A DNA stretch of 64,000 bases from Mytilus galloprovincialis (Eukaryota; Mollusca; Bivalvia; Mytilida; Mytilidae): contig NC_134849.1 of assembly GCF_965363235.1 (NCBI RefSeq), forward strand, positions 63,011,122-63,075,121, written 5' to 3'. The stretch's first letter is position 1, and each line of letters begins with the position of its first letter. The position numbers and the translations under genes were made by a program. Shown here in pieces: positions 1 to 64,000 of the stretch. The notes beneath the pieces were generated by a model. The model made no database searches, had not been told where the DNA came from, and saw only the letters and a program-made list of their open reading frames with translations.

Positions 1-881
1 CAGTATTTCTGAAGACCCTCTTTCACTGCGGACAGAATTTTAGTCAATATTAAGTGGAACATGAAGATGAGCCAGCAATATACCGTTGTTTGTACGGAAT
101 TTTATGAAGCTTTGGTATCCAATACAAATAAGGTAAGTCCTCCGATTTGGTGTTCAATGTAATGTTTATTGAAGCCATGAAGGACTTATGATTTGCTAAA
201 ATCTCATCCTTGTCAAATGACATGTCTTTGTATGTGGGATTACCTGATTGCTCTTTTATACCCAATTCTTTTACAAGACATTCATAGTAATACGATTTAC
301 ATACAAAGACAATGTTATTTGAAGCTTTGTCCGCAGGAACAACAACATACTTATCATGAAGAGATGATAGACATTTCATGGCCTCTTTGTCTCTGAAAAC
401 AGACTTTGGTCGGTCGTTCACACAGTTTTTCAACTTGTGACGTTTTTTCAGAGACCTGATAGTTTTAACCCATTCTGACAAAGTGTCCAGTCAACTTCTT
501 CTCGTTTAGCCCATGCTCTGCCGTAGTCCTCAATGGAATCCATAATTATTTTGAAGTTATGGTTTCAATTGATGTGTTGGGGTTCTCTAAACTTAGGACC
601 ATGAGAAATCACCTTTCGGAGATTTTCATGTTGATTATGTTTAGATCCCCAGTTATAACATGACCAGAGGGGCTGTAATTATAAGGCGAGTGGGAAGAGT
701 CACATGTCGGAGATTTTTTTATGTATTGTTCTAAGTCAAGGTCCTGCAATGCTTGTTTATAGTTAAATATTTTAGGTGCAATGGTTTTGGTGTAACTGTA
801 GGATACAATAGGAACAGACTGATTTTGAAAATAAATAGGAATTTTAGATGTTACCTCCTTGTGATCAGCTAAGCCCATCAT
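1..881 (-). mobile_element. Penelope-like retroelement fragment, 5' part of the ORF
   Basis: Read on the minus strand, 881-609 encodes the region before the reverse transcriptase (motif PKIFNYKQALQDLDL and SPSGHVITGDLNI), and 481-50 encodes the start of the reverse-transcriptase region (VVVPADKASNN, then YWIPKLHKIPYKQRYIAGSS). These blocks are typical of mollusc Penelope-like elements as I know them. A frame break separates the two blocks, and stop codons appear below position 50, so the copy is dead. It runs off the left edge of the window. Confidence 0.85.
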
Positions 882-917
882 CCAAAAAAAAAACTAAAAT
901 GAGCGTAGACCTCCAAG

Positions 918-1320
918 TAAACATAAGCTAAGACTTCCATCCAAGCATAAGCTACCAATTGTACCCAAACATAAGCTAAGACTTTCATCTAAACATAAAC
1001 TAAGACGTTAACCAAAACATAAGTCAAGACGTAAATCCAAACATAAGCCAAGACTTGCAACCATGCATAAGCCAAAAATTGCAACAAGCCATCAGCAAAG
1101 ATTTTCAACCAAGCATAAGCCAAGACTTGCAACCAAGCATAAGCAAAAAACTGCAATAAGCCATTAGCAAAGATTTTCAACCAAGCATAAGCCAAGACTT
1201 GCAACCAAGCATAAGCAAAGACTTTAAACCAATCATAAGCTAAGGCTTTTTACCAAACATAAGCTAAGACTGTCATCCATAATAAGCAATAAGTTGCAAC
1301 CAAACATAAACTAGGACTTT
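918..1320. repeat. 24-bp minisatellite, about 17 units
   Basis: Units of 24 bp built on 'aaccaagcataagccaaga' plus four bases. Because 24 is a multiple of three, the minus strand stays open and repeats residues such as QVLAYAWL; this is a by-product, not a protein. Two 48-bp double units contain 'agccatcagcaaagattttc'. A short relative in opposite orientation lies at 41700-41790, at the equivalent place in the inverted duplication. Confidence 0.9.
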
Positions 1321-1329
1321 GTGTACCAA

Positions 1330-2245
1330 GTCAGGAATATGGCAGCTGTTATATAATGGTCAATTTCTATGTATGTTCGGTTGTTTTTGAAGCAGTTTAG
1401 TGTTTATGTTGGTCCGTTGTTTTCCTCATAAAGTTGATGCACTTCACTTGGATTGGTTTATCATCCGGATTTGTTTCAATTAAATTGATTTATGGCTATT
1501 AAACAGCGGTATATTACTAGTGGCTTTATTTGCCAAAACACACTCAAAAATATTATAAGACAGAGAGCGGTGTGTTTTATTATACAGAGTCAAATACATC
1601 CAGTATTATTATATAATATTACTATTCTTTTATTTGTTGTATGTCTATAATTGTGGAATTAACAGACTTTTGGGTAGCTTTACTGGCGAGGAACTACCAC
1701 CAGAAGTTCGATCGATCAGAAATTGACAACTGACGGTTCCGTCAACAAAGCTGGATTCAGTGCTAATGTTTACAAGATAACATCCTAAACAGAAAATATG
1801 AATTAGTTGTGGACAAAGTTTATTGTTACAACTATATAGGCGACATAAACCAAAGAAATAGCACATTGTTTAATTTTCTAAAACAAACTTTTACCTATTA
1901 TACATGTTATACGTCAAGGTCCTGTCATACCATATCACTTTGTCTGTTGTATACAATTCCTAGCTGATTGAAATATATAGCCAAACCAATCAGTCACAAC
2001 ATAACTATAAAGTTAAGAACGAAATAGAACGACTAAAATGTCGAAGAACTGTTCGGTCATGTATTGAAAACTTTAACCATTCTTCCTTATTATTATTGCA
2101 CATTTAATGAATATGCATGATAAGGAGTATAACGAAACAACTTTAAAAAAACGTTCATTTTGTATATTTCTATCTTGCTGGAGCGCCTCTGCACTCTTTA
2201 TATTGAACAATACATGAAGTTGGTTGATGTAAGACAGTACTAAAA
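1330..2245 (+). repeat. Inverted segmental duplication, arm 1
   Basis: This stretch matches the reverse complement of about 40735-41640: CUB exon relic, its flanks and about 450 bp of downstream sequence ending near 'gttgatgtaagacagtac'. With the adjoining minisatellite the duplicated block is about 1.3 kb. It implies that a B-like gene in plus orientation once ended here. Confidence 0.85.
1643..1788 (+). pseudogene. Relic of terminal CUB exon (copy of gene B last exon)
   Basis: The frame from 1652 reads CGINRLLGSFTGEELPPEV, nearly the same as the gene B exon, then hits a stop. Compared with gene B there is a 16-base deletion after 'agaaattg' that shifts the frame, a 6-base deletion near the start, and the splice acceptor 'ctgtag' has become 'ttgtat'. 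The original stop position survives at 1786-1788 in the old frame. Any 5' exons would lie left of the window. Confidence 0.85.
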
Positions 2246-2351
2246 AAAATCATCACGTTTGTAATAAATTGTGGTATTTAACCTACCATCAGTAATCATT
2301 TCGAGAAAAAAGGTATAAATATGAAGCAGATTTATCTGTGTCGGTAGTATC

Positions 2352-3176
2352 TTAAATTTCAAGTACACTTGGATATATTAAATGTAAGTGATCACTGAAT
2401 CTATTATTATTAAGAGATAGTACATCATCAATATTCCGAAAGGTGAAATAAAAAGACTGGGCTAATTTCTTTTCTCCTTTCTGTAAAAGCCTTTGGATAA
2501 AGTCTGCTTCATAGGAATACAAATCTGCAAGTAAAAGTGCGGAATTGGTACCCATTGGGATTCCAATAGTCTGTTGGAAGACTAAACCTCCAAATTCAAC
2601 AAATATGTTGTCAATTAAAAAGTCCAGCATGGCAGTGATATCCTCTTCGGTGTATGTTTTGCTTAACTCTGTGTGATTTTTCACAAAGTAAGCTGATTTC
2701 CTACCCAAAACTAGATGTTTAAAACGTCTAGTGTTCTTTTTGTTAAAGAAGCATAGGCTGACGAATTCTGTCAAACGATCTTTAAATTTAGTATGTGGAA
2801 TAGTGGTATAAAGAGTTGAAAAATCAAAGGTTTTAATGTTGGTACAATGTTTTAATGATTGAGATTGTAAATTCACCAAAAACTCTTTTGAATTTTTCAG
2901 TATCCACATCTGATTAACACCACTTCTTGAATATGCCGTTTCTGAATATTATTGAAGTCATTCTTTAACTGCAGTGAGTATGACAGTAAGCATTTTAGAA
3001 AGGGCTGTAGTGGAACAATTGGAAGAACCTGCAATATACCTTTCCTTATAAGGATTCTTGTGAAGCTTAGGAATCAAATATAAGGATGGAGGATCCTGGT
3101 CTTTATACTTTGGATTAACACCAAAGGAGATTAGAACCGATTTGTGGTTTTCCAGGATCTCCTGCTTCGTAAGCAT
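2352..3176 (-). mobile_element. Penelope-like element fragment, reverse-transcriptase core
   Basis: Minus-strand blocks 3176-2958 (PSLYLIPKLHKNPYKERYIAGSS) and 2909-2352 cover the reverse-transcriptase core: FDFSTLYTTIPH with a motif-A-like aspartate, QQTIGIPMGTN, LLADLYSYEADFIQ, and a motif-C-like NIDDVLSL with the two aspartates. The two blocks are in different frames, and the ORF ends about 20 residues after motif C, so it is a broken copy. It overlaps in content with the fragment at 1-881 and is therefore a separate insertion. Confidence 0.88.
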
Positions 3177-4015
3177 GTTTAGTGTATGTAAGAAAAATCG
3201 TCCAATACACTCAATTTACATGTTCATATGTTATTAAAATTTGATGTCAAATAAAAGCTGATACATCACTCTTTCATCTCATACCAATTTATTATGATGT
3301 CTTCATTCGGGAATTTCTTATAAGTGTTCCCATGTTTGAAAATGAAAAAGAAAAAAATCCAAAAATCACTTTAACGCGACTTTACAAAAAACTGCACCGT
3401 GGGAAAAATCTGTGACAGGGCTGAAATGACAGTATAATGTTTATCCTATATTCATGTGAATTTTCAGCCGTGAGGTATATTGGTACACTACACTCTTTAA
3501 ATAAGCGACTTTTCCCGACTTGTTATGCCATTAACTTCAGTGTACCGAGAAAAATTTAATTTGTAACATGCACTATGTGCAATAAAATGTAAATTTTTAT
3601 CGATGTACTTCCTTCTTTAAATATTTTCCCCCCTTGATCATGACGATAATTACAGAGGATACGCACACCACGCTGTTCGTGCTGTAACAAAAGGAATTAT
3701 AAAAATACAAATATTTGCACGCAGAGAATATCACAGGGCGGCGTAATTATTTCATATACTTCCTTAATAATTAACATTAATCTTTCAGGATAGAAATTTC
3801 TTTATAATTTCAATTACCATAACACCGGTATCATATGCTAATATGTTAAGATGATTTCAAAATAAAGAAGAACTTACTTAAATATAGCGAAAATTCATTC
3901 TTTTTGAGTATGTCAGATCCATACAGAAGACAACATTACTTTCATTAGTTTATATTTAAATTACGAGCAACACAGAAATTAAACAATTCGTTATAAGAGA
4001 GGCGTATGATACATA
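3177..4015. other. Unassigned AT-rich stretch
   Basis: No coding pattern, splice-bounded exon or clear repeat structure seen. Confidence 0.5.
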
Positions 4016-4016
4016 A

Positions 4017-5190
4017 GGAGTAGTCAAACTCATAAGTCAAAAATTAACTGACAACGCCATGGCTGAAAAAGAAAATGATAAGCAGACAAACAATAGTACT
4101 ATAAACACAACATGGGAAACTAATGGCTGGGCAAGCTGGAGTTGATCTTGGGTGCTCCGGGAGGGTAAGCAGATCTTGCTTCACATGTGACTCATGTCAT
4201 GTACAATCCGATAATAATTCTAATTCGGTGGGTCACATAGGCGAAACAAGGACGAGATTGTCGCTACGACATAATTGACATACCTTTAATAATCTTTGAA
4301 ACGGATATTCCATAAAGGTCATTCAAATCGTGATGGCGTCCACCACACATATGAAGTGATGATGTCAACCACTTGAAATTAGTTTAATAGCTTCCTTGTG
4401 AGCATCATTCCCCTATCAAAGAAATCATTATAGGAAATGCAAGCCTGGAAATATTGTAGCAACTGGGAGATATTCACTCCGTATGCAGGCGCTTCTGGGA
4501 AAGTGCTGCGAAGAAATGAAAAGTTTAAAATTAGGTAGACGAAATCATCGCTTTTGTCATTAAGTTTTGATTTCATCCGACCCTCATCGTCAATTTTTAA
4601 ATGTAAATCAAGATAAGTGTCAGATTTTACTGTATCTATTGTACCCTTTATATCGTGTTTGATGGGGTAGTTGCGTTAAACATAGTCATCACATTTTGAA
4701 TTATTAAGTGATTGATCTTCATACCTATAGCGGGAAGTAAATTTAAATGATACTGCAAACTTCGGCTCATTCTTTCGAAGAATATCATGTCTCGTATGAA
4801 AAATAAAAATAAATCAACAAGAAGAACACAGTTGCTTCTCACGGGAATGCCGATTTTTTATTGAAAAAAAATCATATAACTGTTATTCGGCTGTTAAATG
4901 CATATATAACATGTATAAGTTAAGGGGCATATTTATCAACTATAACTCAAAACTAAGTATTAGTCAACAAAAGATGTTCCAGTAGCAACCTGTCATAATA
5001 AACAATATCGGAACGTAAAAATAAATGAATAATAATAGCTCGCTTTCATTCCTCTTTAAAAGATCTTGCCTGAAGATTTTTTTCACATTAATAAGGTAAC
5101 CGAACTGAAAGAAAGGAACACAATTAGTTCCTATTTGTATGACGATTGTTTGGTGAAAATCACTTCCTGCCAATGTCAGTTTTACCATTT
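4017..5190 (-). mobile_element. Decayed Penelope-like element(s), RT core to 3' tail
   Basis: On the minus strand, 5188-4964 contains a worn form of the RT block (HQTIVIQIGTNCVPF for QQTIGIPMGTNCAP), 4850-4648 has a second copy of the same block (GIPVRSNCVLLVDLF), and 4576-4379 has the C-terminal part (DKSDDFVYLILNFSFL, APAYGVNISQLLQY, LLTRKLLN). The segment 4017-4200 matches the 3' tails of the other copies. Two GIP blocks imply a tandem duplication or two overlapping insertions. Confidence 0.75.
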
Positions 5191-6087
5191 ATCATATTTA
5201 TCGCTTCCTCTTTTATAACGCACCATGTTTAAAAAAACAGCACCCCCCCCCCCCCCCCAACAAAAAAAAAAAAACAAACAAAAAACCGTTGTGCTTTTAA
5301 CATTTCTTTGTGCCCGTAATTTTCGTACACACATAAATTCATATATATGTATTGGTTAGAACAGCTGAAGTCCAGTATCTTTTTCGAAATTTGCATTGGC
5401 TATCGGGGAAATAATTAGAGGATCAAAGGATTTGATGAAGACAATTCGAGGCTACAATCCTATATATTATTACTTTTTTAGTTTAATAATTAAAACGATG
5501 TTTTTCTGTTAGCTTGATTTGACGAAAAATACTTTCACACTCTATTATATCCATTTTTGTATATGATTTTTGAATCTCTGCAACTGCTGATCAAGACACT
5601 CGCTTAATCATAGAATATTGAAAACATAATTTCCACATCTGTACCTAAATGTATGGGTTTTAAAGATGCTTCAAATATGCGTGTCTGCACAATTATCCAT
5701 GTATTGTCTTTTTAACTTCACCAGAAGGAATTGACTGCAATTCTTACGTTTTGTTCACTATTGACCATAACATTGGACAGTTTGTCAAGAAACATGTTCA
5801 GAATGTGATCAATGTAAATTGAAAACATAAGGTTTGTTATAACAATAAAGAAAACTTCTTTAATGTTCAAAAATGTTTCCCCACGCTTAAAGCTCTGGAT
5901 CCGCCTCTGTTATTCCATCATTTACAGATAGATGCAGCTGTTCTTATTGGTATATTGATTAATGCTTAACTGCAATATAATAATAAGGTTAACAACATGT
6001 TTATTTGTCCATTAAAGCGAGAGTGACGTGTGAACTTATGTAATCGCATAACACTTCACTAGAAGTGAGAAGTCAAACATAGTGTAT
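5191..6087. other. Unassigned; contains an 18-base C run with A-rich tract
   Basis: A run of about 18 C followed by A-rich sequence sits at 5241-5286. The remainder up to the first exon of gene C shows no gene. The upstream region of gene C has no obvious TATA box. Confidence 0.5.
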
Positions 6088-6382
6088 ATGTACACAATGA
6101 TGCTACTACAATATTTACCATGTCTAATGACTTTCATAGTGTTGGTGTGGTCGGGAGCAAACAAAAAGAAGTACATGCTAAAATTTAACAATCAATATTT
6201 TCCGTTGTTGGACATAAACGTCACCTCACCTTCATTAGTGTTTTGTGCTGCTTTGTGCAAGACTTTTAAGATGGATACTTCCTTCAGCTATAATGGTGCT
6301 GAAAAACGCTGCTTGATTCATTCAAAGTATGAGAGGAGTACGACACTTGTTTCAAATTTGAAATGGCAGTTATACGAACCAG
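6088..6382 (+). CDS. Gene C exon 1: signal peptide + PAN/apple-like domain
   Basis: Secreted protein of unknown function, related to genes A, B and D in this window. ATG at 6088 is chosen as the first in-frame ATG (a second at 6097 would serve equally). Residues 1-24 form a hydrophobic signal peptide; residues about 33-97 look like a PAN/apple domain with Cys53-x3-Cys57 and Cys75 and a terminal WQLYEPG. The exon ends at a GT donor in phase 1, and exon 2 (10880-10998) begins in the matching phase. PAN domains bind proteins or carbohydrates in other systems; the ligand here is unknown. Divergent from the A/B/D first exons, so the PAN call is good but not certain. Confidence 0.72.
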
Positions 6383-6837
6383 GTAAAATTCACACATTAA
6401 TTCAGTATGTATTATCTGTCCTGTGAAATATGGTTACTCTCTTTCAGCATTAATATATTCAAGAATGACTTGAACGAACTTACTTTAGGTTCCCTGTTTT
6501 TAATGATTTTAGAATTGAACATAGAAATACAGACAAGCAGACGGACAGACGATCGGTGAAACCTAAATAATTTCAATCAAAATCAGATTTATCATACTTC
6601 ATGGTGGTCCAACGTTCAATTTATGTCTTTACACAGTGTTCCAGATTGAATTGAAGAACAGAAGAATTCTAGTCAGCACGCAGGGCGATTTAGCGCAATA
6701 ATCAATAATTTTGGGAACTGTAGTGCAGCAAAATGATTATATAAAATAAAAAAAACTGATACATTAATTACTATAGGCAATAGACCTATACAATAAAGCG
6801 TTCTTAAGCTTCTTTTTTTTTTACAAATTTCCGTACT

Positions 6838-7251
6838 CTACACAGCTACTTTTGCATAGGTACTATTTCTGTACTTAAAGTATGTAGTACTGGAAATTTA
6901 CTTTTAATATTTAGTACTATTTCTGTACTTTAAAATTATTGTAATATTTAGGAATTTGTATTTTAAAGTACTTGATTTGTGCTAAATATTTTGGTACAGA
7001 AATAATACAATATTCCATGTTTGAAAATCATAATTTTAAGAGATTTGAAATAGAAAAACTTTCAAAATGCTGAAAATGTAACGGTAGTAACCAAAAATCT
7101 GTAGTGCCTAAATTTCAAGTACAAATTAAGTACTGTAAAATACAGGTACCTAAATATTACAATAATTTTAAAGTAACAAAATAGTACTGAATATTAAAAA
7201 TAAATTTCCAGTACTACAGATTTTTAGTACACAAATAGTATCTGTGTAAGC
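6838..7251. repeat. Long inverted repeat (hairpin MITE), about 415 bp
   Basis: Left arm 'acacagctacttttgcatag' and onward, through 'gtactggaaattt' and 'aaaattattgtaatatttag', is repeated in reverse complement ending at 'tatctgtgtaagc'. Arms exceed 100 bp. Lies in intron 1 of gene C. Confidence 0.8.
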
Positions 7252-7782
7252 TTTATCAAAAATGACAACTAATAAATAGTTCATGATTTTTTTTCCAGAG
7301 TACATTGTCAATCAAAACTTATAATAATAATACTTTATTCAGAAGCAATACAGCTTATAGAATATACAATTTTACAATATTTTTTTTTGAATGCATCAGT
7401 GAAATATAAATACAATAATTATACACAATATATGTATGGCGGAGAATGAAAATAAATTCATATGATCAATAATTAATACAACTACATATTACGATTTTTT
7501 TCAATATTAAACAAAAATTTACCTAAATTATTAAGTTCTTTCGCATTGTGAACTGATAACAACTGTAACATCTGAAGGATTCCAAGGGTTTTATTAATTG
7601 TTTCGTGGTATTGAAATTCCTTACTCAATAATGTAATAGTTATGTATAGATTACGACAGCAAGTCTATTTAGATTGATCATCATGTGTGTTATATGGTAT
7701 GTTTTGTATCAAATTGTATTTCGAAATAATACCTGGCAGCAAGAAAAAAAAAATGCACATGAATAGTTAATCTCACTCATAT

Positions 7783-8197
7783 ACGGAAGCCGTAAGGGGA
7801 CACACAAAACATAAGAAAATATTTTTTTTAATTTGAGATCATTACCGTTTTACCGAGATCTCGATAAAAAATATATATTGTTATCTCGATAAAACGAAAT
7901 TGTTATATCGAGATCTCGGATTATCAAATCGTTATTTCGGATTATTAAATCGGTATCTCGATTTATTATATCGTTATCTCGATTTATTATATCGTTATCT
8001 CGATTTATTATATCGAGATCTCGGATTATTATATTGTTACACTACAGTCCAGGTGGACTTTGTCATTTCCATTTCGTTTTATCGATATAACGATATATTT
8101 TTTATCGAGATCTCGGTAAAACGGTAATGTTTTATCGTGATCTCGAATTAAAAAAAATATTTTCTAATGTTTTGTGTGTCCCTTTACGGCTTCCGTA
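7783..8197. repeat. Palindromic element with GAGATCTCG tandem core
   Basis: Arms of about 120 bp start 'acggaagccgtaaggggaca' and end with the reverse complement 'tgtccctttacggcttccgt'. The centre holds several 'atcgttatctcgatttatt' units, each containing self-complementary GAGATCTC-like words. The 75-residue open frame here is a by-product. Lies in intron 1 of gene C. Confidence 0.88.
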
Positions 8198-9450
8198 CTC
8201 ATATTCCAGAAATTTGTCATTTGATTTAATGACATAATTTGACAACAAAATTTATGCTCATCAATATCTGAACTGTCATGATTATGTCCGCAAGCTTAAC
8301 GTGTATAATATTATACTTTGTTGTTAAAACCTAATCTGAAAAACTGAAATTAATTGTCTCACACTGACCACGTACCAGAAGCGAAATTTATGCATGCTGT
8401 TTCCAGATTTAATCTTTGCCACCGTAATTTGTCAGGGAACTAATAATGAGAACAAGAACACATCAAATAAGAGAAAAGCAGTTAAGATAATTAAGATTAT
8501 TTCCTAAAAATAAATTTAGGACTATTTAAAGTCATATCTTAAATATTATAATCCTTTAAAAATGATAATGAAAAAGAAATGAAAAACAGAATGCAATTTT
8601 TGTAGTCCCTAAATTTTGAGCTGGCGATTTTAAGATTGTTTCGGTTTCAAAAAGGAACGATCTGTCGAAGATGTGAATTTAATTTTGAACTTCACACTGA
8701 AAGTACAATGCTATGATAACTTTATAAATACTCATCCGCAAGTTATAAACATGAAACAAAATTAAAACACTAGAACATCGTAAGAGATTGAGGAGATGCA
8801 TTTATGAAAGTAATTTCTTAAGTTACCCAATATTCAACAGTGTTCTGTCGATTTTCGCATTTTTGTCCATACGTGGGCCGACAAGCAACACGCATGTTTG
8901 AAGGTGACATTGATTCATTTAATATATACGGCAGACAAATTTCTAATAACAGGAAATGCCCGTATCACGTCAGGATTAAAACAATTGTTTTCCATTCGTT
9001 TAATGGGTTTGAGATTTTTGATTCTGCGAATTGATGACGGCCTTTCCGTTTTGAATTTTCCTTGATGTTCGGTATTTTTATATATCACATTTTCTATGAA
9101 TGCATTCGTTAAGGTTGTTGCTTGTTCTTATTATTTTTATGTTTTGCAAACGTTGTTTGTCTTTTGGTCTTTTCGCGTTTTGCTTTGCCGTTGGTAATTT
9201 TCCTCAAATGTTCTGTTGGTATCTTTAGCATTTTTTCTTTAAACCTTCTTATTAAAAATAAATACAAATTTATAATAAACTGATTTCTAATGATTTAATT
9301 TTATAACAGTTGTATTATAAATAATAGGTAACAATAATTAAACGATGCTGAACTATTCTACTTTTTTGTATTCTAAATTGTATCTATTAGGAAAATGAAA
9401 TACTGAGTAAACAACAAAACCTAAAGAGTTAGCTGTTTCAGAATCAAAAG
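8198..9450. other. Unassigned AT-rich intron sequence
   Basis: No exon with splice signals or recognisable repeat found. Confidence 0.5.
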
Positions 9451-9746
9451 AGCCGAGTTCACTCGAAACTCTTCAATCGATTTCAGACTTAATAGATTAT
9501 CACGTAAACGCACTAGAAATGATATTCGGAACAACTCTAAGTAACTCTAGGGTAAGGCCCTGATCAAGCATAAAAATAAAATATTCTCATTGGTTTGACG
9601 TCATTCAAGAGTGTCTCGAGTTAAACCCTGGCTCGGTGAGGGTTGGAACCAGAGTACGAGGGGTTAACTCGATAGGTTCAAGTAAAATTGTTTTGTTGAA
9701 ACCCGAGTAAGTACAGTTCACTCGAAAGGTTCAAGTGAACTCGGCC
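9451..9746. repeat. MITE-like element with inverted ends
   Basis: Ends 'gccgagttcactcgaa' and the reverse complement 'ttcaagtgaactcggc' bound about 296 bp; the right arm itself contains a further 'gttcactcgaa' hairpin. Confidence 0.7.
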
Positions 9747-9850
9747 AAGGACTATGGGTAGTTGGGGTTTCGAACACCAAATTAGAATTACCATTAGTGG
9801 AATTTCCATTTTTCAACACATTATAGATGTTTTAAACAAATCACGATGCT

Positions 9851-10063
9851 TTAGATAGAGTAAAGAAGATGTAGCATGAGTGCCAACGAGACAACTCTCC
9901 ATCATAGTCACAATTTTTAAAAGTAAACCATTATAGGTCAATAGTATGGTCTTCAACGCGGAGTCTTGGCTCATACCGCACAGTGAGCTATAAAGGGCCA
10001 CAAAATTTACTAGTGTAAAACCATTCGAACAGGAAAACCAACCATCTAATATATATATAAAAA
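9851..10063 (+). repeat. Interspersed SINE/MITE-like unit, family 1
   Basis: Contains 'gagtgccaacgagacaactc', 'aaaccattataggtcaat' and 'tgtaaaaccattcgaacagg'. Related copies lie at 34608-34770, 48800-48955 and 59553-59760, with a reverse-orientation relative at 30830-30965. A common bivalve repeat to my knowledge. Confidence 0.75.
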
Positions 10064-10544
10064 AGAGTACACTTTTGTGAATATTACACAGAATGCATTA
10101 TATTCTAATATTGCAAAGTGCACGTTAAAAAAAAAGAATGAGACCAGATGGGTCAACAGGATGGGCTTCTCATCTATGCATAAATCATATGTCTTACATT
10201 TAAAATAGACAATATGACACAACTTGTATTTACAGATTGGACAAATATTCCGTTTTCCCCAAAAAAAATACTGTCGGTATTGAGTAAAGCCATATTGTAT
10301 ATGCAAACCAATTCGTGACAATAAAAATGAAACGCATAAACCATTGTATACAGTGGATTTCAGTAGTTATTTCTTTGAGCTCTTTTTTGTTTGTTTTTAC
10401 CGAACTTTAATGAAAATTCAGATCAGAAAGACTTATAATAAATGACAAAAATCACATTTTGTCTGTTATTTGCCCCTGTGAACATGACTGTATGATATAA
10501 TATGAAAAAAGATTCATTCAGTAGTGATACAACTATCATCGAAA

Positions 10545-10660
10545 AGCTTAAACACTTCAAACGAATGGAAAACAACTGTCAAATTCCTGACTTGGTACAG
10601 GTATTTCCTTGCCTTAAAAATGGTAGGTAAATCCTGGATTTTTAACTAGCTGAATCTCGC
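10545..10660 (-). repeat. Interspersed repeat, family 2 fragment
   Basis: Reverse orientation of the unit carrying 'gtaccaagtcaggaat' and 'tttgatgtgtttt'. Another reverse copy is at 11295-11405; forward copies at 23866-24012, 30966-31085, 37490-38070 and 48660-48800. Confidence 0.65.
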
Positions 10661-10879
10661 ACTTGTATGACAATCGAATCTATCGAATAGATCCACTTCA
10701 ACTACCAAAGGACTACATCGTACTTCCGGTTTTAAAATGCATCGAAATTCTGAATCTTCATTCATTTGTGTACTTTCGTGTAAAATTTTGATTATTTGAT
10801 AATTGGGTGATATACTATCGTTTATTTAGTGTTCTCTTGCATTGGTATGTTTGTCTTCAATTTTAGTAATATGTTTTAG

Positions 10880-10998
10880 GTGATATATATACATGTTCAT
10901 TGGGTGGAGGGATATGTGTTCAACTTGAAAGATGTGGTGGAGCTCACAGCATTGAAGGATGCAGTCACAATTCAATGGCTGTTTGTTGTTTTGACCAG
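10880..10998 (+). CDS. Gene C exon 2: six-cysteine, defensin-like module
   Basis: Bounded by an AG acceptor at 10878-10879 and a GT donor at 10999. With one base from exon 1 it encodes 40 residues (99-138) with six cysteines, Cys104, 111, 117, 126, 134 and 135. The spacing C-x6-C-x5-C-x8-C-x7-C-C is identical to gene A exon 4, including the GGG-x-C before the second cysteine. This resembles the beta-defensin signature (C-x6-C, G-x-C, terminal CC), though loops differ by one base residue or so from the usual lengths. The exon ends in phase 0, as in gene A. Strong conservation of spacing argues that the exon is, or recently was, functional. Confidence 0.85.
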
Positions 10999-11294
10999 GT
11001 AACTTTGTATGCGGAATAAGTCAGTCAAAATGGAGATTTGGGATAAACATAATATCCGATTGAAGAACTTTGTGTTCTTGTCTCTATTGAGCGATTATTA
11101 AATGTATATTTGTTTAATTCATCGATTGAATACAAAATAAATGTAGCATAAATCTGAACAAATGTAGGAGATATAATAGGTAAAAAGTGCACAGCTTCCC
11201 CTATCATCTAAACAAATCTAACATACAATCTGCATGATAAAAGTAGCAATAACCATAGGGAACTCCGAGAAAATTTAAAAACGGAAGGTCCCTA

Positions 11295-11405
11295 ATCAAA
11301 TGTCAAAATCAAAGGATAAAACACATCAAACGAATGGACCACAACTGTCATACTCCTGACTTCGTACAGGCATTTTCAAGTGTAGAAAATGGTGGACTGA
11401 ACCTG
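11295..11405 (-). repeat. Interspersed repeat, family 2 fragment
   Basis: Reverse orientation of the family-2 unit: 'cacatcaaacgaatgg', 'ctgacttcgtacagg'. Confidence 0.65.
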
Positions 11406-13393
11406 GATTGAATTTAGTTAACCTGACGCCTATTTTGTGTTTTTGTAAAATTACATTGCGATATATAAAAAAAGTAATCCCGAACACAGACTACTAGTAC
11501 ATCAAACATTTGTGATAAATGTTTTGACGATTTTATCATCAGCACGTGATTCGTTAAAAATGGGTTCCAAATGTAAGACCCAAAGCATAAAAAGAATAGT
11601 TGAAAAAATGGCAATTTAACTATATCAATGTTGAACATAATAAAACAAAACTTGATATATGATACAAATAAAAGACAAGGTATGCTTAGGTTTCATTTTT
11701 GAATATCATTAACAGTTTTTTTTTTTATAGAAATTTAAGATAACACTGATTTTTGTTACGTGCAGTATTACAATATTACTCTTATATGACGTGCTTCTTT
11801 CGCTTTGTAAACAACACCTTGTGAAAATTCTCGATATATCTATACTTAGAGCAGACTCAGAGATATGCAATAATGAATGTGACAATATACCTCCCACGTA
11901 AATCCACATGTATTTGAAATGCTTTGCCGATTTCATTATATTAGAAATTAAAATAAATTAAAACAAAAGACAAAAGAATTTTTATTCTTATTCGGATGCA
12001 TAATAAAAATAATCAATATACTGCAACTTGTTGTGTTTATTTCTTAATATTGTAACACAGCTATATTTTGTGCAATGTCAATTTCATCATGGATCACTTT
12101 TCAGACAATCAGGGGTTCATTAAGGGATGAAAATAAGCTTGATATTTATGTTCCGATTTTAAAAGCTATCAATTGAATATACTAATTTAAGTTGCAGTAT
12201 AAAAATAATATTTAGTCAATGACACAAAAATATAACTTTATATGAAGGTTTTGTTTTATTTTATTTTCTATTCTATTGCATTATTAACTGATTTCAGCGA
12301 GTCAACATGGCAGTTCCATCGTTACGAAACTTTGATTTTGGATTTGACGGTAGCTTATGAAAAAAACATGTAAATTAAAAATTGCAAATATTGGGTTCGA
12401 GAATTAAACATATTTTTTCTAGCGGTTATCAACGAAATATTCAATGCTAAAGATTTATATTTGAGCTTTATCTAACAAGGAGTGAAAAGAACAACTACTA
12501 CACACACGGCATACCCACCCTCACTTCAGTATTTAAATGAATTTATGTGTACTATTAGAATCGAAATATTTCATGGAAGCCATAGATTTGTTGTAAACTT
12601 ACACATGACCTTGGCCGTGCTATTCGTTAAATCTATGACTTTCATGAATTATTTCTTAAATAACTAGCGTTTGCTTTCACTCCTGGTGTTAGAAATCTCT
12701 CATTCTGTGAGGGGGTGAAGAATAAAGCATACGCAACAAACGAAAAAAATACTTAATGAATAATAAACAAGGTGCCTTATGTTAATTTAGAACCTAAGAT
12801 TCATGTCACTAGTCCAGCGAATATGCCAATTACGCCACAGGTTTTGCATAAAAAAAGTATTTTGAAATTTTCACCTTCAACATGCCAATACACGAACAAT
12901 ATTTGCTAAATTTAACATAAAAAACAATCGTATAAGGTATGTATAAAACATTGTTGTTTTATTTATTCCCAACTCAATTCTGCTGCTCTTCAAAATTGTT
13001 ACAATTCTATCGCGTTTTTCTACATAACAAGGTTATATCTATAAATTGTAAAGCGAAAAGAGACATGCATATCATTGTGTTTACCAACAAGGTTAACCTT
13101 CATCAAACATTTAAATTATTGTATTATGCTTGACAATACATGAACCTCAATTTGAACTGAATCTAGTTGCCGTTCGTTGATACTTACCGTGCCTTGCCCT
13201 TTATATCTTTCCTTCAAATTAGTTATGCTGTATCAAATGAAAGCATATATCGTTCATGTATAACTTTTTATTTTGATTTGATAGGGTAACACTTTAATTT
13301 TTAAGATATATTATAGCATTTTGATAGTTCCGACCAGTACTAACCTATACAGCTATTGAATTGATAAAAAATTCTATACTAAACCCTAACACT
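11406..13393. other. Unassigned intron 2 of gene C
   Basis: AT-rich, with no exon or repeat that I can support. Confidence 0.5.
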
Positions 13394-13453
13394 ATTGTCA
13401 AACCTGTATGCATATATATATATATATATATATATGCATACAGGTTTGACAAT
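13394..13453. repeat. 60-bp palindrome with AT microsatellite centre
   Basis: 'attgtcaaacctgtatgcat', then an alternating AT tract, then the exact reverse complement. A further TA tract follows to about 13480. Confidence 0.9.
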
Positions 13454-13628
13454 TTATATATATATATATACATATATATTCTAATTGACGGGTCCTTTAT
13501 CTGCTGTCTATTTGTTTGACCTATGCAAGCGCTAACAGAAATAATGTTCGATTTATGATGTGATTTTTATGTGTTTTTTAAATGTTAAACTATATATAAA
13601 TGTCATTGTTTTACAATTTTTTTTGCAG

Positions 13629-13675
13629 TCATTTGGCAAAGATGGGGTGTTGAATGGAAACGCTGATTTTGGCGG
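13629..13675 (+). CDS. Gene C exon 3: start of C-terminal domain
   Basis: AG acceptor at 13627-13628 and GT donor at 13676 bound 47 bases that read SFGKDGVLNGNADFGG in the phase set by exon 2. Gene A has SYGRDGVWPGYYVYAD at the same position, at the start of its last exon. In gene A the domain continues in one exon; here it is interrupted by an intron in phase 2. I did not find the continuing exon on the plus strand between 13676 and 25400, so the gene is either incomplete, extended by a divergent exon, or broken. Confidence 0.75.
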
Positions 13676-13920
13676 GTAAATTCAGTATATAAATATATGT
13701 CATCAGAGACCACCCTTTTGGGGGTGATCTTTCTGTATAAAACTGAAGTCCTGTGCTCTTCTAGATCTGATTGGAAGATAATATGTGTAATAAATATTTT
13801 ATATAAATATAGATGGAGTGAAAAATAAAATGCTGAATGCACTCTCTTTTTACTACAGGATTGAAACGTAATGGATGTCAGTAAAGGAATTAACGAATTT
13901 TCACTGTTTGTAAACATTTG
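13676..13920 (+). repeat. Diverged duplicate, copy 1
   Basis: Shares 'aactgaagtcctgtgctctt', 'tgctgaatg' and 'cagtaaaggaattaa' in order with 15186-15430. Copy 1 begins directly at the donor of gene C exon 3. Confidence 0.7.
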
Positions 13921-15185
13921 AGAGATTTTCTAATGAATTTACCCCTATGGAAAATATGTCCTCTGTCACTGTACTTGACCAAGGTCATACACTGATCACA
14001 ATTCTCATTTTCTGTAAATATTTATGCAATTGAATCTTTTTGGAACCAGTTAAAGTTGTTTTATACAAATTTCTGTTTAAATACGGCTATTGTAAGTGTA
14101 CTAAGTGTACTGTTGGAGGAAGCATGGGGTATATGGTAAAATGTCAGTTTTGTGTCTTGATTGAAAGAAATAATAGAAATTACACTTGAGAGTTATGATA
14201 TTATTGAGAGGCAGAAATATCCTCCCCATGTTACATCTCATGTTACACAAATATTTCTTCTTATACTGTGTAAAGTCATATGTACAATCCGAATTACCTC
14301 CCTTTGACATATTGATTTTTTAGCTCTGTTTCTATTGTTAAGTTGTAGATACAGTTATGAATAAGCATTTTTCAAGTATTTTAGCACTCGAATAACCTGA
14401 AGATATTCATTTATTTTTAAATAATTCGATGCGTTTGTTTAATAAAAATAATAGTAGGCAACTTTTCATGATTACATATCCTTCATCTATGAAACTAGTG
14501 TTGAAATGTTTCTAATTGAAATGTTATGTTAACATTTTTAAATATTCTGAATTGTTATTTTCATCTTCCAAATGCAAAGTTTGGAAATACCCAGTCTTTT
14601 TTTTTTTCCTGTATGGCACTTTTTTCTACTTCAGTTATGGTGGCTGACCAGTTTTGGCGAAGAAACCATCCTGATGTTGGGGTAACAGGGATTTCTGCAG
14701 AGTGATTATCAATGATTTTTGGTGAACTGTACAAGTCATTAAAACACAGATCTAGTAAAATGAAACATAATTGTTTGTGTTTGTGTGTATGAAAATGCTT
14801 AAAAGCCATAAAATGGTCTTTTTGCTGTGTTTTCAGAGTATTTAGTAAAAAAAACCTCCCATATTAGGCAAAATTTAACTAAGTATACCAAGACTATATA
14901 GTTTCTAGATGTACTTGCAATACTGCATTAAAGCAAACACTGGATACAATTCGCATTTATTAAGCAAAGTATGTTACACCATTATTTAATAAAAAAGTCA
15001 ATGTGTAACTTTATATACCAAATCTACATTGAACGCAGTATATGGGGTGTAGTAAAAACTTTGATCCCTCTTAAAAAAAATCAGCATTTATGAATGTTGT
15101 ATTTAAACTGGAACTTTAAAATGGCTACATTACATAATTGATACAAGAAAATAAGGAAAAGAAGTTAAAAAGTCCCTTATAGGGG
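13921..15185. other. Unassigned AT-rich stretch
   Basis: No supported gene; scattered T-rich runs only. Confidence 0.45.
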
Positions 15186-15430
15186 TACATTCAGTAATTA
15201 AATATACTTTATCAGGGACCGACCATTTTGGGACAGTTTTTTTGTATCAAACTGAAGTCCTATGCTCTTATGATTGGTAGATAATGTTTGTAATAACTCC
15301 TTTTTGATAGATCAACACTAGAGTAACAAAATAAAAGAATGCTGAATGTACTATTTTATTTTGCTACACTATTGAAAAGTAATAGGTGTCAGTAAAGGAA
15401 TTAAGTACGAATCTACAGTGCTTGTAAAGA
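15186..15430 (+). repeat. Diverged duplicate, copy 2
   Basis: Same order of blocks as 13676-13920, 1.5 kb downstream. No copy of the exon is present at its left end. Confidence 0.7.
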
Positions 15431-15599
15431 AGTCAATGTGAATGCCCCAAAATGCCGCATGACCCTATGTTTTTATTGTTGAAAACAATAGGGCTACATT
15501 CGTACTAAAATGAATGATATATGAAATATTCTAATTGCTAAAGGTAAATAAGGTATAAGTTTAATTGAAGACAAATTAACTTTAAAATCAATGGCAGAT

Positions 15600-15890
15600 T
15601 GGTATGCTCCATTTATGGGCGTTATGTTTTCTGGTCTGTGCGTCCGTTCGTCCGTCTGATCGTCCGTTCGTCTGTCCCGCTTCAGGTTAAAGTTTTTGTT
15701 CGAGGTAGTTTATGATGAAGTTGAAGTCCAATCAACTTGAAACTTAGTACACATGTTCCTTATGATATGATCTTCCAATTTAAATGCCAAATTAGAAATT
15801 TCCCCCTATTTTTATGGTCCACTGAACATAGAAAATTATAGTGCAAGTTTCAAGTTAACGTTTTTGGTCAAGGTAGTTTTTTTTTTCATT
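15600..15890 (+). repeat. Interspersed repeat, family 3 (CGTCCGTTCGTCC type)
   Basis: Contains 'gtccgttcgtccgtctg', 'gaagttgaagtccaatcaac' and 'acttagtacacatgttcc'. The same family occurs in reverse at 25380-25500 and diverged at 55616-55770. Confidence 0.8.
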
Positions 15891-16109
15891 TTACATAAAC
15901 ATACAATTTTTGGCAATTTTTTTTTTAAGGGTTCTTTTTTATTCTTATTGTTTATTTCAATGAAATGTGGAGATAACACACACACACGTAGCATTTCTAA
16001 TCCAGGGATACATAGTTTTCCTTATTCAATTTTGGTAAACGTTTCGTCTGTTCCGCCGTCAAAACAAATAGGGGAATTCGCAACTGATATCATGTGACTG
16101 AAAGCAAAT

Positions 16110-16640
16110 CATTTTCTATAAAATAAAATTGAGAATGGAAAAGGGGAATTTGTCAAAGAGACAACAACCCGACCATAGAAAAAAACAACAGCAGAAGGTC
16201 ACTAACAGGTCTTCAATGTAGCGAGACATTCCCGCACCTGGAGGCGTCCTTCAGCTGGCCCCTAAACAAATATATACTAGTTCAGTGATAATGAACGCCA
16301 TACTAATTTCCGAATTGTACACAAGAAACTAAAATTAAAAAAATACAAGACTAACAAAGGCCAGAGGCTCCTGACTTGGGACAGGCGCAAAAATGCGGCG
16401 GGGTTAAACATGTTTATGAGATCTCAACCCTCCACCTATACCTCTAGTCAATGTAGAAAAGTAAATGCATAACAATACGCACATTTAAAATTCAATTCAA
16501 GAGAAGTCCGAGGCTGATGTCAGAAGATGTAACTAAAGAAAATAAACAAAATGACAATAATACATAAATAACAACAGACTACTAGCAGTTAACTGACATG
16601 CCAGCTCCAGACTTCAATTAAACTGATTGAAAGATTATGA
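16110..16640 (+). repeat. Interspersed repeat, family 4, long copy
   Basis: Contains 'gataatgaacgccatactaa', 'aaaggccagaggctcctgac', 'gggttaaacatgttta' and 'gagatctcaaccctcc'. A second long copy is at 42170-42690 and a partial one at 39236-39370. Confidence 0.8.
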
Positions 16641-17202
16641 TTTCATCATATGACTTGAATGAATGCCATCGTGACTCGTGTTGGTTTGAATGTTTTTCTC
16701 TTGTTTAACTATTGCCAGATTTAATTCGTTTAAATTGATAACGGTTTTAAAGTGTCATTTTCAACATTTGTTCACAAGTGGCAGATGCCCCCAAGTCGTC
16801 TTCAAACTGGTATCTGTTGTTAGATTGAAAGGAACCAGACTAGATAATTTGTAGCAAAATTCGTACAGTGATCGTTTCCATTCCGTAACATTTTACTTTA
16901 ATCCATCAATCACTGCCACCTGCTTTCAAAAATCGTTCCAAATTTTTGAAAGAATATCTATGCAAATACTTTCCACAGAACCATTAGCTACCGGAAAGAA
17001 AAACATATTTTTTGAAATATCTTCCCAAAATTCCCTTTGGTATCTTTCGTCTCTCTTTTAAACATAGTTTCCTAGATTTAAAAAAAAAAACATTAACTTT
17101 ACGTTCACGACAGGACCTTTATTATGTGTGCATTTTTATCTAAGTTTTCCTCCCCAATCCTTTGTAAAGTAAACATGGAGGGAAACGTGAATTAGATATA
17201 TA
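16641..17202. other. Unassigned
   Basis: No supported feature. A half copy of the hairpin repeat at 56471-56632 follows at 17203-17280 ('gattaatacatggccttttc'). Confidence 0.45.
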
Positions 17203-17280
17203 GAGATTAATACATGGCCTTTTCCATATCAGCCTGGGTATCATCCCCAGACCCCCATATCAGCCCGAGACGGAGTTAGA

Positions 17281-17965
17281 AGGGACTATACGCCTAAAAG
17301 AGGGACGAAAGATACCAAAGGGACAGTCAAACTCATAAATCTAAAACAAACTGACACCGCCATGGCTAAAAAAGAAAAACAAAAACAAATCAGAGCACGC
17401 ATGACACACCATGGAAATTCAAAAAATAAACAACACGAACCCCACCAAAAAACTAGGGGTGATCTCAGGTGCTCCGGAAGGGTGAGCTGATCCTGCTCCA
17501 TATGTGGCACCCGTCATGTTGCTTATGTGATAACAAATCCGGTAAATAGTCTAATTCGGTAAGTCACATTCATGAAAGGGAAGGGGATTGTAGTTACGAC
17601 GTAAGGAACATATCCGATATCATTTGTGAAACGGTTATTCCATAACGGTCAACCAACTCGTGATGGCGTCCGTAAAATTTACAAAGGGATGATTTCAACT
17701 TCACCATTTAGAACTCTTGGTTTAATAGCTTCCTTGTGAGCAGCAACCCTCTATTAAGAAAATCATGATAGGAAATGCAAGCACGGGAATATCGTATCAA
17801 TTGGGAGATATCATGGATATATAACCCGTATGCAGGTGATGTTGGAATATTGCTACTTAGAAATGGAAAGTTCACAATTGGAAAGGTGAAATCATCTGTT
17901 TTGTCGTAAAGGTTTGTTTTCAACCGACCGTCATTGTCAATTCCTTTACTTATTTTCAAACCGGG
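17281..17965 (-). mobile_element. Penelope-like element, 5'-truncated C-terminus and 3' tail
   Basis: Minus-strand 17959-17708 encodes IDNDGRLKTNLYDKTDD, FTFPIVNFPFLSS, APAYG and LLLTRKLLNQEF, the region after the reverse transcriptase in this family. The 3' tail (GAGCACC-type block, CCATGGCTAAAAAAG in reverse) reaches about 17281. 5' truncation is usual for retroelements. Confidence 0.85.
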
Positions 17966-18004
17966 ATGTTAAATTGAAAAATGCTAATGAAAAAAATATG
18001 TGTA

Positions 18005-18626
18005 ACATTTCTTCAACAAATTTACGAAAAATTAACATAAAAGGGCAATATTTCCTTATTATGACAATTGACCAATTTGGTCAAGTTGACTTATTTCAGT
18101 TTTTATTTGGTTAAACATTATTGCTGTTTACAGTTTATCTCTATCTATAATAATAATCAAGATATATGTAAAATCCAAAAAACTACAAATTTTCCCCAAA
18201 ATTACCAAGTAAGGGACAGCAACCCAGCAACAGCTTGTATAAATTGTCCGAAATTGTCAAGACAGATAAATCTTAATTATACCAGATGAACATTGATATC
18301 TTTGACAAATTTGTTCTAAATGCTATAATTCCAGTGATATAAGCCAAAACTTTATTTTTTTTCTCCTATGTTCTAGTTTTAGCTATAGCAGCTGTGTTTG
18401 TTGGAAGGCGGAGTCATCAAACACATTTTTTAGAGTAGATACCCCAATGATGATTGTCATCGGACACATTTTTTAGACTAGATACCCCAATGATGATTGT
18501 GGCCAAGTTTGGTTAAATTTAACCCAGTAGTTTCAGAGGAGAAGATTTTTGTAAAAGGTTGCGGACGACGACGAATGCCTAGTAATGATGAAAGCTCACT
18601 TGGCCCATTGGGCCAGGTGAGCTAAA
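18005..18626 (+). repeat. Bivalve interspersed repeat ending GGCCAGGTGAGCTAAAAA
   Basis: Contains 'gacaattgaccaatttgg', 'ataccccaatgatgattgt' and the terminal 'cattgggccaggtgagctaa'. An internal block of about 55 bp with 'cacattttttaga' is present twice (18420-18500). I recognise this as a very common bivalve repeat. Confidence 0.8.
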
Positions 18627-20287
18627 AATTATCTTGAACCTTCTCTCTCACATATACTCTTTACTTTTACTGCAAATTAACCAATTATTTAATATACATG
18701 ATTGGTGACTGGGGGTTAAGCTAACAGGCACCTTGGTAGCTGTTACACCCAAATTATGTCCCAATTGCAACTTATATTTTTTTCTCATAATTTTTATTCA
18801 TATTGTTTTATTAATTTTTATTTCGAGTAAACAAACCTTGAAGCTACATGGAGCTTGATTTTCTCATATGGTAATATGTACCATATTTATTTTAACATCA
18901 AATTCAGGGGAAAAAATAAATGTAATTATAGTAAAAGCTGTTAAAATACTAATTACTGGATTTTCTTGTGCATAAAATCTACCATTTAATCAAAAGTGGT
19001 TATAATGTATCCATTTTGAGATCTGGTTAATCCTGTTTGCGAATTAAAATAGTAAATCATTTGCAAGATAATTGTATTACTGATTTTCTATTTGTTGATA
19101 GCAGATCTTTATTTGTTGGGCTATAGATTTGACGATCTTCACACTTGTTGGTAAATGGCCAATTGAAAGTTTAAACTAGTCTGCTTTGGAAAACTGTATT
19201 CAACTAAAGTCTTGTGATTAGTGTTTGTTGGAATGCTGTCCAATGGATTTATACCCTACATCTCCTTGTATTCATATGCTTATATATTTGGAAAAAGTTA
19301 AATCAGAGTTAACTGTATTATTTTCATACTACTTGGCTAAAACTTAGAACAATTTATTCTTTATTTCTGTTTTAATTATTTAAACAAAAGTTTTATGATA
19401 AAATTATGAAAACATACACTGTTTGCTTCTTGGTATTGTTTGGACCAATATCTGGGGATTTATATACATAATCCTATCTATTCCTTAATAGAGTATTTTT
19501 TTTACAAATCTGACGACTCTACTAGAAAAGATTTTCAAACTCGTTCATCACGTCACAAAGCCTTTGAAACTTTCATTATGACTTTTAACTGTTATAGAAT
19601 GACTCAAACCCTAGATCTTTCAAATGCATTTGCTAATCTACTGACTTCTAGTTCAGGTACCATCGATTTGTCTAAAAGGGATCTTCATTTAAATTTTAAC
19701 ACTAACATCGCCCTTCACAATTGCATTATTTTGTTTTAGTGCCTGCTCAATTGTGTTATACGAAAACAAATTGCTGGTCATACGAACAATGAAAGTATTA
19801 TTTTTAAATTCCATTGACCTCTTTGATTGCTGTTTGGGAAGGGAAGCCATATCTCTATTTCCTAACAACAGTCTATCAAATCAGTGAACGTCATATTTAT
19901 GACGATTTTAAATTTGAGCGTTTAACTTTCATAAGCCAATATTGACAATTCAAGCAAAACACAATCAGTTATCTGATGCAGGTCTAGTCCATTGTACATT
20001 TGAACATACATAAAAAGAATCTGACGTTCTAGGTGTTGCAATATCGGCGTTAGTGAGGGCACATGTACATCCATTACCACTCAATATATCACCAATAATT
20101 TTATAACAAGTCATGTCAATTTGAAACCCACCAAACGTAACGATAAACTTTCGTTCTCAGTACAAATCAGGCCATTACCACTGAATTTGTTTAGCCATTA
20201 CCAAAAGTGGCTTATCTGTAGTTACAATCGATGTTTCTCCGGGATAAACCACTTCTTTTGCATTATCCTGCATTTGGGTGTTCTACT
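18627..20287. other. Unassigned
   Basis: A 99-residue open frame at 19440-19739 has no recognisable domain, splice context or good start and is not called. No clear repeats. Confidence 0.45.
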
Positions 20288-20345
20288 ATACAGATACAGC
20301 CCTATAGATATCGCTATGCTGTATCTGTATACTATACAGAAATCG
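20288..20345. repeat. Short hairpin
   Basis: 'atacagatacagc' is followed after about 15 bases by its reverse complement 'gctgtatctgtat'. Confidence 0.7.
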
Positions 20346-20934
20346 CTTAAAAGCTCCGCCCACTGCCGGACTCAGTATTGTATGAACCTACGTGACCTCA
20401 GAATATGTATTAGAGTCGCATTCAAATGACGTATCAATTGCGATTTATCGATTACTTTTATATGTTCTGCATGTTTTCAAACATTTTCTTTAGAGCAATT
20501 TTCTGATAACATACACACATGAACAACAGTCTTTTCTACGATGACAATTACCGATTTCAAAACTTGAATGTGTATGATTGTGTAACAAAAACAACCATGT
20601 CAATTTCAGCATGCATTTTTAGTAAATGTCGAGTCTGAAGCGTAGGACAACTCGTACATTCCTGTCTCAAATTAGACAATGTTTTGTTATTTGTTTTTAC
20701 TGTTGAAATTAGTTGTTGTGTTAAAATAGATAATTATTCACCTTGAGCGATGTATTATTGTTGACCATTCGAGATTCTTTTTTTGCGAACCCTTCTTCTG
20801 CTGAATGTGTGATTACTACATATCGCATTACTACACGGGCCTCAAGGGATTTCAAATCGAAAATAAATGCAAAATATGTGTTTTTGTGACTTTCAAAACA
20901 CAAACAATGATATACAGAATTAATTGCAGGATAA

Positions 20935-21090
20935 AGACAATAACTGTTTGGTGTCTTTAAATATCAGCTGTATTTGTACTCGGCTCGAAACAGGTGTAAT
21001 AGCTCGCTAAAAGCTCGCATATACATTGTTTCCTAGCCTCGTACAAATACAGCTGATATTTAAAGACACTAAACAGTTATTGTCTATTTA
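20935..21090. repeat. Hairpin MITE, family 5
   Basis: Left 'gacaataactgttt', 'gtgtctttaaatatcagctg' and right reverse complement 'cagctgatatttaaagacac' give arms of about 45 bp around 'ggctcgaaacagg'. A shortened relative lies at 53570-53672. Confidence 0.9.
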
Positions 21091-22822
21091 TCGAATAACT
21101 GATCATTGCAACAGAAAGGACTTGTTTTCAAACAGTGGCATCATAGAAGCTACACTTACTTGAACAGAGCCTCGATTTTTATAGTAATGAGGTGAACTAC
21201 GATTTATACCAGTGTTCCCTGGAAGTGCATACAAATCGCACTTTATGTCTATAAATATTTTGTGCATGCGCAAAATTGTTAAACACCTGTGGAAAATGTT
21301 ATGAAACCAATTCATAATATCATTAAAAATCCAAAAGCACTAAATATATGGTCATACTTTTAATGTTTTTGAATGAATTTTGTTGCATTTTCGAGCAAGG
21401 TTTCATTTCTTATAAATACGTCACATGTAAAGATGGTAGCCACCAAACCTGATGATTGTATTTTACTAAAAGAAGGGGAAAGTCTTTAAGAAATGTTTGC
21501 CAGAAAAATCAGTATTTTCGAACTGAAAAAAAAAAAAAATCAAGCCATGTTAGGAAAAGTCCGTGGTCACCTTCAAGAAATGATTTTTTTTAATGGTAAG
21601 CAATTTTTTCTTAAACTATAAAACAATGATGATTTGTGCAAATTTGTATGCTTGTATTATCATTTGCACATTTCCCTCTAATTTGCTTGTAATATCTTCT
21701 TGTTATTTATGCATATCATCTGCAGATTGTAAATACAAGTTTAAAGGAAAAGGTCTTGTAAGACCCCTTTTCGGTCCCAAAATATAGCAGTTTTAAAAAA
21801 TTGTTTAAATGTAAACTTTAAGTTATTTATTGAAAAGAATAATGCTTCTGCTACATAAATATGGGCTGTTTTTTGACAATACAATGGATATATATCGGGT
21901 ACTAGCACCGTTAAGTCATGCTAAATTACTGAAATTTTCTCAAATTTTAGATGGAAGTGGCTGCATTTGTGTTTATTCTTAATATTGAAAGGTAAGTTGT
22001 ATTTGATGATAATACATAACATATATGAAGGGTGAGGATGATCACAGATGCGGTCACTTTTTTTTTGAAAAAAAAACACCTGAAAAGGGGAAAATTTGGC
22101 ATATTTGATAGACTTTTTATAATTAATTATGTATTTCTTGTAAAAAAAAGAGGCACGTCATTATTACTAGATTTATTTTACTTGAGTGGGCGGAGTTAAA
22201 GAAGTTCGCTCATTGAAGACCAGTCCATCTATAGACGACAGGAGTTTTGGGATAAGCTCATCAATGAAGTGTCTAGTTATTCGTCCCATACCATACACTC
22301 AGTTCTTTTGTATATGCCTTTGGTGACACTGATTAGTGATTAGAATTAATAATTAATAATTATAACGGCAATCATCCTTATCACACACATTTTCAAATAG
22401 ACTGTCCTTATGCAAATTAAAACATAAGCTCCGCCCGATCAGTTGAAATAACATTGGTAATATTTATGAAAGAAACACAACAGGCGGATAGACAACTCAT
22501 TAGCAAATATGAAAGAATACAAAAATATTTATTTTACAAACCTAATAAATATATAGATTTCTTTTAAATTAGTCCCTTTTCCCAGCTATCTAAAGTAAAT
22601 GAAACAAAGATTAAGTATGCTTTCATTTGTTTATTACAGAAATTTAATTTAATTTTAGAACAAAACTAGTTTGAATTGTCTCCCCTTGTATGTTGAATAT
22701 GGATTTCGTATAATATGTTACAAGTTACAATTATTATTTTTGTATACATATGAACAGGGTTTTATTTATCTTTTTATTCTAATGTTAAGTTATACAAAAG
22801 AAGTTTACGATTTTTTAAAAAT
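21091..22822. other. Unassigned
   Basis: One splice-bounded candidate at 21951-21991 was considered for gene C and rejected. Nothing else supported. Confidence 0.45.
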
Positions 22823-22823
22823 A

Positions 22824-23010
22824 AATTCCTTCCTGTTACCAACTTCTATACTAGAATTGCACAATGTACTCTGTTGTTATCAAAAGAAAAACCTGTCTTT
22901 TCATGATTTTTTTTTAATTAATTCCTTCCTGTTACCAACTTCTATACTAGAATTGCACAATGTACTCTGCTGTTATCAAAAGAAAAAAAAACTGTCTTTT
23001 TATTAAAATA
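22824..23010 (+). repeat. 96-bp tandem duplication
   Basis: 'attccttcctgttaccaact' and the following 60 bases occur at 22825 and again at 22921, almost identical. Confidence 0.93.
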
Positions 23011-23865
23011 TACTGTATATTATGTTGACATTTATTTAATATGATGTTTATAATTTCAATTAAATTAAATGGTTGGCACATAGAAGATTAACTTTGTGAT
23101 TCATCAGTGAAATTGTCCTTAACATCTTTCCAGTTACTGCTTATGAATATGTTGTTACTTTTTATCAGGTAACATAACAGAACGTAACAGAAAGGAATTA
23201 CAAAGTACTTTTTGTCCTTTTATTTGAATTGTGTGAAAGTTTACTTCCATCTACATATCAATTTGATAAGATACTATTAAAATACATTTACTGTTAAAGA
23301 GCTGACAACGAAATATTCTCAGAAGGTACACAAATATGATGTAACATGAGAGAACAATTAAATTATTCTTCTCTAAATTCTGATCTTTGGGGAGTTCAGA
23401 TTTTTTAAACTGGCTCCCAATTGCCTATACATATGAAGTCTTTATGATGCCCATCTCATTGCATTACAAGAAATCAAATCCCCCAAAAAACAGTGGTAAA
23501 AAGAGGGAAATAACCCTTGGGACAAAATTTAAAAGACCCTTAGGAGTGTAAAATTTTATCACATGCTTTAGTTAGACTACAATCAGACCAGTAAGGGACA
23601 ATCGTTTTTACTTAATGTATATATTTATTGTATTTTGCAAAAATAAGATAAATTCTAATCTATGATATAAATTTTTTTAATATGTGTTTATATATCATTG
23701 ACATATATTCAGACAAATTTAGAATGTTAAGAATTTGGTTGTAGAAAGAGTTCATAAATATCATATATGTCATGGATTTTAAGACAAAGTCAGATATTTT
23801 TGACGCTTTTCAAAAGTAACACTCAGAGCGGTATAAAACTAGGCTCATTTCGCCATTTTCTACAT
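23011..23865. other. Unassigned
   Basis: No gene or repeat supported. Confidence 0.45.
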
Positions 23866-24012
23866 TTGAGTTATTGTACCAAGTCAGGAATATGACAGTG
23901 GTTGTCCATTCGTTTGATGTGTTTTATCATTTGATTTTGTCATTTGAGAAGGTATATTCCGTTTTGTATTTTCCTCGGAGTGCAGTGTTTTTGTGATTTT
24001 ACTTTTTCAGTA
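23866..24012 (+). repeat. SINE-like repeat, family 2, near-complete copy
   Basis: 'gtaccaagtcaggaatatga', 'gtttgatgtgttttatcatt', 'ttttcctcggagtgcagtgt', 'ttgtgattttactttt' in order. Serves as the reference for the interrupted copy at 37490-38070. Confidence 0.8.
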
Positions 24013-25379
24013 TATCAAAACAATTCCAACACATTATGACACACTTGGGTCCTTATATAATCTTGCAAATTCATCTGAAGGGAAGAATTATCCCAAAAAA
24101 GTCGAATCAAAATTAGGAATATGACCTTGACCATTGACCTTGACATTTTCTTTTGATTGGACCAAAGACCTCAAACCAAAAGATCACTTACGGTTTACCA
24201 TTTTTAATTACATTTCACTTATTTTAAATACAAAAAGGGGAAATAAATCTCATATTTAGGCTCCGGATCGCTTCGGTCAATTTTATTAAAATACTGAAGA
24301 TATAACGAGCAAGTTGGTGAAATAATTTTGTCGTCAATTTTTAGGGATGCAAAGGAGATGCACACAAAACAAAACAGTGTTTGGGGAGATAACTTTTACA
24401 ATAAAAATTGTTAGTATAAATTTTACAGGACACGTTATCAAAGTTTTATATAATAATTTTGAAAAAACGATTGTATCCGAAAAAAAACCATTAATATAAA
24501 CATTCATAAAATTGTCAATTGTATCCCGAATTTGTCAATTAAAACAGAAAAAGATGAAGAAATATCTGATTTTTTTTTATATTTGAACAAGTCTAAAATC
24601 ATTTGTTCCCCGTACTAATGCTATACTAACCAGACACTTACAAATTTTAGACACTATAGAGTCAAAAAGTCAATAATTTTCATCAGTTCTTAAGGTTTAA
24701 AGAAAGTAAGACAACATTTAGAAATAAGGGAAAATACAAAATTATGTCATCTAGTGTTTTAGAAATTGAAATTTAAGTTAAGATAAGTTATCTAGTATTA
24801 TATAAATCAACTGTCGTTGCACGGGATTCGAATGTTTGTCCGGTTTGATTGCATTTATATCAGCATCGTAAGCGAGAGCATTATCCCCACTGCTACCGGA
24901 GTTATCATCTTCATTTGGCAAATCAAGCCATTTGAACTGTACTTTGAAAATGATATATGAAATAATTCAGTAAAGATCTTAATAAAACTAAAGGAGTAGG
25001 AGGGGGCAGCACTTGCAGGTGCGTGTTGCTCACAGCTTTAGGATATAAGGAAAAGTAAATGTTTTTATAAATCACAAGTCTACTACCAATAATTATATAC
25101 CCTTTTTAGAATTTCGTAAACCTTTCGTTTTTTTTTTACCTTTTCGGATGGACTGGCTCATACCATACATCATTCATGCTAGTTGTACAGTAGAAACACA
25201 TGAAATAAACATTAACGATATGAATTTAAACAAAAGTAGAAGAAAAGACAGTTACACATTTGTAAACAAAAATATGTCCATAGAACACGGATGCCCCATT
25301 CGCACTATTATTTTTTGTTCAATGTACCGTGAAATTGGGGTTAAACTCTGATTTGGCATAAGAAGGCAATAGAAGGGTC
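24013..25379. other. Unassigned
   Basis: No supported feature. Confidence 0.45.
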
Positions 25380-25500
25380 ATATCAAAGGGAACATGTGTA
25401 CTAAGTTTCAAGCGGATTGGACTTCAACTTCATCAGAGACTACATTGACCAAAAAACGTTAGACTGACGGACGAACGAACACACAAAACGAGAAACAGAA
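25380..25500 (-). repeat. Interspersed repeat, family 3, reverse copy
   Basis: Reverse complement of the 15600 block: 'gtttcaagcggattggactt', 'gactgacggacgaacgaac'. Confidence 0.75.
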
Positions 25501-26846
25501 TGTCCCTAGGTAGAGCATACAATAATTTATTCATTTGACGAAGAAACACTTCATCATACTGAAAACTACAAAATGGGTATGGGCAGATCAGTATCGGTCC
25601 TCAAATGTCACCCATCGCACAACATCCCTTTAGTAAGCTGACCAATTGTGACTCATTAAAGTAAACTTTAGTTATTACACAGTTTGAAAAAGTAATAACA
25701 AACCGTATCGTATTCATCGAACATGTGATACAAGTCGAAAATATCAATGATTTTTTAGAATACTTTCAAACTTAACTCTGTGCAAAAATTGTGAATTTAC
25801 AACAACGTTTTTGAGTAACTTATTTTTTTCAAATTTTTAATCTGATTAATCAAGTCATTTTTTTGCCCAATTTCTTGTAAAAATTAGTGAGAAGTACAAT
25901 AAATGATTTACAAATGTAACCACTTTTTTCTTTTCAAATTTCTTAGAAATGTATTTCATTTATCATTTATAACAAAAAAGTTGAAATAATATGCATTTTT
26001 TTTCTTAAAACAGAGAAAAATTAACAATTTTGACAGCAAGTTAATTTGACACGAAAAAGCATCAACATATGATAAAACTTTCTTATATTAACACCTACAA
26101 GTGTAGTATGCCCGATTGCACTTTAAACATCAGTTAAATAAACATAAAAACTTTAGACTGACGGACGAACGAACACACAAAACGAGAAACAGAATGTCCC
26201 AAGGTAGAGCATACAATAATTTATTCATTTGACGAAGAAACACTTCATCATACTGAAAACTACAAAATGGGTATGGGCAGAGCAGTATCGGTCCTCAAAT
26301 GTCACCCATCGCACAACATCCCTTTAGTAAGCTGACCAATTGTGACTCATTAAAGTAAACTTTAGTTATTACACAGTTTGAAAAAGTAATAACAAACCGT
26401 ATCGTATTCATCGAACATGTGATACAAGTCGAAAATATCAATGATTTTTTAGTATACTTTCAAACTAAACTCTGTGCAAAAATTGTGAATTTACAACAAC
26501 GTTTTTAAGTAACTTATTTTTTCAAATTTTTAATCTGATTAATCAAGTCATTTTTTTTTGGCCAATTTCTTGTAAAAATTAGTGAGAAGTACAATAAATG
26601 ATTTACAAATGTAACCACTTTTTTCTTTTCAAATTTCTTAGAAATGTATTTCATTTATCATTTATAACAAAAAAGTTGAAATAATATGCATTTTTTTTCT
26701 TAAAACAGAGAAAAATTAACAATTTTGACAGCAAGTTAATTTGACACGAAAAAGCATCAACATATGATAAAACTTTCTTATATTAACACCTACAAGTGTA
26801 GTATGCCCGATTGCACTTTAAACATCAGTTAAATAAACATACCTTA
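25461..26846. repeat. 687-bp tandem duplication downstream of gene A
   Basis: 25461-26146 and 26155-26841 are nearly identical direct copies offset by 694 bp, from 'agactgacggacgaacgaac' to 'cagttaaataaacata'. I see only a few substitutions (for example 'ccctagg' against 'cccaagg') and small T-run differences, so the event is recent. The second copy ends about 90 bp from the stop codon of gene A (minus strand), so it probably lies in or next to the gene A 3' UTR. Confidence 0.95.
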
Positions 26847-26930
26847 ACGTACTCAGATTTAAAAATTTATCGCAGAAACACATGTGATAAGCTAAATATT
26901 AGCAAATAAATAAAAAAAAAATGAAAACGT

Positions 26931-27230
26931 TTAAGTACAAATTGTCATGTTAAAAGCCCCAGTCGTACTTCCTACTTGATACTGGCCATACATTGTACAC
27001 ACGTCAGATGTAACTTGACCAGTGTAAGATACAGTATGAGCAGTATACGCTTTCACAAAATTGATATCCTTAGACAATGGGTTCCACGATCCGTTAATAG
27101 TAAATGTGCCAACATCATCGGATCCTCCTCCGGTTATTGAATTTCGGTCAAACTGTATAGACATTGACCAGGGGTATTGCTCATCTGCATATACATAGTA
27201 TCCAGGCCACACTCCATCTCTGCCATATGA
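26931..27230 (-). CDS. Gene A exon 5: C-terminal domain and stop
   Basis: AG acceptor at 27232-27231; stop TAA at 26933-26931. Encodes residues 214-312: SYGRDGVWPGYYVYADEQ, then a glycine- and aromatic-rich region with WSMSIQFDRNSITGGGSDD, VGTFTINGSWNP, INFVKAYTAHTVSYTGQV and a tail MYGQYQVGSTTGAFNMTIC. The alternation of hydrophobic and polar residues looks like a small antiparallel beta barrel. I recall similar 'GxDxVGxFxIxG...FxKxYxxHxVxYxG' patterns in uncharacterised proteins but cannot name a family. Two cysteines (one before MYGQY, one near the end) could pair. No transmembrane segment, so the product is predicted to be secreted. Confidence 0.88.
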   Translation of the reverse strand, partial: SYGRDGVWPGYYVYADEQYPWSMSIQFDRNSITGGGSDDVGTFTINGSWNPLSKDINFVKAYTAHTVSYTGQVTSDVCTMYGQYQVGSTTGAFNMTICT

Positions 27231-27709
27231 CTGCAAACGAAATGATAATGAGTCAGTGTGTTATGATTCAGCATAAACATATCACATTTGTATAGATCTT
27301 CGTATAAAGGTCAAACGTTTATATGGAGGTTTTGATGTAGGAAATTGTTTCAAAAGCTATATTTTAGTATTATTGATCAATTTTGCAATGTTAGTAATAT
27401 ACTTATCACTTTATAACAACTTACTAGGGAAACACGCGTTGAAAGGAATAATTATCCATTTTACAAAATAAAAATAAAAGCGATATGAATTTCCTTTTCT
27501 TATTTTCATTAAAATTTTATGATCCATTTTCATGAATTTTGAATCGTCTTTTTTTTGTGTACGACAACGATTACATTCATCATATGGCTCTAAAACCTTT
27601 CCGAAAACAATTATGTAGAGATGAAAACACTCCTAAACATTAACTTCAGATTTCGAATGTACTTTTGGAAATGATAATCAGTCAAGATGTATGTTTTGAA
27701 ATGTAATCA

Positions 27710-27950
27710 AAGGTACCAGCATTACAATTTAGTACGTCAGACGCGCGTTTCATCTACATTTGATTCATCAGTGACGTTCAGGTCAGAAAGGATATAAAGC
27801 CAAACAAGTCAAAAGTTGAAGAGCATTGATGACCCAAATGTTCAAAATGTTGTGCCAATTACGGCTAAGGTAATCTATTCCTGGGTTAAGAAAATCCTTA
27901 GTTTTTCGAAAAATTCAATGTTTTGCAAACAGGAAATATATGAAAACGAC
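27710..27950 (+). repeat. Interspersed repeat, family 6 (ACGCGCGTTTC type)
   Basis: 'aatttagtacgtcagacgcg', 'gaagagcattgatgacc' and 'gaaaatccttagtttttcga'. A second copy is at 48955-49330, fragments at 30420-30480, 40655-40735 and 43325-43400, and a reverse copy at 63895-64000. Confidence 0.8.
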
Positions 27951-28202
27951 CATATAATTGATATTCATGTCGAACACCTAAGTGCTGACTACTGGGCTAG
28001 TGATACCCTCTGGAACGAAACGTGTGATTTTTACCTTACTTTATGTTCCTTTTGGTGATAATCAGCAACTTGTGAATACGCTTTGAATTGTTTGCATCAA
28101 TCTTATTGTCGCTTAGGTGCAATAACATTGGAACTGATCATTTTGTTTCGATTATATCATATCAATATGATTGCATGATGTCGCGCACACATTAATAGTT
28201 AC

Positions 28203-28321
28203 CTCGTCAAAACAACAGACATCATTTAAACTATGACTGCAGCCGTCAGTGCTATGGGGTCCACCACAGCTATCAACCTTGTCACATGTTCCTCCACCAA
28301 GTGAACATTCAGATATGAATT
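28203..28321 (-). CDS. Gene A exon 4: six-cysteine, defensin-like module
   Basis: Residues 174-213. Cysteines 179, 186, 192, 201, 209 and 210 give C-x6-C-x5-C-x8-C-x7-C-C with GGG-T-C before the second cysteine. Identical spacing to gene C exon 2. AG acceptor follows exon 3 in phase 1, and the GT donor leaves phase 0 for exon 5. The pattern is close to the beta-defensin scaffold; a WAP-like or other disulphide module is the alternative. A whole module in one exon fits exon shuffling. Confidence 0.88.
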
Positions 28322-28593
28322 CTGAAATATAACAGATAGGAAGAAACCCATGAAACAATAAAAAATCAGATTGTCGAACAAGTAAATACAACACCATTAC
28401 CAAATAATCAGGGAAATGAACAATCAGTTGTTAACCGAATATTTCAAAGAGAGGTACAGAGTGAACATCCGTATTCGAAATGGAGCGGAGTATAAACTGA
28501 GGACCCGGGGTAGTGATTATCCAACATAGAAATGATGTTTGTTGAAAGGTTTAGTGTGAAAAATATTTTGTGTTTTATATATGGATTATACCA

Positions 28594-28755
28594 CTGCATC
28601 GAGTGTGATACGATATTAATCCACTCTCGACAGTTCACTCGAAACAGTTACATTTTTCAAAATAAAAACGCAAGGCTCGCCGACCGGTCTAAATTTTTAC
28701 TTTCGAGAGTGGATAAATATCGTGTTGCACGAGATGTAGCAGTGGCATCTATTAA
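28594..28755. repeat. Hairpin MITE, family 7
   Basis: Left 'actgcatcgagtgtgatacg' with 'ccactctcga' pairs imperfectly with right 'tcgagagtggataaatatcg' and 'gcacgagatgtagcagt'. In intron 3 of gene A. Confidence 0.8.
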
Positions 28756-28789
28756 TGATTTTAAGGCGATGTGCCGACAATCTTAATTC

Positions 28790-29845
28790 CGAATTGATTT
28801 TCTTCTAAGTTCAGTATTTTTGTGATCTTACTTTTTAATCTTTCTTTTCATATTCATAAGATCTGAAAAAGATGTGTTCTTTCTACGGTACGTCATCAGA
28901 CATGGTCACCCTTTTTCGTTACGTCTTAAAAGGTATTACTAGAAGAAAGCAAGAAAGTGTGACGTCATAATCGAATTGACAATTTAAAAACTGAAATCAA
29001 ACCAATCACACGTTGATTAATTAAAAACAATCATCTAACCAGGAAAATCGAGTAAGAATTAGAGAAATAAGTTATATGTGATTTACGTTATTTTAAAGAC
29101 TACAATCAGACACCGCTAAAGTATAGCATAAATTTTTCAACATTATTCTTAGTTCGTATGATAGTTTGAACAATACATATGAAATACAGGACCTTTTGTG
29201 TTTTTACTGACTGTATCATGGCAAAATATCAGGTAATCCAGAAGAGCTAAGACCAAACAACAAGTTTGCGAACAAATTACAGGTTTCCGTTTAATGCCTT
29301 CAACGTTTCAACAGTTCGGTTTGAAAAATGAATGATATGACTTGAAAAAAAAATGGTTGAATAGCGGAACTAAATAGATATAAAGTTTGATTATAAACAG
29401 TAAAGTGAAGACCCATTTTATGGAAAGCTGGAAAAAGAATGAAAAATAAAATTATTGTTTACAGACAAAAAAAAAGGCTTCTATCATCAATGCATTTACT
29501 ATTATATAGTTTGATATTTTGTCTTCACAAGAGAATGGCACAGAGGTCCATTATAATGGGATATAACAGCATAAAATGATAGATTATGGTATCCTTATTA
29601 AAAGATAGCTGTGTTGTATCTGATGCCTTACAAACGTGTTACCTGGGTTATAAAACCATGTTTAGTCAACCGTTTCTACGTTAGAAAATGTATATACTAA
29701 AGCCTGACAAATTGTTTTGTTGATTAGTTGTGACTTCTTAAGGACCACTCAAAACTAGCTTGCCGTTTGGTGTTGCAAGAACATAATCATTACGAATCGA
29801 ATGCAGAGAAATCAATTATGCAAATGACTTTGATGTAATAATCCT
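28790..29845. other. Unassigned intron 3 of gene A
   Basis: Apart from a family-2 scrap at 28800-28840 ('gttcagtatttttgtgatct') nothing is recognised. Confidence 0.45.
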
Positions 29846-29847
29846 AC

Positions 29848-29967
29848 CGTCACAACTGTCTCCTGTCCAAGCTGGATTACAATCACAACTAAATGTGTCA
29901 CCCGTTAATTCAGTGCATGTGCCAGCGTTATAGCATGGGTTTGGTTCACAGGGATTTGGCACAGGAT
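29848..29967 (-). CDS. Gene A exon 3: canonical EGF-like domain
   Basis: Residues 134-173, with the six EGF cysteines at 140, 145, 151, 161, 163 and 172, and the usual GTC and W-TGDSC features. Both intron phases are 1, the classical symmetrical arrangement for shuffled EGF exons. Acceptor AG at 29969-29968, donor GTAGGA. No clear calcium-binding consensus at the start (DPVPNP rather than D-I/V-x-E), so probably non-calcium type. Confidence 0.95.
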
Positions 29968-30339
29968 CTATTAAAATAATACATGCATATGAACATTATT
30001 TAAAATATTTACTAGATTCTCCAATATATATATATATAAAGATTTGGTTTTGAAGTTTGTAGAAAACTTAGTTCAAACGAGAAATCACATCCTCATTGTT
30101 ACGGACATTTTGTGTACTGTGCCTGGAAATTTAAAAACGATCCAGGTATATTTATTGATTATTCAGATAAACTTATTGTAAAAGGTTACCAATTCATTGG
30201 ATGTTTGATGTGGACTGATTGATAATTAAGTCTTAGATGCATGATTTTGTTTATTATTTGTTAATGGCTTTAAACTAGTTGCATTTAGCTGTTCTTAGTG
30301 TCTTTTTAGATGGTGCCTGTTATGCTTATGCAGTTGAAG

Positions 30340-30480
30340 CAGATTTTGTATAGGAATGAATCAACCTCGCTGGAAGAGTGGTCTAAGTCGTTACCACTGT
30401 AACGACTAGCCAGACAACTAGCGCCACTGATGAGTGTTTTGTAGACGAAACGCGCGTCTGGCGTATATACACAATTGAAT
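30340..30480 (+). repeat. tRNA-derived SINE head joined to family-6 end
   Basis: 'cctcgctggaagagtggtct' retains a box-A-like region and stem similarity to the copy at 31285-31440; box B is lost. It is followed by 'gtagacgaaacgcgcgtctg'. The preceding 'gttgaagcagattttgtata' is shared, in opposite orientation, with 31438-31465, so the two copies face each other. Confidence 0.7.
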
Positions 30481-30829
30481 CCTTGTATATATGATGAGTT
30501 TATTTGTTGATTTGATATACAAGTGCCCGGCCACGTCCACTTTGTGTAATATTTCTATTTTTATCCATCTGATAAGTTAAGCCTTTCCCAACTTATTTCT
30601 ATAGTTCGTTCTCAAGTTGTACTGTTACACCACGGGTTTGGGGGAGGGTTGGGATCGCGCTAATATATTTAACTCCGCCACATTCTGTGTGTATGTGCCC
30701 TTCTTAAGCCTGTCATTCAGTGGATGTCGTTTGTTGATGTGTAACATATTCGTTTTTTGTTATTTTTTGTATATAAATTAGGCTGTTAGTTTTCTTGCTT
30801 GGAATGTTTTACATTTTGTAATTTCGGGG

Positions 30830-30965
30830 CCTTTTATAGCCGACTACGTGGTATGGGCTTTGGTCATTGTTGACGGCCGTACGGTGACCTATAGTTGTGA
30901 ATTTCTGAGTCATTTGGTCACTTGTGGAGAGTTGTATCGTTGACAATCATACCACATCTTCATTT
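30830..30965 (-). repeat. Interspersed repeat, family 1, reverse copy
   Basis: 'gacggccgtacggtgaccta' and 'gacaatcataccacatct' are the reverse-orientation signature of the family at 9851 and 36690. Confidence 0.75.
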
Positions 30966-31085
30966 TTATAAGTCAGGAATATAACAGTTGTTTTCCATTT
31001 CTTTGATGTGTTTTGGCATTTTATTTTGCCAATTTATTAGGAATTTTCCGTTTTAAATTTTTTTCGGATTTCGGATGATTTGTTT
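30966..31085 (+). repeat. SINE-like repeat, family 2
   Basis: 'aagtcaggaatataacagtt', 'tttgatgtgttttgg', diverged end. Confidence 0.65.
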
Positions 31086-31284
31086 TTTCACTTATAATTG
31101 TCGGAAATAGAGTTTAACTAGCGACACACTGAGAATAATTTGTTGTTAAAGACGATACAAGCTTGGCTACTTAGACTGTACATACTTCAAATTTAATAAC
31201 ACCAGTGTCATCTCCAGACATTTGATTTGATTTTTTGTGTTTTAAGCATCGAATTAAGGCTTTTTCCTGGCCTCCATTTTTATT

Positions 31285-31440
31285 GGTGGTGGAAGCCGGA
31301 CCTTCGATAGGAAAACTGACAATCCTAGTCAATTAAGATTGGAGTCTATTTCGGGGTTCGAACTCACAACCACAGTGTTGCCTGGCTATTAATTACAGTA
31401 GTGACTTCTAAGACCACTCGGCCAGCGAGGCCCCTTCAAC
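31285..31440 (-). repeat. tRNA-derived SINE with intact box A and box B words
   Basis: On the minus strand, TGGCCGAGTGG (31424-31414) matches the polymerase III box A and GTTCGAACC (31363-31355) matches box B, about 50 bases apart as in a long-variable-arm (Leu/Ser-type) tRNA head. Downstream sequence 'gactaggattgtcag' is the SINE body. It is not a functional tRNA: the acceptor stem does not close. Confidence 0.82.
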
Positions 31441-31552
31441 CCTATACAAAATCTGCTTCAACTTCAAAAGTATTACGGGCACAATCTAGAAATGTTTGGC
31501 CTATCCGATGTGTTGGTGTCTCACCCCACTAGCGACATATAATAGCTGTCTT

Positions 31553-32018
31553 ACAGTCCTTGGATGGTGTAAACTTCCCACTAACACCATACCCCATTAC
31601 ACCATACACCATACACCATTACACCATACACCTTGTACCATTACACCATACACGTTACACCTTTGCACCATACACCTTACACTTTACACCATACACCATT
31701 CCCCATTCTATCTACACGATCCGAAATTACCCATAATGCAATTAAATTTTAAATATTAACATTTTTATTATGTTTATGCTTACAATCCGAAAAAATGAAA
31801 TAAAAAAAACTTCGTTTGCAACCAATGAAAATACATCACTATCATTCACACCATTCCCGATCGCACGTTACACAATCACACCATGCCTCATACACCATTA
31901 CACCATTCCCCTTACACCATATACCATAGCACCATACACCTTACACCATTGCATCATATGCCATACACCATTACACCATACACGTTGTTTTGGGAAGTTT
32001 ACACCATCCAAGGGCTGT
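31553..32018. mobile_element. Tc1/mariner-type MITE carrying an ACACCAT array
   Basis: Terminal inverted repeats of about 26 bp, CAG(T/C)CCTTGGATGGTGTAA, flanked by TA on both sides, the target duplication expected for Tc1/mariner. The inside holds two blocks (31585-31710 and 31860-31985) of imperfect 'ttacaccatacacca' repeats around an AT-rich centre. The open frames across it are by-products of the array. Confidence 0.85.
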
Positions 32019-33290
32019 ATATCTTAAGAGTACAGGGAAGTAAATCTGTAAAGTTAGTTGAACTTTATAACCAGATTCTATTGTTAAAGAAATATAAAGT
32101 TTCTAAACGATTACAATTAGTGTTTGTCAAACTGCTATACATCCAACGAAATTTTCCTAATATTTTTTTTGTGAAATTTTCATATTTTTGTCAACATGGT
32201 CAAAGTGTCAAAGGGAATATTTTGTCAAAATTTTACGAAAATTAAAAGAGACAAATTAAATTCAGTTGATGTGATTTGTATCACCTTAAGACATTTGATC
32301 TGTGTTTTTGTACAGATTCTGTCCTTATCAAGATTGTGTGATTCTGACTAATCGTATGGCGGTTGATGCATTCATTTTAGGAGACATTTATCGTGTAGAG
32401 TCCCCCAAAATGGTCCGTTTGGAATTCATGCAATACCCTCATTTATATGACAAGGACATTTAATGTAAAATTATTTAAAGTGGTGCATCACTTATTATTA
32501 GCTAATTTGAATTCTCGAAAGATTGATCCTAGTTTGTAATATCCAATTTGTAACTATCAGTTGACATATCTTAATAAGAAAAACATAATGGATGTTATTA
32601 AGCTAATCAATACCATAACAGAGATACATAATTGTATAATTAGTGTACGTATAATATATATAAATTATTCATTGACCTTTTATATATTCTGAAAATGTCA
32701 TTACCTATTGGACATGAACTTATACTTAAATACTAGTCAAGTGCAAAGAGGTACTGTTTTGATGTTATGGATATATATGACACTTCTTTGATTAAGACGC
32801 TCTAATTTTTTTAAACAGTATAAAACATGTTGAATAAATAGCGCCATCGAGAACCCATTGGTTTACTATTGCAAAGCTCGAATACCGGTGGCTGTGTGTT
32901 CAGAGTTGATTTCAAACACAAACACACACCATAAAAAGAAGAGAAGAGCGTTATTTAATCCAATCACCATACTGAATTTTTCCAAAAAAAACAAACTATA
33001 AGGACTAACCAATATTTTTTTCGTGTGAGAGGACTATCAAAACTTTTATCAATCATTTCATACACCTAGTTGAGGTCGTGCATGAGCAAATAATAATTAT
33101 ATAAATTCTCATATAGATTAAACCTTATACGAAATATTGATTTCTCAATAATCAACATTTAGTTGAAATATTGAAAAAAAAAAACCCCAACAACACCAGA
33201 ATTATCGATTTGATTAGTGTGCCTTTAACAATATACATTTTTTCCCATCCATAGATAAATTAAGAAAATTATCTATAAATAAATATACTT
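32019..33290. other. Unassigned intron 2 of gene A
   Basis: No supported feature. Confidence 0.45.
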
Positions 33291-33292
33291 AC

Positions 33293-33380
33293 CATATAAT
33301 AAGCATACATAACCATTACTTTTGGACAGCGCACACTTTGTACCATCAGGACACGGATTGGGCCAACAGCTATCGGAATC
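33293..33380 (-). CDS. Gene A exon 2: short EGF-like module (CWPNPC)
   Basis: Residues 105-133. DSDSCWPNPCPDGTKC then SKSNGYVCLLY: the first four cysteines of an EGF-like fold, cut short. The same exon exists in gene B (45599-45701) with the motif DSCWPNNPCSEKTRC. Acceptor in phase 0, donor GTAAGT in phase 1; both agree with the neighbouring exons. It may need the following EGF exon to complete its fold. Confidence 0.92.
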
Positions 33381-33544
33381 CTGTAAATAAAAGTTTGTAC
33401 TCTAATTGTTCTTATTTTTAAGCACGTTTGTTATGAAACGTATGAATTTGCATGAAATGAGATGAGTTGAAATGGTCGACGAGACAGCAACTCAACGGCA
33501 AAAGTGAAAAGCATCCCCCGTAAGGCAACATACAGTTTGCATCA

Positions 33545-34592
33545 GACATGTCTTAATGCAAATTTGTAATTGTAATGCATGATAGTGAATTACATTTTTC
33601 TAAGTAATTGCATGTAAAGTGTAATGTAGCAATGTTTGCATTACATGTAATTGTAATGTAATGCAGAACTAAAAAAATCAAGTGTGTAATTGCATGCAAT
33701 ACATTGGATTATATGCATTACTTTTTTCAAATACTTTATATCTTTTACAGATTGTTTGAGATTTAACAAAAACAGAAATTAATAATTCTTGATAAACTAT
33801 AACTAAAGAAAATAATCATTCAAATATTAATTTTCTGTTTTCTGTTTATTTTTCACACTTCACATATGTCACTGCAGTGAATAACACAACACTATACATC
33901 AGATTTAGTGCTTTTTGTTATTTCATTTTATTTCATACATTTTCCTTAAAAAAAGAGTGATATTTGAAAAGCATGACTGTAAGAGAGTTCCATAGTTGCC
34001 AATAGATCAATAAATACCTTGTTATGATTAGATAACAGATAATTGGACATAAACCACCAATTAATTTGTTTTAAAATTAATCTTTTCACCATTTTGACAC
34101 TTTGTCATAAATCATCAGCTCTATGTTTATAATATGATTAGGAAAGAATATCTGAGTAAAGTATTTTCGTTGAAATAATAAAAAAATAATTGAATACTTT
34201 TGTTTGTATATATAAAAAGTAACGCTGACATCAAGTTGAAATACGTATCACACTTGATCTCTGTAATGTATTTAGTGGAAATTAGAGATGTATATCTTGA
34301 AATATTAAAACCAAATATAGAAGAGCTATCGACTTTGATAGGTGTTGTGAAATAGTCGGATAGTCAGAAATATCATTTAAAAATTCAATACTATTGATGA
34401 AAATGCTAGAATATTTTGTGATGTCATGTGTTGTTTTTCAAAATGTTTAATTTTTCTTTTCACATAATACACAAATTTACAAAATGAAATGTGTATTCAA
34501 ATGCAAAAAAATAATCGTAATTTCATACATTACTTTGATAAAAGCATGTTATAGTAATTGTTATATAATGCATTACATTACAATGTAATTCG
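33545..34592. mobile_element. Possible nonautonomous DNA element rich in GTAATGTAATGC
   Basis: Both ends carry clusters of 'taatgtaatgcattac'-type words in inverted arrangement, with 'cagaca' near the left end and 'tgtctg' near the right. The 9-base word 'agtttgcat' flanks both sides, but four extra bases separate it from the right end, so boundaries are not settled. No coding sequence inside. Confidence 0.45.
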
Positions 34593-34607
34593 CTGTCTGA
34601 CTAGTTT

Positions 34608-34770
34608 GCATATAGATATAGGAAGATGTGATATGAGTGCCAATGAAAGTCACACAATGTAAAATTAAACCATTATAGGTCAAAGTACGGTCTTCAACAA
34701 CGAACAGCAAGCTATAAAGAGATATACAAAGGACTATTGTTAAACCATTTAAACAGGAAAACCAACGGTC
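34608..34770 (+). repeat. Interspersed SINE/MITE-like unit, family 1
   Basis: 'tagatataggaagatgtgat', 'gagtgccaatgaaagtc' and 'aaccattataggtcaaagta'. Confidence 0.75.
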
Positions 34771-35530
34771 TAATCTATTTAAAAATACAAGAAGCGACAA
34801 CCACTGAACATCAGATTCCTGACTTTAGACATGTGCAAACTATTGCAGCGAGTTTAAAATTTAAATACCAACCTTCACCCTTACCTGAAACAAAAGTGTA
34901 ACATAAAAACATAGAAAAACAAAACAGCATGTTCACTATGTCAAACTCTATCGCTTTTCAATAATTTTTATAATTTGAACAAAACAAAATCAAAGATCAA
35001 CCAAACAGCACATCGCTCTAATAAAAAAAAATGTATTTAAATATAACTCCGCTAACAAAAGGCTGATATCTTGTTTTGGGCAATGAACATGTGGATTTAA
35101 ACTAATTATGTGGGATTCAAAACCTCCCAATTTCTGTATCTCGATCTGTATGTCCATCACATAAAAATTCAATTATGCTTGTTTTTATGCATTACACAAG
35201 ACAGAGAAAGATCACGTGTATCTATGTACCATTAAAGTTTATCAAACATCTTTGGGATCGGCATTGTGCATGCAGAGTAATTAGAAATACTTATAAAGTT
35301 TCTTAGGTACTTGATCAAAATTGTGTAATGCAAACAATGCTGCTTATCATCTGAATTTTTATGCCGCATTTTTTGTGCAATATAAAATCTTATTTTAACA
35401 ACCCCTCGCTCAACATAAAAAAGAACAGACATGACCCAAAACACAATAAAACTGCAACAAACTCGAAAGTAGTCTATAAAATGATTGTCATTCAACAATT
35501 CTAGAGATATAAGTACAAAATGACCAACCT
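34771..35530. other. Unassigned part of intron 1 of gene A
   Basis: A family-2 scrap in reverse at about 34790-34870; otherwise nothing supported. Confidence 0.45.
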
Positions 35531-35533
35531 TGA

Positions 35534-35793
35534 TTACTTACCATTGTCCAACTGTCGAGGTCTGTATAACCTTGATTACTTACCATTGTCCAACTGTCGA
35601 GGTCTGTATAAACGTGTCCTAGACTATCAATAAGATGGTCCCCTATTACTTACCATTGTCCAACTGTCGAGGTCTGTATAAACGTGTCCTAGACTATCAA
35701 TAAGATGGTCCCCTATTACTTACCATTGTCCAACTGTCGATGTCTGTATAAACGTGTCCTAGACTATCAATAAGATGGTCCCCTATTACTTAC
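35534..35793 (-). repeat. 70-bp tandem copies of gene A exon 1 end, each with a splice donor
   Basis: The last 57 bases of exon 1 plus 'gtaagtaatagg' are repeated into the intron: three 70-bp units (35576-35785) and one 42-bp unit (35534-35575). Every copy keeps TGGACAATG followed by GTAAGTAAT, so there are five identical 9-base donors ending exonic sequence at 35794, 35724, 35654, 35584 and 35542. Reading past the first donor meets a stop after eight codons. Confidence 0.95.
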
Positions 35794-36105
35794 CATTGTC
35801 CAACTGTCGAGGTCTGTATAAATGTGTCCTAGACTATCAATAAGATGGTCATCTAAAGATACAGACAAAAGGGTACATTGAAGCCCATCATTCCAATAGT
35901 TTATACCATTACACGATTTGACTCGCATCCCTTCTCTTATACACATTCGTATACCCATATTGTCCAGTGAAAGAATTTTAATGGAATCCATGCGTTTGTT
36001 TTCATTGAACGTGCCACCATTAATAGAGACTGCATCGCAATGGTGTATTGCAACAAGTACACAACAGATTAAAAGAAAATAATAAAATGTTAATGTATTG
36101 CACAT
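35794..36105 (-). CDS. Gene A exon 1: signal peptide + PAN/apple-like domain
   Basis: First exon of a complete five-exon gene (exons 36105-35794, 33380-33293, 29967-29848, 28321-28203, 27230-26931; 312 aa). Start is the first in-frame ATG, 36105-36103. Residues 1-25 are a strong signal peptide. Residues about 28-104 match the first exons of genes B and D (NGGTFNENKRMDS, DNMGIRMCIRE, CNGINYW, YTDLDSWTM). PAN cysteines 55, 65 and 77 are present, but the Cys of 'IREC' in B and D is Gly59 here. Secreted, probably extracellular binding protein; ligand unknown. Donor GTAAGT, phase 0. Confidence 0.9.
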
Positions 36106-36129
36106 TTCACATTTAGTTTCCACTAATGA

Positions 36130-37489
36130 TTGGTTTCTTAATTGTGCACTCTATCAAAATGTAAAGTCCTGGTTATTAAATCAAATAGCACAGTGCAATG
36201 TTAGACAAAGTAGAGTTATATATTAACAATACCGGACTTTAATGGTTAATAATAAAAAGGAAGTCCACAAAACTGACCAAATGAAACGTTATAAACGAGT
36301 GCAAAACAACTGTAATATTCCTGACCGTATTTAAGTTCCTCGATCTCGGCTCAAGTTCTTTATATGATCAAAAGAAAACCAGAGGGACTACATATGTTCA
36401 TCTTTTAATTCATTGCTGATGTGCTTAGATGCGTGAGCTTTTAAATAACTAATGATTATAGTCGCAGGTATCATTTTTTTTAAAGTTATTATTTTTCAAT
36501 GAACCACGTTATTAGTTATAACGCTTTCTTTTAGTAACTTTTCTTGAACTTGACCGGTTTTTTGTTATGGTTATCTCTAAATATATATATATTCCGTCAA
36601 TATCCTGTCATACATACAAGCCGAAACAAACGATGCCTGACTTTGACGTATCATAAACTACATAGACGTGTAAATTGATTTCTATATCTAGTTGAGTAGA
36701 TATAGGAAGATTTGGTATGAGTGCCGATGAGACAATTCTTCATCGTAGTCCTAGTCCGTGACATTTGGTATCGTCTGGAGAGTTGTCTGATTGACAAGCA
36801 TACCACATCTGCTTTTTTACATTATCTTTTTTAATAAGCTATTATAAGATCTTCAATATTTATGTTTGACGTACAAAACAAGTTTCAGGACAATGTTCTA
36901 AGAAAAGGAAAACTACGATGACTAACAAGGGACAAATGAACTTCCTTTTTAATACACTTGTGCATTAGTAATATATGTAAATGTTTGATCTTCATATCCA
37001 AATTTTAGAATATTACTTCTATGTGTTTTAACTAAACACAACATTTTCGATGGTTTACCCTTCTAATCCAGGAAATTTTTCAAATTTTAATTTATAAATC
37101 AAAGCTGAGCATTCGTGTTAAACTTTGTATACTCGTCTGACATTTGTCTTTTATAGATATAGAACATTGCCCATGAAAAATTTTAAAATTGTTTGTATAT
37201 ATATTGCACGACAAATATATGTGACGTATACAACTTTCTGACGTCAGACACGCGAATCAAGGAATATGTTTGTAGATAGTTGTTTGTGTGTTCTTTTAAA
37301 TTTTTCCTCTTAAAATTGTTACACGATGATGACTGCTGTACCCATATTTTTACTATTTTATTTATTATGTCTGTTAAGTTCACGCATCATTGTAACTATA
37401 ACGGAATTTGATGAGACTGTTATCAAAGTGAGAGGTTTAGCGCTTCAAAACCAGGGTTAATACACAATTTCTTACATTTAAAAATGCAT
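36130..37489. other. Upstream flank of gene A, with one family-1 hairpin
   Basis: At 36690-36820 'gatataggaagatttggtat' and 'gcataccacatctgcttttt' form the imperfect hairpin of family 1. No TATA-like promoter call is safe. The remainder is unassigned. Confidence 0.5.
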
Positions 37490-38070
37490 GTACCAAGTCA
37501 GGAATTTGACAAGTTTTGTACATTCGTTTTTGATGTGTTTTGTCATTTGATTTTGGCATGTGATTATGGACTTTCCGATTAGATTTTCCTCTGACTTGAC
37601 TTGACTTGGTCCTTGTTATGCCTTTTGGCACATAGGGCAAGAACAAGTTGCCGCCACTCCTCTCTGTTTTCTTCTTTTTTCTCAATAGTTCCCCCGGTGT
37701 AAACTCTCTCTTTCATCTCTGTTTCTATTGTTCTACGCCATGTTGTTTTTGGTCGTCCTCTCTTCCTTTTTCCCTCTGATGTCCATCTTAATGCAACTTT
37801 GGTCATATCTCCTTTTGGTTTTCTTAAGACATGACCAAGCCATCTCCATCTTTTCTGTAGCAGAGTGGTTTCGATATCTTGGCTTTTTGTTTTCTTATGA
37901 AGATCTTCATTAGTTATTTTGTTTGACCAGTATATCTTCATGATTCTACGTAGGCAGGTGTTATGGAAGCTGGATAACCTGTAAATGTCTTTTTCGGTCA
38001 TTCTCCAGCATTCAGCTCCATAAAGTAAAACTGATGTTACACAGTATTTTTGTGATTTTACTTTTTCTCT
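37490..38070 (+). repeat. SINE-like repeat, family 2, interrupted by a LINE fragment
   Basis: Left part runs 'gtaccaagtcaggaatttga' to 'ttttcctc' (about 37591); right part resumes at 'acagtatttttgtgatttta' (about 38040). The uninterrupted form is at 23866-24012. Confidence 0.85.
37592..38040 (-). mobile_element. Non-LTR retrotransposon 3' end (5'-truncated)
   Basis: Minus-strand frame 38036-37600 encodes LLYGAECWRMTEKD, LRRIMKIYWSNKI, RWRWLGHVLRKP, GKRKRGRPKTTWRR and WRQLVLALCA, the standard C-terminal tail after the reverse transcriptase of several LINE families. It ends in tandem 'tgact' units at 37592-37608, a simple-repeat 3' tail. Frame is intact over 140 residues, so insertion is fairly recent. 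I cannot assign the clade. Confidence 0.92.
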
Positions 38071-38467
38071 ATTAAGTTTTACATATTTAAGCTTGATGGT
38101 TACGTTTATCTAATTAAGAAATAATATTTGTCAAATGTCAAAACTGTAAGACGTTGAATCAACACCAGAATAAAAAGTAGATTAGGAGATGAGGTATACT
38201 TGCCAATGATGAGCCAGGGTTATGTCTATTTAAGAACGTCAACAAATTTCTTCGGAAGATACCCAGACCTGAATGATGATTAATCCGTATCAAAAGAATA
38301 AACGATGGTATTGAAGTATAGATTCTAGGTACTGACGTGGTTTACAATCTTAAATACGTGTTATAGTATTTGTTTTTGTTAATATAAATTCCAGTGTTTA
38401 GTCCATTTTTGGTTAAATCCATTTGAAGTGGCTACATACTTATATATCCTTTCATTATGTTATTTAA

Positions 38468-38624
38468 GGAATGACTGTAATATTTTTTCTGTCTATGAAG
38501 AAATAACATAAAAAATTTGGTGCACACTGAATAACGCGCGTAGCGGGTTATCTAACAGTGTGCACCACATTTTTTTTATGTTATTCCGAATAGACAGAAA
38601 AAATATTACAGTCATTTCTTATAA
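38468..38624. repeat. Hairpin MITE, family 8
   Basis: 'gaatgactgtaatatttttt' pairs with 'aaaaaatattacagtcattt', arms of about 65 bp; loop 'aataacgcgcgtagcgggtt'. A diverged copy is at 43795-43955. Confidence 0.92.
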
Positions 38625-40308
38625 TTTAATTCTAAATTCCATTTTAAACCGTAGAAAACCATGAAAAAAAAACGTTGATGAAGTCATGGTCAAATGACTA
38701 AATTATGTCTATTGGCTGATAACAAAATAACGTCAGCCAATGAGAAGACGCGTTACATCCAAAATTAAATTATTATGCTATGATAAATTTTGCATTCTTT
38801 TATTTCTGCTAATCTGATTTGGCTATATGTGTTTTTGCATCATTATTGATTTGACTTACCAAAAATGGTGGACGTAGAAAACTTGTAATCAATTAAATAT
38901 AAGTTGTCATATTCAACAATACTATAAACAGCTTCTTATCTGCTAATTTATCAATAAAACTGTACCGAATTACAACAAAAACCTTATTTAAGATAATCAA
39001 TTGTAAACGAAACTCTGCTTATTTTCTAGTGAGATCGCATACTGCAAAGTCTATCAATCCTTTGTTCTAATATTAGACCATTAGCTGTGTATTTATATTT
39101 ATTGGTATACATTTGTAATTGGGCACAATATAAACAAATGTGATTGTCTGAACACAAGTCTTGAACGAGTAAAAGCGCGGGATTACACATTATGTTACAA
39201 AAAATATGTTGTTTTTTTTCATTTTTATCAGTGTATATATACATATCTACTAGTTTAGTGATAATGAACGCCATACTAAACTCCAAATTGTACACAAGAA
39301 ACTAAAACTAAAAATAATACAAGACTTACAAAGGCCAGAGGCTCCTGATTTGGGAGAAGCGCAAAAATGCCTTAAGTTTAGTTTTTTTCAAAACAGGGGG
39401 AATTAGCTGAATATTAATCAGACTTTATTTAGATGGACGTGTCTTAAAAATTGGTACAGTAGAAAAAAGATTTTTTTATGAAATAAAAGATTGGAAAGAG
39501 AAACGTATTTTCTGTGTATTTATCATTTTTAATTTAGGTACTATAACATCTTCCTCGGTTCATCTTTCTCTAAGCATATCATCGAGGAAAAGAAATTTAA
39601 AAGCAATTACTCTAAACTCAATAACCCTGTCAGTTATGATTTTTCATACATCGATTTGAAGTCCATAATATGTCAAAGTCTTAATCGTCACTAATTAAAT
39701 AACAAATGGGAATAATTTTAACACAAACGATAACAGAAATCTACCATTAAATCGCAATTTGAGAATAAGTCTAAATATAAAAAAAATCATTAATTTAAAA
39801 CATGCCGAAGTAGTTTTCTCCCTTTCTTGGATTGTGGAATATCGTCAACATTTCTAAAACGTTCATGTAAATTGATGGCGTCATGTGTTAAAACAGTTAT
39901 TGGCCAATCAAATCGGTATATAGGATTTAATCTGCACGGCTCGTGTGACCCTTGAGCCTGGACTCGTACGTCGTTCGGGTTAATATACTTCCTTGCTTTG
40001 TCAATAACTATATCAAATTGAAAACACTTCTCTGGCTCAGATTATTAAAATTGTTATAGTATATAAGATCTATGTCAACACAAACTCCATACATTGATAT
40101 ATTTGTAAAGCACGAAGGAAACAATGGAAATTCTAACGCAACAACGTTTGTAACTTTCATTTGATTGGATAACGTCACCTTTTACATGGCATCAATTGAC
40201 AATTGATGCTTTGGGACGTACGCGCAGGCGCAGACTGCATATGACAGATTTTTATTACATGTTTTAACGTTGTTTTCTGACAGTTTCATTAGAATTGTAA
40301 TAACAATA
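38625..40308. other. Mostly unassigned; partial family-4 repeat at 39236-39370
   Basis: The partial copy has 'gataatgaacgccatactaa' and 'aaaggccagaggctcctgat'. A 21-base palindrome 'gcatcaattgacaattgatg' starts at about 40190. No gene supported. Confidence 0.55.
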
Positions 40309-40407
40309 TTGTATGTTAATCTCCGACGGCATCTCTAACGCGTCGCCAGTAAACTTAATTTGCGACCATCAAATCTCCAGTTGATGCCGTCGGAGCTTAA
40401 AATACAA
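40309..40407. repeat. Small hairpin MITE, 99 bp
   Basis: 'ctccgacggcatc' on the left and 'gatgccgtcggag' on the right inside longer arms 'ttgtatgttaat' and 'ttaaaatacaa'. Confidence 0.88.
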
Positions 40408-40734
40408 TACAGTTATCTCCTAAAGATAGTTCAAATTATACTACACCAGTTTATCATTTCTAAAACGTTCATAGGAAAATATGGTTCGTATAACCCAATG
40501 AAATAGTTCTGCATAATATGTTTATTGTCCAATGTTTTTGAAATACTAAGGCTTTTCCACCTCAGGCATATAATACCATAGCTGTATAGGAAATGTTGCT
40601 CCTATACTTTCTAACTCCGTATTTAGCCTTTTTAGCTTTCTTTTTCGGGCGGCACTAATGAGTCTTTTGTAGACGAAACGTGCGACTGGCGCAAATACAA
40701 AATTTCAATCATTGTATCTATGAGTTTATTTAGA

Positions 40735-41795
40735 AAATGTTCGTACTGTCTTACATATCAATCAACTTTATGTATTTTTCAACATGAAGATGCAGAAGAG
40801 CTCCAGTAAGATAGAAAGATAAGAAATGAATGTTTTTACAATTTATTTGGTTATACTCCCTATTATGCATATTCATGTTATGTGTAAAAATAATAAGAAA
40901 GTATCGTTCAAGTATTCAATACTTGACCGAAGTGTTCTTTGACATTTTAGTTATCATATTTCGTTCTTAATTTGATAGTTATGTTGGGTCTGATTGGTTT
41001 AGCTGTATATTTTAATCACTAGGAAATTTATACAGCAGCCAAACCTTGAAAAGTTTTATGGTATGACTGGATCTTGCAATATAATATGTAAAAGTTTTTT
41101 GTACAAAATGAAACAATGTGCTATTTCTTTGGTTTAAGTCGCTAAAGAAGTTACAATAAACTTTGTCCACGACTTATTCATATTTTCTGTTTATGATGTC
41201 ATCTCGTAAATATTAGCACTGAATCCAGCTTTGTTGACGGAACCGTCCGTTGTCATGATAATAGCGATACAATTTCCGATCGATCGAACTTCTGGTGGTA
41301 GTTCCTCACCAGTAAAGCTACCTAAAAGTCTGTCCGAATTGTCACCACATTCATACACCTACAGCAAATAAAAGAATGATAATCTTATGTAATAATACTG
41401 GATGCATTTTACTCTTTGTAATAAAACATATCGCTTTCTGTCTTATAACATTTTTGAGTGTGTTTTGGCAAATAAAGCCACTACTAGGATACCTCTGTTC
41501 AATAGCCATAAATCAATTTAATTGAAACAAATCCGGATGATAAACTAATCCAAGCGAAGTGCATGAACTTTATCATGTTTATTAGGAAAACATCAGACCA
41601 ACAAATACACTAAACTGCTTCAAAAACAAATGAGTATACGTTTGTATGAAAGTCTTCGATTATGTTTAGTTAAAGGTTTAGCTATTTTTTGGGAAGGAAG
41701 GCTTAGCTGATGTTTGGATGAACGTCTTAGCTTATATTGGATGAACGTCTTAGCTTATGTTTGGATGAAAATCTCATAATGTCTTGACTTTTTCG
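40735..41795 (-). repeat. Inverted segmental duplication, arm 2 (gene B 3' end)
   Basis: Reverse-complement match to 918-2245; contains the functional last exon of gene B, its downstream sequence, and a few units of the 24-bp minisatellite at 41700-41790. A family-6 end ('gtagacgaaacgtgcgactg') abuts it at 40655-40735. Confidence 0.85.
41191..41358 (-). CDS. Gene B exon 4: second half of CUB domain and stop
   Basis: Residues 196-250: VYECGDNSDRLLGSFTG, ELPPEVRSIGN, then MTTDGSVNKAGFSANIYEM and TAA at 41193-41191. This is the second half of a CUB domain (C-G-x-S/N, LLG-F-G, P-x-x-x-S-x-N, S/TDGS-x-x-x-x-GF-A). Cys199 and Cys225 would form the usual second CUB disulphide. Acceptor 'ttgctgtag', phase 0, joins exactly to exon 3. 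The protein ends at the end of the CUB domain. Confidence 0.95.
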   Translation of the reverse strand: MYECGDNSDRLLGSFTGEELPPEVRSIGNCIAIIMTTDGSVNKAGFSANIYEMTS

Positions 41796-42169
41796 GCTGA
41801 TTGTCTGTTTAACCTTGTAATGTTCACTAGGTATAAACACAAGTAACTCAAAGCGGTTCTCTTAACACTTTTCCGTAACCAAAACTTTCTACTCCTTTGA
41901 AAACATAGTTTAAGAAGCTCTAGGCTGGTGTGATAAGCTCTTGCAAAATGTTGAGTTTAGCCTTCGTGTTTGAGGTTGAGATTACAGGCAACAAATGTAT
42001 GAACGACAAGTTCAATTTGAACATGATAATTATCAGCAATTTAATCATCACCAAGTATTTGGTTTTAATTAAGGACGAATTCCTTGGTTGTATCGATTTT
42101 ATCACGGGACTATAACAAAAATGGCATGGAAGTTTCTTTTTGTATATTGTGTCGTAAGAAGATAAAATT

Positions 42170-42690
42170 GATACTGGAAATGGGGAATGTGTCGCAGAAG
42201 ATGACAGCCGAACGCCACCAATAAGTCTAAAAGGCAGCAAGAAAACCTCGTACCCATAGGTGGTCCTCAGTTTGTCCCTTAATAAATTGTATACTTGTTC
42301 ATGATCAGTGAAAATGGACGACACCCTTAACTCCAAAATAGGTATATAAATGAACTAAAGTAAATATAAATATCATACAAGACTAACAAAAGGCGGAGAC
42401 CCTTGACTTTTGACAGGCGCAAACATCGGAAGGGGTTAAACATGTTTGGTGAGATCTCAACCCTCTACTTATACATCTAGCCAATGTAGAATAAAGAAAC
42501 ACACATCAATATGAACAGTAAAACTTTATAAGAAGTCATAGTCCGCTGTCAGAATAGGTCTCAAAAGAAACTAACCAAAATGACAATGGTACATTTTGCA
42601 ATGACAATTTTTATTTTTATACATAAATCAACAAAGAACTGCTTGCAGTTACTAACATGTCAGCTCCAGACCACAATATAATTGATTGAA
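42170..42690 (+). repeat. Interspersed repeat, family 4, long copy
   Basis: Matches 16110-16640: 'ggggttaaacatgtttggtg', 'gagatctcaaccctct', 'catctagccaatgtagaa'. In intron 3 of gene B. Confidence 0.8.
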
Positions 42691-42904
42691 AGGTTATGTC
42701 TTCATCAAATGAAAATGAAGTACAGTTCATACAGTTAGGGATGTTAGTATCATATCATTATAAAATGTATGGGAAGAACATAACCCGTATTATGCCAACC
42801 ACTGGTTTTCGAACAAATGTAGTACTAGTTTGTCGTGCCTCGCTGTTTAAGAATTTTTGAAATAGCAAGGATGTGTATAATGTTCAAGTTTGAAAGCCAC
42901 TGTG

Positions 42905-43090
42905 TTAAAAAAGGGGGGCAAACAATACCATAGGGACACTCAAGCTCATAGATTCAGAATAAACTGATAACGCTAAAAAAAAAAAAAAAAAAAAACAAAC
43001 CGACAAATAATAGTACACAAAACACAACATAGAAAACTAATGACTACTCAACATGAACCCCACCAGAAACCGGGGGGGGGGGGGGGGTAT
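42905..43090 (-). mobile_element. Penelope-like element 3' tail remnant
   Basis: Reverse-oriented tail words 'ccatagggacactcaagctc', 'aactgataacgc', 'gaaccccaccagaaacc', followed by a run of about 17 G. Poly-A-like run of A at 42976-42996. Confidence 0.65.
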
Positions 43091-43794
43091 TAACAATGTT
43101 ATTAAAGCTTCAGATACGGTTTTGGTTTTTTCCAGTTGTCGTATCATGTTACATTGAGTTACATCACATGCATGTTTATGTAGTTTGTTAATATATTGGC
43201 AATCATACGATATATGTTGACATGTCTATTGTTATGATATGGTTGACATCTGTAAAAGATGCGATCTTAATGAAAGTTGCTTTAAAAATGGTATTATGAA
43301 GCGTTAAAATATTCGATCCTCAAGGGAAATCTTATGTAGATGAAACGCGCGTAGGCAGGTACAAAATGTAGCTATAATAAGTTCTCATATATGACTTATT
43401 TATAAACAGCTTCCCCAGAACAATATTTATACATTCAGACACCGTTAATGTTTCAAAATTAAAGTTTATAATATTTGATTGATCAATTTTTTTGATATAA
43501 CCTGTTCTTTATTACGTTTACTTATTTATCTCTCAAATTACCACCAATCTCTTATATTGAGAATTCATCGGAATTAATACTGCGCTCGAGTATCTGTAAA
43601 TTATATTGGCTCAAATTTATTTGCTTTCCATCTTTAATAATAAACCGTTTTCTACGCTCTATATCATCAGCATTCAAACAATTCGTTATAAGTAAGAATA
43701 ATGTGAAATAGAGAGTCAAGTTTATAATTTGATGTCGTGTTAAGCACTATTCCATCTATATACATATAATTTATAAAAAAATGCTTTGTCAATG
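43091..43794. other. Unassigned; family-6 scrap at 43325-43400
   Basis: 'gatgaaacgcgcgtaggcag' marks the scrap. Nothing else supported. Confidence 0.45.
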
Positions 43795-43955
43795 CTGTCT
43801 GGATATAATTTTAAACTTTCTGTCTATTCAAAATAACATTAAAAAAATGACACACACTTAATAACATGCGTAGCGTGTGCACCAGATTTTTATAAATGTT
43901 ATTTCGAATAGACTGAATGGACTCAAAAAAAAATAATATAAAAGTCATTCTTTAT
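43795..43955. repeat. Hairpin MITE, family 8, diverged copy
   Basis: 'tctattcaaaataacatt' pairs with 'atgttatttcgaatagac'; loop 'cttaataacatgcgtagcgt'; outer right end 'aaaagtcattctttataa'. Confidence 0.8.
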
Positions 43956-44135
43956 AATTCAATACTACATATTAAGCCGGAATAACATGAATAAGTCATG
44001 ACAAAACGTTGATTAAGTCTTAGACTAATGACAAAATGATGTATAAAAGCTGATAAACAACATATGGTTAGCTAATAAGAAGACGCGTTACATTTAAAAT
44101 CAAATAATTATCAAATAAAATAAATTTGATATCAC

Positions 44136-44287
44136 CTTTACATAGTCACAGCAGGATTCTAAGTCGAAGTGTGTGAATCGTAAGGCGACATTATTACCAA
44201 TTCCAGCTTTAATCGTCCAAGTCACGTTGAGATTGTATTCATACTTATCTGGGAAACCTGGTGAAGGTATTTTCTCCAGAAATGTTT
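44136..44287 (-). CDS. Gene B exon 3: first half of CUB domain
   Basis: Residues 145-195: ETFLEKIPSPGFPDKY, NVTWTIKAG, VALRFTHFDLES and CCDYVK. SPGFPDKY-x-N-x-x-x-x-W-x-I and the F-x-x-FDLE-x-x-x-x-DYV stretch are diagnostic for the N-terminal half of a CUB domain. The usual first cysteine (before T-W-x-I) is replaced by Val166, while Cys190 and Cys191 are adjacent. Phase 1 in, phase 0 out. Confidence 0.95.
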
Positions 44288-44299
44288 CTAAAAGTTTAT

Positions 44300-45590
44300 A
44301 AAATGAAGTTTAAATACTTTCTGTACATCCTTAAAAAGAAAATCTTAAAAGATGTTTTGAAATAATGATGAAGTTATTATCGGATTATCGCCACAAGTTA
44401 TAGATTTTGCAAGTTGTGAAATTTTTGTTTTGGTTTCAAAGTTGCATTATCTTCATCCATGATGTAAGACATCTGCGCATGAGTGCAATCAGTGAAATTC
44501 TTTTTGAAAGTTTTGGAATTAATTTGAAATCTTTATGACTCTCCTGATGTTATCGTTGTTCTTATATTAAGTTGGTTCATGTTATTATATGAAACTCTGA
44601 TTTCAAAAATAACAAAAAATAAGACTAATGTAAATGTGGGAAATACCACTCGTCTTCACTTGTCTTTTCATACTTTTGGTTCAAGTAACAAATTTGCACG
44701 AAGAAGAAAAGAATATTTGAAAAGTCATATACACTAAAAAACAACTGTTTGTGATTGATTTTATGATATGTTAAGTTTGTTTCTTTACATTATAAAAAAT
44801 ATTTTGAACATGGGGTGTAGAAACTGTTTACCCAACAAGAAAACAAGAACACTTGAGTTTACCTCGGCCATTTATATCGTGTTCATCAAGTGTAGTTGTT
44901 ACATGAAGTGTTTGCTATGTGCTTGTTGGGTTTTGTAGACGTTTTGTCATGTTTGTGTAATTGTGGTTCTTTCAAAATTGCATATTCGGTTAATTTTCAA
45001 CTAATGAGCGGTTGGTATTAAAATTAAAAACAAAAAATAAAAGGAAAGAAATTCACCCTTTCAAAAAGCAACACCAAAAGCTCCAACACATCAAACAATT
45101 CGCAAACGACTGTTGTATTACTGAATTGATGTTCCTCTGATTTTTTTCCTTGTAAGAAAATAATAAGGAGTTACCAAGATTGAGCGTGGATGCAGTTACA
45201 AGCTGTTTTTTTTATCAAATTAAAAAGGGGAAAATCAGTTTTACATGGAAATTCTATAAAATAAAAAATGCAAGAGAAACTTAAAACTCAAAAGCACGTG
45301 ACCGATATGACCGGTAAAAAGTAATTAATATCGTAATGCACATTGACATACATGTGCTTGTTATATCTTGAAAATAACTTAGAACATAATTATATAGCTC
45401 TTTCCTTGAAGTAAAATCTGCTGTTTAGTTTACACTTACATGTCCAAAAAGATCATAATAAATGTTCCCTATTTATTAAAAACAATGCAGATATAAATAG
45501 ATTTGGTTAGAAAAATTTCAATTATGTTAGTTTTTTATCCTTCATGCATGAATCGTGAATAATTGTTTAAAACTAGAAATGATATAAAAA
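44300..45590. other. Unassigned intron 2 of gene B
   Basis: A family-2 scrap in reverse near 45065-45140 ('aacacatcaaacaattcgca'). No other supported feature. Confidence 0.45.
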
Positions 45591-45598
45591 AACCTAAC

Positions 45599-45701
45599 CG
45601 TCGGATAACCTGTGCTTTAGGCAAACATGATCATTTGATTTTGACGGAATACATCTTGTTTTCTCTGAGCAAGGATTGTTTGGCCAGCAACTATCTGCCT
45701 T
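45599..45701 (-). CDS. Gene B exon 2: short EGF-like module (CWPNNPC)
   Basis: Residues 111-144: KADSCWPNNPCSEKTRC, SKSNDHVCLKHRLSD. Orthologous in position and sequence to gene A exon 2. Acceptor in phase 0, donor GTTAGG in phase 1; the next exon completes the split codon for Glu145. Confidence 0.92.
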
Positions 45702-46069
45702 CTGAAAGAGATTGCAAGAGTTGGTTGAACTGAATTTCACATTTAACAAAAAATATTTATGGATATCAGCTTGTGATATAATTTTCTTATAAACATAAAC
45801 GAAATCCGGATATGTTTTGTTTTTCATTTTTCCAAATCTCATTGTGTTTATAGTTAAATAGTTCCGTTACCGCAGATAGGAGCATGCCAGAAATATCAAT
45901 AAGTGAATTACCTAGTCCCTGTTGCTCAACCCATATTTTATCACGAAACTTACCAAAGAGGAAATCCTGGATATTCAAATGTCTTTTCTACGTTCCTTTT
46001 GAAATTTCAAAAATTAAGACCTTGATCCTCCGTCACTATATTGAATATCTAAACTACATAAGTGTCCTT

Positions 46070-47440
46070 ACGAACAACGGTATATTGCTGGGTCTTCCAA
46101 GTACCCCACAATACTTCTTTCTAAATTGTTCACATCTATTTTATCAGCAATCAAAGCCAGGCTTTAAAGTTATAGTGAAACTGGCTTTTCTAGTGGTGGC
46201 GTGAATCAGATATGGATACTAAATATTTCTAAAGATCCTTTTAGATCTTTTTCGAGTACATACAATCTAAGACTCTTTCATCTTGCAAAAGTATTAAAAC
46301 ATTTGACTATTCCACACTTTATACAAGTATTCCCCATTTCAAACTAAAAGAGTTGGAATTGCTTTGTTTCTTAAAAAAAATGGACATCATATATACAAGT
46401 ATCATGTCTTAGGGAGGAATAAATCCTACTGTGTAAAGGATCACACTGATTGAAACAAAAAATCTTCTGAAACTGACATTATCAAGAGGCTTTATTTCTT
46501 GATTGACAACATATTTGTGACGTTTGGAGGATGTGTTTTTCTACAGACTGCCGGTATTCCAATGAGAACCAACTGTGCCCTTCTTCTGACTTGTTTCTTT
46601 ATTATTATGAGGCTGACTTTATGTCCATGTTCTTACGATGAAAAATAAGAAATTAACAATATCCTTTAACTTTACTTTCCGCTATAAAGATGATGTTCTC
46701 TCACTAAATAATTCAAAATGTGGTGACTATAACAAACGCATCTATCCCATCGAACTAGAGATAAATAATACAACAGATACAGTTAAGTCTTTCTCATATC
46801 TTGACTTATAGAGAAATTGACAATGAGGGTCGGTTGAAAACAAACCTTTAAGACACACGAGATGATTTCAGCTTCCCAATTGTGAATTTTCCATTTCTAT
46901 GTAGCAACATGCCATCAGCGCCTTCATACGCAGTATGTATCTCCCAATTGAAACGATATTCTCGCGCTTGTATTTCCTATGAAGATTTCCTTAATAGAGG
47001 GTTGTTGCTTACTAGAAAACTATTAAACAAAGAGATATAAATGGTAAAGTTGAAATCATTCATTCGTAAAATTTACGAACGCCATCACCAGTTGGTTGAC
47101 GGTTATGGAATTACCGTTTCACAGATGATATCGGATATGCTCCTTACGTCGTAATTACAATCCCCATTCCCTTTGCATGAATGTGACCTACCGATTTAAA
47201 CTATTTATCGAATTTGTATAACAAGAGCAACACGACGGTTGACACGTGTGGAACAGGTTCTGCTTACCCTTTTGAAACACCTGAGATCACCCCCAGATTT
47301 TTGTGGAGTTCGCGTTGCTCAGTCTTTAGTTTGACATGTTGTTTCTTGTGTACTATTATTTGTCTGTTTGTCTTTTTCATTTTTAGTCATGGCGTGGTTT
47401 GTCAGTTTATTTTCGATTTATGAGATTGACTGTTCCTCTA
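46070..47440 (+). mobile_element. Penelope-like element, near-complete RT core to 3' tail
   Basis: In order on the plus strand, with several frame changes: RYIAGSSKYPTILLSKLF (46078), GVNQMWILNISKD, TFDYSTLYTSIPHFKLKE, YHVLGRNKSYCVKDHTD, TAGIPMRTNCALLL, FRYKDDVLSLNN, IDNEGRLKTN, FSFPIVNFPFL, LLLTRKLLNKEI, YERHHQLVDGYGITVSQM, then the 3' tail to about 47440. Stops and frameshifts show a dead copy. It sits in intron 1 of gene B, opposite in orientation to the gene. Confidence 0.9.
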
Positions 47441-47569
47441 GTATCTTTTGCTTTTCTTAAATTAGTTCATCAAGATTTTTAAACACCATTTTGTCTATTA
47501 ATAAGATAGAAAAATAATTCTAAATATAAAAGACAACATAATTAAAAGAAAAACATGAATGATACTTGC

Positions 47570-47899
47570 CATTTTCCAGTCTGAAATGTCCGAATAGCTA
47601 TACCCTGGCGTACTAACCAACTGACTTTTTAAGTCCGAATTTGATAATAGCTCGCACTTAAGAAAATCCTTTTGAAAGTTTACACCGTTACAATTCTTTT
47701 TTCGTAAGCATTCTCGAATACACATTTTGGGACCAATATTATCGCGAGTTAAGATAATGTGGGAGTTCATTTTCTTCTTATTTTGAAAATTTCCACCGAT
47801 TACAGTATCTTGGAAGCAAAGCCTAATTTTAAGACACAAAATATAAATAAAAATAAAGATTCTCATTTTAGCTGAAAACGAAGCACAGTTATGTTTCAT
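47570..47899 (-). CDS. Gene B exon 1: signal peptide + PAN/apple-like domain, GC donor
   Basis: First exon of a complete four-exon gene (47899-47570, 45701-45599, 44287-44136, 41358-41191; 250 aa). ATG at 47899-47897; residues 1-29 form a signal peptide (a start at Met12 is also possible). PAN-like region 32-110 with Cys60-x3-Cys64, Cys70 and Cys82, ending GYSYSDISDWKM. The exon ends in a GC donor (ATG|GCAAGT); the paralogue D has GT at the same site. Predicted secreted PAN-EGF-CUB protein, likely a recognition or adhesion molecule (inference). Confidence 0.9.
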
Positions 47900-48555
47900 G
47901 TATTCTAACTCGTTTTAATTTATCCTTGTCGGTTTACTCAAGTTTTAGTTGAAATCAATTAAATTAAATAGATCAAAACGAGATTGTTAATTCTTTGTTT
48001 GAATTAGGAATAAAGCATCTTTTATGCTGTCAATTATCATAACTTATGAATATTGACATGATTATAGAACAATAAAGATATCTGGTGTTATTTAAAAAGA
48101 TATTAGCAACCAGAGATCAAATAAGCAACTATTAGTTTTCAAATACATGTACCTCTGATTGTTCCAATTCATATTGGCAATCAGCAAGTATAGATTTGTT
48201 TCTATATATATATATATATATGTATGACACCCTACCGAGTAATCAAATTGGCTTTCTCTTTTGCTAGACTAGAAAGAACTAAATATGAGTTTATTTATTA
48301 ATTGCCATTTTTGGTCCTGCATGATATTTATACTTAAAATTTGGTCTTGCGCAAAGACGTTTTGTCTTAGACTAATAATGACGTCGTTACACATGTTACA
48401 TCTAATACGTTGGAGATATACTGATTGATATGTAAGTTTCGGAGGTCATTGTTTTTTTTTCTTATTTTTAATTGGATTTTAAACTGTATTTCATTGCCTG
48501 AAAGTTATATTATATTGTTAATTGATGTTTGATTTTGAAAGTTTTTTTTTATCTT
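47900..48555 (-). promoter_or_regulatory. Upstream region of gene B, duplicated upstream of gene D
   Basis: In reverse complement this region matches 50370-50496 plus 62580-63088, the upstream sequence of gene D. It carries the uninterrupted version of the 12-kb insertion site at 48402-48405 (TTAG against TTAA). Conserved words include 'caaaacgtctttgcgcaaga' and 'ggcaattaataaat'. A promoter role is inferred from position; no core element is named. Confidence 0.75.
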
Positions 48556-48659
48556 TGTTTGACGTCAATATATGGAATTTTATGCAACTGTCATACAAGT
48601 GCGAGATAAAGCTAGCTTTGCAACATGGTTTTATACACCATTTTGTACATGAGAAAACT

Positions 48660-48955
48660 CATGTGCCAAGACAGGAATATGACAGGAAAATGACAGTTGT
48701 TATCCGCTCCTTAGATGTGTTTGTGCTTTTGATTTTGTCATTTGATTAGGAACTTTCCGTTTTGAATATTCCTCGGAGTTCAGTTTTTTTGTTATTTTAC
48801 TTTTAACACCAGAGACCAAATGATATAGAGGTAAATAACTGTTGTTCAACGTTCGGCCTTCAGCAATGAGCAAAAGCCATACCGCAAAGTCAACTATAAA
48901 AGGCCCCAAAAATGACAAATGAACTGGAAAAATAACGACCTGATTAATGTACAAA
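48660..48955 (+). repeat. Family-2 SINE-like unit followed by family-1 unit
   Basis: 48660-48805 has 'gtgccaagacaggaatatga', 'ttttgattttgtcatttgat', 'cctcggagttcag'. 48806-48955 has 'ggccttcagcaatgagc' and 'ctataaaaggccccaaaa'. Confidence 0.7.
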
Positions 48956-49330
48956 TTATCAAAGATACCAGGATTATAATTTAGTACGCCAGACGCGTGT
49001 TTCGTCTACATAAGACTCGTCAGTGACGCTCTTATCAAAATATTTATAAAGACAAACAGTTACAAAATTGAAGAGCATTGAGGATAAAAAATTCCAAAAA
49101 AGTTGTGCCGAATACGGCTAAGGTAATATATGCATGGGATAAGAAAATCCTTAGTTTTTCGAAAAATTCAAAGTTTTGTAAACAGGAAATTTCGAAAATT
49201 AACCACATTATTGATATTCATGTCAACACCGAAATGTTGACTACTGGGCTGGTGATACCCTCGGGAACGAAACGTCCACCATCAGTGGCATCGACCATAA
49301 AGGAAAAAAGACAAGCATGATTAACGACAA
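48955..49330 (+). repeat. Interspersed repeat, family 6
   Basis: 'aatttagtacgccagacgcg', 'gaagagcattgaggat', 'gaaaatccttagtttttcga', and 'gaaacgtccaccatcagtgg' near the end. Confidence 0.8.
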
Positions 49331-49599
49331 CCATTGAATTGCAGGCTCTTGACACAGGACAGTTACATACAGTATGTGGCCGGGTTATATTAATATAATC
49401 GTCTCTATAACATAATGCTTAGTTATGTGATGCCAATGGATCTAAACGAAGGCCATGAGATAAAGATAATAGTATCATTTTAATTAAGACCGTGTTATTG
49501 AGTGTATACATTTATGTAATAAACCTTTAATAGCTCAAATCAATATCCTTTTATACCAAAAGCTACTGAAAGAAGATAATCACTATCGAAGTTTGCACA

Positions 49600-49845
49600 A
49601 TGTCGTCATGATCTTCACTTCCTGCATGTGGAGCAGGATCTGCTTACCCTCCGGAGCACCTGAGATCACCCCTAGTTTTTTGGTGGGGTTCGTGTTGTTT
49701 ATTCTTTAGTTTTCTATGTTGTGTCGTGTGTGCTGTTGTTTGTTTTTCTTTTTCATTCTTAGCCATGGCGTTGTCAGTTTGTTTTAGATTTATGAGTTTG
49801 ACTGTCCCTTTGGTATCTTTCGTCCCTCTTTTCCAAACTAACAGA
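49600..49845 (+). mobile_element. Penelope-like element, 3' tail only
   Basis: 'ggagcacctgagatcacccc', 'ttggtggggttcgtgttgtt', 'ttagccatggcgttgtcagt', 'gtccctttggtatctttcgt'. Severe 5' truncation, as at 17281 and 42905. Confidence 0.85.
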
Positions 49846-50369
49846 CGTACTAAACAATCTTATGATCCCTTGAAAACTAATTCAAAGGCATGTATGAAAC
49901 GTAAACATTACTGAGATCTTTCCGCATGGCGGAAGCCATGAGAGATGCAAACAATGAATCAAAAGAATATTATGTAACATTTATCAATCAACAATAGGAA
50001 ACTTCAGTTTACTAGATTGCTTTCATATGAAAATATTTATCATGTAGTTTCGAATAATGAGAAAATTAGCAAGCATACATGTACATCAAAGTCATCGCAT
50101 TTAAGCAACTACATGGTTGCTAAACAAAAACATTCAAAATAATATTAATAACTACATAGTTCGTTCTAAAATAAAAAGCTGACAACATTTCTGTTGAAAA
50201 TTTTCTTACAACAACCACTTAAGTACATGTACGTGTTCCTGCATTAGAACAGACACATAAAGAAGCAGAGTTAAAAATGTTTTCCAGCGCGTTATTTTTC
50301 AATCATATAGGACAGTGGTTTCACAACACATTGGTCAAAAGATAAACATCAAAGTCGAAGGAATTGACT
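49846..50369. other. Unassigned
   Basis: No supported feature. Confidence 0.45.
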
Positions 50370-50496
50370 CATCAAATAGAAATCAAACATCAATATAACT
50401 TTCAGACAGTGGAATACTGTTAAAAAAACTAAAAAAAAATAACTAAGAAACAATGGCCTCCACAACTTACATATCAATAAGTATATCTTCAAGGTA
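50370..50496 (+). repeat. Distal part of gene D upstream region (left of the 12-kb insertion)
   Basis: 'aaatcaaacatcaat', 'ataactttcag', 'aacttacatatcaataagta' match gene B upstream in reverse complement. Homology stops at the TTAA and resumes at 62580. Confidence 0.85.
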
Positions 50497-50500
50497 TTAA

Positions 50501-50550
50501 GAGGCTGTCCATTTGAAAACCAGGCAAGGGATGCATAAATGTTGGCACAT
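50501..50550 (+). repeat. Left terminal inverted repeat of the 12-kb element
   Basis: GAGGCTGTCCA ... GAAAACCAGGCAAGG ... TTGGCACAT (50542-50550). Confidence 0.88.
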
Positions 50551-51084
50551 TAAATTTTCTTAAAATTAGTTTTCTTGCATTAAATGCCCTTGTTATTAGA
50601 TGCAACAAATAGTGTGTATTTGTTTTTTGGATGAAAGTTTGATATAGTCTAAAAATTTGGGAGGTTTTAGTACCTTGTTTTCCCCTTTATGTCCATTGTA
50701 AAAGTGCAATTTTTAAAATTGTTTTTTTTTTGTTCCACATTTATTTGAAATGTAAAAATTGTTTAAATATTTAGATAGATGTGTAATTAATACTCTTAAG
50801 CTAAAAAAATATTGGGATCTACATTATTAGTGCTTATTTCTTTGTTTGAACCATATCATAAAACTAGTATCTGGATTACCTCCCTTTGAATACCAGTGGG
50901 AATATTTTCAATGAATATGTTATTTTGTCAATGAAATATTACAATGAATATTCTATCAATGATAATAAATTACAATATTGGGGAAAACACACAAAGACTG
51001 TGATAAAACTCTTTTTATTGAAACAATGAATTAAAAAAAATATATTTGCTGCGGATTCATTTACTGCATTTGTATACAAGAAAA

Positions 51085-51460
51085 ATGGAGGGAACAAATG
51101 ACTTCTGCAGTTTCAGCAGGTTAGGAGACTGTTCTGGCCATATCATCCATTTTCTTGACTGCCAAAAAGATGTTGTTGCCCACCTTAGATATCTCAAAGT
51201 GTGCACTACAGGTGCAAATGTAAATGAGCAGGATCTAATATTGTATCGCGCCGGCTTATTTGATGTTGATGCAGCCTGCAGGCAATTACTACTTATTTGC
51301 AAAGCCCATAGAGATTCACTTGGGACTTATTGGAAAACAAACAGTTTGAAGTGTGCCTATCCAGTCCATACAACAAAGTGTAAAGGAGATAGGGCTATTG
51401 ATTTTAAAACATCGAAAGAACTATTTTTCCTTTATCAATCCTTGATACCTGTTGGAAGTG
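51085..51460 (+). CDS. Zinc-finger gene exon 1: Cys/His-rich N-terminal domain
   Basis: First exon of a six-exon gene (51085-51460, 55265-55378, 56056-56178, 57039-57180, 59360-59450, 60281-60844; 469 aa), an uncharacterised protein. ATG at 51085 in the good context 'agaaaaatgg'. Residues 72-75 (C-x2-H in LLICKAHRDSLGTYW), Cys90 and His95, and Cys128-x2-Cys131 across the first intron (IPVGSGICKPC) form a pattern I recall from many uncharacterised coral, hydrozoan and mollusc proteins with 'ICxxHRxxLGxxW ... PVGSGICxxC'. Probably zinc binding. Donor GTAAGT in phase 1. Lies inside the TTAA-flanked element, 585 bp from its left end. Confidence 0.85.
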
Positions 51461-51664
51461 GTAAGTTACATGTAATTCAGATATCAATTCAGGTTGTGCC
51501 CTTTCCCTAATATGTGTCCATTACCGGTAGCCTGCCAAGCTTACAGAACAGGTACATGTACACATGTAGTATATATGTTAGACTCAAATCAAAGCCCAAT
51601 TTAATTTTATATGTCATAATATAAAACAAGCATCCAAATCAACGTCAGATTTTTGGCTCCTCAA

Positions 51665-52132
51665 GGTGTCAGACCACCAATTACTCCCTCCAATTTAGAA
51701 CGTATGTAAAAGTAGTCCTACTTTGACACAAAATAGTGCTTTTGATGTCATTGTTTACTTAAACTTACCAACAAATTTGCAGAAATGAAACTTTTGGTGA
51801 AAGGGAAATATATTTAGACCATTTTGAGCCAAAATTCACTTGTCTATGAATTTGCATTAAAAATTCAGGATTAATGCGCTACATAGTACACTAATTTAAG
51901 ATTTCCAGAAAACCGGGAGTTATTTTGGTAGTACCTGTCTTTTCAAAATCAGAAATTTGTTACAAGACTTTAAACATTGGTTGAAAATTGGCATGTAGGA
52001 AGGTGATACATGTACAATTCAGGATATACCTGGTTTCCTTGAAGTTAAACTTAAGGTAAAATATTTAGAAAGCTGTGAAAATTGCAAAATTTGGTTGAAC
52101 AGATAGGGATTTTTAATTGGTGGTCTGACACC
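51665..52132 (+). mobile_element. 468-bp MITE, copy 1
   Basis: Inverted ends GGTGTCAGACCACCAATTA and reverse complement. Left flank TCAA (51661-51664), right flank TTTA (52133-52136). Same length and almost same sequence as 52993-53460 (one difference noticed: 'tatgaatttg' against 'tatgagtttg'). In intron 1 of the zinc-finger gene. Confidence 0.93.
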
Positions 52133-52136
52133 TTTA

Positions 52137-52988
52137 AGGGAAATGCGGTGAAACCCCAAATTCAGAAAACAATTGATTTTTTGTACTTAACTGATCATAT
52201 GAAGTGATAGTAGTCACATTTCAATCTTTTTGGGGGCAAAAAGTCACATATTGCAAATTTAGAGCCGTAGACCTGAATTTGTGCTATTTTTAGCTTTTCC
52301 CACCCTGACAATATGCTTTCACATAAAAAAATGTCCCAAATTGTTATAAATGCACAGCAAGATGTTTCTGTGGTATTAACATTAAAACATGGTTATTTTA
52401 CCACCAAAAAAAGTTCTTGTCATCAAGATTTAATGAAATTATTTGATTTTTATCCCTTATATCATTGCGTCATAGCATGTATTTGGCAGATAACATAGCC
52501 TGATGTAAACATTGCAAAAACTCACAAAAATCCCATTTATTATCTCAAATGAAAGTTTTATGCCTTAAGTTGTATCAACTGATAGAAAATAAAAACAGTG
52601 AAATGACCATGACTGCACTTTTGATCATTTAATAGTCCCATTACTTACACCAGGTGTAAAAAAGGGGGGTCAATATTCCTTGACTCTTCAATACCTTGAA
52701 TTTTTTACTTAACCCATTGTAAAAATTGTGGAAAGTCTTTTAAGAAGTAGAAGAAACAAGAAAAAAATCACCAAAACTGATCTTGATATTGGAAGTTTAT
52801 GTTCCTGTAGTCCAAAATGTAATTTTCAAGTATTTTCTATCAAAGTCATACATTACAGTCAGTTTAAATTGAGCTGTGAAATTTGTAATATAAGTCACAT
52901 TATGCTCAGATAGGATTTTTCTGACTTCAAATTGACTAAGGATTCAGAATAAAGCAAAGCAAAGATTTCTGAGCAACTTTTTTGGCTC
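52137..52988. other. 852-bp segment between the two identical MITEs
   Basis: Not recognised; AT-rich, no coding. Bounded by TTTA on both sides. Confidence 0.6.
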
Positions 52989-52992
52989 TTTA

Positions 52993-53460
52993 GGTGTCAG
53001 ACCACCAATTACTCCCTCCAATTTAGAACGTATGTAAAAGTAGTCCTACTTTGACACAAAATAGTGCTTTTGATGTCATTGTTTACTTAAACTTACCAAC
53101 AAATTTGCAGAAATGAAACTTTTGGTGAAAGGGAAATATATTTAGACCATTTTGAGCCAAAATTCACTTGTCTATGAGTTTGCATTAAAAATTCAGGATT
53201 AATGCGCTACATAGTACACTAATTTAAGATTTCCAGAAAACCGGGAGTTATTTTGGTAGTACCTGTCTTTTCAAAATCAGAAATTTGTTACAAGACTTTA
53301 AACATTGGTTGAAAATTGGCATGTAGGAAGGTGATACATGTACAATTCAGGATATACCTGGTTTCCTTGAAGTTAAACTTAAGGTAAAATATTTAGAAAG
53401 CTGTGAAAATTGCAAAATTTGGTTGAACAGATAGGGATTTTTAATTGGTGGTCTGACACC
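52993..53460 (+). mobile_element. 468-bp MITE, copy 2
   Basis: Same orientation as copy 1. Left flank TTTA (52989-52992), right flank TCAA (53461-53464): the mirror of copy 1. Confidence 0.93.
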
Positions 53461-53569
53461 TCAAATCGACGTCCATTTTCGAGGAACTGCTGCATGACAT
53501 TTTGCAGCCAATGACTTTATTTATGGCTTTTTTGTGTCTTTCGAAATATAAATAAAATACAGAAATAAT

Positions 53570-53672
53570 TGCAGGATAAAGACAATAACTGCTAAAAGCT
53601 CGCATACACCTAGTTTCCTAGCATCGTACAAATACAGCTGATTTTTAAAGACACTAAACAGTTATAGTCTAT
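53570..53672. repeat. Hairpin MITE, family 5, internally shortened
   Basis: 'ggataaagacaataactg', 'ctaaaagctcgcata', 'cgtacaaatacagctgattt', 'aagacactaaacagttat'. Compare 20935-21090. Confidence 0.85.
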
Positions 53673-53704
53673 ATATTATATGCAGTAAGGGAGCTACCAT
53701 TTGA

Positions 53705-53935
53705 TTTTTAGGGGGGGGGGGGGGTAGGTTTAGGATGAAAAATTTTGTCCTGCATTTTTGTTTAGTTGTAATCTCAGTCCTGCCTTTTTATTTTTTACTA
53801 TATTTGCATTGGTCCTGCATTTTTACAAGTTTATCTTAATTTTTTTGCCGCCCAGTTGCTCATCTTGCCTTTTTTTACTCAAAACTCCTGTCCTGTCTGT
53901 TTTTACCCAGAATTCCTATCCTACGTGTACCTATA
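53705..53935. repeat. G run and degenerate TCCTGCCTTTTT tandem repeat
   Basis: A run of 14 G at 53711-53724 precedes repeated 'gtcctgcattttt' / 'tcctgcctttt' units of about 30 bp. The 119-residue frame over it is low complexity and not called. Confidence 0.7.
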
Positions 53936-54682
53936 AATGTTTTTGTAGCAAATGTGCAAAGGACAAAATCGCACACAATACATATAAAATATACAAGTTT
54001 TCAATCAATAGGGCCTTTATTCCTGTTCTCCATCTTGACATTCACCCCACGGTCTTCAACATTGAAAGAATCATTGTACCCTACAAGATGGCCACTAGAA
54101 TGAATAGGGTCCGCTGAAACAGTACTATTGATAAACATAACCATGTTCAGGTTCTTGCTCTTTGCCCACTGTGGCGTGCCTACTAGGATGATATGTGTGT
54201 ACTGCATTTTTCAAGTCAAATGCACCAGGGATACAAGAAAAAATGCAGTGATTTTAAAAGAAATTACCCCAAAAACAAGCTTTGAAGCTACAAATGTTGG
54301 AAGCAGTCAATGAATTTCAAAACTTTTAATTACGGGCAGGTTTGCCGATGCCAAATAAAATAATGTGTGTGTTTCCTATTACATCTTTGAAAAAAATAGG
54401 GTAGGTACATGTAGGTAGTGATTCTAGGAGGGAAATCCTTACTTTTAAAAACAGCGTTATTGAAAAATGGCAAAACAAACTTTAAGGTACATGTACATGT
54501 AGGCTATTTTTAAGCTTAAATATAGGGAAGTAAAAAACACACATATTTTTTATTTGGCCTTACATTTGTACACATACATTGTATTTGTCAATTACAGTCA
54601 TATATTTCCCAACAAAAGACCAATACATATAAAACGAAACAAAAATGATAGAAGGCACTTAGCACATTGACATATAATATAT
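53936..54682. other. Unassigned intron 1 of zinc-finger gene
   Basis: Scattered 'gtacatgtacatgtagg' words; nothing else. Confidence 0.45.
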
Positions 54683-54832
54683 CAGGCGCGGATCCAGATG
54701 GGGGTTCTGGGGGTTGGAACCCCCCCTTTTTTTTGGACGATCAATGCATTTGAATGGGGACATATAGTTGGAATCCCCCCCTTTGTCCTGGGTTAGGAAC
54801 CCCCCCTTTTTAAAAGGGCTGGATCCGCCCCT
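54683..54832. repeat. GGATCC...GGGGGTTGGAACCCCC hairpin repeat, copy 1
   Basis: 'gcggatccagatgggggttc', 'gggggttggaaccccccc', 'gatcaatgcatttgaatggg', closing 'ggctggatccgcccctg'. Ends are mutually complementary. Confidence 0.88.
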
Positions 54833-55264
54833 GCATATCATTATCTATGATGAGTTTATTATATGTAAAAAATCATAGCAGTTTTAAAATGTACGAAATG
54901 ACACAAAAAAAAAAAAAAACGATGACTAGGTCAATATTTTGAAGAAATAAAAAAGATACTTAATAGTCGTAGGAGGTCAAATTTGTTTATCAAAGAAAAA
55001 ATGCACAAGTTGCAGATAAATGAACTCGATCTTTTTGTCTGTTTATGATTATTCCATATTCTGATTACATGAATATCTTGACTGACTTGAAATTTCCCAT
55101 CTGTCAGACCTGTTTTCTTTCCCTTAAGTAAAATTCCGAATATTTTAATCTGGATTTTACCAGGGCGTTTTTTTTTTTTATTGTATTTACTTCCGATAGA
55201 AATTTTTCCTTTGTTTATATTGGCCTTGTAAAATTTGTTTATCTTTTTTAAAAACATTTTGCAG

Positions 55265-55378
55265 GAATATGTAAGCCATGTAGAACTTCTCACCCTCATG
55301 TGATTTCTACAAGGAGTCAAATGTACAGGACAACTTCATGTGGGGATGATACAGAATCAATAGAACTTGCAAATTTAG
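55265..55378 (+). CDS. Zinc-finger gene exon 2
   Basis: AG acceptor 'ttttgcag', GT donor, phase 1 to phase 1. Encodes GICKPCRTSHPHVIST then a Ser/Thr/Asp-rich stretch. Completes the N-terminal Cys/His pattern with Cys128 and Cys131. Confidence 0.85.
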
Positions 55379-55615
55379 GTATGATATATATAAGTTGTTG
55401 TCTACTCTATATAATTTCTGTTATCCAGTGAACATAGTAAATCTGTAAATTTATGAAAAGCTTTAAGAAAAGCTTATGGTCTACGTCATAATTTCTGTTA
55501 TCCAGTGGATCTGTAAATTTATGCAATCCTACGTAAATCTTACATTCGAAATTGAAGTCAACTCGAAGTTCAAATCTAAAAGTACAAAGAGCAAAGCTGC
55601 GTTATCATCTATCTT

Positions 55616-55770
55616 TTCTGGTTCTTGCATCCGTCTGTCAGTTTGTCCGTCTGTCCCGGATCAGTTTGAATTATTTAGTCAAGGAAGTTTATTATGAAGT
55701 AAAAGTCACACTAACTTGAAACCTAGTCATGCTAGTACACACGTCCCTATAGCTAATGATAAGATTTTTA
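55616..55770 (+). repeat. Interspersed repeat, family 3, diverged
   Basis: 'gtccgtctgtcccggatcag', 'aaacctagtcatgctagtac', 'acgtccctatag'. Confidence 0.65.
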
Positions 55771-56055
55771 ATCAAAATTTAAAGTTCGGACTAGAAGTTA
55801 TATGTATTAACTCTACAATAAATTTGAACATTTAGATTAAATTTTGGTCACGCTTTGCTAATCATGCTAATGCAGCTTTCACTTATTTTTTTTTATTTCT
55901 GCAGCATGATACTTTTATTTTATGAATTGTTTTGGTGTTTTTTAAGAAACTTTTTTATAATTCACTTTCTTCATGAATAATTTTAATGCCAGTCTTTTTC
56001 TTGATTTTTAATTTTAAATTTAAACTAAATATATATATATATTTTTTTTTAACAG

Positions 56056-56178
56056 ATATTTATCATAAAGATGATAAGGATGATTCATGCAATAACCATA
56101 CAAGTACTCAAGATTATGAATATGCCACAGAAAAAGAGGAAAATTTCATAAGTGCCAGTCAGACTTCTGATTGTGCAT
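56056..56178 (+). CDS. Zinc-finger gene exon 3: acidic linker
   Basis: Phase 1 to phase 1. DIYHKDDKDDSCNNH and YEYATEKEENF: acidic, low complexity, probably unstructured. Acceptor 'ttttaacag', donor GTAAGT. Confidence 0.8.
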
Positions 56179-56470
56179 GTAAGTAAATTAAGTAATACAG
56201 AAAACCAAAAAGTTTGTTTATGAGAAAGTTTGGGGACACAATGAATAAATGATTATGGTCCAAATAGCACAGTATGATACATTTACCGGAGATGAAAATT
56301 CCAAGAGACCAAACAGTCCTTTCAAGGGCTACCAAATTGTTTTAAAAAAAAAATCTGATAGTGTTATTTTTAGTCAACATTTTTTTTTAAATATCTTTCT
56401 GATTTTAAATTGTTACCTCTCTTCACTGAATTACTAACAAAAGCACTATTGAAACAATTTGTCGGAAGTA

Positions 56471-56632
56471 TATGATAAAGAGATTAATACATGACCTTTT
56501 CCATATCAGCCTGGGTATCATCCCTTGACCCATATTGGCACTCAACTAAAGTCTCAGGGTGATATGGGGGTCACTGGATGTTACCATGGCCGTTATAGAA
56601 AAGACTATGTATTAATCTATATATAAGAGCTA
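56471..56632. repeat. Hairpin repeat, family 9
   Basis: 'gagattaatacatgaccttt' pairs with 'aaaagactatgtattaatct'; 'cagcctgggtatcatccc' pairs partly with 'gggtgatatgggggtcac'. Half copy at 17203-17280. Confidence 0.82.
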
Positions 56633-56807
56633 TTGTCCTTAAAAAAGTAAAAAAATGACATTTTCTCTAGATGTTTAGCTAATTATATAATTTGCAGTGT
56701 AAATCATAATAGATAATTAAAAACTTTTTGTTTCACTCTTGGGTAAAAAAATGTTAATGAGATTTCTAATTTTTCCAGGTACGCAATTCAGGCATTATAG
56801 AGCCTCT

Positions 56808-56962
56808 ATTAATATTGGTGGATCCAGGGGGAGGGTTCTGGGGGTTGGAACCCCCCCTTATTTGGGGGCGATCAATGCATTTAATTGGGGACATATAGTT
56901 GGGCCCCCCCTTTGTCCTTGGTTGGGAACCCCCCTTTTTAAAATGACTGGATCTGCCCCTGA
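56808..56962. repeat. GGATCC...GGGGGTTGGAACCCCC hairpin repeat, copy 2
   Basis: Direct-orientation relative of 54683-54832, about 2.1 kb apart, in intron 3 of the zinc-finger gene. Confidence 0.88.
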
Positions 56963-57038
56963 TTAATATTTATTGCAGAAATAACTGGTAAAATACCCAA
57001 CAGAATAAAATATTCATATACATGTATTTATTTTTCAG

Positions 57039-57180
57039 CTTATTTTTTTCCAACTCAAAGTACTGCCACGTTGATCAGCAGCCATGAAGAATGGGAACCT
57101 GAAATGTCTTGCTTAGAGAAAGTCAATGCTGTCATCAAACTTGTTTCTGATGGCTCTTTTCCACTATTCATGCTATTGAG
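57039..57180 (+). CDS. Zinc-finger gene exon 4
   Basis: Phase 1 in, phase 2 out. SYFFPTQSTATLISSHEEW, EMSCLEKVNAVIKLVSDGS, FPLFMLL. No named domain. Acceptor 'tttttcag', donor GTAATG. Confidence 0.82.
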
Positions 57181-57199
57181 GTAATGTTATTTTTTGAAA

Positions 57200-59160
57200 A
57201 TTTTTTGGTCGTACATTGGTATCACATCGTCATAGTCGTTGTCTTCTGAAGACATTTCGTTTTCGCATTCTTACTTTTGTAAAAGAAAATAAAAATCTAT
57301 GAAAAGAAAGGTTGGGATTGATTTTGGGTGTTTTGGTCCCAACAGTTTAGAAATTAGGGGCCAAAAAGGTCCCAAATAAGCAGTTTTCTTTGTTTTCGCA
57401 CAATAACTTTAGTATAAGTAAACAGAAATCTATAGAATTTTAATACAAGGTCTATGACTACAAAAGGAAGGTTGGGATTGATTTTGGGAGTTTTAGTCCC
57501 AACAGTTTAGGAATTAGGGGCCAAAAACATTTCCCAAAGAAGCATTTTTCTTGTTTTTTGCACAATAAATTTAGTATAAGTATATAGAAATCAATGAAAT
57601 TTTAACACAAGGTTTATGACCACAAAAGGAAGGTTTGGATTGATTTTGGGAGTTTTGGTCCCAATGAATTAGGGGTCAAAATTAAAGGGTCAAAATTAAA
57701 GGGTCAACTATTTAATCGCAATCCAAATTCAGAGCTGTATCAAGCTTAAATGTTGTGTCCATACTTGCCCCAACTGTTCAGGGTTCTCCCTCTGCAGTCG
57801 TATAAAGCTGCGCCCTGCTGAGCATCTGGTTTTACATGACTGCACTAAAAATGTATTTGTAATTTTATATTGCTATCAGTCTATCATGTTAGTGTCATTG
57901 TCAGTAGACATTTGGTTTCTAGACAATAACTTTAGTATTTATAAATGAATCTCTAGATTTAGATTTATGGCCCCTGACCTGACAATGTTAACTGTTCCTG
58001 CAGTTTTTGTCAATATTATACATGTATGCTTGAAAATAACAGAAGAATGATGTTTAAGAACAAATTTTTAAACTTTGTAGCTTAGTTCATCATCCAAGAT
58101 GGCTGCTTATTTTAACTTAGGACCCTATAGGAATTACATACAAATGTCTCCTTTTAGAGAACCACTGAATGGATTAAAACAAAACATGGCATGAATGTTC
58201 CTTATGGGGTGCTGACTAAGTATTGTTTATTTTTATCCGATCCATCATCCAATATGGCTGCCAGCAGGGGACTTAGTTTAACATATAGGACCTATAGGAA
58301 ATACATGCAAATTTCTTCTTTTAGAAAACCACTAAATGGAATGAAACCAAACATGGTATGATTGATCCTTATGAGATGATGACCAAGTGTTGTTACTTTG
58401 TAACTTGATTCATCATCTAAGATGGCTACCAGCGGGGGACTTAATTTAACTTAGGACCCTATAGGAAATACATACAAATGTCTTCTTTTAGAAAACCACT
58501 TTATCGATTGAAACCAAACATGACACGAGTGTTCCTAATGACTCAGTAATGAGGTGCTGACCAAGTGTTTTTACTGGGTAACTTGTACTTTTTTGTAGCC
58601 AAAGTGTGTTTTTCTAACCAAACTAATCCTTTGGCAAATAAAAAAGTTCCAATAAATAGAACCAGATGCTCCGCAGGGCGCAGCTTTATACGACCGCAGA
58701 GGTTGAACCCTGAATGGTTGGGGCAAGTATGGACACAACATTCAAGCTGGATTCAGCTCTAAATTTGGATTGTGATTATATAGTTGACACATCATAGGTT
58801 TCTGACACAGAATGAATGTGGTCTAATGAACTTAAAATATTTTTTTCATAGGCGGAACAAACTTGAAAACTGGGCCCATAATCAATAATCTAAGTACATG
58901 TTTAGATTCAGCATAACAAAGAACCCCAAGGATTCAATTTTTGTTAAAATCAAACTAAGTTTAATTTTGGACCCGTTGGACCTTAATGTAGACCAATTTG
59001 AAAATGGGACCAAAACTTAAGAATCTACATACACAGTTAGATTCAGCATATCAAAGAACCCCAATTATTCAATTTTTTATGAAATCAAACAAAGTTCAAT
59101 TTTGGACCCTTTGAGCCCCTTATTCCTAAACTGTTGGACTCCTCAAATGTACATTTTACA
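57200..59160. mobile_element. Large repeat cluster with inverted outer arms and three internal tandem units
   Basis: 'ggtcccaacagtttag' / 'aattaggggccaaaa' units at 57340, 57480 and 57650, and their reverse complement ('ccttattcctaaactgttgg') at 59117. A further pair, 'gccccaactgttcagggtt' with 'gcagtcgtataaagctgcgc' at 57765-57830 and its reverse complement at 58660-58740. Between them three tandem units of about 150 bp with 'catccaagatggctgc' at 58095, 58250 and 58410. Intron 4 of the zinc-finger gene. I know this as a common bivalve repeat family; its class is uncertain. Confidence 0.75.
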
Positions 59161-59359
59161 TGAATGTTGAACTAAGTAATAATATATAAGCTTTAGAAGT
59201 CCAAAGCTTGCTCAAAGATCCTTAAATTACTAAGTTAAATTTTACATGTTTAAAACTCAGTTATGTAAAATCGACTTTCTTATCTGTTATCACCTATATT
59301 AATTTTAGATAACAACATTGGAAATATGTGTTTATGATTAGTATATTTTTACAGGAAAG

Positions 59360-59450
59360 AAATGAAACAGGAGATGCTGAAGACAATATAGAGGAAATAA
59401 ATGAGCAGAACACAGAAGAAAATGCTGCTAGTCATGACCAGATGAATGAG
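59360..59450 (+). CDS. Zinc-finger gene exon 5: acidic linker
   Basis: NETGDAEDNIEEINEQN, EENAASHDQMNE, strongly acidic. The obvious acceptor 'tttttacag' ends at 59354, but that start does not fit the phase left by exon 4; an AG at 59358-59359 does fit and is used here. A missed small exon between 57180 and 59354 is the alternative. Donor GTAACA, phase 0. Confidence 0.65.
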
Positions 59451-59552
59451 GTAACAGATACATACAATGTATATTCTTTAATTGTTAACATCACTATCCT
59501 TTCATCTTGCAAAAGAAATTAAGGATGGACCAATCTTTCTAGACTTTGACAA

Positions 59553-59760
59553 TATTGTTCATAGATATAAGAAGATGTGATGTGAGTGCCAATGAGACAA
59601 CTCTCCATCCAAATAACAATTTAAAAAGTAAACCATTATAGGTCAATGTACGGCCTTCAACATGAAGCCTTGGTTCACACCGAACATCAAGTTATAAAGG
59701 GCCCCAAAATTACTAGTGTAAAACCATTCAAACTGGAAAACCAAAGGTCTAATGTTTGTT
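59553..59760 (+). repeat. Interspersed SINE/MITE-like unit, family 1
   Basis: 'gagtgccaatgagacaactc', 'aaaccattataggtcaatgt', 'aaaaccattcaaactggaaa'. Confidence 0.8.
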
Positions 59761-59799
59761 TAGGTTTTATTAGTGTCCTGTGTTGTTAGTGTCTTTATA

Positions 59800-60180
59800 C
59801 CCCAAAAAAACCAAGTTTTTAGGGATATATATAGGAATCGCCCTGTCGTCCCTCCATCTGTCTGTCCATCATGTCTCATAAGTGCAACTCTTCCTTAATA
59901 TTGATGAAACTTCAAACAGTTGTAGTACACAACCAAAGGATGTGGAAAAAGGAAAATATTTCTGGATGGAACTATTTCAAGGGAGATAATTGAATTTACT
60001 TAGTTAAATATACATCTAGCAATAAATGGCAACAAGCTTGTTAGCCCAACTACTCCTAAAAAGGTTAATACTGATGAAACTTTACCCAGTTGTTGTACAC
60101 AACCTGTAGATATGCACGAAGGAGGATATTTCTGGTCTGATTTTTTTCAAGGGAGATGATTGAAATTACTTAAGTTTTAA
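59800..60180 (+). repeat. Repeat with two diverged tandem halves
   Basis: 'gatgaaacttcaaacagttg', 'gtacacaaccaaaggatg', 'aaatatttctgg', 'ttcaagggagat' occur in order at 59900-59990 and again at 60070-60160. The left part has CTGTCGTCCCTCC-type words like family 3. Confidence 0.75.
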
Positions 60181-60280
60181 TACCCACAAATTCGTTCACA
60201 GTATACATGTATGCATGATATAGTGATTCAATTCTGCTGTTTTTCACTTCTTTTATAGAAATGTAATTTTTCTTTTGCAG

Positions 60281-60844
60281 ACTGATGACTATACTTGTGG
60301 TGAATGTGGTCTAACATTTGTTAGTCTACATGAATATAACATTCACCAGGACATTGGAAATCATAATATCAGGCACGCTGATCGAGTAAAAACTTTTTGG
60401 AGTAGTAAATGCACTAATATAAAAGAGTCAATGACAAGTGTTTTTTCAAAAGCAACTGATGATGATCAGACACCACAGACTAAAACACAATGTTCACTAC
60501 ATTCAGGATGGTCATTGAAAGGAAGAAGAATGAATAAGAGATTTAGCATAGCTGTAAACGACTATTTACTTAATTTATTTATGGAAGGTGAACAAACTGG
60601 CCGAAAATATACTCCAACAGAGGCTTCCAAAAAAATAAGAGCAGTCAGGGATGAAAATGGGAATAGGCTTTTTTCACCAGAAGAATGGCTGAGCTCACAA
60701 CAAGTACAGGGTTTATTTTCCAGATTTGTCAATCAATCTGGAAAAATTCCTAAAGAGGAATCTGATGATGAATTAAATGATGCTATTATAGAAATTACTC
60801 GTCAGGAAAATGAACTTGAACTAATTCATTCCATTTGTCAATGA
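60281..60844 (+). CDS. Zinc-finger gene exon 6: C2H2 finger and conserved C-terminal block
   Basis: Residues 283-469. A single C2H2 finger: Cys288-x2-Cys291-x12-His304-x5-His310 (YTCGECGLTFVSLHEYNIH). Then a conserved block: GWSLKGRRMNKRFSIAVND, YLLNLFMEGEQTGRKYTP, EASKKIRAVRDENGNRLF, PEEWLSSQQVQGLFSRFV, followed by an acidic tail and TGA. I recall this 'K-RF-x-x-x-x-x-x-YL-x-x-x-F-x-x-GE-x-TG-x-K ... R-LF-x-x-x-E-WL-x-x-Q-Q-x-x-x-FSR' pattern, usually after a finger, in many uncharacterised aquatic invertebrate proteins; its function is unknown to me. Nucleic-acid binding is plausible. Confidence 0.9.
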   Translation, partial: TDDYTCGECGLTFVSLHEYNIHQDIGNHNIRHADRVKTFWSSKCTNIKESMTSVFSKATDDDQTPQTKTQCSLHSGWSLKGRRMNKRFSIAVNDYLLNLFMEGEQTGRKYTPTEASKKIRAVRDENGNRLFSPEEWLSSQQVQGLFSRFVNQSGKIPKEESDDELNDAIIEITRQENELELIHSICQ

Positions 60845-62431
60845 TTTTTTCTTTTATGCTGGAACTAAAATATGTATTGCAATGTTTTGACCAACCTATT
60901 GTGATATTCCTTTAGATTTATATTTTGTACCTGCTTCATAATTTTTATCTAGCCATCATAGTACAAGATTAAAAAGTAGGGATGAAGTGTAAATATTCAT
61001 GACACAAAATTCTAATATATATATATATATATGTATTTGCATGAATCATAGCAATGCATCAGGGTTTTAGCTGAGGTGCTACCAGACTATTGGGGATGGC
61101 AGATAGGGGTAAAGGTGTTAAAAATTGTTTTCAAGAAAATAACTCAAAAAGTTTATATCCCTGTCAAACCCTAAGAAATTCTGTTTCTTATGAAGTAAGC
61201 AAGCAATGATAGTTAGGGTAAATTTCGTCAAAAGGTCACAGGCACAAAAAATGAAATTACAAGTGGGTTTCAGACTATAAATCTCAAAAACTTTACATTT
61301 TATCAAAAGAAACTTGATGATATGGTTAAAATGTCTAGTATGTAAGAATTGTTATAATTTACACTTACTTTGCTTGTTAAAGGTCAAGGTTTCAATTACT
61401 AAACATGATAAAAATATTTCAGAAATTAGTTTTTTGAATGGAAGTTTGCTTGTGCACTATGGTACCATTTAGACTTTTATTGCTGTAAATTGAGAAACAA
61501 GAAACATGGAATAAATACTTGCACCTGACTGCAAGTTTAAGGAGGTCATGGTTAAATTCTTAGTTTATAGATTTGTAGTGCATGTACATACAATAATCAT
61601 TGCTAAAGAAAATAGAATTTGTTGCGATTGGTCTTAGAAATGGGTATGCATGTGAAGTTCACCGATACTTTCCTTGCCTATTTTATTCTGTAATTTTTGC
61701 AATATTGTGTTTTTTTCAACTTATCTTGAACCTTGTTTAAATATAAGATTGATCTATGGAATAAAAATAAATCTTTGCCATCACTATTTGCTTATTTGTG
61801 AGTTTGTGTGTAATTTAAATACATGATCATCTTGTATCGTGATCTTATCCATGGAGAAATTGAGGCTGCACCCATGTTAAAATATATTAAACATGAAAAG
61901 CAGTTATTAATTTTTAAGTTACTGATACCCCTTTCATTAAGAATAATGAGATTTGACTTTATTAAAAGAAAAATATGCATGCATGTGTAAAAGTTTGATC
62001 TGGCAATAATACAGTTTGAAGCTGTTTTTTGAGCTGAGAGGGCTATGCTGTTCTGGTTTTTTTTAGCCTTACAGGAATGTGATCCCACCAAATTTTTTGT
62101 TCTTTTTATTAAAGAATATGATAATCTGTTAGCTCTATATGGTACATTTCCAATATTTACCATGGATGGAATTCCAGAAGACTTCAAAAATGGCTGATTT
62201 TGGCAAAATGAACAATTGGCATTTTGGATGTCCTTATTAGGTGTTTTTTTTCCTTTGTCAATATATTGATTATAACAAGTAATTTATGGAATAAAGACAC
62301 TAAGGTGGATATTATCTTGTATCAATATAGTTAAGCTCTTAAAATTGTGATTAAGAAGAAATGTTGAATTGAAAATGTAGTAAAAATCAGTTTTTCTTGG
62401 CTGTTTCAAAGGCCAAAATGATGATGCTCGT
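60845..62431 (+). other. 3' region of zinc-finger gene, with poly(A) signals
   Basis: Candidate AATAAA signals at 61510 and 61760-61772 (two overlapping). A TA microsatellite lies at 61015-61031. A 131-residue frame on the minus strand (62187-61792) shows no domain and is not called. Confidence 0.55.
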
Positions 62432-62445
62432 GTTGCCATGGCAAC
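62432..62445. promoter_or_regulatory. Perfect palindromic RFX X-box
   Basis: GTTGCCATGGCAAC is the full symmetrical X-box bound by RFX transcription factors (GTNRCC-RGYAAC with no spacer offset). It lies 130 bp inside the right end of the 12-kb element and about 640 bp upstream of gene D. Binding is inference. Confidence 0.6.
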
Positions 62446-62536
62446 CGTGCACAATTTTTTTCCCCGACATTTTTTTTTTTCATTTCATGTCTTTAATAGA
62501 CTTCATGTAAAGTTTCATCGAAATCTGAGTCCCATG

Positions 62537-62575
62537 ATGTGCCAACCATTGCCTGAGTTTTCCTTGGACAGCCTC
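62537..62575 (-). repeat. Right terminal inverted repeat of the 12-kb element
   Basis: Reverse complement reads GAGGCTGTCCA, GAAAACTCAGGCAA, TTGGCACAT. Confidence 0.88.
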
Positions 62576-62579
62576 TTAA

Positions 62580-63088
62580 ATGTAACGAAGTCATTATTAG
62601 TCCAAGACAAAACGTCTTTGCGCAAGATCAAATTTTAAGTGTCATTAGATGCAGGACCATAAATGGCAATTAATAAATACAATTCATATTTAGTTATTTT
62701 TAATCTATCAACACAACAATCAAATTTAAGTACCGAAAAGGGTCTCAATTTATAGAAAAAAGTCTTTACTCGATAATTGCCAATATGGATTGGAACATAT
62801 CACAGGCTTGTGAGAACAAATAGTTGCTAATTTTGTGTCTGGTTGCTAATGATTTAAATCGGAATAACACAATATCTCTTAATGGTTCTATCATTTTGAT
62901 GTGATCATATCATTTTTGATAGTTGACAATATAAAGGATACAATATTAATAATTCAAACAAAGAATTGACAATCTCGTTTTTGATATAATATTATTCAAT
63001 TTAATTGATTTCAATTAAAAATTCATTTCAATGACAAAGACAAATTACAACGAGTTAGAAACATAACTGCGTTTCGTTTTCATCTAAA
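62580..63088 (+). promoter_or_regulatory. Proximal upstream region of gene D
   Basis: Matches gene B upstream (47900-48400) in reverse complement: 'gtcattattagtccaagaca', 'aacgtctttgcgcaaga', 'ggcaattaataaata', 'gacaatctcgttttt', 'acgagttagaa'. Promoter role inferred from position and conservation. Confidence 0.7.
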
Positions 63089-63394
63089 ATGGAAACCGTT
63101 TTTATTCATATTTATATCTATATTATGTGTCTTGAAATTCAAATCTGCTTCCAAGATACTGTAAACGGTGGAAATTTTCAAAATAACAAGAAAATGACCT
63201 CTCACATTATATTAAATCGCGATAATATTGGTCCTAAAATGTGCATTCGAGAATGCTTACGAATGAAGAATTGCAACGGTATAAACTTTCAAAAGGATTT
63301 TCTTAAGTGCGAGCTCTTGTCTGATTTGAACGTAACAAGTCAGTTTGTTAGTGCGCCAGGGTATAGCTATTCAGACATTTCAGACTGGAAAATG
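63089..63394 (+). CDS. Gene D exon 1: signal peptide + PAN/apple-like domain
   Basis: ATG at 63089; residues 1-21 signal peptide; PAN-like region 24-102 with Cys52-x3-Cys56, Cys62 and Cys74. More than 80% of residues from TV-GGNFQN to DWKM are shared with gene B. Ends at a normal GT donor (ATG|GTAAGG), phase 0, where gene B has GC. Intron 1 sequence is also related to that of B ('gttgaatagttccgttaccg' region at 63765-63845, reverse). Remaining exons, expected to be an EGF-like module and CUB, lie beyond the window. Confidence 0.9.
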
Positions 63395-63894
63395 GTAAGG
63401 ATCGTTCATGTTTTCTTTTATATTTAGATTAATATTTCTATCAAATAAATAGATAAAATGTTTTATAAAAATATGGATATACTAATTAAATTGTTAAAAA
63501 GAGATGGAGTTAGTTGACTATATAGTTACGTGTTTTTATCTTTTTTCATTTCTTGTCATGTGTTTTGAATGCCCTGTTAGCATTTCGAATATTAAAAGAG
63601 GAAATAATCTTACCAATGTATTTTTTGCAACCAAATGAATTCAATGTTCAATTTACGGTTTCTGTATTCAATTTCTGAAATGCAATTCAAATTCTTCTGT
63701 TATTTCAAATATCGGTTGGACAGTTTCGAACTCTTCTGTTCTTTTAAATAAGGGTTTAACAGCAGGGACTCGGTAATACACTAATTGGTATTACTGACAT
63801 ACCCCTTTCTGCGGTAACGGAACTATTCAACTATAAACATAATAAGAAATTAAAAAAAAAAAAGATCTCTTAGTCGCATTTGGCACATTTATTT

Positions 63895-64000
63895 GAAATT
63901 TTGGGTCATCAATGCTCTTCATCTTTGTTTGGCTTTCGTTTCTTTTTTTACCTGAGCATCACTGATCAGTCTTATGTAGTCGAACCAGGCATCTGGCGTA
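63895..64000 (-). repeat. Interspersed repeat, family 6, reverse copy
   Basis: 'gggtcatcaatgctcttcat', 'gatcagtcttatgtagtcga', 'ccaggcatctggcgta', cut by the window edge. In intron 1 of gene D. Confidence 0.75.

Follow-up and report, generated by a model that had tools for sequence, protein, structure and literature searches.

In the 64,000-nt stretch of Mytilus galloprovincialis DNA analysed here (the window), the locus D is interrupted by a TTAA-flanked sequence of 12 kb, while its paralogue B is not. The only gene inside the interruption encodes a zinc-finger protein that lacks a recognisable DDE signature. The locus thus raises the question of what kind of element was inserted, and by which enzyme it could have been moved.

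The insert and its termini

The insert occupies positions 50497–62579 and measures 12,083 bp with both TTAA copies and 12,075 bp between them, the size given in the initial annotation. That annotation had read it as a transposon-like insertion with a paralogous empty site, and had proposed an alignment of B with the joined flanks of D. The minus strand of B (reverse complement of 47400–48700) indeed aligns without a break to the joined D flanks (50100–50500 plus 62580–63500), with a score of 988, and the point at which D departs from B is exactly the position of the insert. B has TATTAGATGTAAC where the joined D flanks have TATTAAATGTAACG. At its empty site the paralogue carries TTAG instead of TTAA, and the TTAA duplication is therefore read from D alone (50497–50500 and 62576–62579). 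The features of the site are as follows.

48396–48410, minus strand: uninterrupted counterpart site in paralogue B, TATTAGATGTAAC on this strand (alignment)
50497–50500, no strand: TTAA, left copy of the target duplication (sequence and alignment)
50501–50533, plus strand: left terminal inverted repeat, begins GAGGCTGTCCA (5'-RR) (inverted-repeat comparison)
62543–62575, minus strand: right terminal inverted repeat, finishes TGGACAGCCTC (YY-3') (inverted-repeat comparison)
62576–62579, no strand: TTAA, right copy of the target duplication (sequence and alignment)

The ends of the insert (GA...TC) match in inverted orientation as had been described, with 15 identical bases including TTAA followed by an imperfect repeat through GAAAAC/CAGGCAA. 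Over 37 nt, the terminal repeat is 78% complementary. Across the whole window, an inverted match of at least 15 bases was found for three of 119,972 TTAA pairs spaced 0.2–20 kb apart, namely the insert, a 241-bp hairpin and the inverted duplication of B and D.

The gene inside the insert

Spliced gene models were based on splice rules and homology. The gene is a six-exon open frame with standard splice sites, and its 469-aa product has one C2H2 finger, which scores below the Pfam cut-off.

51085–51460, plus strand: exon 1, transposase remnant, cysteine-rich N-terminal region (94% identical to the N-termini of proteins P0002 and P0004)
51665–53460, no strand: younger nested KolobokP-like composite insertion in intron 1 (missing from the four sister copies checked)
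55265–55378, plus strand: exon 2 (splice model, homology)
56056–56178, plus strand: exon 3 (matches residues 164–208 of P0004)
57039–57180, plus strand: exon 4, joined in frame to exon 5 (the full gene has two core exons after exon 4)
58600–58602, no strand: junction of a deletion of ~2.74 kb that removed both core exons (CAA common to both sides)
59360–59450, plus strand: exon 5 (splice model)
60281–60844, plus strand: exon 6, with the C2H2 zinc finger, a predicted homeodomain-like domain and the stop codon (splice model, homology)

A protein search with this gene yielded three relatives. P0001 is a shorter M. galloprovincialis protein, the model of which joins exons 4 and 5 differently. P0002 has the N-terminal part in common with the window gene and then continues into a region missing from the window, and P0003, from Ostrea edulis, has the C-terminal part in common, preceded by a region missing from the window.

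Copies in the genome

Further copies had been proposed as something to look for, and they are present in the same genome. In the 1.385-Gb M. galloprovincialis assembly, where the window lies on contig C12, there are 138 exact occurrences (68 + 70) of the 15-base end, against 0 + 1 for the reversed control. From 100 of these 138 places, ends that point towards each other and lie at most 20 kb apart were taken as pairs. The eight pairs examined consist of two full-length copies, five long copies without the core and one miniature of 404 bp. Together with the window copy this makes nine elements, the 18 flanks of which show no similarity to each other; therefore they are nine independent insertions. 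Since the search pattern contained TTAA, the TTAA ends of the nine are a given and not independent evidence. The first 60 bases of the left end are identical in six of the long copies compared and the first 40 in the other two, and the window copy and both full-length copies have the same first 60 and last 60 bases.

The full-length copies, C8:9.81M (18,897 bp) and C8:68.08M (16,198 bp), contain all recognised coding exons, i.e. the N-terminal exons, two core exons, open in both copies, and the C-terminal exons. They are mutually 99.90% and 99.94% identical over two aligned parts, with 2.7 kb extra in one of them, and this near-identity suggests recent movement. A protein search of the genome gave at least 53 matches, among which were four loci with both core exons (98–99%), exon 1 at 14 places (88–99%) and 31 rows of relatives (35–48%).

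Because the same exons flank the core exons in the sister copies, the zinc-finger gene of the window is the remnant of a long transposase-like gene and not a captured one. The initial annotation had described a single internal gene with a zinc finger and no DDE signature, which holds for the window copy, and had offered three readings: an undescribed element type, a nonautonomous element with a captured gene, or a known superfamily with its transposase lost. A captured gene is contradicted by the core in the sisters; of the three, the loss of the transposase is borne out, the gene being what remains of a transposase-like one.

The deletion and the copies without the core

The core exons are lacking in six long copies, the window copy and five others. 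In the full-length copy they lie at about 7,382–8,152 and 8,767–9,867. The window copy matches this copy to 7,214, resumes at 9,955 for 53 bases and matches again from 10,810, after rearranged intron sequence. Both core exons fall inside the 7,214–9,955 gap and are therefore gone from the window copy. In four of the other five core-less copies, the match to the full-length copy breaks off at 7,143 and picks up again at about 10,003; in the fifth (C3:79.68M) it breaks off at 5,680 and picks up at the same right-hand point. The exact joint of the window is absent from all five, and one common deletion for all core-less copies is not proven. In the longer aligned pieces, the core-less copies are about 95–99% identical mutually and about 84–95% identical to the full-length copy. 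As they are more alike mutually than to the full-length form, the core-less form probably multiplied as such.

Between exon 1 of the window and that of the full-length gene, 22% of the synonymous sites differ and 3.5% of the non-synonymous ones; among the core-less copies, there are too few substitutions for a selection test. In the five other core-less copies, the exon 1 donor is GC in four, exon 2 has lost 5 bases in two, and exon 6 has a frameshift in one and has lost its end in one. The core-less gene is therefore not generally maintained. By its anatomy, the insert is a non-autonomous internal-deletion derivative of presumably autonomous sisters, with the same termini, the catalytic part missing and the rest retained. 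As a guess, the remaining core-less protein, if it is made, may bind the ends without cutting them.

Single ends were studied at the first 20 of 84 listed unpaired places, over 700 bases each. All 20 begin like the 404-bp miniature. Sixteen match it over 390–417 bp, three over shorter distances (155, 282 and 344 bp), and L038 matches just its first 44 bases and has no right end in the stretch. With the right end located independently of TTAA, TTAA follows in 16 of the 20 copies, and L030 is a 17th according to a separate comparison; L029 and L036 read TTTT and TAAA at this point. Terminal sequences occurring as repeats independent of the gene had been named in the initial annotation as evidence against a transposon. 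Formally, the miniatures of ~405 bp are such repeats, yet they resemble both ends of the gene-carrying copies and are therefore counted as support for a transposon.

The predicted core and its relatives

For the part encoded by the exons missing from the window, an RNase H-like fold is predicted that contains three conserved aspartates, D572, D664 and D705 in the numbering of P0023. These are conserved in 46/46, 45/46 (with one gap) and 46/46 rows of the alignment, respectively. Among the chains compared, the predicted fold is nearest to retroviral integrase cores; with Foldseek by itself, no match fell below E 0.001. Based on the conserved D-D-D and the predicted fold, we infer that the core is the catalyst. 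Pfam scans retrieved no transposase family for P0001–P0003 at E ≤ 5, nor for P0023, P0130 and P0169 at E ≤ 0.01; P0002 gave weak rows below the cut-off only, namely DUF433 (E 0.009) and DUF1233, a 'putative excisionase' (E 0.12). A sequence search of solved structures with P0003 matched the zinc finger only.

With P0002 and P0003 joined as a query, 115 proteins were found, and a 46-row profile found 118, many of them around 1,000 aa. Many animals have proteins of ~1,000 aa that combine the core and the C2H2 tail in a single chain. The mollusc hosts are Mytilus, Saccostrea, Ostrea, Magallana, Crassostrea, Pinctada, Argopecten and Patella, and the other hosts include corals, an octocoral, an anemone, Branchiostoma, the nemertean Lineus, Caenorhabditis remanei and the rotifer Didymodactylos. 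None of the named rows is annotated 'transposase' (many rows are nameless), and the octocoral row P0135 is annotated 'Retrovirus-related Pol'. The viral contigs and prokaryote genomes searched contained no relative.

For the related families in the mussel genome (21 loci, L053–L073), no convincing TTAA inverted pair was found within 1.5 kb beyond each match. The best pair, at L066 (15/18), is one that we take to resemble a common mussel repeat. At the identity break between L059 and L061, TTAA is present in one copy and not in the other; L060 continues past this point, which is therefore no true end. The break between L069 and L071 is without TTAA.

Alternative explanations and classification

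With its C2H2 finger and no DDE core, the window gene taken by itself would fit a zinc-finger gene of the host, captured by a non-autonomous element. However, the same N- and C-terminal exons flank the core exons in two full-length copies, and the joint occurrence of core and C2H2 tail in ~1,000-aa proteins of many animals also speaks against capture, which we consider very improbable and, in our reading, ruled out by the sister copies. An assembly artefact or a segmental duplication, suggested by the large size alone, has a negligible probability given nine elements with unrelated flanks and 138 ends; the independent flanks rule it out in our reading.

It would be less surprising, though still unlikely, if the core-less gene were kept since its product represses transposition, the deleted copies being the selected form. 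Such a role is known for the KP product of the P element. The window copy keeps its open six-exon frame and standard splice sites, and the low non-synonymous relative to synonymous difference of exon 1 from the full-length gene would agree with repression, but this ratio may predate the deletion. The other five core-less copies are altered, with GC donors (which may still work), the 5-base loss, the frameshift and the lost end, and the differences among core-less copies are too few for a test of selection.

A Kolobok transposon or a derivative of one is improbable as well. As far as the accessible part of PMC9587614 describes them, Kolobok elements are common in bivalves and have a TTAA duplication, 5'-RR...YY-3' ends, a final catalytic E, C/DxxH between the second D and this E, and, in almost all cases, a zinc finger in this same interval, ahead of the third catalytic residue. 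The insert is alike in its TTAA duplication and its GA...TC ends, and in 22 of 45 rows the stretch from the second to the third acid contains at least three Cys, which allows for a zinc-binding strip. However, all 46 rows have D instead of E as the third acid and C/DxxH is found in 0 of 45, so that the mussel family is set apart by the described features. The long terminal direct repeats of KolobokP (~450 or ~660 bp) were not found at the insert ends among the 20 largest of 42 direct-repeat families; the nested insertion in intron 1 does have repeats of this type.

PiggyBac is alike in its TTAA target. Its ends start with CC, whereas those of the insert begin with GA, and it was rejected since the Pfam scans of the relatives gave no transposase domain match. 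The initial suggestion of Kolobok or piggyBac chemistry is thus not upheld by the third acid, the missing C/DxxH and the lack of a Pfam transposase domain. The core resembles that of retroviral integrases in predicted fold and conserved acids, and its SDNA and GKxxCDR strips are similar to integrase motifs. It differs in having D as the third acid and in being set in a ~1,000-aa protein with other domains.

Sola transposons, according to what Bao, Jurka and Kapitonov reportedly described in 2009, have DDD enzymes and 4-bp duplications, which are TTAA in Sola3. Sola3 and the mussel family are alike in the 4-bp TTAA duplication, the DDD triad and their presence in bivalves. In the accessible part of PMC10294476, a survey centred on bivalves, an HMM search is credited with 64 Sola3 elements and Sola is said to be restricted to bivalves among molluscs; Sola3 does not appear in the list of curated elements in that part. 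The longest mean lengths of curated elements given there are 5,445 bp (Sola1) and 5,565 bp (Academ), and the mussel full-length copies, at 16–19 kb, are far above these. Going by these general features, our best guess is a Sola3-type DDD transposon, and the family is filed under the TTAA DDD/E cut-and-paste transposons.

In a bolder reading, which we put forward tentatively and hold to be possible but not the likelier case, the family would represent a superfamily of DDD transposons that is specific for TTAA and has not been described. It would be giant (16–19 kb), intron-rich and recently active, and its enzyme of roughly 1,100 aa would combine an N-terminal region rich in cysteine with an integrase-like DDD core, a C2H2 finger and a DNA-binding domain of homeodomain-like type. 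A single mussel genome would hold full-length copies, copies that carry the gene but lack the core, and miniatures, the latter probably numbering more than 100; the relatives from coral to amphioxus would be those annotated 'uncharacterized' or 'C2H2-type domain-containing'. No literature describing the mussel family was found, which is a weak result, as most subscription papers and Repbase lay outside the search.

Proposed mechanism and significance

The nine elements have common ends and unrelated flanks, and the core exons are missing in six of them and present in two. Very probably, the insert belongs to a family of DNA transposons flanked by TTAA and is a copy with an internal deletion. 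In this family, the long gene of full-length sisters encodes a predicted DDD (RNase H-fold) transposase; the window copy, which has lost both core exons, was likely moved by the enzyme of these sisters. In the mechanism that we infer from this anatomy, full-length copies would make the DDD enzyme, the finger and homeodomain-like parts of which would bind the common ends. The enzyme would then excise the element and integrate it at a TTAA site, a cut-and-paste reaction leaving the 4-bp TTAA duplication. Repair after a jump might sometimes drop internal sequence, and the deletion in the window, with its 3-base shared joint, may have been made in this way. The long core-less copies and the ~405-bp miniatures, having kept their ends, would be moved in trans by the enzyme of the full-length copies; several insertions at different sites fit such a mobilisation of the core-less copies.

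With this, an apparently transposase-less TTAA element now has a candidate enzyme. The TTAA footprint is what makes piggyBac useful, and the mussel family would add a further, DDD-type enzyme for TTAA integration. Relatives of the predicted enzyme appear, by sequence similarity, in corals, molluscs and other animals without bearing a transposase name. This suggests that transposase genes, or what is left of them, lie behind many of the uncharacterised 'zinc-finger proteins' in the annotation of mussel, oyster, coral and amphioxus.

Insertions and repeats around the element

Intron 1 of the gene carried by the element (the 12,083-bp TTAA-flanked transposon insert at 50497-62579) contains a composite insertion, listed here with the other features of the window.

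6930-7171: hairpin of about 241 bp, with perfect inverted ends of 23 bases, beginning TTAA
47498-47899 and 63089-63427: genes B and D, inverted paralogues with a PAN-type domain
51665-53460: composite insertion of 1,796 bp, within intron 1 of the element's gene
54702-54842 and 56833-56970: repeat rich in C/G runs (GGGTTCTGGGGGTTGGAACCCCCC...), present twice, both times inside introns of the element

The composite insertion consists of two 468-bp direct repeats (467/468 positions identical) separated by 860 bp, with the termini GGTGTCAGACC/GGTCTGACACC and TCAA flanking it at either side. The four sister copies compared (other elements of the same genome with the same ends) show the empty site (GGCTCCTCAAATC...). 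The insertion fits a non-autonomous KolobokP. Outside the element, the PAN-type domain of D scores slightly below the Pfam cut-off, and the 6930-7171 hairpin is possibly another miniature element.

Relatives in the same genome

A family of miniatures of about 405 bp (L021, L025-L044) has ends resembling those of the element; all 20 of the single ends sampled start like such a miniature. Relatives of the predicted transposase core amount to at least 31 rows at 35-48% identity in total, and the 21 loci examined in the same genome (L053-L073) encode such relatives. These include near-identical pairs (L054/L055, 98.9%; L059/L061, 99.5%) and, at L053, one open frame of 889 aa. The M. galloprovincialis gene model P0178 combines part of the transposase family, 98% identical to the relative P0023, with a YqaJ exonuclease domain, and may be a fused model from neighbouring elements.

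Compared with C8:68.08M, the 16,198-bp full-length sister copy, the window copy shows a synonymous divergence of 22% in exon 1 versus 5% in exon 6, as if copies had exchanged pieces.
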